From Haloarcula limicola (GTDB taxonomy: Archaea > Halobacteriota > Halobacteria > Halobacteriales > Haloarculaceae), in the NCBI RefSeq assembly GCF_010119205.1, contig NZ_WRXM01000001.1:682001-746000 (forward strand): a stretch of DNA of 64,000 nt, in the 5' to 3' direction. Positions 1-64,000 of this stretch are shown here, piece by piece (position 1 is the stretch's first letter; every line of letters starts with the position of its first letter). The position numbers were made by a program, and so were the translations under genes. The notes under the pieces are model-generated. The model was given only the letters and a program-made list of their open reading frames with translations. It had not been told where the DNA came from and did not search any database.

Positions 1-305
1 ACGAGACGCCCGACAGCGAGGCCGAGCGGTACGTCGTCGGCCACGACCACCCGACCATCGAGATCGAGGGTCAGCGCCGGCCCTGCTATCTCGTCGGCCC
101 CGGTCAGTACGGCGACAGCGAGGTGCTGATGCTCCCGTCGTTCAACAAACTCAACGCGGGCGTCGTCGTCAACCGGATGTCCGCGGCGGATTTCCAGTCG
201 CCGCTCGTCACCGACGCCGACCGCCTCGAACCGGTCGTCTGGGACGAGAGCCGACGGGAGACGCTGTCGTTCCCGGCGCTCGGGGAGTTCCGGCGGATGC
301 TGTAA
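1..305 (+). CDS. Metallophosphoesterase C-terminal part (partial)
   Basis: The first complete codon is at base 3 and the frame runs to a TAA at 303-305, giving the last 100 residues of a protein that begins outside the window. The segment GHDHPTIEI followed by RPCYLVGP and PSFNKLNAG fits the end of archaeal calcineurin-like phosphoesterases of the SbcD-related type, where the GHxHP motif supplies metal-binding histidines. The N-terminal metal motifs are off the window, so the family call rests on the C-terminal part only. No partner gene can be judged from this side. Confidence 0.7.
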   Translation, partial: ETPDSEAERYVVGHDHPTIEIEGQRRPCYLVGPGQYGDSEVLMLPSFNKLNAGVVVNRMSAADFQSPLVTDADRLEPVVWDESRRETLSFPALGEFRRML

Positions 306-411
306 TCGACGGCGTAGACGGCCGGGAGACGCCCTTCGAAGCGAAGCGGTGACGGGCGCAACCGCGGCGGAGAGCGGTAGGTATTTGAGCTATCGCGGTG
401 GAAACGCCGAT

Positions 412-570
412 ATGGTTCAGACAGGTGCCGCGCTCGCGCTTATCGCGATCACGCTACTGGCGGGAACCGCGCTCTACTTCGCGACGATCAAGTACGTCTC
501 CGAGGTCCTCCACGAGGACGTGGAGCACGACGACGAGGGAAACGCGAGTAGCGGCGGCCGGACCGCCTAG
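412..570 (+). CDS. Small single-span membrane protein
   Basis: Fifty-two residues from the ATG at 412. An upstream in-frame start at 349 would add residues without a hydrophobic or conserved look. A hydrophobic helix at about residues 5-24 is followed by an amphipathic segment and a very acidic tail (VLHEDVEHDDEG). This is the usual build of small haloarchaeal inner-membrane proteins with a cytoplasmic or surface acidic tail. I recognise no function. It lies tail-to-tail with the flavoprotein at 586-1845. Confidence 0.55.
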   Translation: MVQTGAALALIAITLLAGTALYFATIKYVSEVLHEDVEHDDEGNASSGGRTA

Positions 571-585
571 GCCGTCGCTCTCTTT

Positions 586-1845
586 CTATCCGAGCAACTC
601 GGCGGCGATCTTCCCGCTCTCTAACGCCCCCTGTATCGAGGACCAGCGGGTGTAATCGCCGGCCAGCGCAACCGGTCCCGCCGGCGCGTCGGGGTCGGGG
701 AGCCGCCGTCGGAACCCCGGCGGTTGCGCGAACTGCGAGAACGGCACGCGGTCGGTCCGCAGGAGTTCGAGGTCGTCGAATCCCGCCGCCGGGTACCACG
801 ACCCGAGGGCCTCACCGACGGCGGCCGCGAGCGTCTCGTCGTCGTCCTCGGGTTCGCCGAGGAACGTCGCGCTGTACAGTTCCATCCCCTCGGGGGCGTA
901 CTCGGAAGCGACGGCCGACATCGGCGCGACGGTGTTGGGCCGCTCGTTCGCGGCGTTGAGAACGATCCGTTTCCCCGTGCTTGGGGCCTTGCTCGTCGGC
1001 AGCGAGAAGTACTGCGTGACACAGCCGAGCCCGTCGGTGGGCACCGCGTCGACGCCGGTGAGTTCGACGGCAGTCTTCGGGTCCGTGGCGACGACCGCGC
1101 CGTCCGCCGCTATCGTCTCCGTTCCGGCCTCGACCGTCACTTCCTCGCCTCCCGACTCGCTCTGGATCTCGGTGACCGCCCGGCCCGTCTCGACGGTCGC
1201 GCCCGCCGCGACGGCCGCGTCGGCCAGCTGCTCGGGCATCGCCTGCATCCCGTCGGCAGGGACGAATATCTCGCCCTCGCTCAGCATCTTGTAGGTGTAC
1301 TCGAAGATCGCGCTGTCGGTGCCGAGCGCGCGGTCGAGCGTGATGCCGCCGTAGAAGGGCGCGGCGAAGCGCCTGATGAATCGCTGTGAGAACCCCTCCG
1401 ATTCGAGGAACGCCGAGATGGTCGAGCCGCCGCCGTCGAGAATCGACTCGGGGTCGCGCTTTGCGAGTTCTCGCTGGAGCGCGAACAGCCGGAGTTTGTC
1501 GCCCGTCCGCACGTCCCGGTTGAACAGCGTCTGCGGGGCCGCCGTCGGGTTCCGGAGCGGGTCCGACAGCACCGACCGGTGGTGCGGGCGGGCGATCGTC
1601 GCGCCGGGCGCGAACGGTCGCGGCGAGAGCGCCTCTACGTCCAGTTCGCGTTGCACCGCGGGATAGGCCGAGAAGAGGACCTGAAACCCGCGGTCGAACG
1701 TGTAGCCGTCCTCGCGCGCGGTGCGGACCCGACCGCCCACCTCGTCTCGCGCTTCGAAGACCGTCACGTCCTCCCCCGATTCGGCGAGGTGACGGGCCGC
1801 GACCAGTCCGGCGAGTCCCGCGCCGGCGACGACGACGTCTGTCAT
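586..1845 (-). CDS. FAD-dependent amine oxidase / phytoene-desaturase-like oxidoreductase
   Basis: 419 aa. The N-terminus has the dinucleotide-binding GAGLAGLVAARHL motif, then E at the end of the second beta strand and the GGR element (EVGGRVRT) typical of the flavin amine oxidase and phytoene desaturase superfamily. The C-terminus has ALAGDYTRWSSIQGALESG, the usual FAD-contacting end of this family. Length matches the family. The substrate cannot be read from sequence; carotenoid or amine oxidation are both possible. It is divergent from the threonine-synthase-like gene at 1929, with a short shared promoter region. Confidence 0.85.
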   Translation of the reverse strand: MTDVVVAGAGLAGLVAARHLAESGEDVTVFEARDEVGGRVRTAREDGYTFDRGFQVLFSAYPAVQRELDVEALSPRPFAPGATIARPHHRSVLSDPLRNPTAAPQTLFNRDVRTGDKLRLFALQRELAKRDPESILDGGGSTISAFLESEGFSQRFIRRFAAPFYGGITLDRALGTDSAIFEYTYKMLSEGEIFVPADGMQAMPEQLADAAVAAGATVETGRAVTEIQSESGGEEVTVEAGTETIAADGAVVATDPKTAVELTGVDAVPTDGLGCVTQYFSLPTSKAPSTGKRIVLNAANERPNTVAPMSAVASEYAPEGMELYSATFLGEPEDDDETLAAAVGEALGSWYPAAGFDDLELLRTDRVPFSQFAQPPGFRRRLPDPDAPAGPVALAGDYTRWSSIQGALESGKIAAELLG

Positions 1846-1928
1846 GGGCGTGGCTTCGGGCGCGTCCGCAAAGAGGGTGCTGGACCGCGACCGAGTGACA
1901 CTTGTCGATGCCGTCGAGAGTGGTTGGT

Positions 1929-3053
1929 ATGCAGACGCAATCGGCGTTTCGCGGCCTCGTGTGTACGGCGTGTGAGGAAGCGGCCGACCCGGACGAGGAA
2001 CGCTGTCCGGACTGCGGCGGCGTCCTCGTCGCGGCCTACGAGACGGACTCGGTCGATTCGACCGCCGACCTCCGTCCGTTCTCCGCCGACGACCGGATCG
2101 GCATCGACGAGGGCGAGACGCCGTCGGTGTCGATGCCCGCCCTCGCCGACGAACTCGGCGTGGCGAGCGCCGCGCTCAAGGACGAGGGACGCAATCCGAC
2201 CGGGTCGCTGGCCGACCGGAAGCTCGCACCGGCGGTCACCGCGGCCGTCCAGGAGGGCGCGGACCGCGTCGCCACCCTCTCGACGGGCAACGGCGCGCAG
2301 TCGGCGGCGGCCCACGCCGCCCGCGCCGGCGTCGACTCGAAGGGGTTCGTCCCCTCGCGGTGTCCGTTCCTCAACAAGGCGATGGTGAACGTCCACGGCG
2401 GCGACATGCGCGTCGTCGAGGGCCGCTACGGCGACGCCGTATCGGTCTTCGAGGACAGCGACGACGAGTTCGCGTCCCTCGCGCCCGGCCACCCCTTCCG
2501 CGTCGCCGGCGGGACCGCCCTCGCGCTGGAGATACTCGGCGGTCGGGACGCGACCCCCGACGCCGTGGTCCACCCGACCGGCCACGGCGAGACGGTCGTC
2601 GGACTGGAACGCGGCTTCGCGCTCGCCGTCGAGGCGGGGTTGGCCGAGACGGTTCCACGACTCTACGCCGCCCAGCCGGCCGATTGTGCGCCCGTCGCGG
2701 ACGCCGTCGCCGACGGCGCGAGCGACCCGATCCCGGTCGAGCATCCGGACACCATCGTCGGCCCGCTGGAGGTCCCCGACCCCGCCGCCGGCACCGCCGC
2801 GATCGCGGCCCTCGACGCGACCGACGGCGACGCCGTCGCCGTCTCCGACGAGGCGGTTCTGGAGGGCGCGGTCGACGGCTGCGAGATGGGACCGGAGGTC
2901 GGCGCGACCGGCGGCACCGCCGTCGCGGGCGCGCGAGCGCTGGCGGACCGGGGCGCGTTCGACGACGGGGACGACGTCGTCCTCGTCAACCCCGTCGCCG
3001 GGAGCAAGGAAGCAGACCTGCTTCGCTCGCACCTCATGAGTCAGGGGCTGTGA
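1929..3053 (+). CDS. Threonine-synthase-like fold-type II PLP protein lacking the PLP lysine
   Basis: 374 aa from the ATG at 1929, chosen over 1902 because MQTQSAFRGLVC leads straight into the zinc ribbon seen in threonine synthases (CxxC at residues 10-13, CPDCGG at about 26-31). The fold-type II core follows: NPTGS near residue 94, STGNGAQS, and a VHPTGHGETVVG phosphate-cup-like stretch. In threonine synthase the motif is NPTGSFKDR, whose K binds PLP. Here it reads NPTGSLADRK, so that lysine is alanine. Family membership is clear; catalytic activity as threonine synthase is doubtful. It may be a conserved non-catalytic paralogue. Confidence 0.75.
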   Translation: MQTQSAFRGLVCTACEEAADPDEERCPDCGGVLVAAYETDSVDSTADLRPFSADDRIGIDEGETPSVSMPALADELGVASAALKDEGRNPTGSLADRKLAPAVTAAVQEGADRVATLSTGNGAQSAAAHAARAGVDSKGFVPSRCPFLNKAMVNVHGGDMRVVEGRYGDAVSVFEDSDDEFASLAPGHPFRVAGGTALALEILGGRDATPDAVVHPTGHGETVVGLERGFALAVEAGLAETVPRLYAAQPADCAPVADAVADGASDPIPVEHPDTIVGPLEVPDPAAGTAAIAALDATDGDAVAVSDEAVLEGAVDGCEMGPEVGATGGTAVAGARALADRGAFDDGDDVVLVNPVAGSKEADLLRSHLMSQGL

Positions 3054-3120
3054 GTCGCCGATGGGAGGGACTGTGTATCGTCGATAGGAATTTGTCGCGG
3101 ACGGGCGTCTCTCGGTCACG

Positions 3121-3573
3121 ATGAGCGACGAACTGCCTGATTCCGAGGGAACCGCGCTCGACCGCTACTTCTGGGCGCGCCACGCCAACCCCAAGAGCGG
3201 GTGGACCCGCGTCGCCGCTTACCCGCTGCTGGTCGCCTGTATCTACCGCCGGGACTGGCGCGGCGTCGCGCTGACGCTCGCGTTCGTCACGCTCAACCCG
3301 TTCCTGTTCGCCCCGCCGGAGGACGACGACTCGTGGATGACGCGGGGCGTCTACGGCGAACGCCTCTGGACGAAGGCCGACTACGACCGGTTCGGCTATC
3401 CGGAGGTGCTGAACTACGCCAACGGCGTCGCGTCGGTGTACGTCCTCTACGCCGCGCTTCGCCGCCGCCCCGGAGAGACGGCGCTGGCGACGGCGCTGTC
3501 GATGGCGCTGAAGTTCTGGTTCGTCGCGGAGATGGTGCATCGCTACGAGGCCGAAGCGGAACGCGGCGACTGA
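3121..3573 (+). CDS. Conserved haloarchaeal membrane protein (DUF6653-like)
   Basis: 150 aa from the ATG at 3121. Two or three hydrophobic segments (around residues 33-62, 95-110 and 118-130) alternate with charged loops. Phrases such as FWARHANPKSGWTR and WTKADYDRFGYPEVLNYAN look strongly conserved and recall the haloarchaeal family DUF6653. That assignment is from memory of the family and not certain. No enzyme motif is visible. It ends 19 bases before the tail of the oppositely oriented J-domain gene. Confidence 0.6.
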   Translation: MSDELPDSEGTALDRYFWARHANPKSGWTRVAAYPLLVACIYRRDWRGVALTLAFVTLNPFLFAPPEDDDSWMTRGVYGERLWTKADYDRFGYPEVLNYANGVASVYVLYAALRRRPGETALATALSMALKFWFVAEMVHRYEAEAERGD

Positions 3574-3592
3574 GAGGCGTGTCCAGTCCTGT

Positions 3593-4192
3593 TCAAGAGG
3601 CGTGCTGTTTCGCCATCGTGTAGGCTTCTCGCACTCGCTTGAACTCGTCTTCGTCGCCGCCGTGATCGGGATGGACCTCCTTGACCCGGTCGCGGTAGGC
3701 CGACTTCACCTCGTCGACCGTCGCCCCCTGTCGAAGGCCGAGTTCCGCGTACGCCTGCACCTCGGGGTCGGGCGACCGCTGCGGGTCCGGGCCGAGTGAC
3801 ACCTCCGGCGTCTCGAAGGGGAGGCGAGCGCCCAAGTGGATGCCCGGCATCTCGTGTTCGACCAGCACCGGTCGCGTCCGTGAGCGCTCGATCCGGTAGT
3901 ACGCCCGGGCGTCGAAGGTGATGGCGACGTCCCGCTTCGGGAGGTAGAAGGCGACGTGTTGGCCCTCGACGAAGTGGTTCTCGGCGTACTGTTCGTCGAT
4001 GGCCCGGAGGTACTCCCGGAGTTCGGCGCGGCGGCGCTCCTCGCCGCCGTCGCCCAGTGTGCGGTGCTGTTGCCGCGCGGGGAACAGCCTGTTCGCGACG
4101 ACGAAGACGGCGGCGACGACGAGGCTCCCGGCGACGCCGAGGACGACGCCCAGAGCCAGCCACGCCGGTACCGTACCCGGGTCTACCTGCAC
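3593..4192 (-). CDS. Membrane-anchored J-domain protein
   Basis: 199 aa from a GTG at 4192 (VQVDPGTVPAW). One transmembrane helix lies at about residues 12-32. A middle region is followed by a C-terminal J domain (YAELGLRQGATVDEVKSAYR ... VHPDHGG ... FKRVREAY) with an intact HPD tripeptide, the site that stimulates Hsp70 ATPase. This is a co-chaperone-like protein with its J domain probably on the cytoplasmic face. The Gly/Phe and zinc regions of full DnaJ are absent, so it is a type III J protein and not DnaJ itself. Confidence 0.8.
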   Translation of the reverse strand: MQVDPGTVPAWLALGVVLGVAGSLVVAAVFVVANRLFPARQQHRTLGDGGEERRRAELREYLRAIDEQYAENHFVEGQHVAFYLPKRDVAITFDARAYYRIERSRTRPVLVEHEMPGIHLGARLPFETPEVSLGPDPQRSPDPEVQAYAELGLRQGATVDEVKSAYRDRVKEVHPDHGGDEDEFKRVREAYTMAKQHAS

Positions 4193-4231
4193 GGACGGGG
4201 GTTAGGCGCGCGCGGTAAAGAAATTCTCGCT

Positions 4232-4990
4232 CTAGCCGATGTAGCGGAGGTCCTCGTCGGCCGGCGACGGGGCGTTCTGCTGTTCCATCTCCTGGATCTT
4301 CCGGACGACCTCCTCCATCTCGTCGGCGCGCTCTTCGAGCGACTCGTAGTCGACGTCGAAGTCCACGACCGACTGGAGGATCTCGAGGACGGCCTGCGCG
4401 CTCTTGGGGTCGACCAGATAGCCCGAGGTCTCGCCCATGAGGCAGGCGGCGGGGACGTCCCGTCGCTCGCCCAATCCGAGCAGGAGACCGGAGACGCCGA
4501 CGATGCCGCCCGCGGGTTCGTCCTCGCGGAAGGCGACGCCGGCGTCTTCGAGCGTCTCGACGAGGTCGTCGGTGGTCGTCGCCCCGAGGACGTCGTACTC
4601 CTCGATGAGTTCGCCGGTCGGGACGCCGCCGAGGGCGAACACCCTCTCGACGCCGAAGTCCTCGGCGACGTCGAGGAACGTATCGGTCAGGCCGTAGTGG
4701 CCCTGGCTGTCCTGTGCCTGGTGATTACCGGAGAGGACGAGCATGTCCTGGCCGTCCTCGGGCGTGACGGCGTGGAACTCCGCACAGGCCAGTTGCGTGC
4801 GCCCCTCGTCGATGCTGACCTGCGGCGGGAAGTGCGTGGAGTACACTCGGCGGACGAGTTCGCTTTCGAGTTCCTCCAGGAGGTGTTCCGCGGCGAGTTT
4901 CCCCACGTGGCCGACGCCCGGGAGCCCCTCGACGAGGACCGGGTCGGCGAGCTCCGGGTCGGCGAGCACTTCGATGTCGAATTCGTCCAT
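4232..4990 (-). CDS. Proteasome assembly chaperone PAC2 family protein
   Basis: 252 aa. The N-terminus has the VEGLPGVGHVGKLAAEHL pattern of the PAC2 superfamily, with SGNHQAQDSQGHY and FALGGVPTGE further on, and a C-terminal coiled-coil stretch (about residues 215-240) rich in E, Q and M. In archaea such proteins are held to be related to eukaryotic PAC2 proteasome assembly factors, though a direct role is mostly inferred. It is the last gene of the L44e-S27e-aIF2alpha-Nop10 operon, five bases after Nop10, so it is expected to be co-expressed with translation factors. PAN is elsewhere in the window at 33.7 kb. Confidence 0.85.
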   Translation of the reverse strand: MDEFDIEVLADPELADPVLVEGLPGVGHVGKLAAEHLLEELESELVRRVYSTHFPPQVSIDEGRTQLACAEFHAVTPEDGQDMLVLSGNHQAQDSQGHYGLTDTFLDVAEDFGVERVFALGGVPTGELIEEYDVLGATTTDDLVETLEDAGVAFREDEPAGGIVGVSGLLLGLGERRDVPAACLMGETSGYLVDPKSAQAVLEILQSVVDFDVDYESLEERADEMEEVVRKIQEMEQQNAPSPADEDLRYIG

Positions 4991-4995
4991 ACGCC

Positions 4996-5178
4996 CTACT
5001 GCCGGCGTCGGCGCTTAAGTGAACGTCGATACTCGCCGTGGGGGTTCGTCGGGTCGAAGGGGGCCGGGGCGCTGTTGACGGCCTCGGCACCGCAGTCGGG
5101 ACACGTCGCAGAAAGGGTGTACACCGGGCGGTCGTGTTCGGACTGCCACGCCGAACACACCCGGATATCGGACTTCAT
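4996..5178 (-). CDS. nop10: H/ACA RNP protein Nop10
   Basis: 60 aa with the full Nop10 pattern: an N-terminal small zinc ribbon (here reduced to one visible CPDCG pair plus an early C), the YTLSATCPDCG core, then AVNSAPAPFDPTNPHGEYRR. Nop10 bridges Cbf5 and L7Ae in the archaeal H/ACA pseudouridylation complex. It sits three bases after aIF2-alpha, the standard archaeal linkage. A second H/ACA subunit, Gar1, lies in this window at 60083-60310. Confidence 0.93.
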   Translation of the reverse strand: MKSDIRVCSAWQSEHDRPVYTLSATCPDCGAEAVNSAPAPFDPTNPHGEYRRSLKRRRRQ

Positions 5179-5181
5179 TCG

Positions 5182-5982
5182 CTATTCGTCGTCTTCGGTT
5201 CGCTCGCGGTGGTACTGACCGGACCCGCCGTGCTCTTCGACTACCTTGCGAGCGCGATCGGCGCTCTCTTCGAGTGCGCCTTCGGCCGTCTTGTAGTCGG
5301 GGGCCTGCACCTGAATGCGGTACTCCGGCGACCCGACGTAGGTGACTTCGAGTTGGATCTCCTCGGGGACTTCTCCGTTCCCCTCGGCGGCTTTCAGCGC
5401 CTTCTTGATGACGTCGACGCCGTCGTCGTCCGGGCAGGTCAGGTCGACGTAGCCCGTGACGTTGACGTAGGGCACCGAGACGTTGTTTCGGGCGGTCTCG
5501 ACGATAGCCTCGATCTCGTCGTCGTCGAGGTCGGTTTCGTCTAAGGCTTCCTCGCCGTGGATGGCCGCCTCCTCGAAACCGTCGTACAGCGACCCGAACT
5601 CCGCTAAGAGCTCGTTGGCGATGGCGCCGTAGACCTCGTCGTCGATGTTCTCGCCGAAGGCCAGCTCCATCCAGTTGTCGGCCTTCTGCTCGTTCTTCCA
5701 CTCCTGGATCTTCTCTTTGCGCTGGTGGTCGTTGACGTCCTTGATCGAGAGGTCGATCTGCTGAGAGCTCTCGTCGACGTCTAAGACCTTCGCAACGACC
5801 GTCTGGCCCTCGTTGACGTGGTCGCGGACGTTCTTGATCCAGCCGCTCGCGACCTCGGAGATGTGACAGAGGCCGCGCTTGCCCTCGTACTCTTCGAGGT
5901 CGACGAAGACGCCGAAGTCCTCGATTTCGTCGACCTTTCCGACGACGAGTTCGCTCGGTTCCGGCCAGCCGCTGTATTTCAT
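5182..5982 (-). CDS. Translation initiation factor aIF2 subunit alpha
   Basis: 266 aa. Residues 10-85 form an S1 RNA-binding domain (GELVVGKV-like start, [13 protein letters not shown], then [15 protein letters not shown]). A helical domain and a C-terminal alpha-beta domain follow, and the tail is charged. The LSIKDVN element matches archaeal and eukaryal eIF2-alpha. Together with the beta and gamma subunits it brings initiator tRNA to the ribosome. It is one base downstream of S27e in a tightly packed operon. The initiator tRNA-Met gene is also in the window at 10.6 kb. Confidence 0.95.
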
Positions 5983-5983
5983 C

Positions 5984-6157
5984 CTATCGGGCCTCGACGA
6001 CGGCGGTCACTTCGCCTTCGATGTCGGCCTTCCCGCCCGTCGGACGGGCGAGCGTGTGGCCGCAGACGGCGCACGACACTTCGGTCGAGGCCTTCTCGAA
6101 GAGACTCTGTTCGTTCTCGCAGTCCGGGCACGTGACGGTGATGAATGCTCCGGCCAT
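5984..6157 (-). CDS. rps27e: 30S ribosomal protein S27e
   Basis: 57 aa from the ATG at 6157, a better start than the long in-frame extension because it lies two bases after L44e and yields the family length. Four cysteines form the zinc ribbon (TCPDCENEQ ... [10 protein letters not shown]), followed by the conserved [10 protein letters not shown]. It is a small-subunit protein of archaea and eukaryotes and the second gene of the L44e operon. Confidence 0.95.
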
Positions 6158-6159
6158 GC

Positions 6160-6438
6160 TTACTCCTGGAACTCCAGTCGGCCGGCGCGCCATCCCTCGC
6201 GGAGGTGGGCCTTGCCGCAGTCGCCACAGCGGTACTTCAGGTCCGTCTTCTTGGTGGGCTTGTCCCCACCGGGGACCTTCGAGAACTTGCCGTCGTTCCC
6301 GATCCCGGAGTTGCGCTCGCGCTGGCGGTCGATCCACTTCATTCCGGTTTCGCGGCCGGAGCGGACCTTCTCGACCTCGTGTTCGTTGTGTTCGTTACAG
6401 TGCGGACAGTACGTATTGAACCGTCGTGGCATCTCCAT
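6160..6438 (-). CDS. rpl44e: 50S ribosomal protein L44e
   Basis: 92 aa. It carries the L44e zinc-binding pattern: CPHC near residue 11, HEVEKVR, then [15 protein letters not shown] near the end. Length and order are as expected. It is the first gene of a five-gene translation and RNP operon running to 4232, with spacers of 1-5 bases. A TATA-like TTTAAGC on the minus strand at 6473-6480 lies some 35-42 bases upstream of the start. Confidence 0.96.
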
Positions 6439-6470
6439 AGATATCGACCTTACGGGGCGATTGGAAGTGC

Positions 6471-6482
6471 CCGCTTAAAACC
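6471..6482 (-). promoter_or_regulatory. TATA-like element of the L44e operon
   Basis: Read on the minus strand this is GGGTTTTAAGCG, an AT-rich core in GC-rich surroundings, about 35-44 bases upstream of the L44e ATG. A start site about 25 bases downstream would leave a leader of roughly 12-18 bases. It is a motif match only. Confidence 0.4.
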
Positions 6483-6576
6483 CGTTTGGTTCCGAGTCGG
6501 GCCGCCGTCGGGCTGTGTGGGCCGTTGACGCGCTTCCTTCGAAGTCACTAAGTACGCCGTTTGCCAAGGTGCGCGT

Positions 6577-6849
6577 ATGAAGAAGCTCATCATCCACGGG
6601 AACCCGGGTCTCCGGAAGGGCGGCCGCATCGAGTACGACGACGAGGAGTACGAGGTGTTCTCGGTCGCTCGGCAGGGCGACTGGCACGGCCCCGACCGCC
6701 CGCAGCTGTGGTGTACCATCGGGAAAGAAGACGAAGAAGAGACGTACAAGACCCAGGAGTACATTCCAATTCACCTCGATACCGAGAACGTCGACGCCGA
6801 GGCCATCACCGTCCTCCGCGAGCGTGCCCCGCCGAGCACCGAAACCTGA
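6577..6849 (+). CDS. Small conserved haloarchaeal protein (HAH_0734-like)
   Basis: 90 aa, ATG at 6577. The sequence begins MKKLIIHGNPGLRKGG and contains RQGDWHGPDRPQLWC; this is a well-conserved soluble haloarchaeal family that I recall as HAH_0734. No catalytic motif is known. CTAAGTA about 30 bases upstream may be its TATA box, which would make the transcript nearly leaderless. It is divergent from the L44e operon. Confidence 0.7.
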   Translation: MKKLIIHGNPGLRKGGRIEYDDEEYEVFSVARQGDWHGPDRPQLWCTIGKEDEEETYKTQEYIPIHLDTENVDAEAITVLRERAPPSTET

Positions 6850-6877
6850 TTTCCGATCTGTCTCTCTCACGGCATTC

Positions 6878-9196
6878 TCAGCGCCGCTCCGGGCCGACGC
6901 GGTAGATCACCACGTCGCCGGCTCGCTTCACTTCGGTCACGCCGGCGACCTGCCCGATCGTTATCTCGCCGTAGCGCGCTCGCTCGGCGGGACCGACGTA
7001 GACGTAGCGCACGTCGTACTCCTCCAGTAGCGCCCGCTGTTCGGTCGCGTTCCCCGTGTAGATCGTCTTCACGTCGCTCACGCGCCGGTCGTACACCGTG
7101 TCGTTGCGGTACTGGGCCTCGTGGTACCACCCGGCGACGGTGGGGAGGCCCGTGAGACTCGCCGGGGCGCTGGCCCCGTCGCCGTCCTCGGGGTTCCACC
7201 GGTAGCCCGCGGGGGCGGCCGTGACGATGGTCGGTTGGCCCTCGGCGGTCCGGTCGAGCCAGCGAATCGCCTCGGCTTCTTCGGGGTGTGTCCTATCGAG
7301 GTGGTCCGTGCCGTTCAGCGTGGGCTCGCCGGCCGCCTCGACGTGATTCGTGAGCGCGAGCGCGCCGTACACCGACGTCGAGAGCAACAGGAGGACGACG
7401 AACGCCGTCGTTCCGGTTCTCGTCGCCAGCCGGCGCGTCTCGCTCCCGGGCCGCCAGCGGGTCAGCAGCCACGCCAATATCGGGCCGGCGGCGGCGGCCC
7501 ACAGCACCCACACCTGCATGTAGGTCTTGAACACCGTGTTCATCCGGCCGACGTTCTCCTTCACGAAGACGAACTCCACGAGGAGGACGAGGCCGGTTCC
7601 GGCCAGTACGAGGACCGCCTCGAAGCCGACGGGGCGGTCGCCGCCGTCGGCGAGCGTGGGAATCGACCGCACGGACTGGCCCAGCGACGGCGAACGGGCG
7701 AACAGCCACGCCCCGACGAGCAGGGGGGCGAGCAGTCCGACGGCGGCGAGGTCCACCGTCGCGCCCAGAGCGACCACGCCGACCGTCGCCAGGCCGGCGA
7801 TGCGCGCGCGCTCGGTCCCGAGCGTCCGACCGGCCCGCGCGTAGAGATACAGTCCGAAGGGCAGGACGAACAGGCCGTGGACGGCGAGCAGTTCCAGCAC
7901 GCTCGACCGGTCCGGGAGGAACGCCACCTCGCGGCCGCTGGCCGCGCCGAGCCAGAACGGGAGCGACCACAGCAGCCCCAGCGCGAGGACGGCGACGGCG
8001 ACGGCGACCGCGACGCCGATGCGGGCGACCTCGTGGCTCGGCCCGGCGGCGGGGAACCGGTCCTCGACGCTTTCGGGGAGCAGCGTTCTCGGGTCCGCCG
8101 GGGCGACGGCGACGGTCAGCATCGTCAGGCCAGCGATAGAGGGGAACGACCAGGTGTTCGTCACGGCCATCAGGCCAGCGAGCGCGGGCAGCGCGCCGAA
8201 CAGCAGCGCGATTCGCCGCCGCCGCTCGACGGCGGGCGTCTGATAGTAGCTGAAACACAGCGCGGCCGCGAGCAGGAGAAAGCCCGTGCTCATCATGTGA
8301 GCGTGTAAGTCGCCGTTAAGCCACGCGAACAGCGGGAACTCGTCGATGACGAGCGCCGCGCCGGGCTCGTAAGTGGCGAAGTCGCCCGCCTCGTCGGCGA
8401 TGACGCGGCTGGCGTCCCAGTAACTGAACGAGCCGGGACCCGCGGCGAGACCGGAGATCTCGTAGCCCGCGCTCTCGGCGAGCGAGGTGGCGAGGTCCTC
8501 GGGGAGGAGCCAGATGAGCAGCCGAACGGGCGTCGAGAGGTTGCTGGCGAGGCCGACACAGAACGCCGAGAGGCCGCCGGCGAGTCGCCGGGAGACGCCC
8601 CGGTCGGCGGCGACGGCACCGGCCAGTCCGTAGGTCGCGGTCACCAGCGTCGCGTAGAAGCCCGCGAGCGCGAGGTTGTAGGCGTACTGGCTGGCGGTCC
8701 CCGTGATGCGAGTGAGAATCGCGGCGAGCAGGTGGCCGCCGTAGTAGTACGCGACCGGTTCCCCGGCGAACCACATGTCTTCGGGCGGGAGTCGATCGCC
8801 GCGAAGCAGCGAGTTCAACAGCCCGAAGTCGAGGAACTTCTCGCCGCCGAGGGGGACGATGACCGGGTCCAGCGCCCGGATAGCGATCAGAAAACAGAAC
8901 GCGAGCGTGAAGACGCCGGCGACCTCCGCGTACGCGCGGCCGTCCACCGTCGTGCCGCGGCTGCCGACGATGGTCGCCCCCGCGACGAGGGCGAGAAGAC
9001 CCAGCCAGACGCCGGCGGTCAGCGAGACCCGACCGACGAAGTACGCGACGAGCCAGAGCACCGAAAAGGCGACCGGGAGGCCGAACGCGACGCCGCGGTC
9101 GGCGAACCGCGGAAACAGGGCGGTGGCGACGGTCGCTCCGACGTACGTCAACAGGAGATAAAGGGCGAGCCAGAGAGCGACGAGACCGTACTCCAT
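6878..9196 (-). CDS. DUF2298 polytopic membrane protein (Chlor_Arch_YYY)
   Basis: 772 aa from the ATG at 9196; the in-frame extension to 9259 adds a charged segment and lacks family character. Numerous hydrophobic helices cover most of the length, with the signature PVAYYYGGHLLA (the YYY motif of this family) near residue 145 and a soluble C-terminal domain after residue 640. The family resembles membrane glycosyltransferases of the GT-C type and occurs in archaea and Chloroflexi; its reaction is not established. The next genes on the plus strand are a GT2 and a GtrA protein, which supports a role in lipid-linked sugar handling. Confidence 0.85.
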   Translation of the reverse strand: MEYGLVALWLALYLLLTYVGATVATALFPRFADRGVAFGLPVAFSVLWLVAYFVGRVSLTAGVWLGLLALVAGATIVGSRGTTVDGRAYAEVAGVFTLAFCFLIAIRALDPVIVPLGGEKFLDFGLLNSLLRGDRLPPEDMWFAGEPVAYYYGGHLLAAILTRITGTASQYAYNLALAGFYATLVTATYGLAGAVAADRGVSRRLAGGLSAFCVGLASNLSTPVRLLIWLLPEDLATSLAESAGYEISGLAAGPGSFSYWDASRVIADEAGDFATYEPGAALVIDEFPLFAWLNGDLHAHMMSTGFLLLAAALCFSYYQTPAVERRRRIALLFGALPALAGLMAVTNTWSFPSIAGLTMLTVAVAPADPRTLLPESVEDRFPAAGPSHEVARIGVAVAVAVAVLALGLLWSLPFWLGAASGREVAFLPDRSSVLELLAVHGLFVLPFGLYLYARAGRTLGTERARIAGLATVGVVALGATVDLAAVGLLAPLLVGAWLFARSPSLGQSVRSIPTLADGGDRPVGFEAVLVLAGTGLVLLVEFVFVKENVGRMNTVFKTYMQVWVLWAAAAGPILAWLLTRWRPGSETRRLATRTGTTAFVVLLLLSTSVYGALALTNHVEAAGEPTLNGTDHLDRTHPEEAEAIRWLDRTAEGQPTIVTAAPAGYRWNPEDGDGASAPASLTGLPTVAGWYHEAQYRNDTVYDRRVSDVKTIYTGNATEQRALLEEYDVRYVYVGPAERARYGEITIGQVAGVTEVKRAGDVVIYRVGPERR

Positions 9197-9308
9197 CAGT
9201 CGAGAGAGCGCGTCGCTCGGGCATACGTCTTTTGCACTCTTCCGAGCCGACGCGCCCAAGCGCGCGTCTTCGAACTGTTTTTACTCACCGCCGGCCGAAG
9301 GTGACACA

Positions 9309-10076
9309 ATGTCGCGTTCCGTCGGCGTCGTCGTCCCCGCCTACCGCCCCGACGTCGCCCAACTGCGGACCTACCTCACGGCCATCGACGAAGCGCTCGC
9401 CCCCGACACGATCGTCGTCGAGCTCGACGCGCCGAAGCGCGGCGTCCCAGAGCGACTGTCCGACCTCCCCGTTACCGTCGAGACGGTGCCGTACCGCCGC
9501 GGGAAGGGCGCTGCCGTCACCGCCGGGTTCGAGCGCCTCTCGACAGACGTGCTCGTCTTCGCCGACGCCGACGGCTCGACGCCGGTCGGCTCGCTCGTCG
9601 ACGTCGTCGACCCGGTGGTCGCCGGCGAGACCGACCTCGCCGTCGGGTCGCGCCGCCACCCCGCCGCCGAAGTCGCCAGCCACCAGACGTTCGCCCGGCG
9701 CTTCCTCGGCGACGGCTTCGCGTGGCTGGCCGGCCGGCTGCTCGACGTCTCGCTGTACGACTATCAGTGCGGAGCGAAGGCCATCGACGCCGCCGCCTGG
9801 AAGCGGGTCCGCGCGCACCTCTACGAACCCGGCTTCGCGTGGGACGTGGAGCTAGTCGCGATGGCCGGCGCGTTGGACCTCCGCGTCACTGAGGTCCCCA
9901 TCGAGTGGGAAGATCGCCCCGGCTCGACCGTCTCGCCGGTCAGGGACTCATTCGCGCTCCTCAGAGCGCTGCTGGCGGCGCGTCACCGCGCGAAGCAACT
10001 CAGCGACGACCGCCTCCACACCGCCATCGCCGCCCGCCGGGACGACCCGACCGCCCTCGTCGAACGAGACCGATAA
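9309..10076 (+). CDS. GT2 dolichol-phosphate-type glycosyltransferase
   Basis: 255 aa, a GT-A fold enzyme. VVVPAYRPD at residue 8 is the nucleotide-sugar binding start, RRGKGAAVTAGF follows, FADADGSTP near residue 79 carries the DxD-like metal site, and VGSRRHP and YDYQCGAKAI match dolichyl-phosphate glucose or mannose synthases. It has no C-terminal membrane helices, so the lipid carrier product would be passed to the GtrA protein encoded next. The stop codon overlaps the start of GtrA by one base. Confidence 0.87.
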   Translation: MSRSVGVVVPAYRPDVAQLRTYLTAIDEALAPDTIVVELDAPKRGVPERLSDLPVTVETVPYRRGKGAAVTAGFERLSTDVLVFADADGSTPVGSLVDVVDPVVAGETDLAVGSRRHPAAEVASHQTFARRFLGDGFAWLAGRLLDVSLYDYQCGAKAIDAAAWKRVRAHLYEPGFAWDVELVAMAGALDLRVTEVPIEWEDRPGSTVSPVRDSFALLRALLAARHRAKQLSDDRLHTAIAARRDDPTALVERDR

Positions 10077-10564
10077 TGAGCCTGCGCGACCGACTCCACG
10101 GCGCCGTCCCCGACCGGTTCCAGTCGCTGCTGTCGGGCGTGCGCTTCAGCCAGTTCGTCTCCGTCGGCGTCATCGGCGCTATCAGCGACAACACCGTGCT
10201 GGCGACGCTCAGACTCGGCTTCGGCGTCCCCGAACTCTGGGCGAAGGCCGCCGGCATCGAGACGGCCATCCTCGTGATGTTCCTGGTCAACGAACACTGG
10301 ACGTTCTCCTCGGTCGGTGCGGCCGGGCGCATCCCGTTCCTGAAACGGCTGGGGAAGTCCCACCTCGTCCGCGCGGGCGGGTCGTCGGTGCAACTGGTCA
10401 TCTACTGGTTCCTCACGCAGTGGCTGACCGTCCAGCTCGTCGTCTACGGCACCGACCTCTGGTTCCTCGCGGCCAGCCCCATCGCCATCGGCGTCGCCAT
10501 GTTCGTCAACTACGTCTTCGAGAGCCTCTTCACCTGGCAGGTCCACCAGGACGGGACCGCGTAG
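10076..10564 (+). CDS. GtrA family membrane protein
   Basis: 162 aa from the ATG at 10076, which overlaps the GT2 stop codon (TAATG). Four predicted transmembrane helices fit the GtrA family, with the early FSQFVSVGVIGAISDN and late MFVNYVFESLFTW segments that are characteristic. GtrA proteins are thought to move polyprenyl-phosphate-linked sugars across the membrane. Co-transcription with a GT2 is the classic arrangement. Confidence 0.88.
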   Translation: MSLRDRLHGAVPDRFQSLLSGVRFSQFVSVGVIGAISDNTVLATLRLGFGVPELWAKAAGIETAILVMFLVNEHWTFSSVGAAGRIPFLKRLGKSHLVRAGGSSVQLVIYWFLTQWLTVQLVVYGTDLWFLAASPIAIGVAMFVNYVFESLFTWQVHQDGTA

Positions 10565-10601
10565 CGCGTCACAAACTCACGGACGGCGAGCGAATCACAA
10601 C

Positions 10602-10609
10602 CCTTAATG
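10602..10609 (+). promoter_or_regulatory. TATA box of initiator tRNA gene
   Basis: CCTTAATG sits 24-31 bases before the first base of the tRNA at 10633, the right distance for an archaeal TATA element. Confidence 0.5.
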
Positions 10610-10632
10610 AGGGGCCTCGGATATGAAGAGGT

Positions 10633-10707
10633 AGCGGGATGGGATAGCCAGGAGATTCCGGCGGGCTCATAACCCGCAGATCGGTAGTTCAAATCTACCT
10701 CCCGCTA
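10633..10707 (+). tRNA. Initiator tRNA-Met (CAT anticodon)
   Basis: 75 nt. The acceptor arms AGCGGGA and TCCCGCT pair, with discriminator A at 10707. The anticodon loop is CTCATAA inside a GCGGG/CCCGC stem, so three consecutive G:C pairs lie next to the loop, the hallmark of initiator tRNA. The A1:U72 first pair also fits an initiator. GTTCAAAT gives the T loop. There is no intron, whereas elongator tRNA-Met in haloarchaea usually has one. CCA is not encoded. A T-run at 10709-10712 follows and is a likely terminator. Confidence 0.95.
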
Positions 10708-10724
10708 CTTTTCAGCGAACTACG

Positions 10725-10746
10725 CCGCGAAGCCCTGTCTTCGCGG
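10725..10746. repeat. Inverted repeat downstream of tRNA
   Basis: CCGCGAA (10725-10731) and TTCGCGG (10740-10746) form a 7-bp stem with an 8-base loop, just after the tRNA and its T-run. There is no T-run behind it, so a terminator role is uncertain. Confidence 0.4.
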
Positions 10747-10907
10747 TTCTCGTGAGCATGTATGTCGCGGTCACGATAACTTGAACGAGAGAACGCCGAG
10801 CGGTAACGAGGTGTTCACGTCGTTCAAATCTACCATACGTGCGACGCGAATCGCCGTCCATCAGTACGAAGATTCACGTCCCACTCCTTCGACGCGTCGA
10901 TAGACCG

Positions 10908-11339
10908 ATGTCCTCCGCAAGCGCCGCCGGCCCCTCCAGTTCAGAGACAGTCACACGGCGGAGATTCCTCGCCGCCCTCGGTGTCGGCGCCACGAGTGCC
11001 ACCGCTGGCTGTGGTCGCTTCTCCGGGACGGACTCGAGCGGCGAAGGGGACACGATCGAGATTATCCCCGTCAACGAGACCGATCGGCCGGTGACCGTCG
11101 CCATTAGAATCGAAGCGGCCGACGGTTCGGTCCTGTTTAGTCGTGTCTACGAACTCGACGCGGGCCACGCCGACGAGTCGGCCGGTATCGATACGCGGCC
11201 GGCGACGATTCACGCCTTTACTCCCGACGGGCGCAGCAACTCCTGGGAGTACGACCCCGATACGGACTTGCAGTGTGAGGGAAAAGACGTTGGACTCTGG
11301 ATCCGCGAGACGAGCATCGACCCGTGGTACAACTGTTGA
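10908..11339 (+). CDS. Tat-exported lipoprotein, unknown function
   Basis: 143 aa from the ATG at 10908. An earlier in-frame start at 10839 would put too long a tail before the signal. The twin-arginine signal TRRRFLAALGVGA is followed by a lipobox-like TAGCG, the usual export and lipid-anchoring route of haloarchaeal lipoproteins. The mature part looks like a small beta-sandwich (EIIPVNETDRPVTVAIRI ... GSVLFSRVYEL). Two cysteines near the C-terminus may form a disulfide. I do not recognise a function. Confidence 0.75.
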   Translation: MSSASAAGPSSSETVTRRRFLAALGVGATSATAGCGRFSGTDSSGEGDTIEIIPVNETDRPVTVAIRIEAADGSVLFSRVYELDAGHADESAGIDTRPATIHAFTPDGRSNSWEYDPDTDLQCEGKDVGLWIRETSIDPWYNC

Positions 11340-11373
11340 CGGACGTCGGGAACCGGCGATGCGGGCCGTCTGC

Positions 11374-11943
11374 TCAGTCGTCGCCGTGTTCGTCGACGAT
11401 GACGACCTCGCCGTCCTCGACGCGGACGTTGATGAGCGTCTTGGCGTGATAGCCGGCCTCGTCGAGCTTGTTCTCGCCGTCGGCCTTCTTGATCACACAG
11501 ACCAGATCGCGGATGTCCGCGCCGATGTCTTCGAGCGCGCCGGTCAGCGCGGCGAGCGTGCCCCCTGTCGAGAGCACGTCGTCGAGGACGAGCACGCGGT
11601 CGCCCTCGTAGACGTCGTTGACGTACATCTCGTTCTCGGAGTAGCCGGTGACCTGCGAGAGCGCCACCTCGCCCTCTAAGCCGTACTGGCGCTTGCGGAC
11701 GACGACCAGCGGGATGTCGGTCATCAGCGAGACGGCCGTCGAGAGGTGGATGCCCATCGCCGCCGGCGTGACGATCTTGTCGACGTCTTCGAGCTCCGCC
11801 TTGCGGATGATCTTGATGACGATCTCCCGCAGCAGTTCCGGGCGCAGCATCGGCACGCCGTCGCTGATGGGGTGGACGAAGTAGTGATAGCCGTCCTTTT
11901 CGATGATCGGCGCATCGAGCAAGGACTTCTTGAGCAGGTCCAT
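11374..11943 (-). CDS. hpt: Hypoxanthine/guanine phosphoribosyltransferase
   Basis: 189 aa. The PRPP-binding motif [14 protein letters not shown] (about residues 117-130) and the [10 protein letters not shown] segment mark the type I phosphoribosyltransferase fold, in the archaeal GfcR/Hpt-adenine-PRTase-like group. It salvages hypoxanthine and guanine to IMP and GMP. A TATA-like stretch on the minus strand near 11965-11973 would give a nearly leaderless transcript. Some members of this group are instead annotated as adenine PRTase or PurR-like, so substrate preference is from family resemblance. Confidence 0.85.
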
Positions 11944-12084
11944 GCTGTCGGTACTGCCAGGTCCTACAAAAATTCGTCGTCAAGCAGTCACACTAGGGGA
12001 GGTAGTTCAATGAGTGCACAGGTTCTCTTACAAGTGCATAGCTGTCGATAATAAGTTAAAAATGTGAGAAGCGAGTCGAGTTGA

Positions 12085-12582
12085 TTACGCTTCTGGCCCG
12101 GAATCCTGGGTCAACGTAGCTGAATTGTCCCCTTCTGAAGCTTCATAGACGACACGAAGTTCGTAATCGTTGCCGACAGGAATTAGTGCACGGTCGCCAG
12201 CAGAGACCCCTGCTCCCTGACTGGTCGTGTTAACGTACGCTGATGCGTTCCATGTTCCTGCCTTTCCCATTGGCCCTGATCCAGCACTGAATCCGAAGTC
12301 GCCCCTGATATACAGTTCGTTCGCATTGATTGTATCTCCACCATCATGCGTAATAGTGAGGTTTCCATCAGCCCCGGTGACGTTAGAATAGGACCAGCTA
12401 TTCCCACTTTCGTAGTCCGTGGCAAAACTAGCTTGCGGCGTTGTCTGCTGTGCTTGGTCACCGAGACCAAGGACGAATGACGCGATGACGGCCGCGAGGA
12501 TGACCGTGATGGCCACCATCAGGATGACGCCGATGACCGGCGAAACGGCGTCGTCGTCGTCAATAAGTTGTTTGAGATCCAT
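12085..12582 (-). CDS. Archaeal type IV pilin
   Basis: 165 aa. The N-terminus MDLKQLIDDDDAVSPVIGV is a class III type prepilin signal, with processing expected before the hydrophobic H-domain (VSPVIGVILMVAITVILAA), followed by FVLGLG. The exported C-terminal domain is Ser/Thr/Asn/Gly-rich and ends ATLTQDSGPEA. Such pilins form adhesion pili, and their conserved H-domain is held in the membrane before assembly. It is the second gene of a two-pilin operon, six bases after 12589-13029. Confidence 0.9.
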   Translation of the reverse strand: MDLKQLIDDDDAVSPVIGVILMVAITVILAAVIASFVLGLGDQAQQTTPQASFATDYESGNSWSYSNVTGADGNLTITHDGGDTINANELYIRGDFGFSAGSGPMGKAGTWNASAYVNTTSQGAGVSAGDRALIPVGNDYELRVVYEASEGDNSATLTQDSGPEA

Positions 12583-12588
12583 TGTTAT

Positions 12589-13029
12589 TTAGGCGTCAGG
12601 TCCCGAATCCTGTGAAAGCGTGGCAGAGCTGTCCCCTTCGGTAGTTTCATATACTACACGGAGGTCGTAACTCGACTCCGCGCCAACGTCAATACTGTTA
12701 CCAGCACTCACGTCATCAGTTGATCCGAGGGTACTCCAATTCCCCCACGTAGCTGCACTATCACCCGTACTACCGAAATCGCCACGGATGTATATCTCTT
12801 GGACCTCAATTGAATCCCCTCCATCGTGTGTAATTGTCACGTCACTCGAAGATGAATCGTAATCCCACGAGAAGCTGGCTTGCGGTGTCGTTTGCTGTGC
12901 TTGGTCGCCGAGTCCGAGGACGAACGACGCGATGACGGCCGCGAGGATGACGGTGATCGCCACCATCAGGATAACCCCGATGACCGGCGAGACGGCGTCG
13001 TCGTCGTCGATGAGTTGTTTGATATCCAT
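12589..13029 (-). CDS. Archaeal type IV pilin
   Basis: 146 aa from the ATG at 13029. The in-frame extension to 13131 is rejected because prepilin peptides begin just before the DDDAVSPV motif. The first 38 residues are nearly identical to the two other pilins here, while the exported part is different (VTITHDGGDSIEVQEIYIRG). First gene of the operon, with a TATA box at 13142-13151 and phased repeats upstream. Confidence 0.9.
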   Translation of the reverse strand: MDIKQLIDDDDAVSPVIGVILMVAITVILAAVIASFVLGLGDQAQQTTPQASFSWDYDSSSSDVTITHDGGDSIEVQEIYIRGDFGSTGDSAATWGNWSTLGSTDDVSAGNSIDVGAESSYDLRVVYETTEGDSSATLSQDSGPDA

Positions 13030-13141
13030 CGTTTTTCTCCACACACCGGGTGTGTGCGAGCGGTAGGTGCCGATTAACCCCACCTTGTGGAGCGGACCCG
13101 CGCTCGCGGAGGTGTGCTGTCTCATCTTCATGTCGTAGGGA

Positions 13142-13151
13142 CACTTATACC
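13142..13151 (-). promoter_or_regulatory. TATA box of the two-pilin operon
   Basis: On the minus strand GGTATAAGTG. A start site about 25 bases downstream would give a 5' leader of roughly 85-95 bases, long for a haloarchaeon. Confidence 0.55.
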
Positions 13152-13171
13152 CACACTACGGTTTACGCTCT

Positions 13172-13225
13172 CAAGACCGCCTTGAAACCGTACAAGACCG
13201 GGTTGTAATGTCGAAAACCGGGTCG
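13172..13225. promoter_or_regulatory. Three phased 13-bp repeats upstream of the pilin TATA box
   Basis: CAAGACCGCCTTG (13172), CAAGACCGGGTTG (13193) and GAAAACCGGGTCG (13213) begin 21 and 20 bases apart, two helical turns, all on one face of the DNA and ending 21 bases from the TATA box. The first is an inverted repeat (CAAG/CTTG). This is the expected layout of operators for an activator or a cooperative repressor. Confidence 0.5.
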
Positions 13226-13395
13226 TCGAAAAAAGCTAGCTTTCGGCTGACAGGAGCGGCGTTTCAGGCAGACAAATCAGATAGATTTCGACGAGTTGTT
13301 CGTATCACATAGCGCAACAACCAGTCATCTCAGAGGGAGAAAAATTGTACGCTGTATGGGATTCTCAGCGCTGATATTCCGACAGGACGAATTTG

Positions 13396-13980
13396 TTATT
13401 CCCCGTCCTGTTCGTCACGAGCGTTAGCGAACTCGGTGAGGGTCATCTCGCGGCCGAGGAACGTGTGATACAGCGCGGAGATCGTAAGTAGGACGGCCAT
13501 CACCGTGGCCCAGACGAGCGGCGGGATGAGGGTAAAGGGATAGACGCCGACCCAGAGCACCACCACGACGGCGAGGCTGACAGCCCCCAGCGAGAGGTAG
13601 TATTCGCGCCACGGGAACTCGCCGCTGGGAACGACCTCCAGATAGACGGTCAGCTCCTCCGTCTGTGGCGTCGTCGAGACCAGGCCGTTGTCGGCGTCGT
13701 ACTCGACGATGCTCGCCTCGGCCATCCGCGGCAGGTGCGTCTGCTGGAGCGTCGTGTAGACGCGCTTTCGCTGCGCGCTGGAGACGTCGTCGCAGCAGCA
13801 GTCGTACTCCATCGCGGCCACCTCCGAAGTGAGGTCGCCGAGTTCGACCGGCCCGCCGTGCTCTCTGAGATACTGGAGGACGTAGCGGCGACGCTCGTTG
13901 TGGAGCACGTCGAAGATCTCGCCCTTCGAGAGCGGTTCGCTCGCCCCCGCGACCGACGTGGATTCCGTTTGCTGGCTCAT
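13396..13980 (-). CDS. Membrane-anchored HTH regulator (DUF7344-like)
   Basis: 194 aa from the ATG at 13980, favoured over 14013 by the TATA box at about 14029-14036. Residues 20-110 form a winged-helix type domain (IFDVLHNERRRYVLQYL, LGDLTSEVAAME, SSAQRKRVYTTLQQTHLPRM), as in the haloarchaeal family DUF7344. Two transmembrane helices follow (about 128-148 and 152-172). An unusual CCC triplet sits in the HTH region (EYDCCCDD). It lies between two pilin loci, all on one strand, which suggests control of pilus genes. That role is inference. Confidence 0.75.
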   Translation of the reverse strand: MSQQTESTSVAGASEPLSKGEIFDVLHNERRRYVLQYLREHGGPVELGDLTSEVAAMEYDCCCDDVSSAQRKRVYTTLQQTHLPRMAEASIVEYDADNGLVSTTPQTEELTVYLEVVPSGEFPWREYYLSLGAVSLAVVVVLWVGVYPFTLIPPLVWATVMAVLLTISALYHTFLGREMTLTEFANARDEQDGE

Positions 13981-14028
13981 CAAACGCCACCACACCGCAT
14001 GAGAGCCAGCCATGTCATGTGTCTCACT

Positions 14029-14036
14029 GATATAAG
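14029..14036 (-). promoter_or_regulatory. TATA box of the HTH regulator gene
   Basis: Minus-strand CTTATATC, about 50 bases upstream of the ATG at 13980, in a GC-rich context. A second AT-rich block (ATTAATAAGG) lies 13 bases further upstream. Confidence 0.45.
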
Positions 14037-14104
14037 CCGACCTTATTAATCGGTGTGGTCCTGCAACTGTGCGTCATCGGCATCGAAAAGATACGAAGAT
14101 TGGT

Positions 14105-14587
14105 TTAGGCGCTCGGACCGGACCACTTCGAGAGGGTGGCGGAACTGCCGCTCTCGCTTGATTCGAAGACCACGCGAACAGTATCCGAGTTGGCAACGTT
14201 GACTTTTATACTAGTCCCTGCACTAATACTCGCACCAGTGCTGTGCTGTGCGGTCGTAACGTTCTCACCCGTTATCACGTCCCAAGCTCCATCGTCCTGA
14301 GACCCCTTAATGTGCAAGTTTTCGGCGTTGATGCTGTCTCCACCGTCATGAGTGACAGTTAGCGTTCCGTCTCCATCCTGCGAATTGTTCCATCCTTTTG
14401 GGCCGGGCTGCTTCTCATAATCAAAACTAAAACTAGCCTGCGGGGCGGTGTTACTGAGGTTCTCGCCGAGGCCGAGAACGAACGTTGCGATGACGGCTGC
14501 GAGGATGACGGTGATCGCCACCATCAGAATGACGCCGATGACCGGCGACACAGCGTCGTCGTCGTTGATGAGTCGTTTGATATCCAT
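14105..14587 (-). CDS. Archaeal type IV pilin
   Basis: 160 aa with the same leader and H-domain as the two other pilins (DDDAVSPVIGV, ending FVLGLGENL) and a different exported domain ending ATLSKWSGPSA. It carries several N-x-S/T sequons (for example NNSQDG, ENVTT), so N-glycosylation is possible. It is upstream of the regulator on the same strand, with 124 bases between, and has its own promoter with TTTATG-like sequence near 14653-14660. Confidence 0.9.
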   Translation of the reverse strand: MDIKRLINDDDAVSPVIGVILMVAITVILAAVIATFVLGLGENLSNTAPQASFSFDYEKQPGPKGWNNSQDGDGTLTVTHDGGDSINAENLHIKGSQDDGAWDVITGENVTTAQHSTGASISAGTSIKVNVANSDTVRVVFESSESGSSATLSKWSGPSA

Positions 14588-14710
14588 CGTTTGTCTCCGG
14601 AACGTACCGGGGAGCCCGGTAGTGTCCTTAGCGAAAGAAACCCGTGCCGGTACATAAACCTACAGCACCAATTATCTGCTGTGAAAATACCCCCGCGGTC
14701 GGGAGGATAG

Positions 14711-16504
14711 CTACGGCAAGAGCAGTAGGGCCAGCGTAACGAACAGGGCGAGGACGAGGATGCTGAGGCCGATCCCCGCTCTGAGCGGGTGGTTACGCCC
14801 GTCGCTATCGTTCGTGACGATGCGCTCGTAGAGCGCGTCGGGGTTGGCGACGGCGCTGGTGAACGAGCCGGCGGCGTTCACCGCGATCCGGTCGACGGCG
14901 GCGTACAGCTCGGTGACGCCGACGACGAGGCTCCGCATCCCGTAGAACACCGCCGGGTTGTACAGCGAGTCGACGTCGGGGACCCGGCCGAGCTTCGAGA
15001 GGGGTTTCTTCGTCACCGCGAAGCCGATCAGGCCGAGGACGGCGAGGACGACCCCCTCGACGACGTGGGGGACGGTGTAGGTGTGATAGACGTGCGAGAC
15101 GACGCTGCCGTCGGTCACGTCGAAGGGCAGGATGGCGAACAGCGCGCTATCGAAGACGCCGTAGGCGATACACAGCGCGGCGACGGTCAGCATGGCGACG
15201 CTCTGGAGGCGGTTGGCGTCGGGGACGCTCCCGTCGTACTCGCCGTGGAAGAAGGCGTAGTAGCCGAACTTGATGAACGACATGAACGTGCCGATACCAC
15301 CGAGGAGGAGCAGCCATTCGAGCGTGTAGAACTCGCCGATGGGCAGCGGCCCCTTCGAGAAGCTGTAGTGGCTCGCCGAGATGACGATGCCCTTGCTGAC
15401 GAAGCCGTTGAAGCCGGGGAACCCGGCGATCGACAGCGCGGCGACGGTGAACGCCCCCGCGGTGAGGGGCATCTCCCGCCAGAGGCCGCCGAGTTTCTTC
15501 AGGCTCTCCTCGCCGGTGCGGTAGACGACGACGCCGGCGGTCATGAACAGCAGGCCCTTGTAGAGGATGTGGTTGAAGACGTGGGCGAACGCGCCGGCCT
15601 GTGCCAGCGCGCCGCCGATGCCGACGCCGGCGATCATGTAGCCGACCTGCGACTGGATGTGATAGGAGAGCAGGCGGCGCATGTCGTTCTGGAACAGCGC
15701 GAACGTCGCGCCGAAGACGGCCATCCCGCCGCCCATGTACGCGATGGCGACGTGGCCCTCGGGGAACGCCCGGTACATGCCGTAGACGCCGGTCTTCGTG
15801 GTGAACACGCAGAGGAAGACGCTGGCGGCGACGTGCGGGCGCGGGTAGGTGTCGGGCAGCCACGCGTGCAGGCCGATGAAGCCGACGTTGACGCCGATGC
15901 CGACGGCGGCCAGCGCCGCGGGCAGACCGGCCGCGATACCCGCGGTCTCCGGCCCGCCGGGCACCGACGCGAAGAGGAACGTCCCCTTGGCCACGTAGGT
16001 CTGGAGGATGGCGGCCATCAGGAGCGTCCCGCCGATGCCGTGGAAGAGCGCGTAGCGGAAGCCCGCTCGAACCGCCTTGCCGCCGTAGTACCACACCAGC
16101 AGCGTGCTGGTGACGGCCATCAGCTCCCAGAAGAACAGCAGCGTGAGCCAGTCGCCGGCGAAGACGGCTCCGAAGCTCGTCGCCACGTACGAGAGGGCGA
16201 AGCCGGTCTGGACGCCGTCGGCGTCGCTGGCGTAGGAGTACAGCACGGCGACGGCGGCGATGAGGCCGAAGACGAGCCCCATCAGCCGCGAGAAGTCGTC
16301 GACGTTGAACAGGACGGCGTCGAACCCGAGGAACGTCGTCTGCAGGTGCGCGCCGTCGGGGACGACCCACACCCACGCCGTCGCCAGCGCGGACGCGAGC
16401 ACGCCGAGCGCGTGTCCGCTCCGGCGAGGCAGCAGCGCGACGAGTATCGCCACCGGGAGCAGGAGCGCCACCGGCGGAATCGCCGTCAGGAACGGACTCG
16501 CCAT
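14711..16504 (-). CDS. Mrp/Mbh-type antiporter membrane subunit (MnhD-like, third copy)
   Basis: 597 aa from the ATG at 16504. An in-frame extension reaches 16669 but is antisense-shadow-like and would overlap deeply with the preceding gene. About 14-16 helices. It has the proton-channel glutamate of the NuoL/M/N family (LFFWELMAVTS), the broken-helix lysine (FTTKTG) and LHAWLPDTYPRPH. It is the last gene of a nine-gene operon encoding a multisubunit cation:proton antiporter, overlapping the stop of the previous gene by one base (ATGA). Confidence 0.85.
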   Translation of the reverse strand: MASPFLTAIPPVALLLPVAILVALLPRRSGHALGVLASALATAWVWVVPDGAHLQTTFLGFDAVLFNVDDFSRLMGLVFGLIAAVAVLYSYASDADGVQTGFALSYVATSFGAVFAGDWLTLLFFWELMAVTSTLLVWYYGGKAVRAGFRYALFHGIGGTLLMAAILQTYVAKGTFLFASVPGGPETAGIAAGLPAALAAVGIGVNVGFIGLHAWLPDTYPRPHVAASVFLCVFTTKTGVYGMYRAFPEGHVAIAYMGGGMAVFGATFALFQNDMRRLLSYHIQSQVGYMIAGVGIGGALAQAGAFAHVFNHILYKGLLFMTAGVVVYRTGEESLKKLGGLWREMPLTAGAFTVAALSIAGFPGFNGFVSKGIVISASHYSFSKGPLPIGEFYTLEWLLLLGGIGTFMSFIKFGYYAFFHGEYDGSVPDANRLQSVAMLTVAALCIAYGVFDSALFAILPFDVTDGSVVSHVYHTYTVPHVVEGVVLAVLGLIGFAVTKKPLSKLGRVPDVDSLYNPAVFYGMRSLVVGVTELYAAVDRIAVNAAGSFTSAVANPDALYERIVTNDSDGRNHPLRAGIGLSILVLALFVTLALLLLP

Positions 16505-18216
16505 CAGAGCGTCACCCCCGGGAGGTTCCCGACGACTTCGGTCACGATCCGCAGGAAGACGACGCCGTTCGGGACGATCCCCAACAGCAGCGAGAGGGTC
16601 GCGGCCGTCAGGATCGGCCCGAGCATGAACCACGTGCTCTCGCCGCCGACCCAGTTGCGCTGCTCCCACCCGGTCGCCGGCGGGCCGCCGTAGTGGTCTT
16701 CCGCTTCGTGTCGCTTCCCGAGGTGGTCGACGTGTTCCGGTCTCGGCGCTTCCCCGTCTTCGTCTTCTTCGTCACCCCGCGCGTGGCGTGAGTCGACCGT
16801 CTCGGCGTCGCCGCCGTCCGGCTGAAGCGCGTATCGGCCGCCGATCGGTTCCTCGACGAGCGGCTTCTCGTCGTGTGCCTCGGGCGATTCGAAGAACGCC
16901 TGATAGACGATGGGCCAGAAGTACGCGATGTTGAGCACGCCCGAGACCAGCAGCGCGCCGGCGAAGACCCAGCCCCCGCTCTCCAAGTTCAGCGCGCCGA
17001 TGACGAGGTACCACTTGCTGACGAACCCCGCCACGAGCGGGATGCCGGCCATCCCGGCGGCCGCGACGCCGAAGGCGGTCATCGTCAGCGGCATCCGCTT
17101 GCCGATCCCGGCCATGTCGCTGATGTCGTCGGTGTGGGTCTCGACGTGGATCGCGCCGGCACAGAAGAACAGCGTGAGCTTCATGAACGCGTGGGCGGGG
17201 ATGTGGAGCAACCCGCCGACGAGGGCGTCGCCCTCCAGGAGCGCCAAACCGAGGACGATGTACGAGAGCTGGCTGATGGTCGAGTACGCCAGCCGGCGCT
17301 TGAGGTTGTCCTGCCTGAGCGCGATGACGCTCGCGGTCAGGAGCGTGAACGCGGCGACGGCCGCCAGCGGGAGGTTGACCCCGAGGTCGCGCATCACGTC
17401 CGGACCGTAGACGTCTAAGACGACGCGAGCGAGGCCGAAGATGCCGCTCTTGACGACGGCGACGGCGTGGAGCAGGCCGGAGACCGGCGTCGGCGCGACC
17501 ATCGCATCGGGCAGCCAGGAGTGGACTGGCATCAGCGCCGCCTTCACGCCGAACCCCGCGGCGAGCAACGCGAACGCGGCGCGAGCGAGCACCGGATCGG
17601 CCGTCGCCAGCGCCTCGATGCCGCCGGGCGCGAACGCCGTCGTCCCCGTCAGGAAGAAGACCAGCGCGCTGCCGCCCAGCACTGCGACGCCGCCGCCGAA
17701 GGTGTACGCGAGGTACTTCCGGCCGGCGGCGCGGGCCTCGTCGGTCTCGTCGTGGGTCACCAGCGGGTACGTCGAGACCGTCAGCAGTTCGTAGAACAGG
17801 AACAGCGTGAGCAAGTTGGCGGCGAAGGCGACGCCGACGGCGGAGGCGAGACTCGCCGCGAAGGAGGCGAAGTACCGCGTCTGGGCGTGTTCGTCCAGCC
17901 CGCGCATGTACCCGATGCTGTAGAAGCTCGTCACGATCCACAGCAGGCTGGCGAGCAGGGCGAAGAGGATGCCCAGCGCGTCGGCTTCGAGCGCGAAGGT
18001 GAGACCGTTGCCGAACTCGCCCAGCGCGACGCGGAACTCGTCGCCGCCGAGGACGGCGGGGACCATGCTGGCGACGATCGCGAACTTCGCCAGGGCGACG
18101 GTGAGCGTCACGCCCTCGCGGACGTCGGGCCGCGATTTCAGGCCGAGAATCACCGGGATGGCGACGGCCGAGACGAGCACGGCGAACAGCGGTCGGAGTG
18201 AGGCGACTTCGGTCAT
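16504..18216 (-). CDS. Mrp/Mbh-type antiporter membrane subunit (MnhD/NuoL-like, second copy)
   Basis: 570 aa from the ATG at 18216. The open frame continues to 19560 only as an antisense-like extension through the preceding gene. NuoL/M/N motifs are intact: LFYELLTVSTYP, GFGVKAALMPVHSWLPDAM and AVAVVKSG. Before the last helix there is a hydrophilic insertion of roughly 85 residues (from about PEAHDEKPL to ATGWEQRNW) rich in D, E, R and H, which is not usual for the family. It starts two bases after the stop of the preceding subunit. Confidence 0.85.
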   Translation of the reverse strand: MTEVASLRPLFAVLVSAVAIPVILGLKSRPDVREGVTLTVALAKFAIVASMVPAVLGGDEFRVALGEFGNGLTFALEADALGILFALLASLLWIVTSFYSIGYMRGLDEHAQTRYFASFAASLASAVGVAFAANLLTLFLFYELLTVSTYPLVTHDETDEARAAGRKYLAYTFGGGVAVLGGSALVFFLTGTTAFAPGGIEALATADPVLARAAFALLAAGFGVKAALMPVHSWLPDAMVAPTPVSGLLHAVAVVKSGIFGLARVVLDVYGPDVMRDLGVNLPLAAVAAFTLLTASVIALRQDNLKRRLAYSTISQLSYIVLGLALLEGDALVGGLLHIPAHAFMKLTLFFCAGAIHVETHTDDISDMAGIGKRMPLTMTAFGVAAAGMAGIPLVAGFVSKWYLVIGALNLESGGWVFAGALLVSGVLNIAYFWPIVYQAFFESPEAHDEKPLVEEPIGGRYALQPDGGDAETVDSRHARGDEEDEDGEAPRPEHVDHLGKRHEAEDHYGGPPATGWEQRNWVGGESTWFMLGPILTAATLSLLLGIVPNGVVFLRIVTEVVGNLPGVTL

Positions 18217-18218
18217 CG

Positions 18219-19700
18219 TTAGAGTAGTGGTGGGAGCGTCTCGTTCAGGAGGCTGTCCAGTACCGGCACGCCGGCGATGAGCGCGATCGAGAGGACGGCG
18301 GCGGTGACGACGACGGCCACCATCCCCGTCGAGACGCTCTCGCCGCCGTCGGCGACGGCCGCTTCCTCGCCCTCGCGGATGGTCGGTTCGGCGAAGTAGA
18401 GCCGTTCGACCAGTCGCGCGAAGTACGCGAGCGTCAGGAGCGTGCTCGCGAGCAACACGACGACGACCGGCCAGAGGCCCGACTCGACGGCACCGACGAC
18501 GATGTACCACTTGCCGAAGAAGCCGACGGCGGGCGGGACGCCGACCATCGCCAGCGCCAGCACGGCGAAGGAGCCGGCGGCCAGCGGCGACCGAGCGCCC
18601 ATCCCGGCGTAGCTCCTGACCGAGCGCGCGCCCGTCTCCCGCTCGATGACGCCGGTGGCGGCGAACAGGCCGCCCTTCATGATCGCGTGCCCGACGAGGT
18701 GGATCGTCGCGCCGACGACCGCGACGGGCGTGGCGATGGTGAAGCCGGCGACGACGAGACCGAACTGGGACACGGAGGAGTACGCGAGCATCCGCTGGAC
18801 GTTGCTCTGAGAGACCGCCAGCGCGCTGCCGGCGATGATACTCACGCTCGCCAGCCCCAACAGCGCCCAGCGAGCGGCCGGGACCGCGGTGAGGAAGTCG
18901 ACGGTGAACACCGAGAACAGCAGGCGGGCGAGCGCGTACGCCGACACCGTCGAGACCAGCGCCGAGATGAACGCGCTCACCGTGTCGGGCGCGTTCGCGT
19001 AGGCGTCGGGCTGCCACGTGTGCAGCGGGAACAGCGCCACCTTCACCGTCAGGCCGCCGACCATCAGGCCGAAGGCGGTCAGCACGAGCGTCGAGTCGTA
19101 GCCGAGCGTCGAGCCGAGCTTGCCGGCGAGGTCGGCCATGTTCAGCGTCCCCGTTCCCGCCAGGAGATAGCCGACGCCGAGCAGGTACAGCGACGCGCCG
19201 ACCGTCCCGATGATGAGGTACTTGAGCGCGGCGACGGCCGAACTCGCCTCGCGGCCGCTGGCGACGAGCCCGTAGGCGGCCAGTCCCGTGATCTCGAGGA
19301 AGACGTAGAGGTTGAACACGTCGCCCGTGACGCTCATCCCCGTCAGCCCGGTGACGAGCAGGAGGTACATACTGAAGAACGTGTTCGAGCGCGGTCCCGC
19401 GCGGCGCGCGTACGCGAGCAGGCCGAGGGCGACGACGCTCACGAGCAGGGCGACCGTCGCCGAGAGCCCGTCGACGACGAGTTCGATGCCGTAGGGCGCG
19501 GCGTAGCCGCCGACGGCGTACTCGATGGTTCCGGCGTCCCAGACGGCCCACCACAGCCACCCAGCGAGAGGCGCGTGGACCAGCATCGTCGCGGTCGCGA
19601 TCGGCCAGCCGGCGCGGTCGGTGAACAGTCCGGCTACCAGCGGCACCGAGCCGCCGACGATGGGCAGGACGACCAACAGAACGGGGAGGTGCTCAATCAT
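18219..19700 (-). CDS. mnhD: Mrp-type antiporter subunit D
   Basis: 493 aa, about 14 helices, length and pattern of MnhD/MrpD. The channel glutamate is in YVFLEITGLAAYG and the lysine in LTVKVALFPLHTWQPDAYANAP. Its start overlaps the end of mnhC by eight bases. It should form one of three ion-translocating modules in this complex. Confidence 0.88.
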   Translation of the reverse strand: MIEHLPVLLVVLPIVGGSVPLVAGLFTDRAGWPIATATMLVHAPLAGWLWWAVWDAGTIEYAVGGYAAPYGIELVVDGLSATVALLVSVVALGLLAYARRAGPRSNTFFSMYLLLVTGLTGMSVTGDVFNLYVFLEITGLAAYGLVASGREASSAVAALKYLIIGTVGASLYLLGVGYLLAGTGTLNMADLAGKLGSTLGYDSTLVLTAFGLMVGGLTVKVALFPLHTWQPDAYANAPDTVSAFISALVSTVSAYALARLLFSVFTVDFLTAVPAARWALLGLASVSIIAGSALAVSQSNVQRMLAYSSVSQFGLVVAGFTIATPVAVVGATIHLVGHAIMKGGLFAATGVIERETGARSVRSYAGMGARSPLAAGSFAVLALAMVGVPPAVGFFGKWYIVVGAVESGLWPVVVVLLASTLLTLAYFARLVERLYFAEPTIREGEEAAVADGGESVSTGMVAVVVTAAVLSIALIAGVPVLDSLLNETLPPLL

Positions 19701-20070
19701 AGTAGAGTTGCTCCAGCGTCTCTTCGTCTAGCGTGCCGTACTCCGAGTAGATGCGGACGATGAGCGCGAGCGCCACCGCCGTGAGGCTCACCCCGACGAC
19801 GATGGCCGTCAGGATGAGGACGTGCGGGAGCGGGCTGACGTACGGGCCGCCCCCCTCCGTGATGATCGGCGGGTTCCCACCCGACCGGTAGGCCAGCGTG
19901 ATGAAGAACAGGAAGATGCCCGTCTGGAAGACGTTCATCCCGATGACCTTCTTCACGAGGTTCGGGGAGTCGACGAGCATGTACAGCCCGATGCCGAGCA
20001 GGACGACGACGGCGTAGTAGTTGTAGTGCGTCGTCAACAGGTCGAGTTGGAGCGGGAGCGTCGCGTTCAT
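19693..20070 (-). CDS. mnhC: Mrp-type antiporter subunit C (NuoK-like)
   Basis: 125 aa from the ATG at 20070, overlapping the mnhB stop by four bases. Three helices; NLVKKVIGMNVFQTGIFLF and SPLPHVLILTAIVVG are the conserved NuoK/MnhC segments. The open frame extends upstream to 20334 but only as a shadow of mnhB. Confidence 0.9.
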   Translation of the reverse strand: MNATLPLQLDLLTTHYNYYAVVVLLGIGLYMLVDSPNLVKKVIGMNVFQTGIFLFFITLAYRSGGNPPIITEGGGPYVSPLPHVLILTAIVVGVSLTAVALALIVRIYSEYGTLDEETLEQLYYD

Positions 20071-20543
20071 GCTGTCTCCTCCGATTGGTCGTCGACGGCG
20101 TGGGCGAACCCGGCGGCCAGCAGGAAGAACAGGCCGATGACGACGCTGGCGACGACACCGCCGATGCCGAGTTCGACCAGTTCGATGCCGTACTTCGTCG
20201 CGTACTTGTACAGGAAGTGGTACTCGTCGTACTGGAGGAACCGTCCGCCAAGGGCGAGCGCGCCGAGCCCGATGGCGGCGAAGTTGAGCACGCCCCAGAC
20301 GGCCAGCCCCGCGATCACCCGCGTATCGACCCACTGTCGGGTGGATTCGATGCCGTAGGCGAAGGCGATCATCATCACGACGGAGCCGGCGACGACGCCG
20401 CCCTGGAACCCGCCGCCGGGCGTGTCCGCGCCGTGGAACATGATGAACAGCGCGAAGGTGAGGACGAACGGCGCGACGACGCGCACCGTCGTCATGATGA
20501 TGGTGCTCTCGACGTAGAGGCCGGGCTGCTCGTCGGCGCTCAT
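20067..20543 (-). CDS. mnhB: Mrp-type antiporter subunit B
   Basis: 158 aa from the ATG at 20543. It has the MnhB family core TPGGGFQGGVVAGSV and four helices. It overlaps both neighbours by four bases (ATGA). The family fits the C-terminal MnhB domain and the MbhF subunit of membrane-bound hydrogenases. Confidence 0.9.
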   Translation of the reverse strand: MSADEQPGLYVESTIIMTTVRVVAPFVLTFALFIMFHGADTPGGGFQGGVVAGSVVMMIAFAYGIESTRQWVDTRVIAGLAVWGVLNFAAIGLGALALGGRFLQYDEYHFLYKYATKYGIELVELGIGGVVASVVIGLFFLLAAGFAHAVDDQSEETA

Positions 20544-21079
20544 GCGAACACCTCCCGACGCAGGACCGACAGGCCGACGACGCCCGCGGCGAAGACCACG
20601 ACGGCCTCCCCGAGCGTGTCGAACCCGCGGTACGCGGCGAGCACCGCGGTCACGGCGTTCTTGACGTGGGTCTCCTCGTAGGCGTTCTCGATGTAGTACT
20701 GGGAGACGTCGCCGCTGACGACGGGCGCGCTCGGGTCGCCGATGGCCGGCAGCGCGGGCACCGTCGCCCCCATCACGAGGACGAAGACGCCGACCAGCAG
20801 CATCGCCCGCAGGTCGAGCGACTCGAACAGCTCGTCGGCGTCGGGCGTGACGGTGTTCGCGAGCGCCAGGAGGAACAGGATCGTCATGATGCCCGCGCCC
20901 ACCGAAGCCTCCGTCAGCCCCACGTCGGGAGCCTGTAAGATGAGCCAGAGGATGGAGACGCCGAGGCTGTAGGCGGCGAAGGACATCACCGCCGCGAGCG
21001 TGTCCCGGAGGAGCGCCGCGCCGACGGCACAGCCGACGACGAAGACGAGCAGCGCGCCTTCGAGCAGGGTCAGCGTCAT
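20540..21079 (-). CDS. DUF4040 / MbhD-MbhE-type antiporter subunit
   Basis: 179 aa from the ATG at 21079. The first 80 residues (AAVMSFAAYSLGVSILWLIL, APDVGLTEASVGAG) match DUF4040, which in other Mrp systems is the C-terminal part of MrpA and in Mbh is subunit MbhD. The rest, including an outer loop with YEETHVKN and the FDTLGEAVVVF helix, resembles MbhE. So the split subunits D and E of Mbh are fused here in one gene. It overlaps mnhG and mnhB by four bases each. Confidence 0.8.
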   Translation of the reverse strand: MTLTLLEGALLVFVVGCAVGAALLRDTLAAVMSFAAYSLGVSILWLILQAPDVGLTEASVGAGIMTILFLLALANTVTPDADELFESLDLRAMLLVGVFVLVMGATVPALPAIGDPSAPVVSGDVSQYYIENAYEETHVKNAVTAVLAAYRGFDTLGEAVVVFAAGVVGLSVLRREVFA

Positions 21080-21396
21080 CGCTCGCCCTCCCCGTCTTCG
21101 ACCGTCCACGGTTCGATACCCTGGTCCTGTGCCGCCCGCGCGATGGCGTGGGCCGCCGTCGGGTTCGTGATGAACATGAACGTGAGGAGGAAGACGGCCT
21201 TGACCGTCGAGAGGTCCGTCTGCAGGGCGAGCGCGACCGCGGCGATGGTGAGCACCGCCCCCAGCGTGTCGCTCTTCGAGGCCGCGTGTGCACGCGTGTA
21301 GATATCCGGAAGCCGGAGGATGCCGAGTGACGCGACGCCGGCGAAAAACGCCCCCAGCAGGCCGAGACCGACGATCCCCCACTCGATGGGCGTCAT
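21076..21396 (-). CDS. mnhG: Mrp-type antiporter subunit G
   Basis: 106 aa with three helices and the MnhG signature LGILRLPDIYTRAHAASKSDTLG. It overlaps mnhF by four bases. A short hydrophilic C-terminal tail (EPWTVEDGEGER) follows the last helix. Confidence 0.9.
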   Translation of the reverse strand: MTPIEWGIVGLGLLGAFFAGVASLGILRLPDIYTRAHAASKSDTLGAVLTIAAVALALQTDLSTVKAVFLLTFMFITNPTAAHAIARAAQDQGIEPWTVEDGEGER

Positions 21397-21668
21397 AGCA
21401 CACCCCCGTGTTCGACGTTGAACTTCGAGAACGCGATCGAGAGCAGGAAGTTCAGCAGGGCGTAGACCAGCGCCACGTCGAGGAAGACCGGTTCGTCGAA
21501 CGCCGCCGAGACCAGCGCGATGGCGATGACGGTGTTGGTCCCCATGACGTTGACCGCGATGACCCGGTCGTGGATCGTCGGGCCGACGTAGACGCGGTAC
21601 AGCGCCACGACGGCGAAGATGACGAACGCCGCGGCGATGGCCAGCAGCGCCTGTTCGAACTCAACCAT
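21393..21668 (-). CDS. mnhF: Mrp-type antiporter subunit F
   Basis: 91 aa with three helices and the MnhF core RVYVGPTIHDRVIAVNVMGT. It overlaps the preceding subunit E by eight bases and mnhG by four. Confidence 0.9.
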   Translation of the reverse strand: MVEFEQALLAIAAAFVIFAVVALYRVYVGPTIHDRVIAVNVMGTNTVIAIALVSAAFDEPVFLDVALVYALLNFLLSIAFSKFNVEHGGVL

Positions 21669-22707
21669 CCTGTCCCTCCCCGTCGTCGCCGCGCTCGCGG
21701 GGCGACGCGATGGCGGCCGCCTCGCGGCCGTAGAAGACGAACCTGACCGCGCGTTCGAGACCGCCCTCGAAGAGGTCCTCGCGGGAGCCGGCGGTCAGCG
21801 AGTGGATGTCGAACGCCCGGTCGGTGACGCTGATCGTCAGCGTGCCGGGCGTGAGCGTGATGCTGTTCGCGAGCGTCGTCACCGGTGCGTCGCCCCAGAC
21901 CGCCGCCTGCAGTTGGACGACCTTCGGGTCGATGGGCAGGCTCGGGTGGAGGACGACGTACGCGATCTGGAGGTTGGCGACCGCGATCTCCTTCAGCAGA
22001 TAGGGCGCGTAGACGAGCATCCGGAGGAGTTGCCGGCCGACCCGACGCAGGGAGGGTTGCTCGCTGAACGCGACCGGCGCGAGCAACACCGCGACGAGTC
22101 CGGCGGTGAAGGCACCGGTCGCGAAGTCGAGCGGCTTCCACGAGGAGAGCAGCATGTAGAAGAGATACGACGCGCCGAAGACGGTGAGGTACTTCGGGAG
22201 CGACGCCGCCCGGGCGAGGACGGTCCGCTGCGCGCGGCGCTCGACCGGGGCCTCTTCCACCTCCGCGTCGCCGCGGGCGAGTTCCCTCTCCAGCGGGCGC
22301 AGCATCGGCGTCGAACCGCCGGGGCTGTACTCTGGGTCGAGGACGATGCGACCGATCCCGTGTTCGTCGGCGTGAGCGAGGATCGCGTCCGCGTAGTCGC
22401 CGGGGCTGAACAGGTAGCGGTCGGCACCGAGGACGGCCGTCTCGACGGTGACCGCTTCGGGGATTCCGTCGCCGAAGTCCTCTTCGACCCACACTTCGAC
22501 GCGTTCGAGCAGTTCCGCCGCTTCGCCGAGTTCCTCGGGGGCGTCCGGGTCGACCGAACGGGTGCTGGCGATTGCGACGAAGTGTAATTCGACCGGGCCG
22601 TCGGTGACCGCCGACCGGGCCTCGTCGACGACGTACGCGACGGTGTTTCGCATCGTCACGGAGTCGTCGACCGGGACCAGCAGACGGCGGGCGTCGGATG
22701 TAGTCAC
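21661..22707 (-). CDS. mnhE: Mrp-type antiporter subunit E with N-terminal universal stress domain
   Basis: 348 aa, about twice the usual MnhE length. Residues 1-150 form a UspA-like domain (RRLLVPVDDSVTMRNTVAYVVDEA, with IVLDPEYSPGGSTPML at the site where nucleotide-binding Usp proteins have GxxG-S). Residues 170-330 are MnhE, with helices, PYLLKEIAVANLQIAYVVL and NSITLTPGTLTI. It is the first gene of the operon. The Usp domain may sense nucleotide or stress state and adjust the antiporter; that is inference. This fusion recurs in haloarchaea as far as I recall. Confidence 0.87.
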   Translation of the reverse strand: MTTSDARRLLVPVDDSVTMRNTVAYVVDEARSAVTDGPVELHFVAIASTRSVDPDAPEELGEAAELLERVEVWVEEDFGDGIPEAVTVETAVLGADRYLFSPGDYADAILAHADEHGIGRIVLDPEYSPGGSTPMLRPLERELARGDAEVEEAPVERRAQRTVLARAASLPKYLTVFGASYLFYMLLSSWKPLDFATGAFTAGLVAVLLAPVAFSEQPSLRRVGRQLLRMLVYAPYLLKEIAVANLQIAYVVLHPSLPIDPKVVQLQAAVWGDAPVTTLANSITLTPGTLTISVTDRAFDIHSLTAGSREDLFEGGLERAVRFVFYGREAAAIASPRERGDDGEGQDG

Positions 22708-22900
22708 AGTGGTTTGGTGAGAATCCTGTCCGTGTGTTTCGCAGGCGTTACAGTCGTTGTTGTGGACGAACCGTGGAACGGAGAAAACTATTTCGCATTA
22801 CGGCAGTAGATAGCAGGGACAGGGTCGGTCGTCGCGCGGCGACGACCTCTCCGGTCGACACGCCGATTAGTCGCGCGCTCGTACCGTCCGCCCTACGACG

Positions 22901-23365
22901 ATGGATTCCCCTCAGTTCGACGAGTTCGACCACGAGACGCACATGCGCGAGGCCTTCGCGCTCGCGCGTGAAGCCGCGGCCCGCGGCGACGAGCCGTTCG
23001 GGTCGGTGCTCGTCCGCGACGACGTGGTCGTCATGTCCGACTCGAACCGAGTAGTGACGGAAGCCGACATCCGACGCCACCCCGAACTCCACCTCGCCCA
23101 CCGCGCGTGCCGGGAATACGACGCCGAAGAGCGCTCGGAGATGGTCATGTACACGAGCACCGAGCCGTGTCCGATGTGCGCCGGCGGGATGGCGACGGCG
23201 GGGTTCGGTCGCGTCGTCTACAGCGTCGACCACGAGGAGATAGCGGCGTTCACCGGTGACGAGCCGGCACCCGGCTCCGCGGAGATTCTGGAGGGAACCA
23301 CCGACGTCGTCGGCCCGGTCCTGAACGACGAGGGCCGACAGATTCACCGGGAGTTCGACTGGTGA
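22901..23365 (+). CDS. Nucleoside/nucleobase deaminase (CDA fold)
   Basis: 154 aa from the ATG at 22901. Zinc motifs of the cytidine-deaminase-like fold: HPEL near residue 67 in place of the common HAE, and TEPCPMCAGGM near residue 87. EPFGSVLVRD is the conserved beta strand near the N-terminus. It belongs to the guanine-deaminase/TadA-like group; substrate cannot be fixed. It is divergent from the Mrp operon across about 190 bases. Confidence 0.82.
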   Translation: MDSPQFDEFDHETHMREAFALAREAAARGDEPFGSVLVRDDVVVMSDSNRVVTEADIRRHPELHLAHRACREYDAEERSEMVMYTSTEPCPMCAGGMATAGFGRVVYSVDHEEIAAFTGDEPAPGSAEILEGTTDVVGPVLNDEGRQIHREFDW

Positions 23366-23385
23366 CGGCCTCCTCGCCCGCGGCG

Positions 23386-23709
23386 TCAGTATCCCTGTGA
23401 GACGAAGTGGAGCCCGACGATCCCGAACACGATCACGGAGATGAAGAGGAGGCGGGCGCTCGTCGCCGGTTCGTCGAACAGGACGATACCGAGCGCCGCG
23501 GTGCCGACGGCTCCGATCCCGGTCCAGACGGCGTACGCCGTCCCGATGGGGAGGTCCTGGACCGCTCTCGCCAGCAACACCATGCTGACGACGAGCGAGA
23601 GGACCGTGCCCGCGGTGGGTAGCGGTTTCGAGAGGCCGTCGGAGTACTCGAGACCGATCGCCCAGCCGACTTCGAACAACCCGGCGACGAAGAGGAGGAG
23701 CCAGGACAT
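23386..23709 (-). CDS. Small multidrug resistance (SMR) transporter, Gdx/SugE-like
   Basis: 107 aa, four helices. The first helix carries the essential glutamate (LFEVGWAIGLEYSDG), and the pattern with W and GLEYSDG resembles SugE/Gdx more than EmrE. Such proteins export guanidinium or quaternary amines as dimers driven by protons. WTGIGAVGTAALGI is the usual fourth-block signature. No guanidine riboswitch is visible upstream. Confidence 0.83.
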   Translation of the reverse strand: MSWLLLFVAGLFEVGWAIGLEYSDGLSKPLPTAGTVLSLVVSMVLLARAVQDLPIGTAYAVWTGIGAVGTAALGIVLFDEPATSARLLFISVIVFGIVGLHFVSQGY

Positions 23710-23834
23710 CTCGTCGCTCCTTCTCCGCTAACCGGACTATGGCTTTCGGTATCGAGTCGACGTCACCGGGCGACCCGGTATGCCGTCGAACGCCGCTAGC
23801 TCCGACCGCGACGGGCGATCCACGTCGCGATTCC

Positions 23835-24995
23835 TCATCCGTTCAGCGTCGTTCGCAGTTCCTCGGCGACGCGCAGCCCGAGCCCCCCCTTGTCGCCGAC
23901 GTACTCGCTCGCGTCGTCGTCGCGGACGAACAGCGCGCGCGTCTCGGCTTCGCCCATCACGCTCGCGTCGTTGGCGACGACGAACGCGAGGCCGACCCGG
24001 TCGCGGAGTTCGCGGGCGCGGGCGACCAGCGTCTCGTCGTCGCCGGCCGATTCGACCTTGAAGCCGACGATGGGAAGCTCCGGGTGGGCCTCTCGAACCG
24101 TGTCGATGAGCTTCGGCGTCGGTTCGAGCGAGAGGGTCAGGTTCTCCCGGCCGCTCTTTATCTTCTCGTCGGCTCGGGAGACGGTGTAATCGGAGATGGC
24201 GGCCGCCGAGACCAGCGCGTCGGCGTCGGACGCGAGATCGGCGACGGCGGCGGTCATCTCGGCGGCCGACTCGACCGGTTCGACGGCGGCGTAGGGCACC
24301 TCCGGGCCGTCGTGGACCAGCGTCACGTCCGCGCCGTGGACGTGACACGCCCGCGCGACGGCGCGGCCGGTTTGGCCCGAGGCGCGACTTGAGAGCGTCC
24401 GCACCGGGTCGACGGACTCCGTGGTCGCGCCGGCGGTGACGACGACGCGCTCGCCGGCGAGCGGGCGGTCTCCCGCGGCGCGCGCGACGGCCGTGACGAT
24501 GGCTTCCTCGGTCGCGATCTTCGCTTTCCCCTCCTCGATTCGCGGGTCGACGAACTCGACGCCCCAGGACTCGACGCGGTCGATGGCGTCGGCGACGCCG
24601 GGGTGGTCGTACATCGGCTCGTGCATCGCCGGCGCGACGACGACGGGGACGTCCGCCCCGAGCGCCGTCGTCGCACAGGTCGTCACCGGCGTGTCGTCGA
24701 TGGCCGCCGCGACCTTCCCGACGGTGTTGGCCGTCGCGGGCGCGAGCAGGAGCACGTCGCCCCAGCCCTCGACGCCACAGAGGTCGACGTGTTCGACGGC
24801 CCCGGTCAGCTCGGTCACGACGTCGTTCTCCGTGGCGAACTCGACAGCCCACGGGTGGACGATTCCCTGTGCGCTGTCGGTCATGACCGCCCTGACGTTC
24901 GCCCCTTCGCGGCGCAGCTCGTGGGCCAGTTCCACCGTCTTGACCGCGGCGATGGAGCCCGAGACCCCCAACACGACGTTGACTCCCTGCAACAT
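23835..24995 (-). CDS. coaBC: Phosphopantothenoylcysteine decarboxylase / phosphopantothenate-cysteine ligase
   Basis: 386 aa from the ATG at 24995; a GTG three codons upstream (25004) is possible. The N-terminal flavin decarboxylase half starts VVLGVSGSIAA and contains LLAPATANTVGK and the APAMHEPM segment with the histidine region. The C-terminal ligase half has VVVTAGATTESVDPVRTLSSRASG and the nucleotide-binding SAAISDYT. It makes 4'-phosphopantetheine in CoA synthesis. Archaeal CoaBC are bifunctional like this. Confidence 0.92.
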   Translation of the reverse strand: MLQGVNVVLGVSGSIAAVKTVELAHELRREGANVRAVMTDSAQGIVHPWAVEFATENDVVTELTGAVEHVDLCGVEGWGDVLLLAPATANTVGKVAAAIDDTPVTTCATTALGADVPVVVAPAMHEPMYDHPGVADAIDRVESWGVEFVDPRIEEGKAKIATEEAIVTAVARAAGDRPLAGERVVVTAGATTESVDPVRTLSSRASGQTGRAVARACHVHGADVTLVHDGPEVPYAAVEPVESAAEMTAAVADLASDADALVSAAAISDYTVSRADEKIKSGRENLTLSLEPTPKLIDTVREAHPELPIVGFKVESAGDDETLVARARELRDRVGLAFVVANDASVMGEAETRALFVRDDDASEYVGDKGGLGLRVAEELRTTLNG

Positions 24996-25132
24996 GGCAC
25001 TCACTTCACCGTCGCCGCCTAAAAGTCTCCCTTCACTCGACTAGCCGCGGCGAGAGCACTACTTCGGGAGTAACGGCCTGTCTTCGAGGGGCGGGGGAAG
25101 GGTTTGAGTCAAATCGTCCCGTAGAGAGGGGT

Positions 25133-25330
25133 ATGGACACGGATCGACTGACGAAGCTCGCGCTCAACTACCTCGCGCTGTTCGTACTGGTGTTTCTGGT
25201 CCTCGCGGCCGTCCGAGCGGTCGTCGGCGACGTCGGCTTCTGGATAGAGCTGGCGATCGTCGTCGTGGTCGCCCTCGCGTACCGCCCGGTCGTGACGCGA
25301 CTCGGCGTCGCTCCCAGCGGCTGGGAATGA
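25133..25330 (+). CDS. Small two-helix membrane protein, 3' end at IS boundary
   Basis: 65 aa with two hydrophobic helices (about residues 10-30 and 36-54). Its stop codon is the TGA at 25328-25330 that also begins the typical right end of the neighbouring IS element (TGACATCCTCC). The last residues, or at least the stop, may therefore come from the insertion. No function recognised. Confidence 0.55.
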   Translation: MDTDRLTKLALNYLALFVLVFLVLAAVRAVVGDVGFWIELAIVVVVALAYRPVVTRLGVAPSGWE

Positions 25331-25336
25331 CATCCT

Positions 25337-25356
25337 CCTCGCCGTAACCGGCGAGG
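25337..25356. repeat. Subterminal hairpin at IS right end
   Basis: CCTCGCCG (25337-25344) and CGGCGAGG (25349-25356) with a 4-base loop. In this IS group such structures mark the ends, and the transcript over this region is expected to form the guide (omega) RNA. Confidence 0.6.
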
Positions 25357-25379
25357 TTTCCTCGCGCTGGGGGTATCGA

Positions 25380-26660
25380 CTACCGACCCACGGAGGCAAC
25401 TTGCGGGTTCGTATGCTCCTCGTTGGGAACTGAGCATGGTGACTCTGACCAGTTATGGTCGTCCCACTTGAGGCATACAGGCCGTGCCATCGACCGTGTT
25501 ACCGTCGTCTGCCGTCTCAAGAACGATTCACTCGCCAAGAGGTCGGCATGACCTTCAAACCCACACGAACACGTCAGCGTGTCCTGATGACGAACCGTGT
25601 CCGTGGTTGACCCACAGTTCCGACACGTCTGACTTGTCCACGCCTCAGACCGAACCTCAACCGACATACCATATTCTTCAGCGGTACACGCCAGTCTGTT
25701 CACGAATGCTCTGAACGCCCAGAAATTGTGCGTCTTCTCGTTCGCTCGAACCGACCAGTGTGTTTCCAACACGTCGGTTAAGTCACCCACGTACACTGTC
25801 GAAACACCTTCTTCGTAGAGGCGTTCGATGAGGTCTCGGGCGAGTGCGTCTTGGGCGTGGTTCCGTCGCTTGGCACGTCGGTCGTACAGGAGTCGGATAC
25901 GATGACTACTGTATCGCCCCTCCTCCAACAGTGATTGAAGTTGGGCTATTTCTCGCGTCGTCTCGCGGAATCGCTCGAATAGGTCACGACCTTCGTACAG
26001 GTATTGCTGGCCGGTCGTGGTTGTGCAGGCGACGAGGTTGTTCGCACCAATATCCAGAGCGGCTTCTTGCGAAGCCAGTGGATGTGCCAGTCGAGAATGG
26101 TCTTCACTGATTGTGACTGGCTGAAAGGCCCTGAATGTCTGTGCTTGCTCGTCGTAGAACAACTCTAACCGACCCTGCTTTTCGTACTCTTTCCAATTGG
26201 GGTTGCCTCGAACTTCGAGCCGAAGGCGTTCACGGTATCCCAACCCGTACTCGTCTTTCAGATCTTTGCCAATGAGGATTTCGAGGCGGGAGTATTCGCC
26301 CCATTCGACAGAGTACGATGTAGTGCGGATGTACGTTCGGAGTTCACGTCCGTTTTCTGAGTTACCCCAAAATCCGGGTTTGCCGTTGGCTTCGTCCTTC
26401 TTCTTAAGACTGAAGAACGAGTTCCAAGCTTCACTATTTTTTCGCTCGATTTGCTGGACCGTCGAAGCACCGAGAACACCGCCGTAGCGACCGCGGTACT
26501 CGCTGATGTCCCACACGTCTCCGTCTGGGTCGGCGTAGTTTTTCCGACGTTCGTAGTTAATTTCGTTCCAGAGTGCGGCAGAAGCGTCCAACAGGCGTCG
26601 GAGCAACTCCTCGTCCTCATCGGACTGTGGAATCACGTCGAACGTGTTGGCTCGCTTCAT
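25380..26660 (-). CDS. tnpB: TnpB / OrfB RNA-guided nuclease-like protein, altered RuvC-II
   Basis: 426 aa, full length. RuvC-I aspartate is in ALDIGANN (about residue 199). The segment aligned with RuvC-II (usually IVxEDL) reads VYVGDLTDV, so the Glu is Gly. RuvC-III aspartate is in GHADLLAS after the CxxC...CxC zinc ribbon (CRNCG ... LTCSCGFEG). The N-terminal region with KRANTFDV and the long basic middle are typical of OrfB. If the glycine is at the catalytic place, DNA cleavage would be lost; I recall similar haloarchaeal proteins with GDL, so it may be lineage-typical. Confidence 0.85.
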
Positions 26661-26701
26661 CGACTACTGGTTGCATCCGAACACACATAAATGTGGGTTC
26701 T

Positions 26702-26851
26702 ATGTGGTACTATATGGTCGAGGTCCGCATCGAGTTTGACGACGAGGAACAGTATGTGCGGCTGAAGGAACTGAAGAAGCGCCGTGGGTTGACGTGGAAG
26801 GGGTTGCTCCTCGAAGGAGAGAAAAAAGTCAGAGAGGATATCCCGGAGTGA
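26702..26851 (+). CDS. 49-aa IS-borne protein, possibly ribbon-helix-helix
   Basis: Starts at ATG 26702 or 26714. The sequence VRIEFDDEEQYVRLKELKKRRGLTW then KGLLLEGEKKVRED suggests a short strand and two helices, as in CopG-like proteins. It is divergent from tnpB with only 41 bases between, and inside the IS ends. A repressor-like or accessory role is inference. It has no stop-codon damage. Confidence 0.6.
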   Translation: MWYYMVEVRIEFDDEEQYVRLKELKKRRGLTWKGLLLEGEKKVREDIPE

Positions 26852-26890
26852 GCGTCGAACGTGGTCTGTGGCGTGGGGTGTCGGATTCAC

Positions 26891-26925
26891 GCCCGCCCTA
26901 AAGGACAGGGACTCTTTCTTTGAGT
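26891..26925. repeat. Palindromic IS left end
   Basis: CCCT/AGGG (26896-26910) and ACTC/GAGT (26911-26925) form nested inverted repeats at the probable left end. Similar GCCCGCCCTAAAGG sequences mark other haloarchaeal IS1341-type ends, as far as I recall. Confidence 0.55.
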
Positions 26926-26963
26926 CAGGTAGGCGACATTCGACAGCGCCGACGAGAACCGGC

Positions 26964-28469
26964 TCACTCGGCGACCGACCGCTTCTCGCGCACGGTCAGT
27001 GCGAGACCGAACGCTACCAGCGCCACGAGGACGAGCCCGAGTGCGACCGCGGAGCGCCACGCGGCCTCGGGCGACGCCGGCGGTGCGAGCGCGGGGACGA
27101 GGAGATACCGCGCGGCGAGCGCGACGACGACGGCGGTAGCGAGGACGGCGGCGCTGCCGGTGACGTGGACGTACTGACTGTCGGTCGACTCGGCGGCCCG
27201 ACCCAGTTGCGCGCCGAGCCCGCTCGCGTGGACGCCCGTGTCCCAGACCAGCAGCGCCCCGGCGACGCCGACGACGACCAGCGGCGTCCACAGGCCGAGT
27301 TCCGCCGCGCCGAGCGTCGACAGGAACAGGAGCGCGCTCCCGACCGTGAACCCGACGCTCGTCGGTGCGACGAAGCCGGTGTCGGGAAGCAACGCGACGG
27401 CCTGCAACGCGATCCCGGTCACGAGCAGGAGCGAGACGACCGCGCCGAGGACGACCGCCGCCGGGCCGACGACGGTCGTGACGCCGCCGTCCGGCCCAGG
27501 GAGAAGCGGACGGCCAAGGACGGACAGCGCGGCCGTTCCGACGAGCGCCAGCGCGACCGTGAGGAGACCTCCCGCCTGCAGCGACAGCGTTCGCGCCGGG
27601 TCGTCGCCCAGCCAGTCGGCGACCCAGTGACGGAGACCGTCGGCGGCGACGACGCCGACCAGCGCGACGGCGACCAGGCCGACAGCCACGTGGAGAACAC
27701 CCGAGAGCGCGAACTCCAGTACCGGTCCGACCAGGGGGACGCCGTCGAGGAACAGCGCGAACAGCGCCCGTCCGAAGGGCGTCAGCGCGACGAACAGTTC
27801 GACGCCGAGGACCGCCCAGACGGTCTTGGGCACGTCGGTCGCCGCGACGCCGGCGTCGGCCAGCCCATCGAGCGGTCCCTCGCTGTCGGGTCGGTCGGGG
27901 AGCCACCCGTCCACGATCGGTACCGTTCGGTCGAGCAGCGCGAGGACGCCGAGCACCGCGAGCTGGAGCGTGACGAAGGCGACGAGCGACGACGAGACGG
28001 CGAGCGCGAGAACGGCCGCGGCGACCGCCGTCAGCGGGTCGAACTCGACGAGGAGGTTCAGGAGGACCGCGAGGACGATACCGACGAGGAGCGCGTTGCC
28101 GCTCTCGCGCAGCGCCGTCCCCAGCGAGTCGCTCCGGGCCAGCCCGGTCGTCGCGTCGGTGACGACGAGCGTGACGGCGAGTCCGAGACCGAGGGTGACG
28201 AACAGCGCGGGCGTGCTCGCACCGAGTGTTAGCGTCGCGCCGAGACACAGCGTCCCGACGAGGAGCGCGACGCTCCCGCCGGCGACGCGCGCGTTCGAGC
28301 CTCCGTCGAGCGCCCAGATGCCACCGGCGAGCGAGAGTGCGCCACCGACGCTCACCAGAACCGTGAGCGGGTCGCCGACGCCGAGACCGACCAGCAGCGC
28401 CACCGCGACGGCCAGCGTGCCCGAGAGCGCCGCCGTCGAGCGGACGGGCCGCCCGTCGAGTCCGCTCAC
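26964..28469 (-). CDS. Polytopic membrane protein of the DUF58 cluster (DUF7519-like)
   Basis: 501 aa from a GTG at 28469 that overlaps the DUF58 stop by four bases (GTGA), as elsewhere in this operon; a GTG at 28478 is also open. About 14-16 hydrophobic helices, Ala/Val/Leu-rich, short loops, and no motif of a known transporter. It matches by context the DUF7519 proteins that follow DUF58 genes in haloarchaea. It is the last gene of the four-gene operon, and the IS lies right behind it. Confidence 0.7.
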   Translation of the reverse strand: MSGLDGRPVRSTAALSGTLAVAVALLVGLGVGDPLTVLVSVGGALSLAGGIWALDGGSNARVAGGSVALLVGTLCLGATLTLGASTPALFVTLGLGLAVTLVVTDATTGLARSDSLGTALRESGNALLVGIVLAVLLNLLVEFDPLTAVAAAVLALAVSSSLVAFVTLQLAVLGVLALLDRTVPIVDGWLPDRPDSEGPLDGLADAGVAATDVPKTVWAVLGVELFVALTPFGRALFALFLDGVPLVGPVLEFALSGVLHVAVGLVAVALVGVVAADGLRHWVADWLGDDPARTLSLQAGGLLTVALALVGTAALSVLGRPLLPGPDGGVTTVVGPAAVVLGAVVSLLLVTGIALQAVALLPDTGFVAPTSVGFTVGSALLFLSTLGAAELGLWTPLVVVGVAGALLVWDTGVHASGLGAQLGRAAESTDSQYVHVTGSAAVLATAVVVALAARYLLVPALAPPASPEAAWRSAVALGLVLVALVAFGLALTVREKRSVAE

Positions 28470-29821
28470 GCCGACCACCCCGACTCGGCCCGCAGGAGCG
28501 CCGTCGCGAGCGGGTCCGTCGGCGTCCAGTCCACGACGCGGACGCTCGGGCGCAACCCGTCGAGCCGCTCGGCCCGGTCGAACCCGGCGAGAGTCCCGCC
28601 GGGCGTCTCGTCCGTGGTCACGTCGGGACTCAGCACCGTCACCGAGTGGCCGTGAGCGGCGAGGCGCTTCGCGGCGTCGGCCGCCCGGTCGTCGAGCAGC
28701 GGCGTACAGAAGACGACCTGCGCCCCGTCGGGAAGCGTCCGGTCGAGCGTCCCGACGACGTCGCCGCCGTCGGGCGCAGCTCCGCCGCCCTCTCTGCCGG
28801 GTTCGTGACGCTCGCTTTCGTACTGTTCGAGGCGGGAGACGGACTGGAACAGCTGGCCGCCCTCGACGCCCGTCAGGAATTCGCCGTCCTCGCCGTCGCT
28901 CGAATCGCCGTCGTTGCCACCGCCGAAGAACTCGCGGAGCCGGCGTCGCTGCGCGCGGTCGGCGGCCGGGCGGAGGTACGCGCCGTCGTCGAAGGTCGCC
29001 GCGCCCACGCGGTTGTCCTCGGCCAGCAGCGTCGCCCCGATCCGCTCGGCGGCGTAGACGGCGAACTGGACGGCGCTCGGCGCGCGGGGTCGCGGCGACA
29101 CGGGGTTTCGCGTATCGACCAGCAAGACGACGCTCGCGGCCGCGGTCTCCCGGAACTCGACGGTCGCCAGTTCGCTCGTCCGGGCGAACCGGTTCCAGTC
29201 GATGCGCGCCATCGGGTCGGTCGACTGGTACTCGCGGACGGCGTAGAACGAGACCCCGTCGCCGCCCGCCCGCGTCGGGACGCGCCCCGCCCGCGGGAGC
29301 GTCTGCGCCGACAGGGGGAGCGACTCGACGTCGGCGCTACACTCGACAGTCGTCTCGACGCGCACCCGCTGGCGGCACTCGCCGGTGCCGGTGAGGTCGC
29401 GACAGACCACCGTCGTCTCGCCGAACGGGTGGTCGCCGCGGCGCGCCTCGACGGCGTACGTGAACGAGGCGCTGTCGTCGGCGTCGAGGGCCGTCCCGAA
29501 CCGGGGCGACCCCGCGACGACGCGGAGGCGCTCGGGGACGCCGTCGACGACGCGTACGTCCGGGAGATAGCCGAGGCCGTCGTTGCTGACGGTCACCGTC
29601 ACCGCGACCGCCTCGCCGGGGAGCGGCGCGGCCGGTTCGAGGGTTCGTTCGACGGTCAGGACCGGTTCGGGGTCCCGCGTCGCCGCCTCGTAGGCCGCGT
29701 AGACGAGCCCGACCGTCGAGGCGACGAAGATAGCTGCGTTGCCGGTGGCGACGCCCGCCGCGCCCGCGACGAGCGCCGCCGAGAGCCCGATCGAGCGGCG
29801 AGCGCGCCGTCGGTCAGTCAT
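28466..29821 (-). CDS. DUF58 domain protein
   Basis: 451 aa. Two helices at the N-terminus (residues 10-40), then a beta-rich domain (PLPGEAVAVTVTVSNDG), then the DUF58 signature YAVREYQSTDPMARIDWNRFART, followed by a von Willebrand A-like domain starting VVLLVDTRNP. The usual DxSxS MIDAS is reduced to DTRNP here. DUF58 proteins work with MoxR AAA ATPases in assembly or chaperone functions. ATGA overlap with the preceding gene. Confidence 0.87.
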   Translation of the reverse strand: MTDRRRARRSIGLSAALVAGAAGVATGNAAIFVASTVGLVYAAYEAATRDPEPVLTVERTLEPAAPLPGEAVAVTVTVSNDGLGYLPDVRVVDGVPERLRVVAGSPRFGTALDADDSASFTYAVEARRGDHPFGETTVVCRDLTGTGECRQRVRVETTVECSADVESLPLSAQTLPRAGRVPTRAGGDGVSFYAVREYQSTDPMARIDWNRFARTSELATVEFRETAAASVVLLVDTRNPVSPRPRAPSAVQFAVYAAERIGATLLAEDNRVGAATFDDGAYLRPAADRAQRRRLREFFGGGNDGDSSDGEDGEFLTGVEGGQLFQSVSRLEQYESERHEPGREGGGAAPDGGDVVGTLDRTLPDGAQVVFCTPLLDDRAADAAKRLAAHGHSVTVLSPDVTTDETPGGTLAGFDRAERLDGLRPSVRVVDWTPTDPLATALLRAESGWSA

Positions 29822-30594
29822 CGGGAATCACCGCCGCGGAGCCGGCGGATCTCGGCGAGCGTCGCGGCCACCTCCCGGTCGAACCCCTCGCCGCTGGCCC
29901 AGTCGCGCAACTGGACGGCGAGCGGCGGGTCGCCGGCCCGCTCGCCGACCAGGGAGGCCGCGCGCGCGTCGTCGGTCCACGTCCCGTCCTCGATCGCGGT
30001 CTCCGCCGCCTCGCGGTCGCGGTCGGTGTACCTGACGAGCGCCCGGCGCACCGCCTCTCGGAGGCGATGCCGAACTTCGACCGCGTAACTCGCTTCGATG
30101 CCGTTGTAGGGATCGACGCGGCCGTCGATGCGCTGCAAGAGGGCGTCGACGTCGTCGCCGACGACAGAGTGAGATTCGCCGTGGATCGTCTCTGGGTTCG
30201 CGCTCGGGAGTTCGACCGGCGTCTCGGGCGTCGATTCCCCGTCCTCCTCGCGGCCGAGGACGCCGTAGAGCCCGACGAGCGCGACCGCGACCCCGGCGTA
30301 CGGTGCGGCGGCCCGGAGCGCGGCCGTTGCGGTCGAATCCGCGGGCGCGGGGAGGAGACCGGGAATCGCGACGACGAGGACGGCCGCCGCGAGGGCCGCG
30401 AGTCCGGCGAGTGTGAGCACCCGCCAGAGCGGGCCGGCCTCCTCGCGCTCGACCGTCGCGTCGACGGTCGCCCCGTCGGAGAGCGTCCCGCGAGTCGCCC
30501 GCTCGGTCGACGTCGTCTTCTCGCTGGCGGGAGGGTCGGCCGACCCGACCTCGTCTGCCGTCGACTCTTCGCTCACCGTCTCGGTCTGGCTCAC
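29818..30594 (-). CDS. Small membrane protein of the DUF58 cluster (DUF7269-like)
   Basis: 258 aa from a GTG at 30594 with a GTGA overlap to DUF4129. An acidic, Thr/Ser-rich N-terminal tail (about 50 residues) precedes two helices (about 62-82 and 90-112). A soluble C-terminal region follows, with HRLREAVRRALVRY and a stretch on DREAAETAIEDGTWTDD. Position and pattern fit the haloarchaeal DUF7269 family. Function unknown. Confidence 0.7.
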   Translation of the reverse strand: MSQTETVSEESTADEVGSADPPASEKTTSTERATRGTLSDGATVDATVEREEAGPLWRVLTLAGLAALAAAVLVVAIPGLLPAPADSTATAALRAAAPYAGVAVALVGLYGVLGREEDGESTPETPVELPSANPETIHGESHSVVGDDVDALLQRIDGRVDPYNGIEASYAVEVRHRLREAVRRALVRYTDRDREAAETAIEDGTWTDDARAASLVGERAGDPPLAVQLRDWASGEGFDREVAATLAEIRRLRGGDSR

Positions 30595-31610
30595 CGCTCG
30601 TCACCCCCCTCGAAGATGCTCGAAAGCGCGTCTCGCGCTGCCTCCGTCCGAGTGGTCGAAGCCGATCGGCCGCCGTACTGGACGGCCCGGAACAGGTCGG
30701 TCAACCGCTGCACCGGACCTTCCGGAAGCCCGATGTCGACGGCTTTCCGGGCGTACTCGCCGGGCGTCGTCGCCGCGGGGTTCGCGACCGGGATCACCGC
30801 GGTCAGTCGCTGCCACGCCTCCTGTATCGTCGGCGGACTGGGTTCGTCCGGCGTCTCGGCGTCGGCGCTCGTCTCGGTCGTCGCCCGCAGGTCCTCGCTC
30901 GTGGGGTCGTCGCGTTCGAGGAACGCCGGTCGGTCGATGCCGCCGCGGAGCGAGGCCAGCAGCCCGCCGCCGGTCAGCCCCGAGAGGGCGCGTCCCGGCG
31001 AGACCGCCAGCGTCCCGAGCACCCCTGGGAGCGTGACGAGGGTGCGGCCGGTCATCCGACTCAGCGGACCCAGTCCCGCGGCGAGACCGCCGCCGACGCC
31101 GCGAACGACGCGACCGACGCCCGCGGCGACGCTCGAAAGCGCGGCCGCACCGCCGAGCAACGCCGTCGTCGTCAGCTGCGGAATCCGCTGGAGCGCGCCC
31201 GTGACGGGGAGCCACCGCGGAATCGGGAGCCACGAGAACCCGAGTCCAGGGAGACCGAACCCCCCGCCGTCGAAGCCGTCGCCGCCGCGGACGACGAGGA
31301 GACCGACGTAGCCGAGCGCCAGAACTGTGAGCAAGCCGAGCAGCTGCGGGAGGAACGAGAGGGAGGGGGCGCCGCTCCCGCCGCCGGTGTCGGCCGCTGG
31401 CGTGGCTGTCGGTTCGGCGGTCGGAACCGGCGTCGCCGTCGGTTCGGCGACCGGAGTGGAGGGGGTGGGCGCGGGGGCCGATGGCCCGTCGGCGACGGGA
31501 CCGCTCTGCTGGAGTCCCACGTCCAGCGCAGCGGGGAACAGCGCCGTCGCGTAGACGACGGCGCCGGCACAGAGGAGGGCCAGGGCGGCGCGCGTGAGAC
31601 TGGAAGGCAC
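30591..31610 (-). CDS. DUF4129 domain membrane protein
   Basis: 339 aa from a GTG at 31610. A signal-like helix (residues 5-27) leads to a Pro/Thr-rich outer linker with repeated PTAEPTATPVP-type sequence. A helix follows near residue 90, then more hydrophobic parts. The C-terminal DUF4129 core (IQEAWQRLTAVI, TPGEYARKAVDIGLPEGPVQRLTDLFRAVQYGG) is the part often fused to transglutaminase domains and usually linked with MoxR/DUF58. First gene of the operon. Confidence 0.82.
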   Translation of the reverse strand: MPSSLTRAALALLCAGAVVYATALFPAALDVGLQQSGPVADGPSAPAPTPSTPVAEPTATPVPTAEPTATPAADTGGGSGAPSLSFLPQLLGLLTVLALGYVGLLVVRGGDGFDGGGFGLPGLGFSWLPIPRWLPVTGALQRIPQLTTTALLGGAAALSSVAAGVGRVVRGVGGGLAAGLGPLSRMTGRTLVTLPGVLGTLAVSPGRALSGLTGGGLLASLRGGIDRPAFLERDDPTSEDLRATTETSADAETPDEPSPPTIQEAWQRLTAVIPVANPAATTPGEYARKAVDIGLPEGPVQRLTDLFRAVQYGGRSASTTRTEAARDALSSIFEGGDER

Positions 31611-31717
31611 TATTCATGACTTCTGTCCAACCAGTCTAAAGTATTGTCCTTGTTCGAAGGAGTTTTCGAGCGACCAGAAGTATTTTGGCGCGTTGACAGC
31701 TATCTCCAGACACGCGT

Positions 31718-32761
31718 ATGGGGACCCTCAACCGCCGCATCCTGACGACCCTCCTGCTCCTCCTGGCGATCGACGTCGCCGTCGTCGCCACCGTCGCGTC
31801 CCTCCTGACGCCGTGGCTCACGCCGCTTCGAGACGCCGTCGACGCGGTGCTTCCCGGCGGGCCCGGCCCCGCGTGGTGGCTCGCGGTCGTGGCTCCGGCG
31901 CTCGCCGCCTTCGTCTGGGCGCAGTTACGGTACACGCGCGCACAGACGCTCGCGGCGGCCGACGCCCGCGAGGTGAACCGAGCCGAGTATCCGGACCTCT
32001 TCGAGCGGGTTCAGCGCCTCTGTCAGCAAGCGGATATGTCGATGCCGACGGTCGCTGTCGCCGACAGCGACGTTCCGAACAGTTTCGCCGTCGGTACCGT
32101 CGGAAGCGCCACCGTCGTCGTCAGCGAGGGCCTGCTCGCCGCGCTCTCGGGCGACGAACTCGACGCCGTGTTGGCCCACGAGCTGATGCACGTCAAGAAC
32201 CGCGACGCCGCCGTGATGACGCTTGCCAGCTTCCTCCCGGCGCTGACCAACGGCGAGTACGGTCCCATCGACGACGCGCTTCCGGGCTCTCGCGGGAGTC
32301 GACTCGTCTTCGGCGCGCTGGCGTTCGTCGGAGCCTATCTCCTCAGCGCCCGATTCGTCGAGGCCCCGTTCGGATCGCTCGCCTTCACGCTCTCCGTCGC
32401 CTTCCTGTTCGGTCTCACAGTCGTCCTCGGCGGCGTCCTGCTGGGCGTGTTCACCGCGCCGGTCGTGGTGCTGGGCCGGTCGCTCTCCCGCGAACGGGAG
32501 TTCGCCGCCGATCGGAGCGCCGCGAAACTCACGGGGAACCCGTCGGCGCTCGTCGCCGCGCTGGAGACCCTCGACGGCGACGCGACGCCGACCCCGGAGA
32601 CCGATAAGCGCCGGGCCTACGACGGCGTCCGCGGGCTCTGTTTTCTCCCCTACGGGTTCGAGGACGACCCGGCGACCGACGAGTTCCGCGTCGAGACCCG
32701 CTCGCACCCGCCGACCGAGGCGCGCATCGAGCGGCTCGGGGACGTGCTCCGAGAACTGTGA
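31718..32761 (+). CDS. htpX: M48 family metalloprotease (HtpX-like)
   Basis: 347 aa from the ATG at 31718. Two N-terminal helices, then the zinc motif LAHELMHVKNRD (HExxH near residue 154), a pair of helices, and the third ligand in EREFAADRSAAKL. HtpX proteases clear damaged membrane proteins from the cytoplasmic face. Divergent from the DUF58 cluster. Confidence 0.9.
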   Translation: MGTLNRRILTTLLLLLAIDVAVVATVASLLTPWLTPLRDAVDAVLPGGPGPAWWLAVVAPALAAFVWAQLRYTRAQTLAAADAREVNRAEYPDLFERVQRLCQQADMSMPTVAVADSDVPNSFAVGTVGSATVVVSEGLLAALSGDELDAVLAHELMHVKNRDAAVMTLASFLPALTNGEYGPIDDALPGSRGSRLVFGALAFVGAYLLSARFVEAPFGSLAFTLSVAFLFGLTVVLGGVLLGVFTAPVVVLGRSLSREREFAADRSAAKLTGNPSALVAALETLDGDATPTPETDKRRAYDGVRGLCFLPYGFEDDPATDEFRVETRSHPPTEARIERLGDVLREL

Positions 32762-32781
32762 GCGCCCGTTCGGCTCGCCGC

Positions 32782-33522
32782 TCAGTCCTCGTCCTCGGCG
32801 ACGCTCGGGTGCATCGTCGGTTCGCCGGGCATCGGCTGCTCGAAGTACCGCTGCATGACCTCCAAAGACTCTTCCTCGCGCCGCTTTCGCTCGTCTTCGC
32901 TTATCTCCTCGCAGCCCGGCGGCACCTCGCGGTCGCGGTCGGTGAAGTAGCCCTCCGGGGCCGTCCAGTCGTGGTAGAAGTCCACGTCGCTGTCCTCGAC
33001 GAGCGTCAGCCCGACCTGTGCGCCGTGGCCCGCGGCGACGATGGTCTGGTGGTACTGCTCGGCCAGCCGGCCGGCCGCATAGAGGCCATCGACGGCCGTT
33101 CTCCCGAGGTCGTCGACGCCGACGAACTCCTTGCTCCCCCTGTCGATCAGCTCGACGTCGAGGCCGGCGAGATACGACGCGTCGGCCCAGGACGCCGCGA
33201 CGACGTAGTCGGACTCGAACTCCTCGCCGTCGGCGACGGTGGTCGCGAACCCGTCGTCGGTCTCCTCGACCCGCTGGACGCGGCCGTCCGTGAACCACGC
33301 GCCCGCACGGCGGGCCTGTGCGCGGATCAGTTCGAGGAGGAGTCGCGGATTCACGCCGGCGGGAAAGCCCGGGTAGTTCTCGAGGTGCGCGTTGCGGTTC
33401 AGGATGGACTCGTCGGTCGAGACGATTCGCGTCGAGACGCCGGCCCGCGCGGTGTAGATGGCCGCCGAGAGGCCCGCGACGCCGCCGCCGACCACGACGA
33501 CGGACTCCGGTTCCGTGGACAT
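32782..33522 (-). CDS. Thioredoxin-reductase-like flavoprotein without CxxC
   Basis: 246 aa. N-terminal VVVVGGGVAGLSAAIYTARAG binds FAD, and GVDDLGRTAVDGLYAAGRLAEQYHQTIVAAGHGAQVG matches the FAD-binding end of thioredoxin reductases. The central NADPH domain with the CxxC disulfide is missing, so this is the short oxidoreductase form common in haloarchaea. The charged C-terminal tail (about 60 residues) is extra. Substrate unknown. Confidence 0.8.
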   Translation of the reverse strand: MSTEPESVVVVGGGVAGLSAAIYTARAGVSTRIVSTDESILNRNAHLENYPGFPAGVNPRLLLELIRAQARRAGAWFTDGRVQRVEETDDGFATTVADGEEFESDYVVAASWADASYLAGLDVELIDRGSKEFVGVDDLGRTAVDGLYAAGRLAEQYHQTIVAAGHGAQVGLTLVEDSDVDFYHDWTAPEGYFTDRDREVPPGCEEISEDERKRREEESLEVMQRYFEQPMPGEPTMHPSVAEDED

Positions 33523-33642
33523 GCGCGCCGGTTACCTGCCCCGGGACAGAAATCTGCCGGTTCGACGCCGGAACGCTGGACGGCCGTATCGGGGCGGTAG
33601 GGTCCCGCTGCCCGCGGTATCGAATGCTGGCGCTACCCGAAG

Positions 33643-33653
33643 CCTCATAATGA
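33643..33653 (+). promoter_or_regulatory. TATA-like element of PAN
   Basis: CCTCATAATGA is about 28 bases upstream of the PAN start at 33676, so a start site at or next to the ATG is expected (leaderless). Confidence 0.4.
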
Positions 33654-33675
33654 CTCACCTACTAGAAGGGGCGTA

Positions 33676-34890
33676 ATGACCGACACCGTCGACGAGGTGG
33701 ACCTGCCCTACGACGAAGACGCCTCCCAGCAGAAGAAGATAGAGGCGCTGCAGGAACGGCTCGAGGTGCTCGAAGCACAGAACGAGGAGATGCGGGACAA
33801 ACTGCTCGATGCCAACGCCGAGAACAACAAGTACCAGCAGAAACTGGAGCGGCTGACTCACGAGAACAAGAAGCTCAAGCAGTCGCCGCTGTTCGTCGCG
33901 ACCGTCCAAGAGGTGGGCGAGGACGGCGTCATCATCAAACAGCACGGCAACAATCAGGAGGCGCTTACCGAGGTCACCGACGAAATGCGCGACGGCCTCG
34001 AACCGGACGACCGGGTCGCCGTCAACAACTCCCTCTCTATCGTCAAGCAACTCGACGACGAGACGGACGTCCGCGCCCGCGTGATGCAGGTCGATCAGTC
34101 GCCGGACGTCACCTTCGCCGACATCGGCGGTATCCAAGAGCAGATGGAGGAGGTCCGCGAGACGGTCGAGATGCCGCTCATCAGCCCCGAGATGTTCGAA
34201 GACGTGGGCATCGACCCGCCGAGCGGCGTCTTGCTGCACGGCCCGCCCGGCACGGGCAAGACGATGCTGGCGAAGGCCGTCGCCAACGAGACCGACGCCA
34301 CCTTCATCAAGATGGCCGGCTCCGAGCTCGTCCACAAGTTCATCGGCGAGGGTGCGAAACTCGTCCGCGACCTCTTCGAACTGGCCCGGCAGGAAGAGCC
34401 CGCGGTTGTCTTCATCGACGAGATCGACGCCATCGCCGCGAAGCGAACCGAATCGAAGACCAGCGGCGACGCCGAGGTCCAGCGGACGATGATGCAACTG
34501 CTCTCGGAGATGGACGGCTTCGACGACCGCGGCGAGATCCGCATCATCGCCGCCACCAACCGCTTCGACATGCTCGACCGCGCCATCCTCCGACCCGGTC
34601 GGTTCGACCGCCTCATCGAAGTCCCCAACCCGGACTTCGAGGGTCGCAAGGAGATCTTCAAGATCCACACGCGCGGCATGAACGTCGCCGACGACGTGGA
34701 CTTCGAGGGCCTCGCGGAGGCCATCGACGACGCCTCCGGGGCCGACGTGAAGGCAGTCTGCACCGAGGCCGGGATGTTCGCCATCCGCGACGACCGCACC
34801 GAGGTCGAGATGAAGGACTTCGAGAACGCCTGGGAGAAGATCCAGCAGGAAGAAGACGAGGACGAGGACATCTCGCGCACCTTCGCCTGA
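33676..34890 (+). CDS. pan: Proteasome-activating nucleotidase
   Basis: 404 aa. An N-terminal coiled coil (about residues 15-70, QKKIEALQERLEVLEAQNEE) is followed by an OB-fold ring and an AAA+ domain. Walker A is GPPGTGKT near residue 193, Walker B VFIDEIDA near 252, and the second region of homology ends with R fingers in RPGRFDRLI. It unfolds substrates for the 20S proteasome. The C-terminus reads DISRTFA, so the HbYX gate-opening motif is replaced by T-F-A. Haloarchaea often have two PANs, which may differ here. Confidence 0.95.
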   Translation: MTDTVDEVDLPYDEDASQQKKIEALQERLEVLEAQNEEMRDKLLDANAENNKYQQKLERLTHENKKLKQSPLFVATVQEVGEDGVIIKQHGNNQEALTEVTDEMRDGLEPDDRVAVNNSLSIVKQLDDETDVRARVMQVDQSPDVTFADIGGIQEQMEEVRETVEMPLISPEMFEDVGIDPPSGVLLHGPPGTGKTMLAKAVANETDATFIKMAGSELVHKFIGEGAKLVRDLFELARQEEPAVVFIDEIDAIAAKRTESKTSGDAEVQRTMMQLLSEMDGFDDRGEIRIIAATNRFDMLDRAILRPGRFDRLIEVPNPDFEGRKEIFKIHTRGMNVADDVDFEGLAEAIDDASGADVKAVCTEAGMFAIRDDRTEVEMKDFENAWEKIQQEEDEDEDISRTFA

Positions 34891-35007
34891 TTCGGCGCCG
34901 CTGTCTCTCCCGTCGTTTTCTCCGCTACGTTTCCCATCGCTTTCTCCGACGCTCTCCCCGTCGCTCGTTTCCAGAACACGGAAAGCCCTCGCTTGCTCAG
35001 TTCTCGT

Positions 35008-35637
35008 ATGGCCGTCGCAGACAGACTCCAGTCGCGCGCTCGCGCTCGCCCGCGCCTCGTCACCGCCGCCGTCTCGCTGGTCGGTTACGCGTTGGTCTTC
35101 GGGACGTTCGGCGGCGTGTTGCCGTTTCCGACCATCAGCAACGAGACCGTCATCTTCCTCTCCGACGCGATCGCCGTCGTCAACGCCTGTGCGCTGACCG
35201 CCATCCTCGTCGGCGTCTACTTCATCAAGAGCGGCGAGGTCCGCAAGCACCGAGCGGCGATGTTGACCGCGTTCGCCCTCATCATGGCCTTCCTCGTGCT
35301 GTACCTCCTGAAGGTCGGCGGCGGCTTCGAGAAGGCGATCCTCGCCGAGGGAGTCGTCTGGTGGGCGTACATCCTGATGCTCGCCGTCCACGTCCTCCTC
35401 TCGGCCGTCTCCGTTCCGGTCGTCGTTCACGCCGTCGTCCTCGGCCTCTCGCATACCCCGGCCGAACTCCGCGAGACGGCCCACGCGCGAGTGGGACGGA
35501 TCGCCGTCGCCGCCTGGGGACTGAGCCTCTTTCTCGGCTTAGTGACGTACGTGATGCTCAACCACGTCTACGGCTGGGTACCCCGCGGCGAGGCGGCGCT
35601 GGTTCTCGCTGTCGCCGGTCCGTCGCTCCGGCGGTAG
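35008..35637 (+). CDS. DUF420 membrane protein
   Basis: 209 aa from the ATG at 35008; a weaker in-frame start lies at 34993. Six helices with the DUF420 features VNACALTAILVGVYFIKSGEV, HRAAML and HARVGRIAVAAWGLSLFLGLVTYVML. Related CtaM-type proteins take part in cytochrome oxidase assembly in bacteria. A heme-copper oxidase role is plausible here because coxB and cyoE are in this window, but far away. Confidence 0.83.
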   Translation: MAVADRLQSRARARPRLVTAAVSLVGYALVFGTFGGVLPFPTISNETVIFLSDAIAVVNACALTAILVGVYFIKSGEVRKHRAAMLTAFALIMAFLVLYLLKVGGGFEKAILAEGVVWWAYILMLAVHVLLSAVSVPVVVHAVVLGLSHTPAELRETAHARVGRIAVAAWGLSLFLGLVTYVMLNHVYGWVPRGEAALVLAVAGPSLRR

Positions 35638-35700
35638 GGACGCGGCGCCGTCGCGCTCGATTACCGATAAAAAATTGAACGTCGGTGGCGGGAAGACTCG

Positions 35701-37533
35701 TCAGTTCTCGCGTCGTGCGGCCAACAGCGCCGCCGCCACGACGGCGAGCAGTGCGGCGACGGCCGTGAAGCCGGGACCGTCACCGGACGTGGGCACGTCG
35801 GTGCCGCTCCCGTCGGACCCGTCGTCCGCGGCGGTCCCGCCGTCGGCAGTGGCCGTCTCGGTGCCGTCCGAGCCGTCCGGCGTCGCGGTGTCGTCCGTCG
35901 TCACCGGATCGTCGGTTGCCTCGGTCGGCGTGTCGTCTAGTTCACAGCCGCAGTCGGTCTCGACCGGCGTGTCCGTGCCGTCGCCCTCGTCGGGCGTCGT
36001 CGTCTCGGTCCCGTCGTCGGGGTTGCCGTGGATGGGACCGCCACCGTCGCCGCTGGAGTCGGATCTGACGGTGACCGTCGTGGACTGCGAACCCACGCTG
36101 ACCGGGACCTCTCCGGTGGTCTCGAACGTGTACTCGAAGCGCACGGTCTCGGTGGCACCGGCGGCCACGTCGACGGGTTCGCTGTCGACGACCGTCCCGT
36201 CGACGGTCAGTTCGGCAGTGTAACTGCCCCTGGCCTGCCCGATGTTCGAGAGTTCGGCCGTCACCGTCGCCGTGTCACCTCTCTCGACGGAGTCGGGCGC
36301 GCTAATACTCGCCACCGAAATCGACGGGTTGGCGTCGACGAACTGCCTGACAGCGCCCGTGTCCGCGCCGACGTACAGCGCGTCGTAGGCGACCGTCGGC
36401 GCGGTGGCGATGGCGGAGGAACTCGCGTAGAAGCTCGCTCGCATCCGTCCGTCGGTCGCGTCGAGTAGATGGACGTCGCCGACGTCGGTACCGACGAAGA
36501 CGGTTCCGTTGGCCGTCGTCACCGACGCACCGAAGGTGTCCTTGGTATCCACCGAGGTACGCCACTGCTGGGTCCCGTCGCCGAGCGCGTGGGCGGCGAC
36601 AGCGTCGGACGTGCCGACGACGGCCGATCCCCTGTGGATGGCCGGACTGGCGAAACTGCCGTCGTAGGCGCTCGTCTCGGCCCACTGCTCGGTCCCGGTC
36701 GCGTCGTAGGCGGCGACCGTGCCGTCGGTCGCGGTGACGACCACCGTCTGGCCGTCCGCAGTCACGGCCGGGGCGTTGAGCGCGCCGCTGGCCACGTCCT
36801 CCGAGAACGTGGCGCTGAGGTCCGCCGTCGAGAGCGCGTGGAGCGTCCCGCTGCGGTCCCCGACGTAGAGCGTCCCGTCGGCGATCGCGGGCGTCATCGC
36901 GCCCGCGGGGCTGCCCATGTCGTAGGCGGCCAGCACCTCCGAGCCGTCGGCGGCCAGCTTGTAGACGTGGCCGTCCTCGCTGGCGACGTAGAGCGCGCCG
37001 GCGTCGTCCGTGGCGACCGAACCGGCGAACGCGCCGAAGGCCGCTTCGTTGCTATCGGTGCTCCGCGTCCACTCGACGGTGCCGCTGGCGGTGTCGAGCG
37101 CGTAGACGGTGCCGGCGTCGGTAGCGACGTAGAGGCTCCCCTCGTCGTGCGTCGGCGAGCCGAACACCGATCCGTCGACGCTCTGGGTCCACGTCTGGGA
37201 CCCGTCGGCCTCGGCGTAGGCCTTCACGGTACTGCCGTCGCCGACGTAGACGGTGTCGTCGCCGACGGTCGGTCCGGAGGCGACGTCCGTCCCCTGGTTG
37301 CCGGCGACGCTCCATCCGAGGTCGATGCTGCCGTAGTCGGGCGCGCCGGTCGCGTTCCCGGAGTTGCGGTCGTCGGCCTGATAGCTCGGCCACTCGCCGA
37401 CGTTGCCGGCGGCGTTGCCGCCGGTGTTGGCCGCGCCGATTCCAATGGGGGCGATCAGGCCCGCGGGGATCGCCGCGACGGCGAGCACCGCGAGCGAGAG
37501 CGCCAGCACTTTCCCTGCCGACGTGTCGTTCAT
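35701..37533 (-). CDS. Secreted PQQ beta-propeller protein with PGF-CTERM tail
   Basis: 610 aa. A signal peptide (residues 8-33) is followed by a PQQ-like beta-propeller with repeats of the kind DGSQTWTQSVDG, GTVEWTRS, TQQWRTSV and TEQWAETS, ending near residue 390. Then a CARDB-like Ig domain (ISVASISAPDSVERGDTATVTAELSN), a Thr/Asp-rich linker with a C-x-C pair, and DGPGFTAVAALLAVVAAALLAARREN, the PGF-CTERM sorting signal processed by archaeosortase. The ATG overlaps the GH97 stop by four bases, so both are made together. Probably a surface scaffold or binding protein. Confidence 0.85.
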   Translation of the reverse strand: MNDTSAGKVLALSLAVLAVAAIPAGLIAPIGIGAANTGGNAAGNVGEWPSYQADDRNSGNATGAPDYGSIDLGWSVAGNQGTDVASGPTVGDDTVYVGDGSTVKAYAEADGSQTWTQSVDGSVFGSPTHDEGSLYVATDAGTVYALDTASGTVEWTRSTDSNEAAFGAFAGSVATDDAGALYVASEDGHVYKLAADGSEVLAAYDMGSPAGAMTPAIADGTLYVGDRSGTLHALSTADLSATFSEDVASGALNAPAVTADGQTVVVTATDGTVAAYDATGTEQWAETSAYDGSFASPAIHRGSAVVGTSDAVAAHALGDGTQQWRTSVDTKDTFGASVTTANGTVFVGTDVGDVHLLDATDGRMRASFYASSSAIATAPTVAYDALYVGADTGAVRQFVDANPSISVASISAPDSVERGDTATVTAELSNIGQARGSYTAELTVDGTVVDSEPVDVAAGATETVRFEYTFETTGEVPVSVGSQSTTVTVRSDSSGDGGGPIHGNPDDGTETTTPDEGDGTDTPVETDCGCELDDTPTEATDDPVTTDDTATPDGSDGTETATADGGTAADDGSDGSGTDVPTSGDGPGFTAVAALLAVVAAALLAARREN

Positions 37534-40500
37534 CGCTCCGTCACCTCCGAGGCGATGCCGCGGAGGTCAGCGTAGTCCGGGACCAGTCCTCCGGTTCCCG
37601 GGACCGCGCTATCGGACTCGTAAGCCTCGCGCACGACGTCGAAGTGCGCGCTCGTGACCGGTCCGTTGCCGGCGAGGGCCTCTCGGAGGGAGTTGCCGGT
37701 CTCGCTCATCGAGACGAACGGGATGTCGTACCCATCGAAGTCGTCGGAGTCCGTGATGTCCTCGGCTGTCGGGTCGAGGACGTCCGCCTGCGAGACGCTA
37801 TCGGGCAGGACGATGTCGAGGACGTTGGTGTGATAGTAGCTCGAGGGTGCACCGCCGAACGTGTAGTTCCCCGAGGCGTTGGCGTCGGATTCGACCTTTC
37901 GGATGCCAGCTGTGCCATAACTATCGTAACTGAACATCATCGGAACGATGTCGACTTCGCGGATGTTCGACGGAATCGTGCTCCGCGGGACCGTGATCTC
38001 GATCGCGTCGAACTGTCCGATACCACGGGTGCTCACGCCGCTACTGGCGTCGGCGATAGTGCTCCAGTTGCCGTCTTCGACGACGGGGAGCGTTCCAGAG
38101 GCCACATTGTTGGAACTGGCGTGTCCCGTGGCGACGATGCGGCGGTGATAGTCCTTGGCGAATATCTTCTCGCCGCTATTGTACGCGTGAACACCATCAC
38201 GGCTGTAGAGGTCTGAGCTACTGGCATTTGGGTCACTGACGTAGAGCTGAACGTGCTGGAGACTGTAGCCGTAGTCGCCGCCCCACGGATCGCGCAGTTG
38301 CGGCAGGCGGACGAGGAACGTGTAGTTCGAGTCGTCTTCGTAGATATCCACCTGCTGGATGTCGTGATCCACCGGCGTGATATCGCTGGTCGAGGGATAG
38401 GTGAACGCGTTCGCTCCGTCCGACGTAGTGGCGGGACCGTAGGGGTCACCACCGTCATCAGAGAGGGTAGCGACGTGGTCTACATCGCCCAATCGATCCT
38501 TGTACAGCGGCGTGAACGGGAGTTGCGCCAGATCGTCCGCGTCGTAGGCGAGCGCCTCGGCCTGGCTCACGCCGGGCGGCGTGAGCATGTCGACGACGCC
38601 CGGCGCGTTCTCCACGGCACCGGCTTTCGCACCGCCGAACTGGTAGCCCTGCGCCGTCTCCCTGACGTCGCGGAAGCCGCCGTAGTCCTCGGAACCGACG
38701 ACCGGACAGACCTCGGTGTTGACGATATCGAGGTCGCTCAGACTGCTCTTATCGACGGAGACGATGACCGTGTTCCCATCTAAGTTGACGAGTTTGTCGA
38801 CGGAGGCGACATCGTCTCCCTGCGCGTCGACGACGCTACCGGCGAACCCGGTCGCGGTAACGCGGTAGTGCCAGCCGGACGCGAAGTTCGCCGAGACGCC
38901 GATATCGCCGTTCTCCGTGACGCTGCCGCCCGGAAGCGACGGGTCGCGGAGCCAGACCGCGAAGAAGTGCGGCGAGAAGTCGCCGCCGAAGGAGTCGTAG
39001 AGGTTGGCGACCTCGAAGGAGAACAGGTAGTCCGAGTCGGACTCGTACACCTTGAACGACCGCAGGTCGAACGCGCCGTCCTCGAAGGCGCTGTTGGTGG
39101 GGTAGGTGTAGCTCCCCGGACCGTCGTCGTCGCCGGACGGATCGGAGAACTCGGCGATGAGTTCGCCGGGCGTCACAGTCACCGTCCCGGAGGCGAGTTC
39201 CGTCCCGGACTGTGGGTCCTTCAGGACGACGCTGTAGGAACCGGGGGTCTGGATGGTGTAGCCGAAATTGAATGTCTCACTCTGCCCCGTCGGGGCGAGG
39301 CGAACGTTCTCGGTTGCCACGACGGTGCCGTCGACTTCGATATCGACAGTCGTGCCGCCGATGAAGTCCGTCGAGTTCGTCCCTGTCGCCGAGATGAACT
39401 GCTGGTCGAGATCGGGGTCAGGAGTGATACTGTACGACGGTGATTGAGTCGGCTTCGCGTACGTATCGAGACTCGAAGCTTCCTCCGACGACGCCGGGAC
39501 GAGCCGGAGCGCCGTTCCGCCGCTTCGGGCCATGGACGCTAGCACGGTATCTCCCGAACTGACGAGCGACGTGGTTCGTGCAATCTCCGTGGGATCGTTG
39601 TCCACGTCAGTTCCCGCCTCGTCTGTGTACATCTCCATCGTCCAGCCGTTGGACTGAGAGTCGAGGAAATCGAGCGGCACGTCGATGGCGCGACCGTTGC
39701 CGTCGGTCATCGCGCCGACGTACCACTCCCCGTCCTTCTGCCGTGCGGTGACGACGTACTTCCCGATCTCGGCGTCGACGACCGTCGTGTCGTCCCAGCC
39801 GCCGGCGGGCACGTCTTCGATGTACTTGAAGTCGGGTTTCGACTCGACGTTCTCGTTCGCGACCTGGCTGTCGGTCAAATCGGTGTATTTCGCCGGGAAC
39901 GGGGCATCAGCACCCTGTTCGGTGACGCCGACGGTGTTGACGGTCAGTCCCGCGACGTCACCCTGGAACGTCTCACCGGAGTCGTCGTAGTTCATCTCCA
40001 GCGCGACGGCGTTGTCGCCCTGCATGAGGTTCACCGAGACAGTATGGACGCCGTAGGTGTCCCAGTACTCCGTGAACGACGGGTTGATCTTCTCCGTCGA
40101 CCCGTTGACGTTCAGCGTGAGTTGCGGACCGCTGGCGTCGATGACTCGCGGGGCGTTCTCCTCGGCGTCGCTCGCATAGCGGATGTGCAGGTCGTAGGTC
40201 CCGGCTGAACTGACGTTTTTGACAGTGAAGGAGACGTTCGACCCGGAGTCGTGTTTGTTCGGGTCGAACCCGACGTAGTTCGTTCCGAAGGTGTTGCGCC
40301 AGTCGTCGCCGGTGGTGAGTCCGTCGATGACTCCGGAGGGGGCTTGGACGTACTGGCCGACCTCGAACGCCTCGTCGATGTAGGCCTCGACGCGGTCGGC
40401 GGCCATCTGTATCCCGGCGTTGTACGTGGGATACATGGCGAGTTGCTTCGCGCGCGTCGTCTGAATCTGGTCGCCCTCGCTGTCGTTGAACGTGATGTCG

Positions 40501-42317
40501 AAGATACCGGGCTGGTAGCTCGTCGGGCCGGCCAGCATCCGCGTGAAGGGGAGCGTGACGTGGTGCTCGCGGCCGACGTTCGAGCCGAGCGCGCCGAACC
40601 CGTCGTACTCCTGGGCCTTCACGACCTCGCGGGCGGCGACGTTGGGATACGTCCGGCGCTCGCCGGTCGGGACGATGCCCTCGTGGATCTCGAGGGTCTG
40701 CCGTTCGCTCGCGGCCTCCTCGATGACGGTTCGGTGGTGATTGACCGCCAACTGGCAGTGCTGGTTGTGACTGGGCGAGCTCTGATTGTCGCCGAACAGA
40801 CCGGGGTCGGAGACGTAGCCGTTCTTGATCGAACGGATGCCGTTTTGCTCGTACTCGTCGAAGATGCCGTTGTTCAGGATCTCGTCCTCGTAGTTCGGGA
40901 GGTTCCCCGACGTCTCGTTGTGGATCGTGAACTCGACGGGGTTCGGGAGGTTCGACCCGTACGTCGTTATCTCGCCGACGTCGAAGTCGGGGTAGGAGTC
41001 GGCGACGCCCATCTCGAGTGCGGACCCGGTCGCGCCGGCGTCCGACCCGTAGGAACTCCACCCCTTGTTCCATCCCTCCGCCAGCACGCTGTCGATCCCG
41101 TTCTGGCTGGCGAAGTGCATGTAGCGTTTCATCCGCTCGGTGCGCGCGCCGTGGATGTACGCCGCCGGGTTGTTCCCGTTGGCCTCGATGTCGGCGTCGC
41201 TCTTGTACTCCCACTTGGCGTTGCCCGCGATCATCGTCCACCAGATGCCGATGTACTTCCGGGGGGTCAGCCAGTCCGTGTCGACGCCGCCGTTGCCGTC
41301 GCTCGGCAGGACGGTGTCGTCGCGGTCCTCGTTCAACAGCGGCAGGAGCGACGATTCGACGAGGTCGCCGGGCGTCGTACCCAATTGGACCGTCCGCCAC
41401 GGCGTCGCATTGGGCAGCGTCCACGAGACTTTCGTCTCGCCCGAGAGCGGCGCGAGCTGCGTCGCGAACTCGGTCCCACCGGAGTCCGATACTGGTGCCA
41501 GTGAGGCCAGCGCGTAGTCGTCTAAGTCCGCCTGATGCACGCTCAGATACGCGCTGTCGCTCGCTTTGACCGTCAGCGGCATGTGCGCGCCCTTCCGGCT
41601 CGGATCGTCGTTCGGTCGAACCGTCTCCGACCCGGCGGGAACTTCGCTGAGTTTCGATTCCGTGTACTCGGATTCGAACCGGGGATTCGTAAAGGCGTTC
41701 TCTATCCACCAGCAGGTGTAGTCGCCGGCGAAGTCGACCTGCGTGTTCTCCGAGATGATGACGGCCTTCCCGCTGTTGGCGGCGAAGTCGCTGTCGTCGA
41801 AGACGAAGCGGAAGCCGAGACCGTCGTCGAAGACGCGGAGTTCGAGATTCGCCGAACGTCCCGGGCCAGCCGTCTCTTCGAGGCCGAGTCGGAGCTCGTT
41901 GTAGTCCTCCGAAACGCTGCTATACTGGTCCCACTCGGGGGTCCAACTTTCGGTCTCCGTCCCACTTTCACTGCCGGTGACCGAGATCGCCGCCCCGCTC
42001 GTGCCGTCGGCGCCCGCGCCGAACGTCGCCTGATTCTGGAAGTCGAAGCCGAGTGACGACGGTTTGATGTACGTCGTACCGTTGAAATCGACGCTGTACG
42101 TGGGTATCCCCCCGGACACGTCCACGCTAACGCTGATGTTTCCGTTCGGTGAGCTAACGGTCCGCGTATCGCTGTCGTCGCCGCCCATTATCTGTGCGGC
42201 GACCGACTCGGGTACGTCCCGCGTGTACGCCGCCGCTGCCAGCAGCGACGCCACCCCGCCGAGGAACTCTCGGCGGCCCACCCCGTTAGGAGTTTGTTGA
42301 GATCGTCTAGTAACCAT
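37530..42317 (-). CDS. Multidomain secreted glycoside hydrolase, family GH97
   Basis: 1,595 aa from the ATG at 42317. Tat signal GRREFLGGVASLLAAAAYTRD; GH97 N-terminal beta-sandwich about 50-310; catalytic barrel about 340-670 with YIGIWWTMIAGNAKWEY and IHEGIVPTGERRTYPN (conserved E in HEGxxPTG-RTYPN); an inserted carbohydrate-binding-like domain about 690-820; the GH97 C-terminal sandwich; a CARDB-like domain about 1000-1090; then two tandem domains of the glucodextranase C-terminal type (each GDF/GDY ... VYESDSDYLFSFEV or IYEDDSNYTFLVRL), and a 53-aa C-terminal module. GH97 has inverting and retaining members; the place of the retaining aspartate reads KNGYV, so inverting is more likely. 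Expected substrate is alpha-glucan or alpha-galactoside. Confidence 0.85.
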   Translation of the reverse strand: MVTRRSQQTPNGVGRREFLGGVASLLAAAAYTRDVPESVAAQIMGGDDSDTRTVSSPNGNISVSVDVSGGIPTYSVDFNGTTYIKPSSLGFDFQNQATFGAGADGTSGAAISVTGSESGTETESWTPEWDQYSSVSEDYNELRLGLEETAGPGRSANLELRVFDDGLGFRFVFDDSDFAANSGKAVIISENTQVDFAGDYTCWWIENAFTNPRFESEYTESKLSEVPAGSETVRPNDDPSRKGAHMPLTVKASDSAYLSVHQADLDDYALASLAPVSDSGGTEFATQLAPLSGETKVSWTLPNATPWRTVQLGTTPGDLVESSLLPLLNEDRDDTVLPSDGNGGVDTDWLTPRKYIGIWWTMIAGNAKWEYKSDADIEANGNNPAAYIHGARTERMKRYMHFASQNGIDSVLAEGWNKGWSSYGSDAGATGSALEMGVADSYPDFDVGEITTYGSNLPNPVEFTIHNETSGNLPNYEDEILNNGIFDEYEQNGIRSIKNGYVSDPGLFGDNQSSPSHNQHCQLAVNHHRTVIEEAASERQTLEIHEGIVPTGERRTYPNVAAREVVKAQEYDGFGALGSNVGREHHVTLPFTRMLAGPTSYQPGIFDITFNDSEGDQIQTTRAKQLAMYPTYNAGIQMAADRVEAYIDEAFEVGQYVQAPSGVIDGLTTGDDWRNTFGTNYVGFDPNKHDSGSNVSFTVKNVSSAGTYDLHIRYASDAEENAPRVIDASGPQLTLNVNGSTEKINPSFTEYWDTYGVHTVSVNLMQGDNAVALEMNYDDSGETFQGDVAGLTVNTVGVTEQGADAPFPAKYTDLTDSQVANENVESKPDFKYIEDVPAGGWDDTTVVDAEIGKYVVTARQKDGEWYVGAMTDGNGRAIDVPLDFLDSQSNGWTMEMYTDEAGTDVDNDPTEIARTTSLVSSGDTVLASMARSGGTALRLVPASSEEASSLDTYAKPTQSPSYSITPDPDLDQQFISATGTNSTDFIGGTTVDIEVDGTVVATENVRLAPTGQSETFNFGYTIQTPGSYSVVLKDPQSGTELASGTVTVTPGELIAEFSDPSGDDDGPGSYTYPTNSAFEDGAFDLRSFKVYESDSDYLFSFEVANLYDSFGGDFSPHFFAVWLRDPSLPGGSVTENGDIGVSANFASGWHYRVTATGFAGSVVDAQGDDVASVDKLVNLDGNTVIVSVDKSSLSDLDIVNTEVCPVVGSEDYGGFRDVRETAQGYQFGGAKAGAVENAPGVVDMLTPPGVSQAEALAYDADDLAQLPFTPLYKDRLGDVDHVATLSDDGGDPYGPATTSDGANAFTYPSTSDITPVDHDIQQVDIYEDDSNYTFLVRLPQLRDPWGGDYGYSLQHVQLYVSDPNASSSDLYSRDGVHAYNSGEKIFAKDYHRRIVATGHASSNNVASGTLPVVEDGNWSTIADASSGVSTRGIGQFDAIEITVPRSTIPSNIREVDIVPMMFSYDSYGTAGIRKVESDANASGNYTFGGAPSSYYHTNVLDIVLPDSVSQADVLDPTAEDITDSDDFDGYDIPFVSMSETGNSLREALAGNGPVTSAHFDVVREAYESDSAVPGTGGLVPDYADLRGIASEVTER
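37533..37691 (-). other. C-terminal module 1 of GH97 (dockerin-like)
   Basis: The last 53 residues start SLREALAGNGPV and contain SAVPGTGG. They align without gaps to the last 53 residues of the polysaccharide deacetylase at 51048-51209 (about 16 identities). Confidence 0.6.
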
Positions 42318-42339
42318 TTCCAACTCAGTAAGAACGGTT

Positions 42340-42352
42340 GTACAACATAAAT
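42340..42352 (-). promoter_or_regulatory. TATA box of the GH97-PQQ operon
   Basis: Minus-strand GGATTTATGTTGT, 23-35 bases upstream of the start at 42317, giving a nearly leaderless transcript. The next 180 bases upstream (to 42535) hold no gene. Confidence 0.5.
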
Positions 42353-42535
42353 CCAACGGTTATGTACGATTATGATATACGTCTGTGTGGGAATAGAACG
42401 TTATCAGAAAAGATACTTCAAAAGTCGCCCACAGGTTGGCTAGAGATTCGAGAGTGATTCTCAGAGGAGCGAGAGATAGGTCTCGTATTTTTCGAACGTT
42501 CGCCGGTGCTGCGCTGTCGTCGGCTATCGACCCGA

Positions 42536-43276
42536 CTAATCGGTCTGGGGGAGGAGCCACGCGCCGACGAGAAAGCCGACGACGGCACAGACCGTGAGGA
42601 CGGCGAGCGGCGTGATGGCACCTCCCTCGCCCGTCGTCGCCGCGCGCACGCCTCGCGAGAAGTACGTCAGCGGCGAGAGCCACGTCGGGAACCACCCCGG
42701 GAGGAGTTCCGGCGGGACGAACGTCTCCGAGAGGAACAACAGGGGAAGCGCGATGGCGTTGCTCGCGGAGATGACGCCGTCCTGTGAGTCGGCCAGACTC
42801 CCGAGCATCGCTCCGACGCCGCAGAACAGCCCCACGCCGAGGACGACGAACGGAATCAGCAACGGCGACAGCTCTATCTGTGCGCCGGTGAGCACGACCA
42901 TCAGCGCCAGCAGGAGTATCCCCGCCAGGCCGATGACGACGACGTTCACGAGCGTCTGGGCGAGCAGCCACTCCGGGCGGGTCAGCGGCGTCGTCGCCAG
43001 TTTCTCGAAGCGGTTGCCCGCTCGGTGACGCGCCACCTCGCTCCCGACCCGAGAGAGCGGCGTGAACAGCACGACGACCGCGAGGTAGCCGGGCACGTAG
43101 TACGCCGGGGACTCGGTGAAGAGGCCGCCCCCGCCCGGCCGCGTCTGGACGAGGACGCCGAAGATGACGACGATGATCAGCGGGAAGAAGAAGGTGAAGA
43201 AGACCGCCGTCCGCCGACGGAGGAACGCCCGCGCCGCGGCCCGCGATTCCGCCCGAAGGCGACCGAGTCGGCTCAC
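42536..43276 (-). CDS. ABC-2 type transporter permease
   Basis: 246 aa from a GTG at 43276 that overlaps the ATPase stop by four bases (GTGA); the longer open frame to 43381 is rejected for this reason. Six helices and the ABC-2 pattern: an amphipathic N-terminal RRRTAVFFTFFFPLI, an extracellular loop, GNRFEKLATTPLTRPEWLL and LPLLFLSETFVPPELLPGWF (ABC-2 signature). It forms an exporter with the ATPase encoded before it. Substrate unknown; drug or glycan are options. Confidence 0.88.
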   Translation of the reverse strand: MSRLGRLRAESRAAARAFLRRRTAVFFTFFFPLIIVVIFGVLVQTRPGGGGLFTESPAYYVPGYLAVVVLFTPLSRVGSEVARHRAGNRFEKLATTPLTRPEWLLAQTLVNVVVIGLAGILLLALMVVLTGAQIELSPLLIPFVVLGVGLFCGVGAMLGSLADSQDGVISASNAIALPLLFLSETFVPPELLPGWFPTWLSPLTYFSRGVRAATTGEGGAITPLAVLTVCAVVGFLVGAWLLPQTD

Positions 43277-44214
43277 CGGACACCACCCGCCGTCGCCTCC
43301 TCGCTCCGCGGATCGCCGCCGCGACCGACGCCGGTTCCCGTCAGTTCGAGGTAGACGTCTTCTAGGTCCGGCTCCTTCCACGTCAGGCTGTCGTAGCCGA
43401 CGCCGGCGGCGTCGAGTTCGGCGACGACCTGCCCGATGGACTCCGGTCGGACGCCGTAGACCACGAGTCGGCCGTTCCGCAGGACGGTCCGCGCCGGATA
43501 GTCGATGCGGTCGGGAGTCGTCTCGTCGAAGTCGCCGTCGACGATGAGTTGGCTATCGCCGCCGTGTTCGGCGACCAGTCGAGTCGGACTGTCCAGCGCG
43601 GCCAGTCGCCCGTCGGCGAGCAACCCGACGCGGTCGGCGAGTTGCTGGGCCTCCTCCATGTAGTGTGTCGTGACGACGATGGTGACGCCGCGGTCGGAAA
43701 GGCCCGACAGCAGGTCCCAGAGGGCCTGTCGGCCGGCCGGGTCGATTCCCGTCGTCGGCTCGTCGAGCACGAGCAGGTCCGGGTCGTTGATGAGCGCCGT
43801 CGCCACGCAGGTCCGCCGCTGCTGTCCGCCCGAGAGGTTCTCGTAGTACGTCTGGGCGCTGTCGGTCAGTCCCACGTCCGACAGCACGGCGTCGACGTCC
43901 CGCGTCTCGTCGTAGAGACCGGCGTAGTACGCGACGAGTTCGCGCGCGCTCAGGCGCTCGTGCGGGTCGAACGACTGCGGGAGGAGACCGATGCGCGAAC
44001 GGTCCACGTCTCTCGGTGACTCCCCGAACAGTTCGACGCGGCCCTCCGCGTCGGTGGTCCCGGTCAGCGCGCGAACCAGCGTCGTCTTCCCCGCCCCGTT
44101 CGGTCCGACCAGCGCCAGCACCTCGCCCGCCGCCGCGGAGAGCGACACGCCGTCGAGCGCGACGGTGTCGCCGTAGCGCCGACGGACGTCCTCGGCGACC
44201 AGTACCTCGTCCAT
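43273..44214 (-). CDS. ABC transporter ATP-binding protein
   Basis: 313 aa. Walker A GPNGAGKTTL near residue 37, signature LSGGQQRRTCVA near 132, Walker B LLVLDEPTTGID near 155 and the H-loop TTHYMEEA. The C-terminal extension (about 80 residues) is that of DrrA/CcmA-type exporter ATPases. Partner permease is encoded directly downstream. Confidence 0.92.
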   Translation of the reverse strand: MDEVLVAEDVRRRYGDTVALDGVSLSAAAGEVLALVGPNGAGKTTLVRALTGTTDAEGRVELFGESPRDVDRSRIGLLPQSFDPHERLSARELVAYYAGLYDETRDVDAVLSDVGLTDSAQTYYENLSGGQQRRTCVATALINDPDLLVLDEPTTGIDPAGRQALWDLLSGLSDRGVTIVVTTHYMEEAQQLADRVGLLADGRLAALDSPTRLVAEHGGDSQLIVDGDFDETTPDRIDYPARTVLRNGRLVVYGVRPESIGQVVAELDAAGVGYDSLTWKEPDLEDVYLELTGTGVGRGGDPRSEEATAGGVR

Positions 44215-44263
44215 AGTTCACCGTCGGTCATCCCCTCCGAAAGCCGTTCCGTTCTGGCGATGA

Positions 44264-44494
44264 CTACAGGTGACTCCTGACCTCGCGGACGATGTCGTCC
44301 ACGTCGAACTCGTCCTCGTCCTTGTCGTACACCGTCCGGCCGTCGACGCGGACGCTGAAGACGCCGTGGTCGCCCATCACCAGGCTCAGTCGGTCGATCT
44401 CCTGTTCGACGCCGTTGAGTATCGCTCGCTCTACGTCGAGGGCGCGCTCGCGGAAGCCACAGGGCACGCAGTACTCGATTTCGATCTCGGTCAT
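44264..44494 (-). CDS. Rdx family (SelT/SelW/SelH-like) protein
   Basis: 76 aa starting MTEIEIEYCVPCGFRERA. A CxxC (CVPC) between the first strand and helix, then GDHGVFSVRVDGRTVYDK, as in the thioredoxin-like Rdx family; the usual Sec is Cys. Probably a small redox protein. Function in archaea is not known. Confidence 0.82.
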   Translation of the reverse strand: MTEIEIEYCVPCGFRERALDVERAILNGVEQEIDRLSLVMGDHGVFSVRVDGRTVYDKDEDEFDVDDIVREVRSHL

Positions 44495-44543
44495 GTGTCG
44501 ACGTACGTACCCGATAGTGACAAAGGCTCGCCTCGACGGACCG

Positions 44544-44807
44544 TCACCGGTACAGCGAGTAGGATATCAGTCCCATGCCGGCGAGGACGAACCCCGTTCG
44601 GAACAGTCCGGTGTGGAGCAGGCTCGGCAGATACGTATTCAACAGAGAACAGTCCATCACGCCGCCGAGGCTGATACAGACGAACCCCGCCGAGATGTAC
44701 AGCATCGTCGCGTTCTGATGCCTGCGATACCCCCGGAACGACTGGGCCGCGATGAGGAAGCCGAGCGCGATGACGAGTAAGTTGGCCGCGACGAGCAACG
44801 CGCTCAT
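44544..44807 (-). CDS. Small membrane protein (DUF7521-like)
   Basis: 87 aa, three helices, with RGYRRHQNATMLYISAGFVCISLGGVMDC. It overlaps the upstream HTH gene by four bases. The pair of an HTH regulator and this protein is frequent in haloarchaea as far as I recall. Role unknown; perhaps a membrane sensor. Confidence 0.65.
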   Translation of the reverse strand: MSALLVAANLLVIALGFLIAAQSFRGYRRHQNATMLYISAGFVCISLGGVMDCSLLNTYLPSLLHTGLFRTGFVLAGMGLISYSLYR

Positions 44808-45160
44808 TCGTCACCCCCGCGGATGTCTTCCCAGACACGCGTGAACCGATCGACCGCGTCAGATTGTTGTGTGATTGTCACGTCTAGCTCACCGTCTCGA
44901 ACGTCGACATCGATGTGTTCGACTGCCGCTTCGTAGGAGGTGTAGTGGTTCCCCGACGGGTCGAGCTCGTTGTTTTCGACCACGAGCCCCGCGTCGACGA
45001 GGTCGTCGACCCGGCGGTACACCGTCGGGAGCGAGAACCCGCACGCCTCCGCCAGCTCCTTCGCCGACATCGCCTCCCGACTCGCCGCCACGAATATCTC
45101 GCGGGCGTACTCGTCGTGGAGTAGCCCGAGCGCGGCGATGCCGTCGGGGTCCTCGCTCAC
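44804..45160 (-). CDS. Winged-helix transcriptional regulator (ArsR/HTH_20 type)
   Basis: 118 aa from a GTG at 45160, chosen because the ORF upstream (to 45262) is charged without domain character. LLHDEYAREIFVAASREAMSAKEL then ACGFSLPTVYRRVDDLVDAGLV form a winged HTH with the recognition helix SLPTVYRRVDDL. The remaining 40 residues are beta-strand and acidic. ATGA overlap to the membrane gene that follows. Confidence 0.82.
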   Translation of the reverse strand: MSEDPDGIAALGLLHDEYAREIFVAASREAMSAKELAEACGFSLPTVYRRVDDLVDAGLVVENNELDPSGNHYTSYEAAVEHIDVDVRDGELDVTITQQSDAVDRFTRVWEDIRGGDE

Positions 45161-45290
45161 GGCCGGGCAATCAGCGCGGGCGTTGAAGTATCTCGCGGAT
45201 ACCTCCCTACCGTGCGACGAGATAGCACGATTTTTCCGAGTCTGAAAACGGCGACGGCTCACTATACGGACGGTCGGCGAAGGCCGCTAC

Positions 45291-46127
45291 GTGACTCGAA
45301 AGACACGTCGGGCGTTGTTGCGGGGCGGCGTAGCGGCGACTATCGCCGGCCTCGCCGGGTGCAGTACCAGTGACTCGCAATCGACGTCGACGCCGCAGTC
45401 GGGCGCGTCCGCCTCGACCGACGCGGAAACGGCGTCGCAGTCGACGGCGACCGCGGAGGCGACTGACCGGCCGACACAGACCGAGGAATCGACGCCGATC
45501 TCCTCGAAGCCCGTCTCGCCGTCGTTACACGCGGCGTCCGGAACCACCGGCTTCGACGTCGACCTCGCCGGCAACCCGATAGTCGGGTCGCCCGACGCGG
45601 CCCTCGACCTCTACTACTGGAGCGATTACCTCTGTCCGTTCTGCAAGAAGTTCGAGGAGCGGACGTTCCCGAAGCTCGTCCGCACCCACGTCGCCGAAGG
45701 ACGGATCCGCGTCGTGCTCCTGCAGTTCCCGAACATCGGCGAGAACTCCATGACCGCGTCGGTCATGAGTCGGTGCGTCTGGCGACAGGTCCGCGAGGAC
45801 TCGCCGGACACCTTCTGGAACTGGCACTCGACGGTGTTCGACGAACAGGGGTTCACGCAGGGCGACTGGTCGAACCGGTCGAACCTGCTGGAGCTGACGG
45901 AGTCCGTCGAGGGCGTCGACGCGTCGGCGGTCGATTCCTGTCTGTCCGAGAACCGAGAGACGCTCGTCTCGGCGGTCGAGGCGGAACGCCAGCGCGGAAA
46001 GCGAGCGGGCCTCGACGGGACTCCCTCGTTCGTCCTCTACGACCCCGACTCCGACACCGCGGCCGACCTGCAGGGCGCACAGCCCTACTCCCGGTTCGAC
46101 AGCAAGATCCGGTCGCTGACGGAGTGA
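45291..46127 (+). CDS. DsbA-like thioredoxin-fold lipoprotein
   Basis: 278 aa from a GTG at 45291. Tat-type signal TRRALLRGGVAATIAGLAGC with lipobox LAGC, then a Ser/Thr linker to residue 85, then a DsbA-type domain: LYYWSDYLCPFCKKFEERTFPKL with CPFC active site, a helical insertion, and the cis-Pro segment GTPSFVLYD. It acts outside the cell membrane as thiol oxidase or reductase. The gene downstream, two bases away, encodes a membrane protein with CxxC, so they may form a redox pair. Confidence 0.88.
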   Translation: MTRKTRRALLRGGVAATIAGLAGCSTSDSQSTSTPQSGASASTDAETASQSTATAEATDRPTQTEESTPISSKPVSPSLHAASGTTGFDVDLAGNPIVGSPDAALDLYYWSDYLCPFCKKFEERTFPKLVRTHVAEGRIRVVLLQFPNIGENSMTASVMSRCVWRQVREDSPDTFWNWHSTVFDEQGFTQGDWSNRSNLLELTESVEGVDASAVDSCLSENRETLVSAVEAERQRGKRAGLDGTPSFVLYDPDSDTAADLQGAQPYSRFDSKIRSLTE

Positions 46128-46129
46128 CG

Positions 46130-46684
46130 ATGACCGAGCATACGGCCGACGGCTGGCGACGGCGGTTCGAACAGTTCGGGAGTAGACTCGGCGCGGCGCT
46201 GACGTATCCGCTCACGTCGTGGCCCCGGATACTCGCGGCCGCCGCTCTCGCCGTCGCCACCTTCGTCCTCCTCATCCTCAGTACGTTCCCGACCTACACG
46301 GTGCAGATGCTCGGGGCCGGCGTCCAGCGGTATCTACTCCGGGCCTTCCTCGATCTGCTCGATACGACGTACCGCTCCATCGGCGTCTTCGGCGTCGGTC
46401 TCATCGCCTGTTACGCCGTCCTCACCGGCGTCGCCGTCGTCAACGTCGCCGCGCAGTTGCGCGTCGTCGGACTGTCCAGCCTCTCGGATCTGACCGGCGT
46501 CCTCCCCGGTCTCGTGGCGTCCGGTTGCGCGAGTTGCGGGGCGGGCGTCCTCGGCTTTCTCGGGTTCACGGGCGCGCTCGCGGTGCTCCCGTTTCACGGT
46601 GGCCTCCTCCGCGTCGGCGGCCTCCTGCTCCTGCTTCTCTTCCTCGGACGGGCCGGCGACCCGCGGCAGTGTCGGCTGACCTGA
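46130..46684 (+). CDS. Membrane protein with CxxC in a transmembrane segment
   Basis: 184 aa from the ATG at 46130, two bases after the lipoprotein. Four to five helices. Helix 3 or 4 contains SGCASCGAGVLGFLGF, a CxxC next to a glycine-rich stretch, and the C-terminus ends with another Cys. Possibly a thiol-relay partner of the DsbA-like lipoprotein (compare DsbB or CcdA roles), but not homologous to either by eye. Confidence 0.65.
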   Translation: MTEHTADGWRRRFEQFGSRLGAALTYPLTSWPRILAAAALAVATFVLLILSTFPTYTVQMLGAGVQRYLLRAFLDLLDTTYRSIGVFGVGLIACYAVLTGVAVVNVAAQLRVVGLSSLSDLTGVLPGLVASGCASCGAGVLGFLGFTGALAVLPFHGGLLRVGGLLLLLLFLGRAGDPRQCRLT

Positions 46685-46714
46685 GACGGGGGGAATCGGC
46701 ATCGTCTCCGGCGC

Positions 46715-47389
46715 TTACCGTCCGATCGGTCGCCAGTACAGCAGCGCGAGCGAGACCAGATACACCACCGTCGCCGCGCCGTAGGACTGGGGGACTAACT
46801 GGCCGACGGCCGCGGCGGTCCCGCCGAGCACGCTCGATATCGTCGGCACCAGAATCCCGAGGACGCAGGAGACACAGGAGAAGAGGCCGGTCAGACTCCC
46901 GAGCGAGAGCCCCGACGTGTCAAGCACCATGACGTAGACGAGATAGGCCAGCGCGCCGTAGCCGACCAGTTTGTACGGGATGAGCGTCACCGACACGACG
47001 TTGCCGAAGTACGCCAGCATCGGGTTCCACCCCGGCGGGAGCTTCAGGAGGTTGAACTGGACGTACGAGACGATGTCCGGCGACCCGGGGCGAACGATCC
47101 CCCCGATGACCGCCAGGACGAGGAAGTAGGCGACGCCGACCGCCAGCGCGCGGCGTCGCTGTTTCGTCGAGGCGGGCGGCGGTGTCGTCTTCAGGACGAC
47201 CAGCAGGCCGGCGTTGATCCAGACCAGCGGGTAGACGTACTGGGCGACCCCGCGCCACGAGGTGGCGCTGGTCCCGCCGAAGAGGACGTGGGCCGCCACC
47301 AGCAGTAACTCCGTATTGAGAAGCAACGCGCCGTACAGCAGCGTCTCGCGGTCGAACGACGGGTCGAAGCGGCGGGTGATCGTACTCAT
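46715..47389 (-). CDS. Conserved membrane protein with CxxC helix (DUF7546-like)
   Basis: 224 aa from the ATG at 47389, overlapping the cyoE stop by four bases. About seven helices. Near residue 170 LFSCVSCVLGILVPTISS places CxxC at the start of a helix, as in the neighbour at 46130. Always next to cyoE in haloarchaea as I recall (DUF7546). Probably in heme-copper oxidase biogenesis; inference. Confidence 0.68.
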   Translation of the reverse strand: MSTITRRFDPSFDRETLLYGALLLNTELLLVAAHVLFGGTSATSWRGVAQYVYPLVWINAGLLVVLKTTPPPASTKQRRRALAVGVAYFLVLAVIGGIVRPGSPDIVSYVQFNLLKLPPGWNPMLAYFGNVVSVTLIPYKLVGYGALAYLVYVMVLDTSGLSLGSLTGLFSCVSCVLGILVPTISSVLGGTAAAVGQLVPQSYGAATVVYLVSLALLYWRPIGR

Positions 47390-48783
47390 AGGACGAGCGC
47401 GTCGGCGACGATGGCCAACAGGAGCAGACCGAGGTACGCGTTCGAGGCGTGGAACGCGCGGAACGCGGCTTCCTCGGTCTGCTCGCGGTGGAGGCGGACG
47501 ACGGCCCAGAGGAACACGCCGCCCAGCGTCGTTGACGTGAGCGCGTACAACCACCCCAGGGACGTGAGCGCGGCCAGTATCCCGGAGGCGACCAGCGTCG
47601 CACCGAGGTAGTAGACGATGTGCTTGCGCGTCTCCGTCTCGCCGCGGACCACGGGCATCATCGGGAAGCCGCCGGCCTCGTAGTCGTCCTTGTACGCGAG
47701 CGCGAGGTTGTAGAAGTGCGCGGGCGTCCAGAGGAAGATGACGCCGGCCAGCGCCAGCCCCGCCAGCCCGATGGTCCCGTCGATCGCCGCCCAGCCGATG
47801 AGCGCCGGGAGCGCCCCCGCCGCACCGCCGATGACGGTGTTCTGGACGGTGTTGGGCTTGAGGACGAGCGTGTAGACGACGCTGTAGAAGAGGATGGCCG
47901 TCAGCCCCAGCGCCGCCGCGAGGACGTTCACCTGCCAGAACAGCGCCATCGCGGCGGCCGCCAGCGCGACGCCGAAGGTCATCGCGTTCCGGACCGGAAT
48001 CTGGTGGGTGGCGATTGGGCGGTCGGAGGTGCGGTCCATCCGCTTGTCGATGTCACGTTCGAGGACGTGGTTGAACGTGCCCGACGCGCCGATGGCGAGG
48101 ACGCCGCCGCCCAGCGTCAGCAGCACCGTCCGAACGGTGAGCGACTGGCCGGCGTTCAGCGCCATCCCGGCGGCGGCGACCAGACACAGGAGCCACATCA
48201 GGCGCGGTTTCATCAGCCGGAAGTAGGCGTAGGCCGTGCCGAGGAGGCGCTCTCGCGTCGAGAGCGCGGCTCGCGGAACCGAACCGTCGTCGCTCTCCTC
48301 GGGCATCGGGGCCGGCGAGAGGTCGTCGACGGGCTCCTCGTCGTCGCTGCCCGTCTCGGCTTCGAGGTGCCACGCCAGCGCGAGGACGAACGCTCCGAAG
48401 ATTGCCATGCCGACGGCCAGGTGCGCACCGGGGAGCCCCCCGGTCGCGCCGGAGGTGGCGACGAACGCGCCCAGTGCGACCTGAATCGGGTACAGGGCGA
48501 TACCGACCAGCAGCGCGGCCTCGACGCGGCGGCGCGTCGCCGCGCGGAGTCCGAGGAAGACGGTGACGAGCGCGAGGACGCCGACGACCGCGGCGGTCAG
48601 GCGGTGGCCGCTGGCGATCAGCAGGGACGGGTTCGAGAGCGTCACCGGCCCCCGACAGAGCGGCCACGTGGTGCAGGCGGTCACCGCGTCGGTGATGGCG
48701 GCCGTCGCGCCGGCGATGACGAGGAGGTAGACGCCGACGGCGGTGGCGGCCAGCGACCCGGTGAACGTACGGCTCTCTGCCAT
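47386..48783 (-). CDS. cyoE: CtaA-like / protoheme IX farnesyltransferase fusion (heme O synthase)
   Basis: 465 aa. Residues 1-145 have four helices with a CtaA (heme A synthase) half pattern: a CTTWPLCRG cysteine pair and SGHRLTAAVVG and GAHLAVGMAIFG histidines. Residues 190-465 are a UbiA-type prenyltransferase with NHVLERDIDKRMDRTSDRP (Asp-rich Mg site) and the second YKDDYEAGGFPMMP. Together it would make heme O and take part in heme A formation. The fusion is known from haloarchaea. coxB follows only after 8.4 kb of other genes. Confidence 0.9.
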   Translation of the reverse strand: MAESRTFTGSLAATAVGVYLLVIAGATAAITDAVTACTTWPLCRGPVTLSNPSLLIASGHRLTAAVVGVLALVTVFLGLRAATRRRVEAALLVGIALYPIQVALGAFVATSGATGGLPGAHLAVGMAIFGAFVLALAWHLEAETGSDDEEPVDDLSPAPMPEESDDGSVPRAALSTRERLLGTAYAYFRLMKPRLMWLLCLVAAAGMALNAGQSLTVRTVLLTLGGGVLAIGASGTFNHVLERDIDKRMDRTSDRPIATHQIPVRNAMTFGVALAAAAMALFWQVNVLAAALGLTAILFYSVVYTLVLKPNTVQNTVIGGAAGALPALIGWAAIDGTIGLAGLALAGVIFLWTPAHFYNLALAYKDDYEAGGFPMMPVVRGETETRKHIVYYLGATLVASGILAALTSLGWLYALTSTTLGGVFLWAVVRLHREQTEEAAFRAFHASNAYLGLLLLAIVADALVL

Positions 48784-48891
48784 TACCGTATCCTTCGACG
48801 GCGCACACTTAGACTCCTCGCTTTTCCCGTCGGGTGAGCCGGGTTCGTGCGACGGTGCCGGGGAGAAAGAACGCCCGCGGGCTTCGACAGC

Positions 48892-49086
48892 TCAGTTGCC
48901 GCCGACCTCGGCCCCGGTCACCCAATCGGAGACGAGCTGCTGGATAGTCGCGTCGTCGATGGTCTGTCCGTCGGTGCCGGGCACCTCGGTATCGGTCTGC
49001 CACCAGTTGATGGCCTGTTGGATCTCGCCGTCCTCGACCCGCGAGTCGTCGCCGTCGCCGTAACTCGCGACGGCCTCGCGCACGGT
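48892..49086 (-). other. C-terminal module 2 (dockerin-like)
   Basis: 64 residues, with a 5-residue insertion (DGDDS) relative to the two other copies, giving a GDGDD run similar to a calcium-binding loop. Confidence 0.6.
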
Positions 49087-49539
49087 CATCGCCTCCGTCG
49101 ACTCCACTGTGACGGTGACGGCGTCGGTGTCGGCGACGTACTCGGAGGTCGACGGGTAGATACCGGACCCCTCGTTCTCGACGGGGTACTCGCCGGCCGA
49201 AGCCGTCGAGGGAACCGTGAGCGTGTACGTCACAGTGTAGTCCCCGGCGGTGAGCCAGAGCCACTCGTTCGTCGAGGACTTGTACGTTCCACCGTCGTCG
49301 TCGGTGGCCTCGACCGCCCAGCCGTCGGGCACGTTGGCGTCGATTAGCGGGCCGTGGACGCCGTCGCCGTCGATGGTGGCTTCGACGGTGATGGTGTCGC
49401 CGGGTTCGACAGTGGTGTCCGAGACGGTCGTCGTCACGCCGACGGCGTCGGCCGGGGCGGCGACGGCGGCCGTCGGCGCGAGGGCTGCCAGTACGAGCAG
49501 GCAGGCGACGGCGACGACGCCGCGAGAGTGACGGCGCAT
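48892..49539 (-). CDS. Short secreted protein ending in the dockerin-like module
   Basis: 215 aa. Signal peptide (residues 8-28), a beta-sandwich domain of about 110 residues (VEPGDTITVEATIDGDGVHGPLIDANVPDGW, TAGDYTVTYTLTVPSTASAGEYPV), then TVREAVASYGDGDDSRVEDG and EVPGTDGQTIDD near the end. This C-terminal module is shared with GH97 and the deacetylase. No catalytic motif. Likely a surface or binding protein. Divergent from the deacetylase. Confidence 0.72.
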   Translation of the reverse strand: MRRHSRGVVAVACLLVLAALAPTAAVAAPADAVGVTTTVSDTTVEPGDTITVEATIDGDGVHGPLIDANVPDGWAVEATDDDGGTYKSSTNEWLWLTAGDYTVTYTLTVPSTASAGEYPVENEGSGIYPSTSEYVADTDAVTVTVESTEAMTVREAVASYGDGDDSRVEDGEIQQAINWWQTDTEVPGTDGQTIDDATIQQLVSDWVTGAEVGGN

Positions 49540-49704
49540 GGTCAGTGGGAATCAGCCGCTCGAAGCGACTGTGAGACGGTGCGGTCGGGCGCGCGAGACT
49601 CCGGATGCATCAGTGTGCTGGCTTCGGTAGTTCCGGCCATTGTTATGGAGCGTTTGACCCCGGTAACACGCCGCCTTCGGTCCGAGCGCTCGGGTGTCAG
49701 GTGA

Positions 49705-49714
49705 TCTATAAACG
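49705..49714 (+). promoter_or_regulatory. TATA box of the deacetylase gene
   Basis: TCTATAAACG, 32-41 bases before the ATG at 49746; a start site at about 49735 would leave roughly 10 bases of leader, which favours the start at 49746 over 49782. Confidence 0.5.
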
Positions 49715-49745
49715 ATTACCGGGTCGAGCAAGCGGCGGCATAACA

Positions 49746-51209
49746 ATGCGGTGGGTGGCGCTATCGAACAGATATTCTGACATGACCAACCGCAATCCGA
49801 TTTCGCGCCACGGGCTGCTCAAACGGGGGGCCGCCGCGCTCACCGCACTGGGGACGACCACCAGCGTCGGGCGGGCACGAGCGGCGACCGAACATCCCTT
49901 GCTCAATACGGCCTTCGACACCACGGACCGCTACGAAGACAGCGGCCGACTGCTCGACGACTTCGAGGACCTGAGCCAGTGGGAAGCGCGGTCTGGGCAT
50001 CTCAATGCCGTGACCGACCAGCCCTACCGCGGCGACCAGTCGGCCGAGCTGCTACTGGGTCCGGACGAAGGTACCGACCTCGAGATCGTCCGCGTGTTCG
50101 ACGATCCGATAGATCTCTCGAACAAGGACCTCTCGATCGCGCTCCGGTTGGAGAGCCCCTCGACCGAGCAACTCGACGTCCACCTCTACAACGGCAGCGA
50201 TTCGGTCACGATGCGTCGGCGGACCATCACGACCTCCTACGGGTGGTTCCGCATCGACCTCGGCGTCACCAGCGAGTACGGCGACCCCGACCTCAGCAGC
50301 GTCGACGCCATCTCTCTGGAGTTCTATCGGGACTTCGAGACGGACCTCCGAGTGTGGGTGGACGACCTTCGGACGACCGAGCGAGCCGATACGGGGCGGG
50401 TCATCGTCACGTTCGACGACGGCGGTATCACCCAGTACACGAACGCGCTGCCCATCATGGAAGACCGGGGTATCCCCGCGCTCACGATGATAAACTCCGG
50501 GCGAGCGAGCGATAGCGACTTCCTGGGCGAGGACGAGATGCGCGAGATGCGCGGCGCCGGCTGGGAGATCGGTAGCCACACAGTCGATCACAGACATCTC
50601 CCTGATCTCTCCGACGCCGACGCTCGCGCGCAGATCGAGGAGAACAAGAAGTGGCTCCTCGAACGCGGGTTCGAGCGCGGCGCGTCGATGTTCTCCTATC
50701 CCTGGAGCGGGAACTCGCCCCGAATCCGTGACATCGTCAGCGACTACCACTACTTCGCGGTGACGGACGGTAGCTTGCCCCACGGGCAGCAGCTCACCGG
50801 CCCGCTGACCGTCGGCCGGGTGTTCGGCGAGGAACTGGAGCGGGTCTACGACGTGCTCGACATGGCCGAGAAGTACAACCAGACGGCCGTGCTGGCCTAC
50901 CATCAGGTCGGCGCGAACGGCTGGATCTCCGAGGACGACTTCCGGGCGACGATGGACCGGATCGCGAGCGGCAGCATCGAGGCGATTCGGCCCTCGAAGC
51001 AGTTGACCGAACTCCAGTCGCCGCCGGTCGAGGAGATCGTCCCGCTCTCCATCCGCGAGGCGGTGGCCGGCGACGGGGTCTTCGAGGGTAGCGAGGCCCA
51101 GCGAGCGGTCCACTGGTACCGGGAGGACGAGTACGTCCCGCGGACGAACGGGAAGAAGATCGACGAGGCGACGATGAACGAGCTGGCCGCGGCGTGGTCG
51201 AACGACTGA
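49746..51209 (+). CDS. Secreted polysaccharide deacetylase with dockerin-like tail
   Basis: 487 aa from ATG 49746 (alternative 49782). Signal ISRHGLLKRGAAALTALG resembles a Tat signal, but the second arginine is histidine. A jelly-roll domain (about 65-205; LDDFEDLSQWEARSG, DAISLEFYRDFETDLRVWVDDL) precedes a NodB-type domain: RVIVTFDDGGI (motif 1, DD), IGSHTVDHRHLPDL (motif 2, H...H) and MFSYPWSGNS (motif 3). It should remove acetyl groups from surface polysaccharide in a metal-dependent reaction. The last 53 residues are the shared module. First gene of a surface-glycan cluster. Confidence 0.87.
   Translation: MRWVALSNRYSDMTNRNPISRHGLLKRGAAALTALGTTTSVGRARAATEHPLLNTAFDTTDRYEDSGRLLDDFEDLSQWEARSGHLNAVTDQPYRGDQSAELLLGPDEGTDLEIVRVFDDPIDLSNKDLSIALRLESPSTEQLDVHLYNGSDSVTMRRRTITTSYGWFRIDLGVTSEYGDPDLSSVDAISLEFYRDFETDLRVWVDDLRTTERADTGRVIVTFDDGGITQYTNALPIMEDRGIPALTMINSGRASDSDFLGEDEMREMRGAGWEIGSHTVDHRHLPDLSDADARAQIEENKKWLLERGFERGASMFSYPWSGNSPRIRDIVSDYHYFAVTDGSLPHGQQLTGPLTVGRVFGEELERVYDVLDMAEKYNQTAVLAYHQVGANGWISEDDFRATMDRIASGSIEAIRPSKQLTELQSPPVEEIVPLSIREAVAGDGVFEGSEAQRAVHWYREDEYVPRTNGKKIDEATMNELAAAWSND
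51048..51209 (+). other. C-terminal module 3 of the deacetylase (dockerin-like)
   Basis: Starts SIREAVAGDGVF, contains EYVPRTNGKKIDEATM. Ungapped alignment to the GH97 tail. Confidence 0.6.
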
Positions 51210-51213
51210 TAGA

Positions 51214-52137
51214 TCAGCGAGCGTCGGCGGCGGCCACGCTATCGGCCAGTCGGCCGACCCCCATACACGCTTTCTGGAGTTGCTCTAACGCGTAGAACAC
51301 GCACAGCGTGCGGAGCGGAAAGGTCGTCCCGGCGCGGTCCTGAACGTCCGTCGCGGAGTCGCGGAGCTTTCGCGGGGAGAGCGTCGGGAGGTAGTTCGCG
51401 GGCGTGAACAACGGGTGTCTGTCGAATCGGTCCGGGTAGTAGCGCCGTCGCTGGCTGAGTCCGCGGCCGATCCTGACGTACTTTTCCGCGAGCTCTCGCA
51501 CCGACCGCGGCGGGTGGTACATCGTCACCGACGGGTCGAAGGCCTGCTCGAACCCGGCGTCGTGGACCCGACGACCAAACTCCAGATCGCCCGAGGAGCG
51601 GAACCGCTCGTCGAACCGCCCGACGGTCTCGACCACCTCGCGCCGAACCGCGAGACAGCAGGTCGGCGCGAACTGTTCCTCCTCGACGTAGCGTTCGATG
51701 GGAAACTCCGAGACGTGGTTGAACGCGACGACGGGGCCGTCCTCGGGTCGCCCCTCGATCTGTACGTCGAAGCCGACGTACTCCGCCGACTGCATCGCCG
51801 CGGCCACGTCGTCGACCCATGCGGGCCCGACCCGCATATCGGCGTCGACGAACGCCAGTATCTCGCCGCTCGCCCGCTCGATGCCGGCGTTGCGGGCCGC
51901 GTAGGACCCCTGAATCTCGTCCTCGACGAGGAGTTCGACGAGGTCGGGACGCGCCCGGCAGTACGACGCGACGACCGCAGGCGTCCGGTCGGTCGAACCG
52001 TTGTCGACCACCAGCACCTCGTAGGGCGTCGAGACCGCTTGCTCGGTGAGCGTCCGCAGCGTCCGGTCGACGCCCTCGGGATCGTCGTACACGGGGACGA
52101 TCACCGAGACGGTCGGCGCGGCTCCCTCGGCGGTCAT
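51214..52137 (-). CDS. GT2 family glycosyltransferase
   Basis: 307 aa from the ATG at 52137; the frame extends to 52296 without conserved sequence. VSVIVPVYDDPEGVDRTL and VVDNGSTDRTPAVV start the GT-A fold, GSYAARNAGIERASGEILAFVDADMRV contains the DxD, and FRSSGDLEFGRRVHDAG is the acceptor-side ED motif region. No membrane helices except a possible C-terminal amphipathic segment. Part of the surface glycan island; opposite in strand to its neighbours. Confidence 0.87.
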   Translation of the reverse strand: MTAEGAAPTVSVIVPVYDDPEGVDRTLRTLTEQAVSTPYEVLVVDNGSTDRTPAVVASYCRARPDLVELLVEDEIQGSYAARNAGIERASGEILAFVDADMRVGPAWVDDVAAAMQSAEYVGFDVQIEGRPEDGPVVAFNHVSEFPIERYVEEEQFAPTCCLAVRREVVETVGRFDERFRSSGDLEFGRRVHDAGFEQAFDPSVTMYHPPRSVRELAEKYVRIGRGLSQRRRYYPDRFDRHPLFTPANYLPTLSPRKLRDSATDVQDRAGTTFPLRTLCVFYALEQLQKACMGVGRLADSVAAADAR

Positions 52138-52280
52138 CTGTCTGCCTGCGATGCCGCACGATACCGGCATAGCTATGCACTGGCTTCCGCGCTCTCCGGT
52201 CCGTCCCGTCTCCGATTGCGGAACGCCGCTCCGGTCGTAGGAGTCCCATAACTTTGCGCGACCCCGCTCACAGCGCCGCC

Positions 52281-53807
52281 GTGGGACTCGTATCACGGCT
52301 CGTCGGCGCGGTTCGACTCGTTCGACTGGTCCCGCGCCTCCTCACGCCGGGCGACTCGGTCATGGAGCGAACCGCGACCGGCGGCGTCTGGCTGTCGCTG
52401 CTGACGGTCGCCGACCGAGTCCTCCGGCTCGGGATGTTCGTCGTCCTCGCGCGAGTGCTCGCCCCCGCGGATTTCGGCCTCCTGGGCCTGGGACTGCTCG
52501 TCCTCGCCGTGCTTCGACGCGTCTCCAGACTCGGTCTCGACGAGGCGCTGATACAGCGCGAGGAGGCGGACGTGGACGCCTACCTCGACACGACGTGGGT
52601 CCTCACCATCGCCCGCGGCGTCGTCATCGCCGCCGTCACCGTCGCCGCCGCGCCGACCGTCGCCGGGGTGTTCACTGAACCGGCGTTACGAACAATACTG
52701 CCGGTATTGGCCCTCTCGCCGCTCCTCGCCGGCCTTCGTAATCCCGGCATCATCTACTTCCGGAAGGAGCTGGCCTTCCACCGCCAGTTCGCCTACACGC
52801 TCTCGGGGACCGTCGCCCAGGTGGCCGTCGCCGTCGCCGTCGCCCTCGTCTATCAGAACGTCTGGGCGCTGGTGCTGGGTGTGGTCGCGGGCGCGGCCGT
52901 CCGCACCGCGGTGTCACACGCCATCCACGGCTATCGGCCCGGACTGGCGTTCGACGCTACGGCGGCGCGGGAGCTGCTCGGGTTCGGGAAGTGGATCTTC
53001 GGCTCCGGACTGGTGCTGCTGGCGCTCAACCAGGGCGACGACGCGCTCGTCGGCTGGCTGCTCGGCGCGTCGGCGCTCGGGTTCTACCAGATGGCGTTCC
53101 GGCTCTCGAACGCGCCCGCGACCGAGGTGAGCCACGTCGTCTCGAAGGCGACCTTCCCGGCGTTCTCGAAGGTTCAGGACGACGTCGAGCGACTCCGCGA
53201 GGGGTTCTTCAGGACGGTTCGGATCGTCGTCGCGCTCGCGTTCCCGATGGCCGTCGGCATCGCCGTCGTCGCCCCGGCGTTCGTCCGAGCCGCCCTCGGT
53301 CCCGACTGGCTCCCCATCGTCGATGCGATGCGGTTGTTAGCGCTCTGGGGGGCACTCCGGGCGCTGGTCGCCGTCGTCGGCCCGCTCTTTCAGGCGACCG
53401 GGCGACCCCAGTACAGCACGGTCCTCCAGCTGTCGCGGCTCGCCATCGTCGCGGCGCTCGTCTATCCCGCGGCCCTCCGATGGGGCTTCAGCGGCGTCGC
53501 GAGCGTCCTCGTCGCCAGCGCCGTCGTCCAGAACCCGGTCGCGCTCGCCGTCGCGCTCCGCGTCGTCGACGGGAGTCCGCGGCGGTTCCTCCGGGCGGTC
53601 GCCCTCCCGACCGTCGCGGCGCTCTCGATGGGTATCGTCGTCCTCGCGACGGCGGCGGCGCTCCCGCCGCTCTCGTCGCTGGCGGCGCTGTGCTGTCTCG
53701 TCGCGGTCGGCGTCGTCACCTATCCGCTCTTCCTCATTTTGGGCGCGCGGGCGCTCGAGACGAAACTCGGCGACGATCTCACCGTCGTCCGCGAGGCGCT
53801 CACCTGA
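52281..53807 (+). CDS. Polysaccharide/oligosaccharide flippase (Wzx-like)
   Basis: 508 aa from a GTG at 52281 (an ATG at 52362 is the next option). About 14 helices of the polysaccharide-transport/MOP superfamily: TATGGVWLSLLTVADRVLRLG, ARVLAPADFGLLGLGLLVL, DYLDTTWVLTIARG-type periodicity, RNPGIIYFRKELAFHRQF, LLALNQGDDALVGWLLG. It would flip lipid-linked glycan units. Ends overlapping by eight bases with the facing glycosyltransferase. Confidence 0.87.
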   Translation: MGLVSRLVGAVRLVRLVPRLLTPGDSVMERTATGGVWLSLLTVADRVLRLGMFVVLARVLAPADFGLLGLGLLVLAVLRRVSRLGLDEALIQREEADVDAYLDTTWVLTIARGVVIAAVTVAAAPTVAGVFTEPALRTILPVLALSPLLAGLRNPGIIYFRKELAFHRQFAYTLSGTVAQVAVAVAVALVYQNVWALVLGVVAGAAVRTAVSHAIHGYRPGLAFDATAARELLGFGKWIFGSGLVLLALNQGDDALVGWLLGASALGFYQMAFRLSNAPATEVSHVVSKATFPAFSKVQDDVERLREGFFRTVRIVVALAFPMAVGIAVVAPAFVRAALGPDWLPIVDAMRLLALWGALRALVAVVGPLFQATGRPQYSTVLQLSRLAIVAALVYPAALRWGFSGVASVLVASAVVQNPVALAVALRVVDGSPRRFLRAVALPTVAALSMGIVVLATAAALPPLSSLAALCCLVAVGVVTYPLFLILGARALETKLGDDLTVVREALT

Positions 53808-54798
53808 CTCGCGACGCACTACTGCGCGTACCGTCGAGCGCTCGCGCGAGCGTGCGCCGACACGCTCGGGCCGGAACCCACGTGTACTTCCCGCCGAGCG
53901 ACGCCAGGAGGTACGCGTAGGTGCGAAGCGTCGTCGGGCGGTGACGGAGCGACCGGCGTAGATACGAGACCGCCTCGCGGCGGCGTCCGTTCCGGGCGGC
54001 GGCGACCGCGAGTTCGCGCAACAGGGCGGCGAGGAACGACCGTTCGTAGCTCTCGCCTCGCGCTGCGACAGTCTCTCGGTGCTTCTCGACCAGCAGCGGG
54101 AACGCCACGTCGCGCTTTCGCGCGTAGTCGTCGGAGATCTGCTCGTGGCCGGTGAACCGTCGAACCGTCAGCGGGTCGGGGACGGCCACGCACTCGAACG
54201 CGGTGGCGAGACGGAGGTACCACTCCTTGTCCTGCCAACACGGGAACCGCTCGTCGAGGACGCCGACCTCGTCGAACACCGAGGTGTGGACCGCGACCGT
54301 CGAGAACGGGCCGTACTCGGCGCCCGAGACCAGATTGCGCAGAAACTCTCCCCCGGTCGCCGGACGCGTGACGGCGGTGGTCGCCCCTGACGCGTCGACA
54401 CATCGCTGACCGGTGAACGCGACGGCCGCGTCGTCGGCCGCCCGCAGCGCCGCCACCTGTCGAGTGAGCTTCGTCGGCTCCCAGCGGTCGTCGTCGTCCA
54501 GAAACGCGATGTACTCACCGGTCGCCGCCTCGATGCCGGTGTTCCGGGCGGCGTTCGCGCCTCGGTTCTCGTCGTGACGACGGACCGCGTATCGCGTGAG
54601 ATCCGACAGCGACGCGTCGCCGAACGTCGCGTCGGCGAGCGCCCGCTCGACGTCGGCGCTTGAGCCGTCGTCGACGACCACCAGTTCCATCGGTCGATAC
54701 CGCTGTTCGAGGACGCTCTCGACGGCGTCTACGAGGAACGTCGGCCGCTCGTAGGTCGGCACGACGACGCTGACCAGCGGGGAGTCACCGGCACCCAT
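53800..54798 (-). CDS. GT2 family glycosyltransferase
   Basis: 332 aa. VSVVVPTYERPTFLVDAVESVL, VVVDDGSSADV, GANAARNTGIEAATGEYIAFLDDDDRW (DDDD as metal site) and DKEWYLRLA, all GT-A features. The C-terminal 60 residues are basic with a possible membrane-associated helix. A TATA box (54835-54843, minus strand) gives a leader of about 12 bases. Confidence 0.88.
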   Translation of the reverse strand: MGAGDSPLVSVVVPTYERPTFLVDAVESVLEQRYRPMELVVVDDGSSADVERALADATFGDASLSDLTRYAVRRHDENRGANAARNTGIEAATGEYIAFLDDDDRWEPTKLTRQVAALRAADDAAVAFTGQRCVDASGATTAVTRPATGGEFLRNLVSGAEYGPFSTVAVHTSVFDEVGVLDERFPCWQDKEWYLRLATAFECVAVPDPLTVRRFTGHEQISDDYARKRDVAFPLLVEKHRETVAARGESYERSFLAALLRELAVAAARNGRRREAVSYLRRSLRHRPTTLRTYAYLLASLGGKYTWVPARACRRTLARALDGTRSSASRVR

Positions 54799-54834
54799 CG
54801 GCCGACTCTCGGCGGACGAACCACTTTGTTAGTC

Positions 54835-54843
54835 AATTTATAC
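54835..54843 (-). promoter_or_regulatory. TATA box of the GT2 gene
   Basis: Minus strand GTATAAATT, 37-45 bases upstream of the ATG at 54798. Confidence 0.5.
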
Positions 54844-54899
54844 GGGCGGTGCCGCGAGAGGCGCGTTCGAAAAAACGGCGAGTTGTGTCGGGTACCGCG

Positions 54900-56693
54900 C
54901 TACTCGGGCACGTCGACCGTCACCGTGTAGGTGCCGTGGTCGTACGTGTCGGTCACCGAGTCTTCGAGTTCCTGCTGGTCCGCGCGCTCGCGGCTCCAGC
55001 CGGGGCCTTCCTTCTCGTAGCTCACCAGCGTGAGCTTCATCTCGCAGTCCTTCTTGACCTCGAACGTCATCGTCGCCTCGCCGTCGTCCACGTCGTAGTC
55101 CTTCACTTCGACGCACTCTCTCGTCTCCTCGCACAGCGTCGAGGGCTGTCCGTGCCGCGTGATCGCGTCGTCGGAGCTACCGTGGACGTACTTGATGAGG
55201 CGCTTCTGGTCGCTGTAGAACTTCTCGCTGTCGGCGTCGCCGAACTCCGCTATCGGCTCGCCCTTGACGAGGTCGATCTGGTAGTAGGCGTCTGCTCGGT
55301 CTTTGCCTTCTTCACCGTCTTCGTGGTCGTGTTCGTCGCCGTCTTCGCCGTCGTCACCGTCGTGGTCGTGACCGTCGTCGCCGTCGTGTTCGTCCTCATC
55401 TTTTCCGTCGTCACCGTCGTGTTCGTCCTCATCTTTTCCGTCGTCGCCGTCGTGTTCGTCCTCATCTTTTCCGTCGTCGCCGTCGTCACCGTCATCTCCG
55501 TCGTCTCCATTCTGTCCGTCATCGCCGTCGTCACCGTCGTCACCGTCATCGCCGTCATCTCCATCATCGCCGTCATCGCCATCGTCTCCGTCATCGCCGT
55601 CGTCTCCGTCGTCTCCATCCTGTCCGTCATCTCCGTCATCGCCGTCATCGCCATCGTCTCCATCCTGTCCGTCATCTCCGTCATCGCCGTCATCGCCATC
55701 GTCTCCATCCTGTCCGTCATCGCCGTCGTCACCGCCGTCGTCGGGCATCGAGCAGAACGCGAGGTAGCTGATCCCCTGCGTCGTGCTCACTTCGCCGCTG
55801 CTCGCACCGCCGACGTCGTTGACTTGCTCCGGCTGGCTGCCGCCGCCGGCCTGGACAACCACGACATCGACGTTCTCACTGGAGTCCCAGTCGACGTGGG
55901 TCGGCCCTTCCGCGGGGTTGCCGTCGTCGTACTCGAAGTCGCTGAACGAGACGACGTCGTCGCCCTGGTCTAAGACGAAGCCGTAGTCGCCGTTCGTCTG
56001 TTCCCAGTTGTACTTCGCGATCAGTTCCTCGTCGACGGTACAGGGACTGGACGGAGTGCGGTCACCGTCCTGGCCGTCATCCCCGTCGTCACCGTCCTGA
56101 CCGTCGTCGCCGTCGTTACCGTCCTGCTCGTCTTCTTCGTCCTGCTGGTCGGTAACGGTGATCGATGCGCCCGCGGTGTCGGACACGCTGTACTCCTGGC
56201 CCTGGATGGTTCCGAGGGCGCTGACCGAGATCGAGACGGACGCCGTTCCGGGCTCGTCACCTTCGACGGTGACGGTCCCGATCGTCACGGTTCCGCTCGG
56301 CGACGAGCTCATGCCGGCCATCGACACCGAGGCCTCGGAGCCGTCACTCGCGACGCTGGTCTCGTTGAACGACGGGTTGCCGGCCGCGGAGATGTCCGCG
56401 ATGGTCGCGACGTTCGTGTCGTCGACGCTGACGGTGTACGTCGCCGCGCCGACGCCGTCGCTCGCGCCCTCGACGACGACGTCGTAGGTCGTCGCTCCGC
56501 CCGCCTCGACCGACGAGCTGCCGGGATCGAGGGTTACGGTGACGCCGTCGGGTGCCTGTTGCTGCGCTACCCCACCGCCTGGACCGATCGCGGTCGCGGC
56601 CGCGCCGGCACCCGCGAAGGCGACGGCGACGGCCAGTGCGATGACTAGCAGACTACTCGCGCTCGCTCTGTTCTGTGGTTTCCGTATCTTCAT
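54900..56693 (-). CDS. Secreted cohesin-like protein with Asp/Gly-rich repeat
   Basis: 597 aa from the ATG at 56693 (frame open further to 56816). Signal helix 12-38; cohesin-type sandwich about 50-180 (VTVTLDPGSSSVEAGGATTYDVVVEG, DGVGAATYTVSVDDTNVATI, SGTVTIGTVTVEG, GTASVSISVSALG, ASITVTD); an acidic linker; a domain with CTVDEELIAKYNWEQTNGDYGF and HVDWDSSENVDVVVVQAG; then a run of about 155 residues almost only D and G with a few Q, H, K; and a C-terminal domain with two cysteine pairs (LCEETRECVEVK). Surface-exposed and highly acidic. The name follows haloarchaeal proteins annotated as cohesin domain, as I recall them. A role as receptor for dockerin-like tails is inference. Confidence 0.78.
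   Translation of the reverse strand: MKIRKPQNRASASSLLVIALAVAVAFAGAGAAATAIGPGGGVAQQQAPDGVTVTLDPGSSSVEAGGATTYDVVVEGASDGVGAATYTVSVDDTNVATIADISAAGNPSFNETSVASDGSEASVSMAGMSSSPSGTVTIGTVTVEGDEPGTASVSISVSALGTIQGQEYSVSDTAGASITVTDQQDEEDEQDGNDGDDGQDGDDGDDGQDGDRTPSSPCTVDEELIAKYNWEQTNGDYGFVLDQGDDVVSFSDFEYDDGNPAEGPTHVDWDSSENVDVVVVQAGGGSQPEQVNDVGGASSGEVSTTQGISYLAFCSMPDDGGDDGDDGQDGDDGDDGDDGDDGQDGDDGDDGDDGDDGQDGDDGDDGDDGDDGDDGDDGDDGDDGDDGDDGDDGQNGDDGDDGDDGDDGKDEDEHDGDDGKDEDEHDGDDGKDEDEHDGDDGHDHDGDDGEDGDEHDHEDGEEGKDRADAYYQIDLVKGEPIAEFGDADSEKFYSDQKRLIKYVHGSSDDAITRHGQPSTLCEETRECVEVKDYDVDDGEATMTFEVKKDCEMKLTLVSYEKEGPGWSRERADQQELEDSVTDTYDHGTYTVTVDVPE
55290..55745 (-). repeat. Asp/Gly-codon repeat region with tandem duplications
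   Basis: Low-complexity coding repeat. Two perfect 45-nt copies stand in tandem at 55621-55665 and 55666-55710, and a 33-nt unit coding KDEDEHDGDDG is present three times around 55395-55490. Repeat frame is kept throughout (multiples of 3). Confidence 0.85.
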
Positions 56694-57180
56694 ATTGTGG
56701 TTCTCTCGTCGGACGGCAACGGGTACTGCCGACGGTGTACTCGACGCTGCCGTCGAAGTCGGACTGCACCGCCGGGTCCCGTCATCGGGCCGTCCCCGTC
56801 TGCGGGCGCTCCCCACCCCTCACCGCACCGAGGCTCTCGGTGTCGTCCGACCGCTCGTCGGGAGGGAGTGAACGCGGGATCGGTCCGCTGGGCCGGCGCT
56901 GGTCCGACATGCGTGCGATAAAGCGGCGATAAGTGGCTTGGTAATGGTCGAGTTATCGCGTCTTCCAGTTCCTTGCAAAGCTATCAGTATCTGGTTACTC
57001 ACCGTTCGGAACCGTCTAGTTCGAGTGGTGACCGCACTCGAGACAGACTCGAAGAGCGACGGAAAAAGGAGAGAGAACCGACAGTACGGAACGCTGTCGT
57101 CTTTCGGCGACGACGGGCGGATTCCGCCCCCGGAAACCGAAGACAGCAGTTATTTATTCGTGACTTCCTAAGCCGCGAGC
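56694..57180. other. Divergent intergenic region before coxB
   Basis: 487 bases without a convincing gene (an open frame at 56973 is basic, composition-biased and lacks any motif). It contains the promoters for both flanking genes, an AT-richer part at 56905-57000 with GCGATAA repeated at 56909 and 56922, and the coxB TATA box. Confidence 0.5.
57149..57158 (+). promoter_or_regulatory. TATA box of coxB
   Basis: GTTATTTATT, 23-32 bases before the ATG at 57181, so the transcript should be leaderless. Confidence 0.5.
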
Positions 57181-58164
57181 ATGACCCGGAGACGTGTCGG
57201 TCTTGCCGCTCTGTTCGGCGCGGCGTTACTCGCGCTCGCCGTCGAACCGGTCGCCGCACAGCCGTCCGCCTCGACGACGGTAGAGCAGATCTGGGACCTG
57301 AACATGAATCTGCTCTACGTCGCGATCCCGATCACCGTCCTCGTCGAGGGGATCCTCATCTACACCGTCTGGCGCTTCCGTAAACAGGACGAGCCCCTAC
57401 CGACGATGGAGAACCGCCGGCTCGAGATCACGTGGACGGTCGCCACCGCGATCATCCTCCTGTTCGTCGGCGTCGCCTCCTATCAGGTCTTGGCTAACCC
57501 CTACGTCACGGCCGAAGCGCAAGGCGCGAACATCCAGCAGGAGAACCCCGAACACATCGAGATACAGGCGTATCGCTACGGCTGGTCGTTCTACCACAAC
57601 GGTTCGAGTTTCAGTAACGAGGCCCAGGCCACATCGACCGGAACGCTTCGGCTCCCGGTGGATAGAAACGTGAAGTTGCGGGTGACATCTCGCGACTGGC
57701 TCCACGCGTTCCACGTCCCGAGTCTGGGACTGAAAGCCGACGCCTTCCCGGGACAGTACAACCGCCTCACGACGAAACCGACGGAGACCGGAACGTATCA
57801 GCTCTACTGCGCGGAGTACTGTGGCTCCGGCCACTCCCAGATGCTCGGCGAGGTCGTCGTGATGCCCCAGGACGAGTACGACCAGTGGGTCCAGCAGCAG
57901 GCCCAGAGCAGCCAGTCGGGCAACCAGACGAGCCAATCGGGCAACCAGACCAGTCAGTCCGGCAACCAGACGACGGGAACGCCGCAAGGCACGCAGACGG
58001 CAGAAGGCAACGAAACAGGAACGCCACAGGGGACGCAAACTGAAACGCCTCAGGGAACCCAGAGCGGGCAGGCAACGCAGACCGCACAGCCGACGCAATC
58101 CGGTGAGGCAACGCAGACGCCCCAGACCACCGGAACCGCACAAGCGACCCAGACCGCGAACTAA
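57181..58164 (+). CDS. coxB: Cytochrome c oxidase subunit II (CuA protein)
   Basis: 327 aa. Signal peptide ending near residue 26, two helices (about 42-62 and 82-102), then the CuA cupredoxin domain: the ligand H in LHAFHVPSLGLKADAFPG, and YCAEYCGSGHSQM with two Cys, E, H and M. This is the electron entry of a heme-copper oxidase at the outer face. Residues after 245 form an unusual tail: three copies of QSGNQTS followed by about 60 residues of Gly/Thr/Gln (TPQGTQT-type). The tail has several N-x-T sequons. Subunit I is not in the window. Confidence 0.92.
   Translation: MTRRRVGLAALFGAALLALAVEPVAAQPSASTTVEQIWDLNMNLLYVAIPITVLVEGILIYTVWRFRKQDEPLPTMENRRLEITWTVATAIILLFVGVASYQVLANPYVTAEAQGANIQQENPEHIEIQAYRYGWSFYHNGSSFSNEAQATSTGTLRLPVDRNVKLRVTSRDWLHAFHVPSLGLKADAFPGQYNRLTTKPTETGTYQLYCAEYCGSGHSQMLGEVVVMPQDEYDQWVQQQAQSSQSGNQTSQSGNQTSQSGNQTTGTPQGTQTAEGNETGTPQGTQTETPQGTQSGQATQTAQPTQSGEATQTPQTTGTAQATQTAN
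57909..57980 (+). repeat. Tandem repeat in coxB tail with N-glycosylation sequons
   Basis: Three 24-nt units coding QSGNQTS(T) with variation at third codon positions, so not a very recent duplication. Confidence 0.7.
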
Positions 58165-58221
58165 CGACGGCCGAATTTTTTCCTCGCAACTGTTAGGACC
58201 CGACCCCCGCTAGCGGTCGGT

Positions 58222-58653
58222 ATGGAGTACTTCGAAGACCTCGCGATCGGCGATTCGGCGACGTTCGGCGAGTACGAGGTGACTCGCGAAGAGATAACGA
58301 CGTTCGCGGGCCAGTACGATCCCCAGCCGTTTCACACCGACGGGGACGCCGCCGAGGAGTCGATGTTCGGCGGACTGGTCGCGAGCGGGTGGCACACGGC
58401 GGCGATGACGATGCGGTTACTCGTCGACCACCGGTTGTCGGGTACCGGTGCGATGGGCGCACTGGGCGTCGATTCGCTTCGGTGGCCGGTACCGGTTCGG
58501 CCCGACGACGTGCTCTCGGTGCGAACCGAAGTCGTCGAGAAAGAGGAGTGGGGCGACGCGCGCGGTCGCGTCGCGACGGAGGTCACGACGACTACCGACG
58601 CCGACGAGACCGTCCTCTCGATGATCGGACAGGTCCTCTGGCAGCGGCGTTAG
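58222..58653 (+). CDS. MaoC family dehydratase / hydratase
   Basis: 143 aa. Hot-dog fold with the R-specific hydratase motif FAGQYDPQPFHTD (Asp and His catalytic), then FGGLVASGWHTAAMTMRLLVD. Likely an acyl-CoA hydratase acting on enoyl thioesters. Ends overlapping four bases with the facing HTH gene. Confidence 0.87.
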   Translation: MEYFEDLAIGDSATFGEYEVTREEITTFAGQYDPQPFHTDGDAAEESMFGGLVASGWHTAAMTMRLLVDHRLSGTGAMGALGVDSLRWPVPVRPDDVLSVRTEVVEKEEWGDARGRVATEVTTTTDADETVLSMIGQVLWQRR

Positions 58654-58913
58654 TCGCCGGTCGCTGAGTACGCGGACTCCTCAGTAGCGGCGACGGCGCG
58701 ACGACCGTCTCCGGTGACACGGTATACCGGTTCTGCCGTGACTCGTTCGAGGAGCCCTGCCGCCGCGAGCTGCTCGCAGCGCTGTCTGGCTTCGTCCAGC
58801 GGGACGGGACACCGACTGGCGGCGACGGTGGGGTACTCGGGCGCGGTCTCGGCGAGCGTTTCGAGGAGCGTCGAGTCGGTCGACGGCAACGATGGCGCGC
58901 GTGATTGTGCCAT
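58650..58913 (-). CDS. Small helix-turn-helix protein
   Basis: 87 aa from the ATG at 58913 (an in-frame ATG at 58928 is an option). The order of helices (LLETLAETAPEYPTV, PLDEARQRCEQLAAAGLLERV, then the wing YRVTGDGRRAVAA) fits a winged HTH with PLDEARQRCEQL as recognition region. Target unknown. Confidence 0.65.
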   Translation of the reverse strand: MAQSRAPSLPSTDSTLLETLAETAPEYPTVAASRCPVPLDEARQRCEQLAAAGLLERVTAEPVYRVTGDGRRAVAATEESAYSATGD

Positions 58914-58983
58914 GGTATCGTATACCACGGTCGACGAACGGATATCTCTTAAACCTATCGGCCATAAAACGGCGTCTAACTGG

Positions 58984-59718
58984 TCACCCGCAGATGTTCG
59001 CGGTCGCGTATACGTCGCCGTCGTCGGTCACGACCACCCCGACGCCGAGTCGTTCCGCGTTATCGAGGAACAACCGTTCGCGGTAGGTGTCAGAGCGCAG
59101 CCACTCGTTTACGATCGCCTGTGCGACGGCGCTGTCGTTCGCGTTGAACTGCGTCTCGCCGTTCGCTTCGTAGGTCTGTCCGGCGACGGTCGCGCCGACC
59201 GCCTCGAAGCGATTCCGCCGGGGAGTCTCGATGTAGGAGTGTTCGGCCGACTTGAACTCGCAGTACTGCGTCAGGTCGTGGTTCTCGTATCGCTCCGCGC
59301 TGGTGACGCCGTCGATAGTGTGGGCCGCGTTTCGAGCCTCGGCCATCGCTTCGCTGTGACCCTGTGCCATCGCTTCGACGCGCTTTGCCGTTCTACCGCC
59401 GGTTTCGAACCTGTCGATTCCCTCAGCCGCCCGCGCGTCGCTGAGGTACGTGGCGACGTACGTGGAGATCGCAGTCTCGTTGAACCGCGACGGTGATATC
59501 GACGTTCGCCGTTCGGTTCGAACTGGCGTCGCCGTCTTCGTCGCCGTCGCCGGCGCGGGCGTCGCCGTCGCGGTTTCGATATTCCCCTGCGATTCCGTCG
59601 GCGTCTCGGTCGGCGCACTCGCCAGTCCGCCGTCGAGCTGTGAGCCGATTATCACGCCGACGCTGACCGCCGAGAGGAGGACGACCCCCGCCAGACCGAT
59701 GAGGACCTTGTTGACCAT
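58984..59718 (-). CDS. Secreted CAP-domain protein
   Basis: 244 aa. One N-terminal helix (5-25) as signal anchor, a Thr/Pro-rich linker of about 50 residues, then a CAP (SCP/PR1-like) domain: GHSEAMAEARNAAHTI, NAN... and AIVNEWLRSDTYRERLFLDNAERLGVGVVVTDDGDVYATANICG. The CAP2 motif GVGV...Y.T.N is clear; the typical HN...R histidine is replaced by AAHTI. Two cysteines may form a disulfide. Extracellular, role unknown. Confidence 0.82.
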   Translation of the reverse strand: MVNKVLIGLAGVVLLSAVSVGVIIGSQLDGGLASAPTETPTESQGNIETATATPAPATATKTATPVRTERRTSISPSRFNETAISTYVATYLSDARAAEGIDRFETGGRTAKRVEAMAQGHSEAMAEARNAAHTIDGVTSAERYENHDLTQYCEFKSAEHSYIETPRRNRFEAVGATVAGQTYEANGETQFNANDSAVAQAIVNEWLRSDTYRERLFLDNAERLGVGVVVTDDGDVYATANICG

Positions 59719-59807
59719 CTGCTATCCCGTTACTTGTTCTGATATGTAAGTGTACCTTCACCGGTGGCATCGGAAAGGCACTTTAGCCAGGGAGGGCCAC
59801 TGCCCGT

Positions 59808-60086
59808 ATGGTCGAGAACGTAATCTGGCCGGCGGCCTTCGACGCGGAGCGCTCGCGCAGCGAGGGCCGACGGGTCCCCCGCGACGTCGCCATCGCCGAT
59901 CCGACTGTGGACGAGATCGCCAAGGCCGTCCAGCAGGTCGGCTACGACGCCGTCATCGAGCGCGACAAGGCGTATCCGAGGGAATACGAGACCCGCGGGC
60001 GCGTGCTCGTGAAGAACGCCGACGACGCCACGAAGACGGACCTCCTCGGTGCCGTCGCCGTCTATCTGCAGGCCTTGCGCGAATGA
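59808..60086 (+). CDS. srp19: Signal recognition particle protein SRP19
   Basis: 92 aa. [22 protein letters not shown] then [18 protein letters not shown] and [16 protein letters not shown]; it matches archaeal SRP19 over the full length. It binds 7S RNA and helps SRP54 loading. The stop overlaps gar1 by four bases (ATGA). Confidence 0.95.
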
Positions 60087-60310
60087 AGCGCGTCGGCTCG
60101 GTCGTCAGAGTCGCTCAGGGCCTCGCGGTGGTCCGCTCGCCCGACGAGGGGTACGCGGACGTGGGCACGGAGACGCTCGACGAGGAACTGACGACGGTCG
60201 GCTCGGTCGTCGACGTCTTCGGGCCGGTGGACCGCCCCTACGTGGCCGTCTCGCCGGCCGAGGGCGTTCATCTCCCCGGACTGCTGGGAACCACGCTGTA
60301 CGCTCGGTAG
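60083..60310 (+). CDS. gar1: H/ACA RNP protein Gar1
   Basis: 75 aa from the ATG at 60083. [18 protein letters not shown] is followed by [19 protein letters not shown], the Gar1 core beta-barrel that binds Cbf5. The linkage srp19-gar1 is normal for haloarchaea. Partner of Nop10 at the other end of the window. Confidence 0.92.
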
Positions 60311-60385
60311 CGGCGAACTCTGCGGAGACGACGCCGTTCGCGCGCCTCCGTAACCCTGAAATCGCGGCCTCGCACACGTTGTCAC

Positions 60386-61405
60386 ATGGATATGCGCTGG
60401 CGTGCTGTCGCGGGGTGTGGCCTCATCGCGGGTATCTTCCTGTTCGTGCAACTCGGCGCGCTCGCGCTGGTCGAACCGTTTCAGAACGCCGGGTATCAGG
60501 CCGTTGAAGACCCGTCAAACCCGGCCAACAGCATCTTCTACATACTGGGGATCCTCGTCGCGACGGGCGTGATGTTGCTGGCGTTTCGCTACGACGCGGA
60601 CCAGTTGATACGCGGCCTCGTCGTCTTCTCGGGGGCGTGGCTCTCGCTGTACGTGTTCCGAGTCCTCATCCCGCCGGTCGTCACGTACGGGGGTATCAAC
60701 GTCCTCGCGGTCGGACTCGCGGCAGCCCTCGGTATCGCCCTGCTGGTCCACCCCGAGTGGTACGTCATCGACACCGCCGGCGCGGTGATGGGCGCGGCCG
60801 GCGCGGGGCTGTTCGGCATCAGCTTCGGTATTCTGCCGTCGCTCGTCTTGCTCACCGTCCTGGCGGTCTACGACGCCATCAGCGTCTACGGCACCGAGCA
60901 CATGCTGACGCTGGCCTCGGGCGTGATGGACCTGAAAGTCCCCGTCGTGCTCGTGATCCCGCTCTCGACGTCGTACTCCTTCCTCGACGCGGAGACGCCG
61001 GACCCGACTGGTGAGCGGAACGCCGACGCCGCGGCGGACGGCGGCGACGCTGCTTCCCAGTCTGAAGACACTGCTGACGACGGCGAGGTGGATGGCGGTG
61101 CGCTCGAACGGGACGCGTTGTTCATCGGACTCGGCGACGCCGTCATCCCGACGGTGCTGGTCGCCAGCGCCGCCTTCTTCGCACCCGAGGGCGTCACGAC
61201 GGTCCTCGGCGTGGCGCTCCCGGCGCTGACCGCGATGGTCGGCACCTTCGTCGGCCTCGCGATCCTCCTCTGGATGGTGCTCAAAGGTCGCGCACACGCC
61301 GGTCTCCCGCTCCTCAACGGCGGGACCATCGCCGGCTATATCGTCGGCGCGCTCGCGGCCGGTATCACCCTCGTCGACGCGCTCGGGCTCGGCCCGTACG
61401 TCTAA
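60386..61405 (+). CDS. Presenilin-like A22 family membrane protease
   Basis: 339 aa. Nine helices; the aspartates lie in VYDAISVYGTEHM (YD) and IGLGDAVIPTVL (GLGD), with PLLNGGTIAGY in the place of the PAL motif. An acidic loop of about 45 residues lies between helices six and seven, where presenilins have their variable loop. It cuts within membranes. Substrate unknown. Confidence 0.9.
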   Translation: MDMRWRAVAGCGLIAGIFLFVQLGALALVEPFQNAGYQAVEDPSNPANSIFYILGILVATGVMLLAFRYDADQLIRGLVVFSGAWLSLYVFRVLIPPVVTYGGINVLAVGLAAALGIALLVHPEWYVIDTAGAVMGAAGAGLFGISFGILPSLVLLTVLAVYDAISVYGTEHMLTLASGVMDLKVPVVLVIPLSTSYSFLDAETPDPTGERNADAAADGGDAASQSEDTADDGEVDGGALERDALFIGLGDAVIPTVLVASAAFFAPEGVTTVLGVALPALTAMVGTFVGLAILLWMVLKGRAHAGLPLLNGGTIAGYIVGALAAGITLVDALGLGPYV

Positions 61406-62409
61406 CGGCCGTCCATCGCCTCGCTGGCGGGCGAGAACTCGATCTCCTCGCCGACGCCCGCCTCGCGGGCGCGGTCATACAGCATCTTCCCGGCCGCGAC
61501 GGTCTCGATCGCCGTTCCGCCCGAGTCGAACACCGTGACCTCTTCGGGCGACGTTCGACCCGATTCCTTGCCGGCGACGACTTCTCCGAGTTCGGCGTGA
61601 ACGTCGTCCTCGTCGACGACGCCCTCGTCCATCGCGTGGATGAACGACCCGGCGTCCCGCGTGACGCGGGCGCGCAGGTCGGGCACGTAGGTCGCTCGCT
61701 CGATGGTGGTCGTGTCGAGTTCGCGTCTCTCCGAGTGGTACTGCCCCATCGCCGTGACGTGTGCGCCCGGTTCGATCACGTCGCCGTCGAACACCGGCTC
61801 GCTGGCGTTCGTCGCCGTGATGATCACGTCCGCGCCCTCGACGGCCGCCGCCGACGAGGCGACGGCGGCGACGGTCGCGTCCAGGTTCTCGTTCATCTCC
61901 GCCGCGAACGACTGGCGGTGGTCCTGCGTCGGCGAGTACACCTCGATACGGTCGAAGTCCCTGACCGTCGCGGCCGCTCGCACCTGTCCGCGGGCCTGCG
62001 TTCCGCTCCCGATGACCGCGAGGTCGGTGGCGTCCCGTCGCGCGAGCGCGTCGACACCGACCGCGCCCGCGGCACCGGTCTTCAGGGGATTCATGCTCGC
62101 GCCGTCTAAGAGCGCCAGCGGGTCGCCCGACTCCGCATCGAAGATGGGCAGCGAGAAATGGGCGTCGCGGCCGCCGAATCCCGCGGCGTACGTGTATCCG
62201 CCCATCGCGCCCGTCTCGGGGAGGATGGCGAGATACCCCGTGAGCATCCCGGTGGGGTCGTCGTTGAACAGCGTCGTTCGCGGCTCCGCCGGCGCGCCCT
62301 CGCCCCGTTCCCGGTACCCCTCGCGGACGGGATCCACGTAGTCGGCGGGGTCGGCGAGGTCGGCGATCTCGTCGCTCGTGAGGAACAGCGCAGTCGCGTC
62401 GGTGGCCAT
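61402..62409 (-). CDS. Ornithine cyclodeaminase / mu-crystallin family dehydrogenase
   Basis: 335 aa. GGRDAHFSLPIF with the substrate region, MNPLKTGAAGAVGVDALA, the Rossmann motif VIGSGTQARGQVRAA (about residues 132-146), and DVIITATNASEPVF with ITATxSxxPV. It uses NAD to deaminate an amino acid: alanine dehydrogenase (as in Archaeoglobus) or ornithine cyclodeaminase are both possible. Four-base tail overlap with the presenilin-like gene. Confidence 0.88.
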   Translation of the reverse strand: MATDATALFLTSDEIADLADPADYVDPVREGYRERGEGAPAEPRTTLFNDDPTGMLTGYLAILPETGAMGGYTYAAGFGGRDAHFSLPIFDAESGDPLALLDGASMNPLKTGAAGAVGVDALARRDATDLAVIGSGTQARGQVRAAATVRDFDRIEVYSPTQDHRQSFAAEMNENLDATVAAVASSAAAVEGADVIITATNASEPVFDGDVIEPGAHVTAMGQYHSERRELDTTTIERATYVPDLRARVTRDAGSFIHAMDEGVVDEDDVHAELGEVVAGKESGRTSPEEVTVFDSGGTAIETVAAGKMLYDRAREAGVGEEIEFSPASEAMDGR

Positions 62410-62487
62410 ACGCCACGTTTCGAGCGACCGCTTGTTAACGTACGGGACAGCGAAACCAGCAGAAGTCGGGACCGACGGGCGACGGGC

Positions 62488-62721
62488 TCAGTCTGCGCTC
62501 TGGAGCGAGTCGGACTGCATCGCGTCCGCTTGCGCGGCCGGCTCCGGGACCGGGTCTACGGGCGCGCGGACGAACATCGCGTGGCCGATGAGGCCGACCG
62601 CGACGACAGAGGCCATCGGAATGGCGGTCGTCAGCGCGAACCCGGAGATCGAGAGCACACCGGTGATTCCAGCCATCGCGAGCGGGATGAGACCGAGGAC
62701 AATGTCGTAGTAACCCGTCAT
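62488..62721 (-). CDS. Small membrane protein, two to three helices
   Basis: 77 aa. Two helices (about 4-26 and 31-52) followed by a Pro/Ala/Gln-rich tail (VDPVPEPAAQADAMQSD). Pattern is frequent in haloarchaea; no function known. ACTTATGTACC on the minus strand (62750-62760), 29-39 bases upstream, is a good TATA candidate. Confidence 0.6.
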   Translation of the reverse strand: MTGYYDIVLGLIPLAMAGITGVLSISGFALTTAIPMASVVAVGLIGHAMFVRAPVDPVPEPAAQADAMQSDSLQSAD

Positions 62722-63010
62722 AAGTGTGAACTATACTTTGTGCTATGGGTACATAAGTGTTTCCCGTAATCACTGCATAGTATTTCATATAGGCATTCGA
62801 TATTCTGTATAACTGCCTTGCAGACTATTTCTATAACTTATGAGAAGGTACCACTGAGGATCACACCGTAGCGGCCCGATATCCCCCTATTCTCGGAGAA
62901 ACGTACCGGAGGCTACCCAGCGGTGTTGAAGGGCCGAAGAGACGTAACCGACTCTGTCAGTTTTGTTACGTTCGACCGCGAGTAGGCTATCCGATGCAGT
63001 CAGCGTCTGA

Positions 63011-63028
63011 GCGAAGCCGCGGCTTCGC
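63011..63028. repeat. Perfect 18-bp palindrome
   Basis: GCGAAGCCG followed directly by CGGCTTCGC. It may be an operator or a transcript hairpin; no T-run follows. Confidence 0.6.
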
Positions 63029-63114
63029 GAGCCGTTTCAGCTTCTGAGAACTAGATATGCGGGACTACCGCCCGATCGCTGCCTGTTTTCTCGGGTGATA
63101 ATTGGGTCCGAGCG

Positions 63115-63125
63115 CTTATTATATG
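63115..63125 (+). promoter_or_regulatory. TATA box of the 55-aa gene
   Basis: CTTATTATATG, 57-67 bases before the ATG at 63182. A leader of about 35 bases would result. Confidence 0.45.
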
Positions 63126-63181
63126 TGCCAGGATAGGCTCGATAGAGGGAGAAGCGAACCCGCTGACTTCCCTCGTGACCA

Positions 63182-63349
63182 ATGAGTACGAACGCCACGG
63201 ACGACACGAACGACGCCGCGATGGACGAATCGGCACGACGCTACGCCGAGCTGAACATCGGTGACGAAGAGTTCGTCATCTACGACCGGGAGAACCACCA
63301 GGCGTGGATCCAGTCGACAGTGTCGCTACACGTAGACGAACTCCGTTGA
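63182..63349 (+). CDS. 55-aa conserved haloarchaeal protein (DUF7331-like)
   Basis: Acidic N-terminus (STNATDDTNDAAMDE), then ARRYAELNIGDEEFVIYDR and ENHQAWIQSTVSL. The second half looks conserved in haloarchaea (I recall DUF7331). Codon use and third-position GC are normal for the genome, which supports a real gene. Function unknown. Confidence 0.72.
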   Translation: MSTNATDDTNDAAMDESARRYAELNIGDEEFVIYDRENHQAWIQSTVSLHVDELR

Positions 63350-63428
63350 CCGTGGCGCGTTACTCGCTGTGGTAACGGACGCGACGACGGTGGACTGACG
63401 CGACATCTCTCAGACCCATTTTTCATTT

Positions 63429-63851
63429 TTAAAACCGCGAGAGCGCGAGCGTCGCGGCCGCTCGCCAGAGACAGAGGAGCGTCCCGCCGATCAGCACCGA
63501 GACGACAGCGAAGGTCAGCGCCGCGTCCCCGTGAAACACCGCGGTCGCGCGCAGCCCCATCGCGACGACGACGGCCAGTATCCAGCTGACAAGAGTGACG
63601 CCGAGCGTTCGTCGGAGGTCCGCCGTCGCGTCGGTCGCGTAGAGCCCCGCTGCTCCGGCCATCAGCACCCAGCCGACGAGAAACGGCGCGAACGTGCCGG
63701 CGACGCGCCCCACGTCGACGAGCGGGTTGTAGCCGTGTTGGTACTCGCCGGCCGCGACGAAGAGGAGGATCGCCGCGAGGTCTCCGACCGCCAGTACCGC
63801 CGTCCGCGCGGACGGCTCGATGCGTCGCCATCCGACCGTCGAGACGCTCAT
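63429..63851 (-). CDS. DUF3054 membrane protein
   Basis: 140 aa, four helices. LAVGDLAAILLFVAAGEYQHG and FLVGWVLMAGAAGLY with a long R-T-L-G-V-T-L-V-S-W stretch fit DUF3054. Its start overlaps the next upstream gene by four bases, so the two form an operon. Confidence 0.83.
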   Translation of the reverse strand: MSVSTVGWRRIEPSARTAVLAVGDLAAILLFVAAGEYQHGYNPLVDVGRVAGTFAPFLVGWVLMAGAAGLYATDATADLRRTLGVTLVSWILAVVVAMGLRATAVFHGDAALTFAVVSVLIGGTLLCLWRAAATLALSRF

Positions 63852-64000
63852 ACGTCGCGTTCGGACTCCCCGTACTTCCCTGTCCCGCTCGTGACGCCGG
63901 CGACCGTGTAGCCGAAGCCCCGTTCGACCACGCGCGGGGCGAACTCCGCCGTCGCCATCCGCATCGTCAGTTCGTCCGGTCGGAAGAAGGTAGATTCGAA
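63848..64000 (-). CDS. C-terminal end of an unidentified protein (partial)
   Basis: Fifty residues in frame to the window edge, ending in a TGA at 63848-63850 that overlaps the DUF3054 start (ATGA). FFRPDELTMRMATAEFAP and VVERGFGYTVAGVTSGTGKYG are well-formed coding sequence, but I do not recognise the family. Confidence 0.6.
   Translation of the reverse strand, partial: FESTFFRPDELTMRMATAEFAPRVVERGFGYTVAGVTSGTGKYGESERDV

Follow-up and report, generated by a model that had tools for sequence, protein, structure and literature searches.

The window, i.e. the whole 64,000-nucleotide stretch of Haloarcula limicola DNA analysed here, contains the genes of three secreted proteins whose C-terminal tails had been described as following one pattern. 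A GH97 glycoside hydrolase is encoded on the reverse strand (37530-42356); according to Pfam it consists of the GH97 N-terminal, catalytic and C-terminal domains and two Glucodextran_C modules, and it starts with a Tat signal. The second protein is short (48892-49539, reverse strand) and is composed of a Sec signal peptide, a NEW3-like beta domain (a weak Pfam match to NPCBM_assoc/NEW3, E = 0.0027) and the tail. The third is a polysaccharide deacetylase (49605-51209, forward strand; PF01522, E = 3.8e-20) with a probable start at 49779 and a Tat-like signal (MTNRNPISRHGLLKRG). The gene directly downstream of that for GH97 (35701-37533, reverse strand) encodes a secreted protein that is beta-propeller-like and ends in a PGF-CTERM-like anchor.

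All three tails were found in frame, and their scores against a profile of 32 members agree with a common pattern: 102.5 bits for the short secreted protein (48904-49089, reverse strand; AMTVREAVASYGDGDDSRVEDGEIQQAINWWQTDTEVPGTDGQTIDDATIQQLVSDWVTG), 63.8 bits for the deacetylase (51045-51206, forward strand) and 11.5 bits for the degenerate GH97 tail (37533-37694, reverse strand). The profile was seeded from the tail of the short protein and its copy in the same genome, and the deacetylase tail was then recovered at 63 bits; iteration from a single sequence had drifted to M20 peptidases and ubiquitin-like proteins (L005, L029-L035), which were removed before the profile was rebuilt. The module common to the short protein and the deacetylase is approx. 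56 residues long and is 43% identical between them (E = 1e-14). For the GH97 and deacetylase tails the preliminary description had counted about 16 identities over 53 residues; the actual values are 16 over 54, without a gap (BLASTP E = 1.2e-6), a number matched by one of 20,000 shuffles at any offset. The 11.5 bits of the GH97 tail exceed the best of 5000 shuffles (7.6 bits), and no higher score was obtained when about 630 other C-termini were scored with the module profile. Since a closely similar tail (TIREAVAGDGPVTERHFETVQAAYENGEAVDGTGG, 12.3 bits) is kept in a 64% identical GH97 ortholog from another haloarchaeal family, the GH97 tail is a maintained relative of the module and, judged by its sequence, a degenerate but real copy.

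A scaffold-like secreted protein (54900-56693, reverse strand) is encoded 3.7 kb away from these modules. It has a signal peptide, a cohesin domain, Asp/Gly collagen-like repeats and a conserved C-terminal domain; no dockerin and no obvious membrane anchor were seen in it. The repeats form a (GDD)n tract (55464-55751, reverse strand; PF01391, E = 8.5e-14). The N-terminal domain (56145-56546, reverse strand) was modelled by AF2 with a pLDDT of 97.6, and in a Foldseek search of the PDB the top 44 matches of the model were all cohesins (best E = 3e-10, TM 0.73), the Archaeoglobus fulgidus cohesin (2xdh) being at rank 12. The domain has no direct Pfam match, as it lies below Pfam detection, and its family aligned by hhalign with the PF00963-positive haloarchaeal domains (E = 6e-8, probability 95%). 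Thus the domain is a cohesin by its predicted fold and by profile. It resembles the PF00963 cohesins, 2xdh included, in fold (TM 0.71-0.79 to the best of them) and differs from them in being invisible to Pfam and in that its host proteins in haloarchaea are Asp/Gly collagen-like or membrane-anchored. The family is present in 125 of 292 haloarchaeal genomes. In Haloarcula amylovorans there is an ortholog of the protein, and cohesin, deacetylase and short protein follow each other in the same order as in the window. No canonical dockerin was found at the window locus next to the cohesin and the modules. The genes between the scaffold-like protein and the deacetylase resemble glycosyltransferases and a flippase by sequence, which would be consistent with a system shaping surface glycans.

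Distribution, hosts and architecture of the module

The search of haloarchaeal proteomes proposed in the preliminary description was carried out with the profile, and the module was detected in 31 of 292 Halobacteria genomes. Its hosts there are deacetylases, a trypsin-like protease, a phosphoesterase with CBM96, lectin/NPCBM proteins and PKD proteins, and the named records include H. amylovorans (module 90% identical), Halorubrum, Halobellus, Halogranum and Halorussus. The H. limicola genome itself carries further copies in a deacetylase paralog on another contig (C2) and inside a 2557-residue malectin/PKD protein. Similar conserved giants of about 2300 residues hold the module internally, with 500 to 2400 residues C-terminal of it. 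The module had been said to stand always at the C-terminus of exported proteins; its internal position in the 2557-residue protein and in about 20 relatives contradicts the first half of this statement. The second half is largely correct, since a Sec or Tat signal is present in almost every carrier; the exception is a family of about 335 residues that has the module at its C-terminus and lacks a signal peptide (L057, L058, L060, L061, L147, L149; in L057 and L060 it directly follows a PKD protein of about 940 residues). The host range, often polysaccharide-related, the signals and the internal copies indicate a module that is transferable, mostly exported and not always terminal. Library searches of the members found no Pfam or NCBIfam model covering it, and on these searches the module is a new family, absent from both libraries.

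None of 29 other haloarchaeal deacetylase homologs examined has the tail, and no deacetylase with a swapped tail was seen among the loci read in a Halobacteria-wide look. In two genomes of the genus (L145, L150) module-bearing deacetylase paralogs show conserved synteny, both being neighbours of an amino-acid permease that contains Usp domains. Distant C-terminal copies, which we labelled by guess methanogen-type, are present on PQQ, NosD-like, PKD and papain-like proteins of a different family within the phylum; in three genomes (G377, G401, G405) stretches of approx. 20-30 kb hold 4 to 7 of them. The secreted proteins of these clusters (L230-L235) end in DWNPWNDPDSDGG..ITT.ELQEAIHCWLND.PAPVTG..ITT.RLQ.LIH.WL; no Pfam model covers this divergent module, and no cohesin was detected nearby. 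An internal module was also found in a protein of an Acetothermia MAG (L141:4833-6107), with a full EF-type first loop (DADGDRRISDGE); either a transfer or an old bacterial branch is a candidate explanation.

For the module of the short protein AF2 predicted, with high confidence, a domain of three helices (pLDDT 92.4; residues 5-11, 22-34 and 48-60), in which helices two and three, each with the preceding loop, are two copies of one repeat. The two-half layout reported earlier was thereby borne out: among 26 divergent modules the identity between the halves was 0.36 within a module and 0.20 for mismatched pairs (z = 8.8), and the halves match in the correct register only. The halves are not recent copies, as one core position invariably holds A or G in the first half and I, L or V in the second. 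At positions 2, 6, 10, 13 and 14, along one side of the helix, the match is 0.55-0.71 within and 0.10-0.48 between modules. Such mirrored variation at selected positions, together with an older asymmetry elsewhere, is the pattern of a two-fold recognition surface; it would fit a two-fold docking surface, and mutual packing across the axis could contribute. In the deacetylase tails and in the family of about 335 residues the symmetry of the halves is absent.

Comparison with dockerins

The tail had been called dockerin-like. What stands of this is the layout in two halves and the use as a transferable secreted tail; membership in Dockerin type I was not supported by the direct comparisons. With E values up to 5 allowed, none of the 32 members gave a match to PF00404. 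The profile-profile comparison with the canonical dockerins of the adaptor proteins described below reached E = 0.1 in hhalign, a value as high as in 4 of 60 permuted controls and not significant. The best Foldseek match of the module model was a type II dockerin module at a non-significant E = 3. Weak sequence matches in the PDB were mostly to EF-hand proteins in the right register (best E = 0.057), and one relative, L103, matched EF-hand_1 at E = 7e-4, below the cut-off; the intermediate family around L103 has too few members in the sample for a bridge profile. In the first loop position 5 is acidic or polar in 30 of 32 members and position 12 is D or E in all 32, positions 1 and 3 rarely being ligands. 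The complete set of calcium ligands (1, 3, 5, 12) is present in one of 32 first loops and in none of the second loops, in agreement with the earlier statement that the ligands are mostly degenerate; a full first loop is present in G050 and, by eye, in the divergent relatives L102 and the Acetothermia protein (L141). PF12512 (DUF3717) matched 14 of the 32 members, in the member shown along a stretch of only about 16 residues, and was rejected as the identity of the module, being read as a chance helix motif.

Since the first half is EF-hand-like and the second half has no calcium ligands, the module falls outside the strict definition of a dockerin, even though it possesses a tandem loop-helix duplication with mirrored residues. 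It shares with type I dockerins (PF00404) a length of about 60 residues, a mostly C-terminal position on secreted enzymes that act on glycans, a pair of similar halves that each close with a helix, and the presence of cohesins in the same genomes. It differs from them in that there is no profile match, in that only its first half is EF-hand-like and usually incomplete, and in having a second loop VPxTxG without ligands, almost no linker between the halves and an extra N-terminal helix. The best reading of these sequence comparisons is that the module would work like a dockerin and is not to be classed as Dockerin_1.

Cohesins accompanying the module

In 21 of 22 assessable loci (one more lies at a contig edge and was left out) the gene after that of a module-bearing giant encodes an adaptor, in which one or two cohesins are combined with a canonical dockerin at the C-terminus; the exception is Halobonum. 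The cohesins after the giants are relatives of that of the 54900-56693 protein. Usually the adaptor is followed in turn by a third protein, which has one or two cohesins and most often a C-terminal membrane helix. The H. limicola genome has such a set of three genes (L047:6637-17611; C1:1504.6-1515.6 kb), encoding the giant of 2557 residues with malectin/PKD domains and the internal module, an adaptor of 670 residues with NEW3, PKD, CARDB, cohesin and canonical dockerin domains, and a protein of 324 residues with a cohesin and a C-terminal membrane helix. By eye, the adaptor starts with a domain resembling the NEW3-like domain of the short secreted protein.

In Halogranum rubrum and one further genome (G081) the giant is split at the module into two adjacent genes. 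The product of the first matches residues approx. 70 to 1500 of the giant and ends in a canonical dockerin, and that of the second has a signal peptide, a cohesin and the module, followed by a match to residues 1575-2553. From this domain layout, what is a peptide bond in the undivided giant appears to have given way, exactly at the position of the module, to a cohesin-dockerin joint. A related exchange was seen in the GH97 protein of genome G165, which carries a canonical dockerin at the site of the module-like tail of the window GH97.

Over the genomes, the cohesin family was present in 23 of 25 genomes with the module and in 102 of 267 others (p = 1e-7). When counted by genus, which removes shared ancestry only partly, the values were 15 of 15 and 28 of 62 (p = 4e-5). 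No recognisable cohesin was found in two module genomes, G228 with three to four modules and G139 with one. In the tree of the cohesins, which is unresolved, module-binding and dockerin-binding types did not separate.

A proposed docking role and its alternatives

Anchoring or assembly, as put forward in the preliminary description, is in our view the best explanation of the shared tail. The shared helical tails and a cohesin-fold protein 3.7 kb away suggest that haloarchaea probably plug enzymes into surface scaffolds, as cellulosome bacteria do. We infer, with a probability of roughly 0.55, that the tail is a dockerin-like docking module that plugs secreted proteins into cohesin scaffolds; this would involve binding between module and cohesin and a choice of which cohesin takes which module. 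Going by its modelled fold, the partner of the window modules could well be the N-terminal cohesin of the 54900-56693 protein. The three-helix, pseudo-two-fold module would then dock non-covalently and interchangeably, bringing secreted enzymes and glycan-active proteins to cohesin scaffolds at the cell surface. The plugs of H. limicola would be the short secreted protein, two deacetylases, the malectin/PKD giant and, in degenerate form, the GH97 enzyme; the sockets would be the 54900-56693 cohesin near the window modules and the adaptor and the membrane-anchored protein near the giant. The canonical dockerin of the adaptor may enter the cohesin of the anchor, giving a two-step chain to the membrane, and the Asp/Gly collagen-like tract may act as a salt-tolerant spacer.

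The cohesin fold modelled for the 54900-56693 protein and backed by the profile comparison, the regular position of a related cohesin after the giants, the co-occurrence by genome and by genus, the dockerin that replaces the tail in the G165 GH97, the concerted halves and the EF-hand-like first half were all counted for this docking role. The window cohesin, with no canonical dockerin in its vicinity, was counted for the module as its partner. The split giant bears on both sides: a dockerin and a cohesin-module pair that apparently rejoin the protein favour docking as such, and the same arrangement implies that the local cohesin partner is the canonical dockerin and not the module, which was counted against. 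Also counted against were the cohesin-free genomes and methanogen-type clusters, the lack of a significant dockerin match in Foldseek and hhalign, and the unresolved cohesin tree.

These points lend some weight to an alternative that we regard as unlikely though serious, namely that the module docks to another receptor (the S-layer glycoprotein, a surface polysaccharide or another protein), while the cohesins of the operons serve the adaptor dockerin only. The pairing in the split giants, the module genomes and methanogen-type clusters without a cohesin and a range of the module wider than that observed for the 54900 cohesin family all speak for it. It leaves the strong co-occurrence and the gene order unaccounted for, however, as well as a window cohesin with no local dockerin to serve and the exchange in the G165 GH97. 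Far less probable is a C-terminal sorting or maturation tag recognised once during export, comparable with T9SS tails or PGF-CTERM. Most copies of the module do stand at the very C-terminus of proteins exported by Sec or Tat, but in the giants it is internal with hundreds of residues beyond it, it is a folded domain with a conserved core and a mirrored surface rather than a short signal, and neither a membrane helix nor a basic tail accompanies it. About as little credit can be given to a module without a partner that would cap beta-sandwich proteins structurally or stabilise them by binding calcium. Its frequent neighbourhood to PKD, CARDB or NEW3 domains and the EF-hand-like first loop would suit such a role; the calcium ligands, however, are mostly lost, and a cap would have no need for polar surface positions that vary in concert in the two halves.

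Under the docking reading, a more specific proposal, which we hold tentatively and at somewhat under even odds, is that the module is an undescribed archaeal docking family in which the calcium sites are largely lost and the co-varying halves constitute a symmetric specificity code, in use alongside canonical dockerins. If so, haloarchaea would possess two orthogonal types of plug for one kind of socket and multi-enzyme surface complexes for glycan processing. The docking system as such, if the reading is right, would provide salt-tolerant, possibly calcium-independent parts for protein assembly. With the split giant and the mirrored halves at hand, the choice of partner is directly testable.

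Cohesins and dockerins have been known in archaea since A. fulgidus, and to our knowledge archaeal scaffold systems have seldom been recognised. Described here are a plug family outside the libraries searched, a cohesin family invisible to Pfam and a conserved gene order of plug, adaptor and anchor. This order resembles that of the adaptor and anchoring scaffoldins of cellulosomes (ScaA/ScaB type), with a plug-bearing protein, an adaptor with cohesin and dockerin, and a cohesin with an anchor; it differs in having one or two cohesins per scaffold, an archaeal C-terminal membrane helix in place of SLH or sortase anchoring, and malectin/PKD giants in place of cellulases. Type I dockerins have been reported on natronoarchaeal glycosidases and were read as substrate-binding (PMC10963439), the searched text mentioning no cohesin partner. 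They resemble our module in being haloarchaeal and in standing on polysaccharide enzymes, and unlike it they are canonical. Extracellular cohesin-dockerin networks have been described in ANME archaea of the same phylum (PMC9012536); those proteins were found by existing domain models, which miss the module. In the open literature searched, haloarchaea, cohesin and dockerin came together only in an unrelated biotechnology review.

Other cohesin proteins were seen in passing. In a Halorubrum protein (L062:1372-4149) two cohesins and long GDD repeats are accompanied by a helical repeat that is duplicated at the C-terminus (DEIAQAKYDIDFADLS...), possibly another surface-attachment unit. In two genomes of one genus (G043, C1:470-487 kb; G208, C1:78-110 kb) at least 13-14 Pfam cohesins are clustered within approx. 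20-30 kb each, and these clusters are candidates for large scaffold systems.
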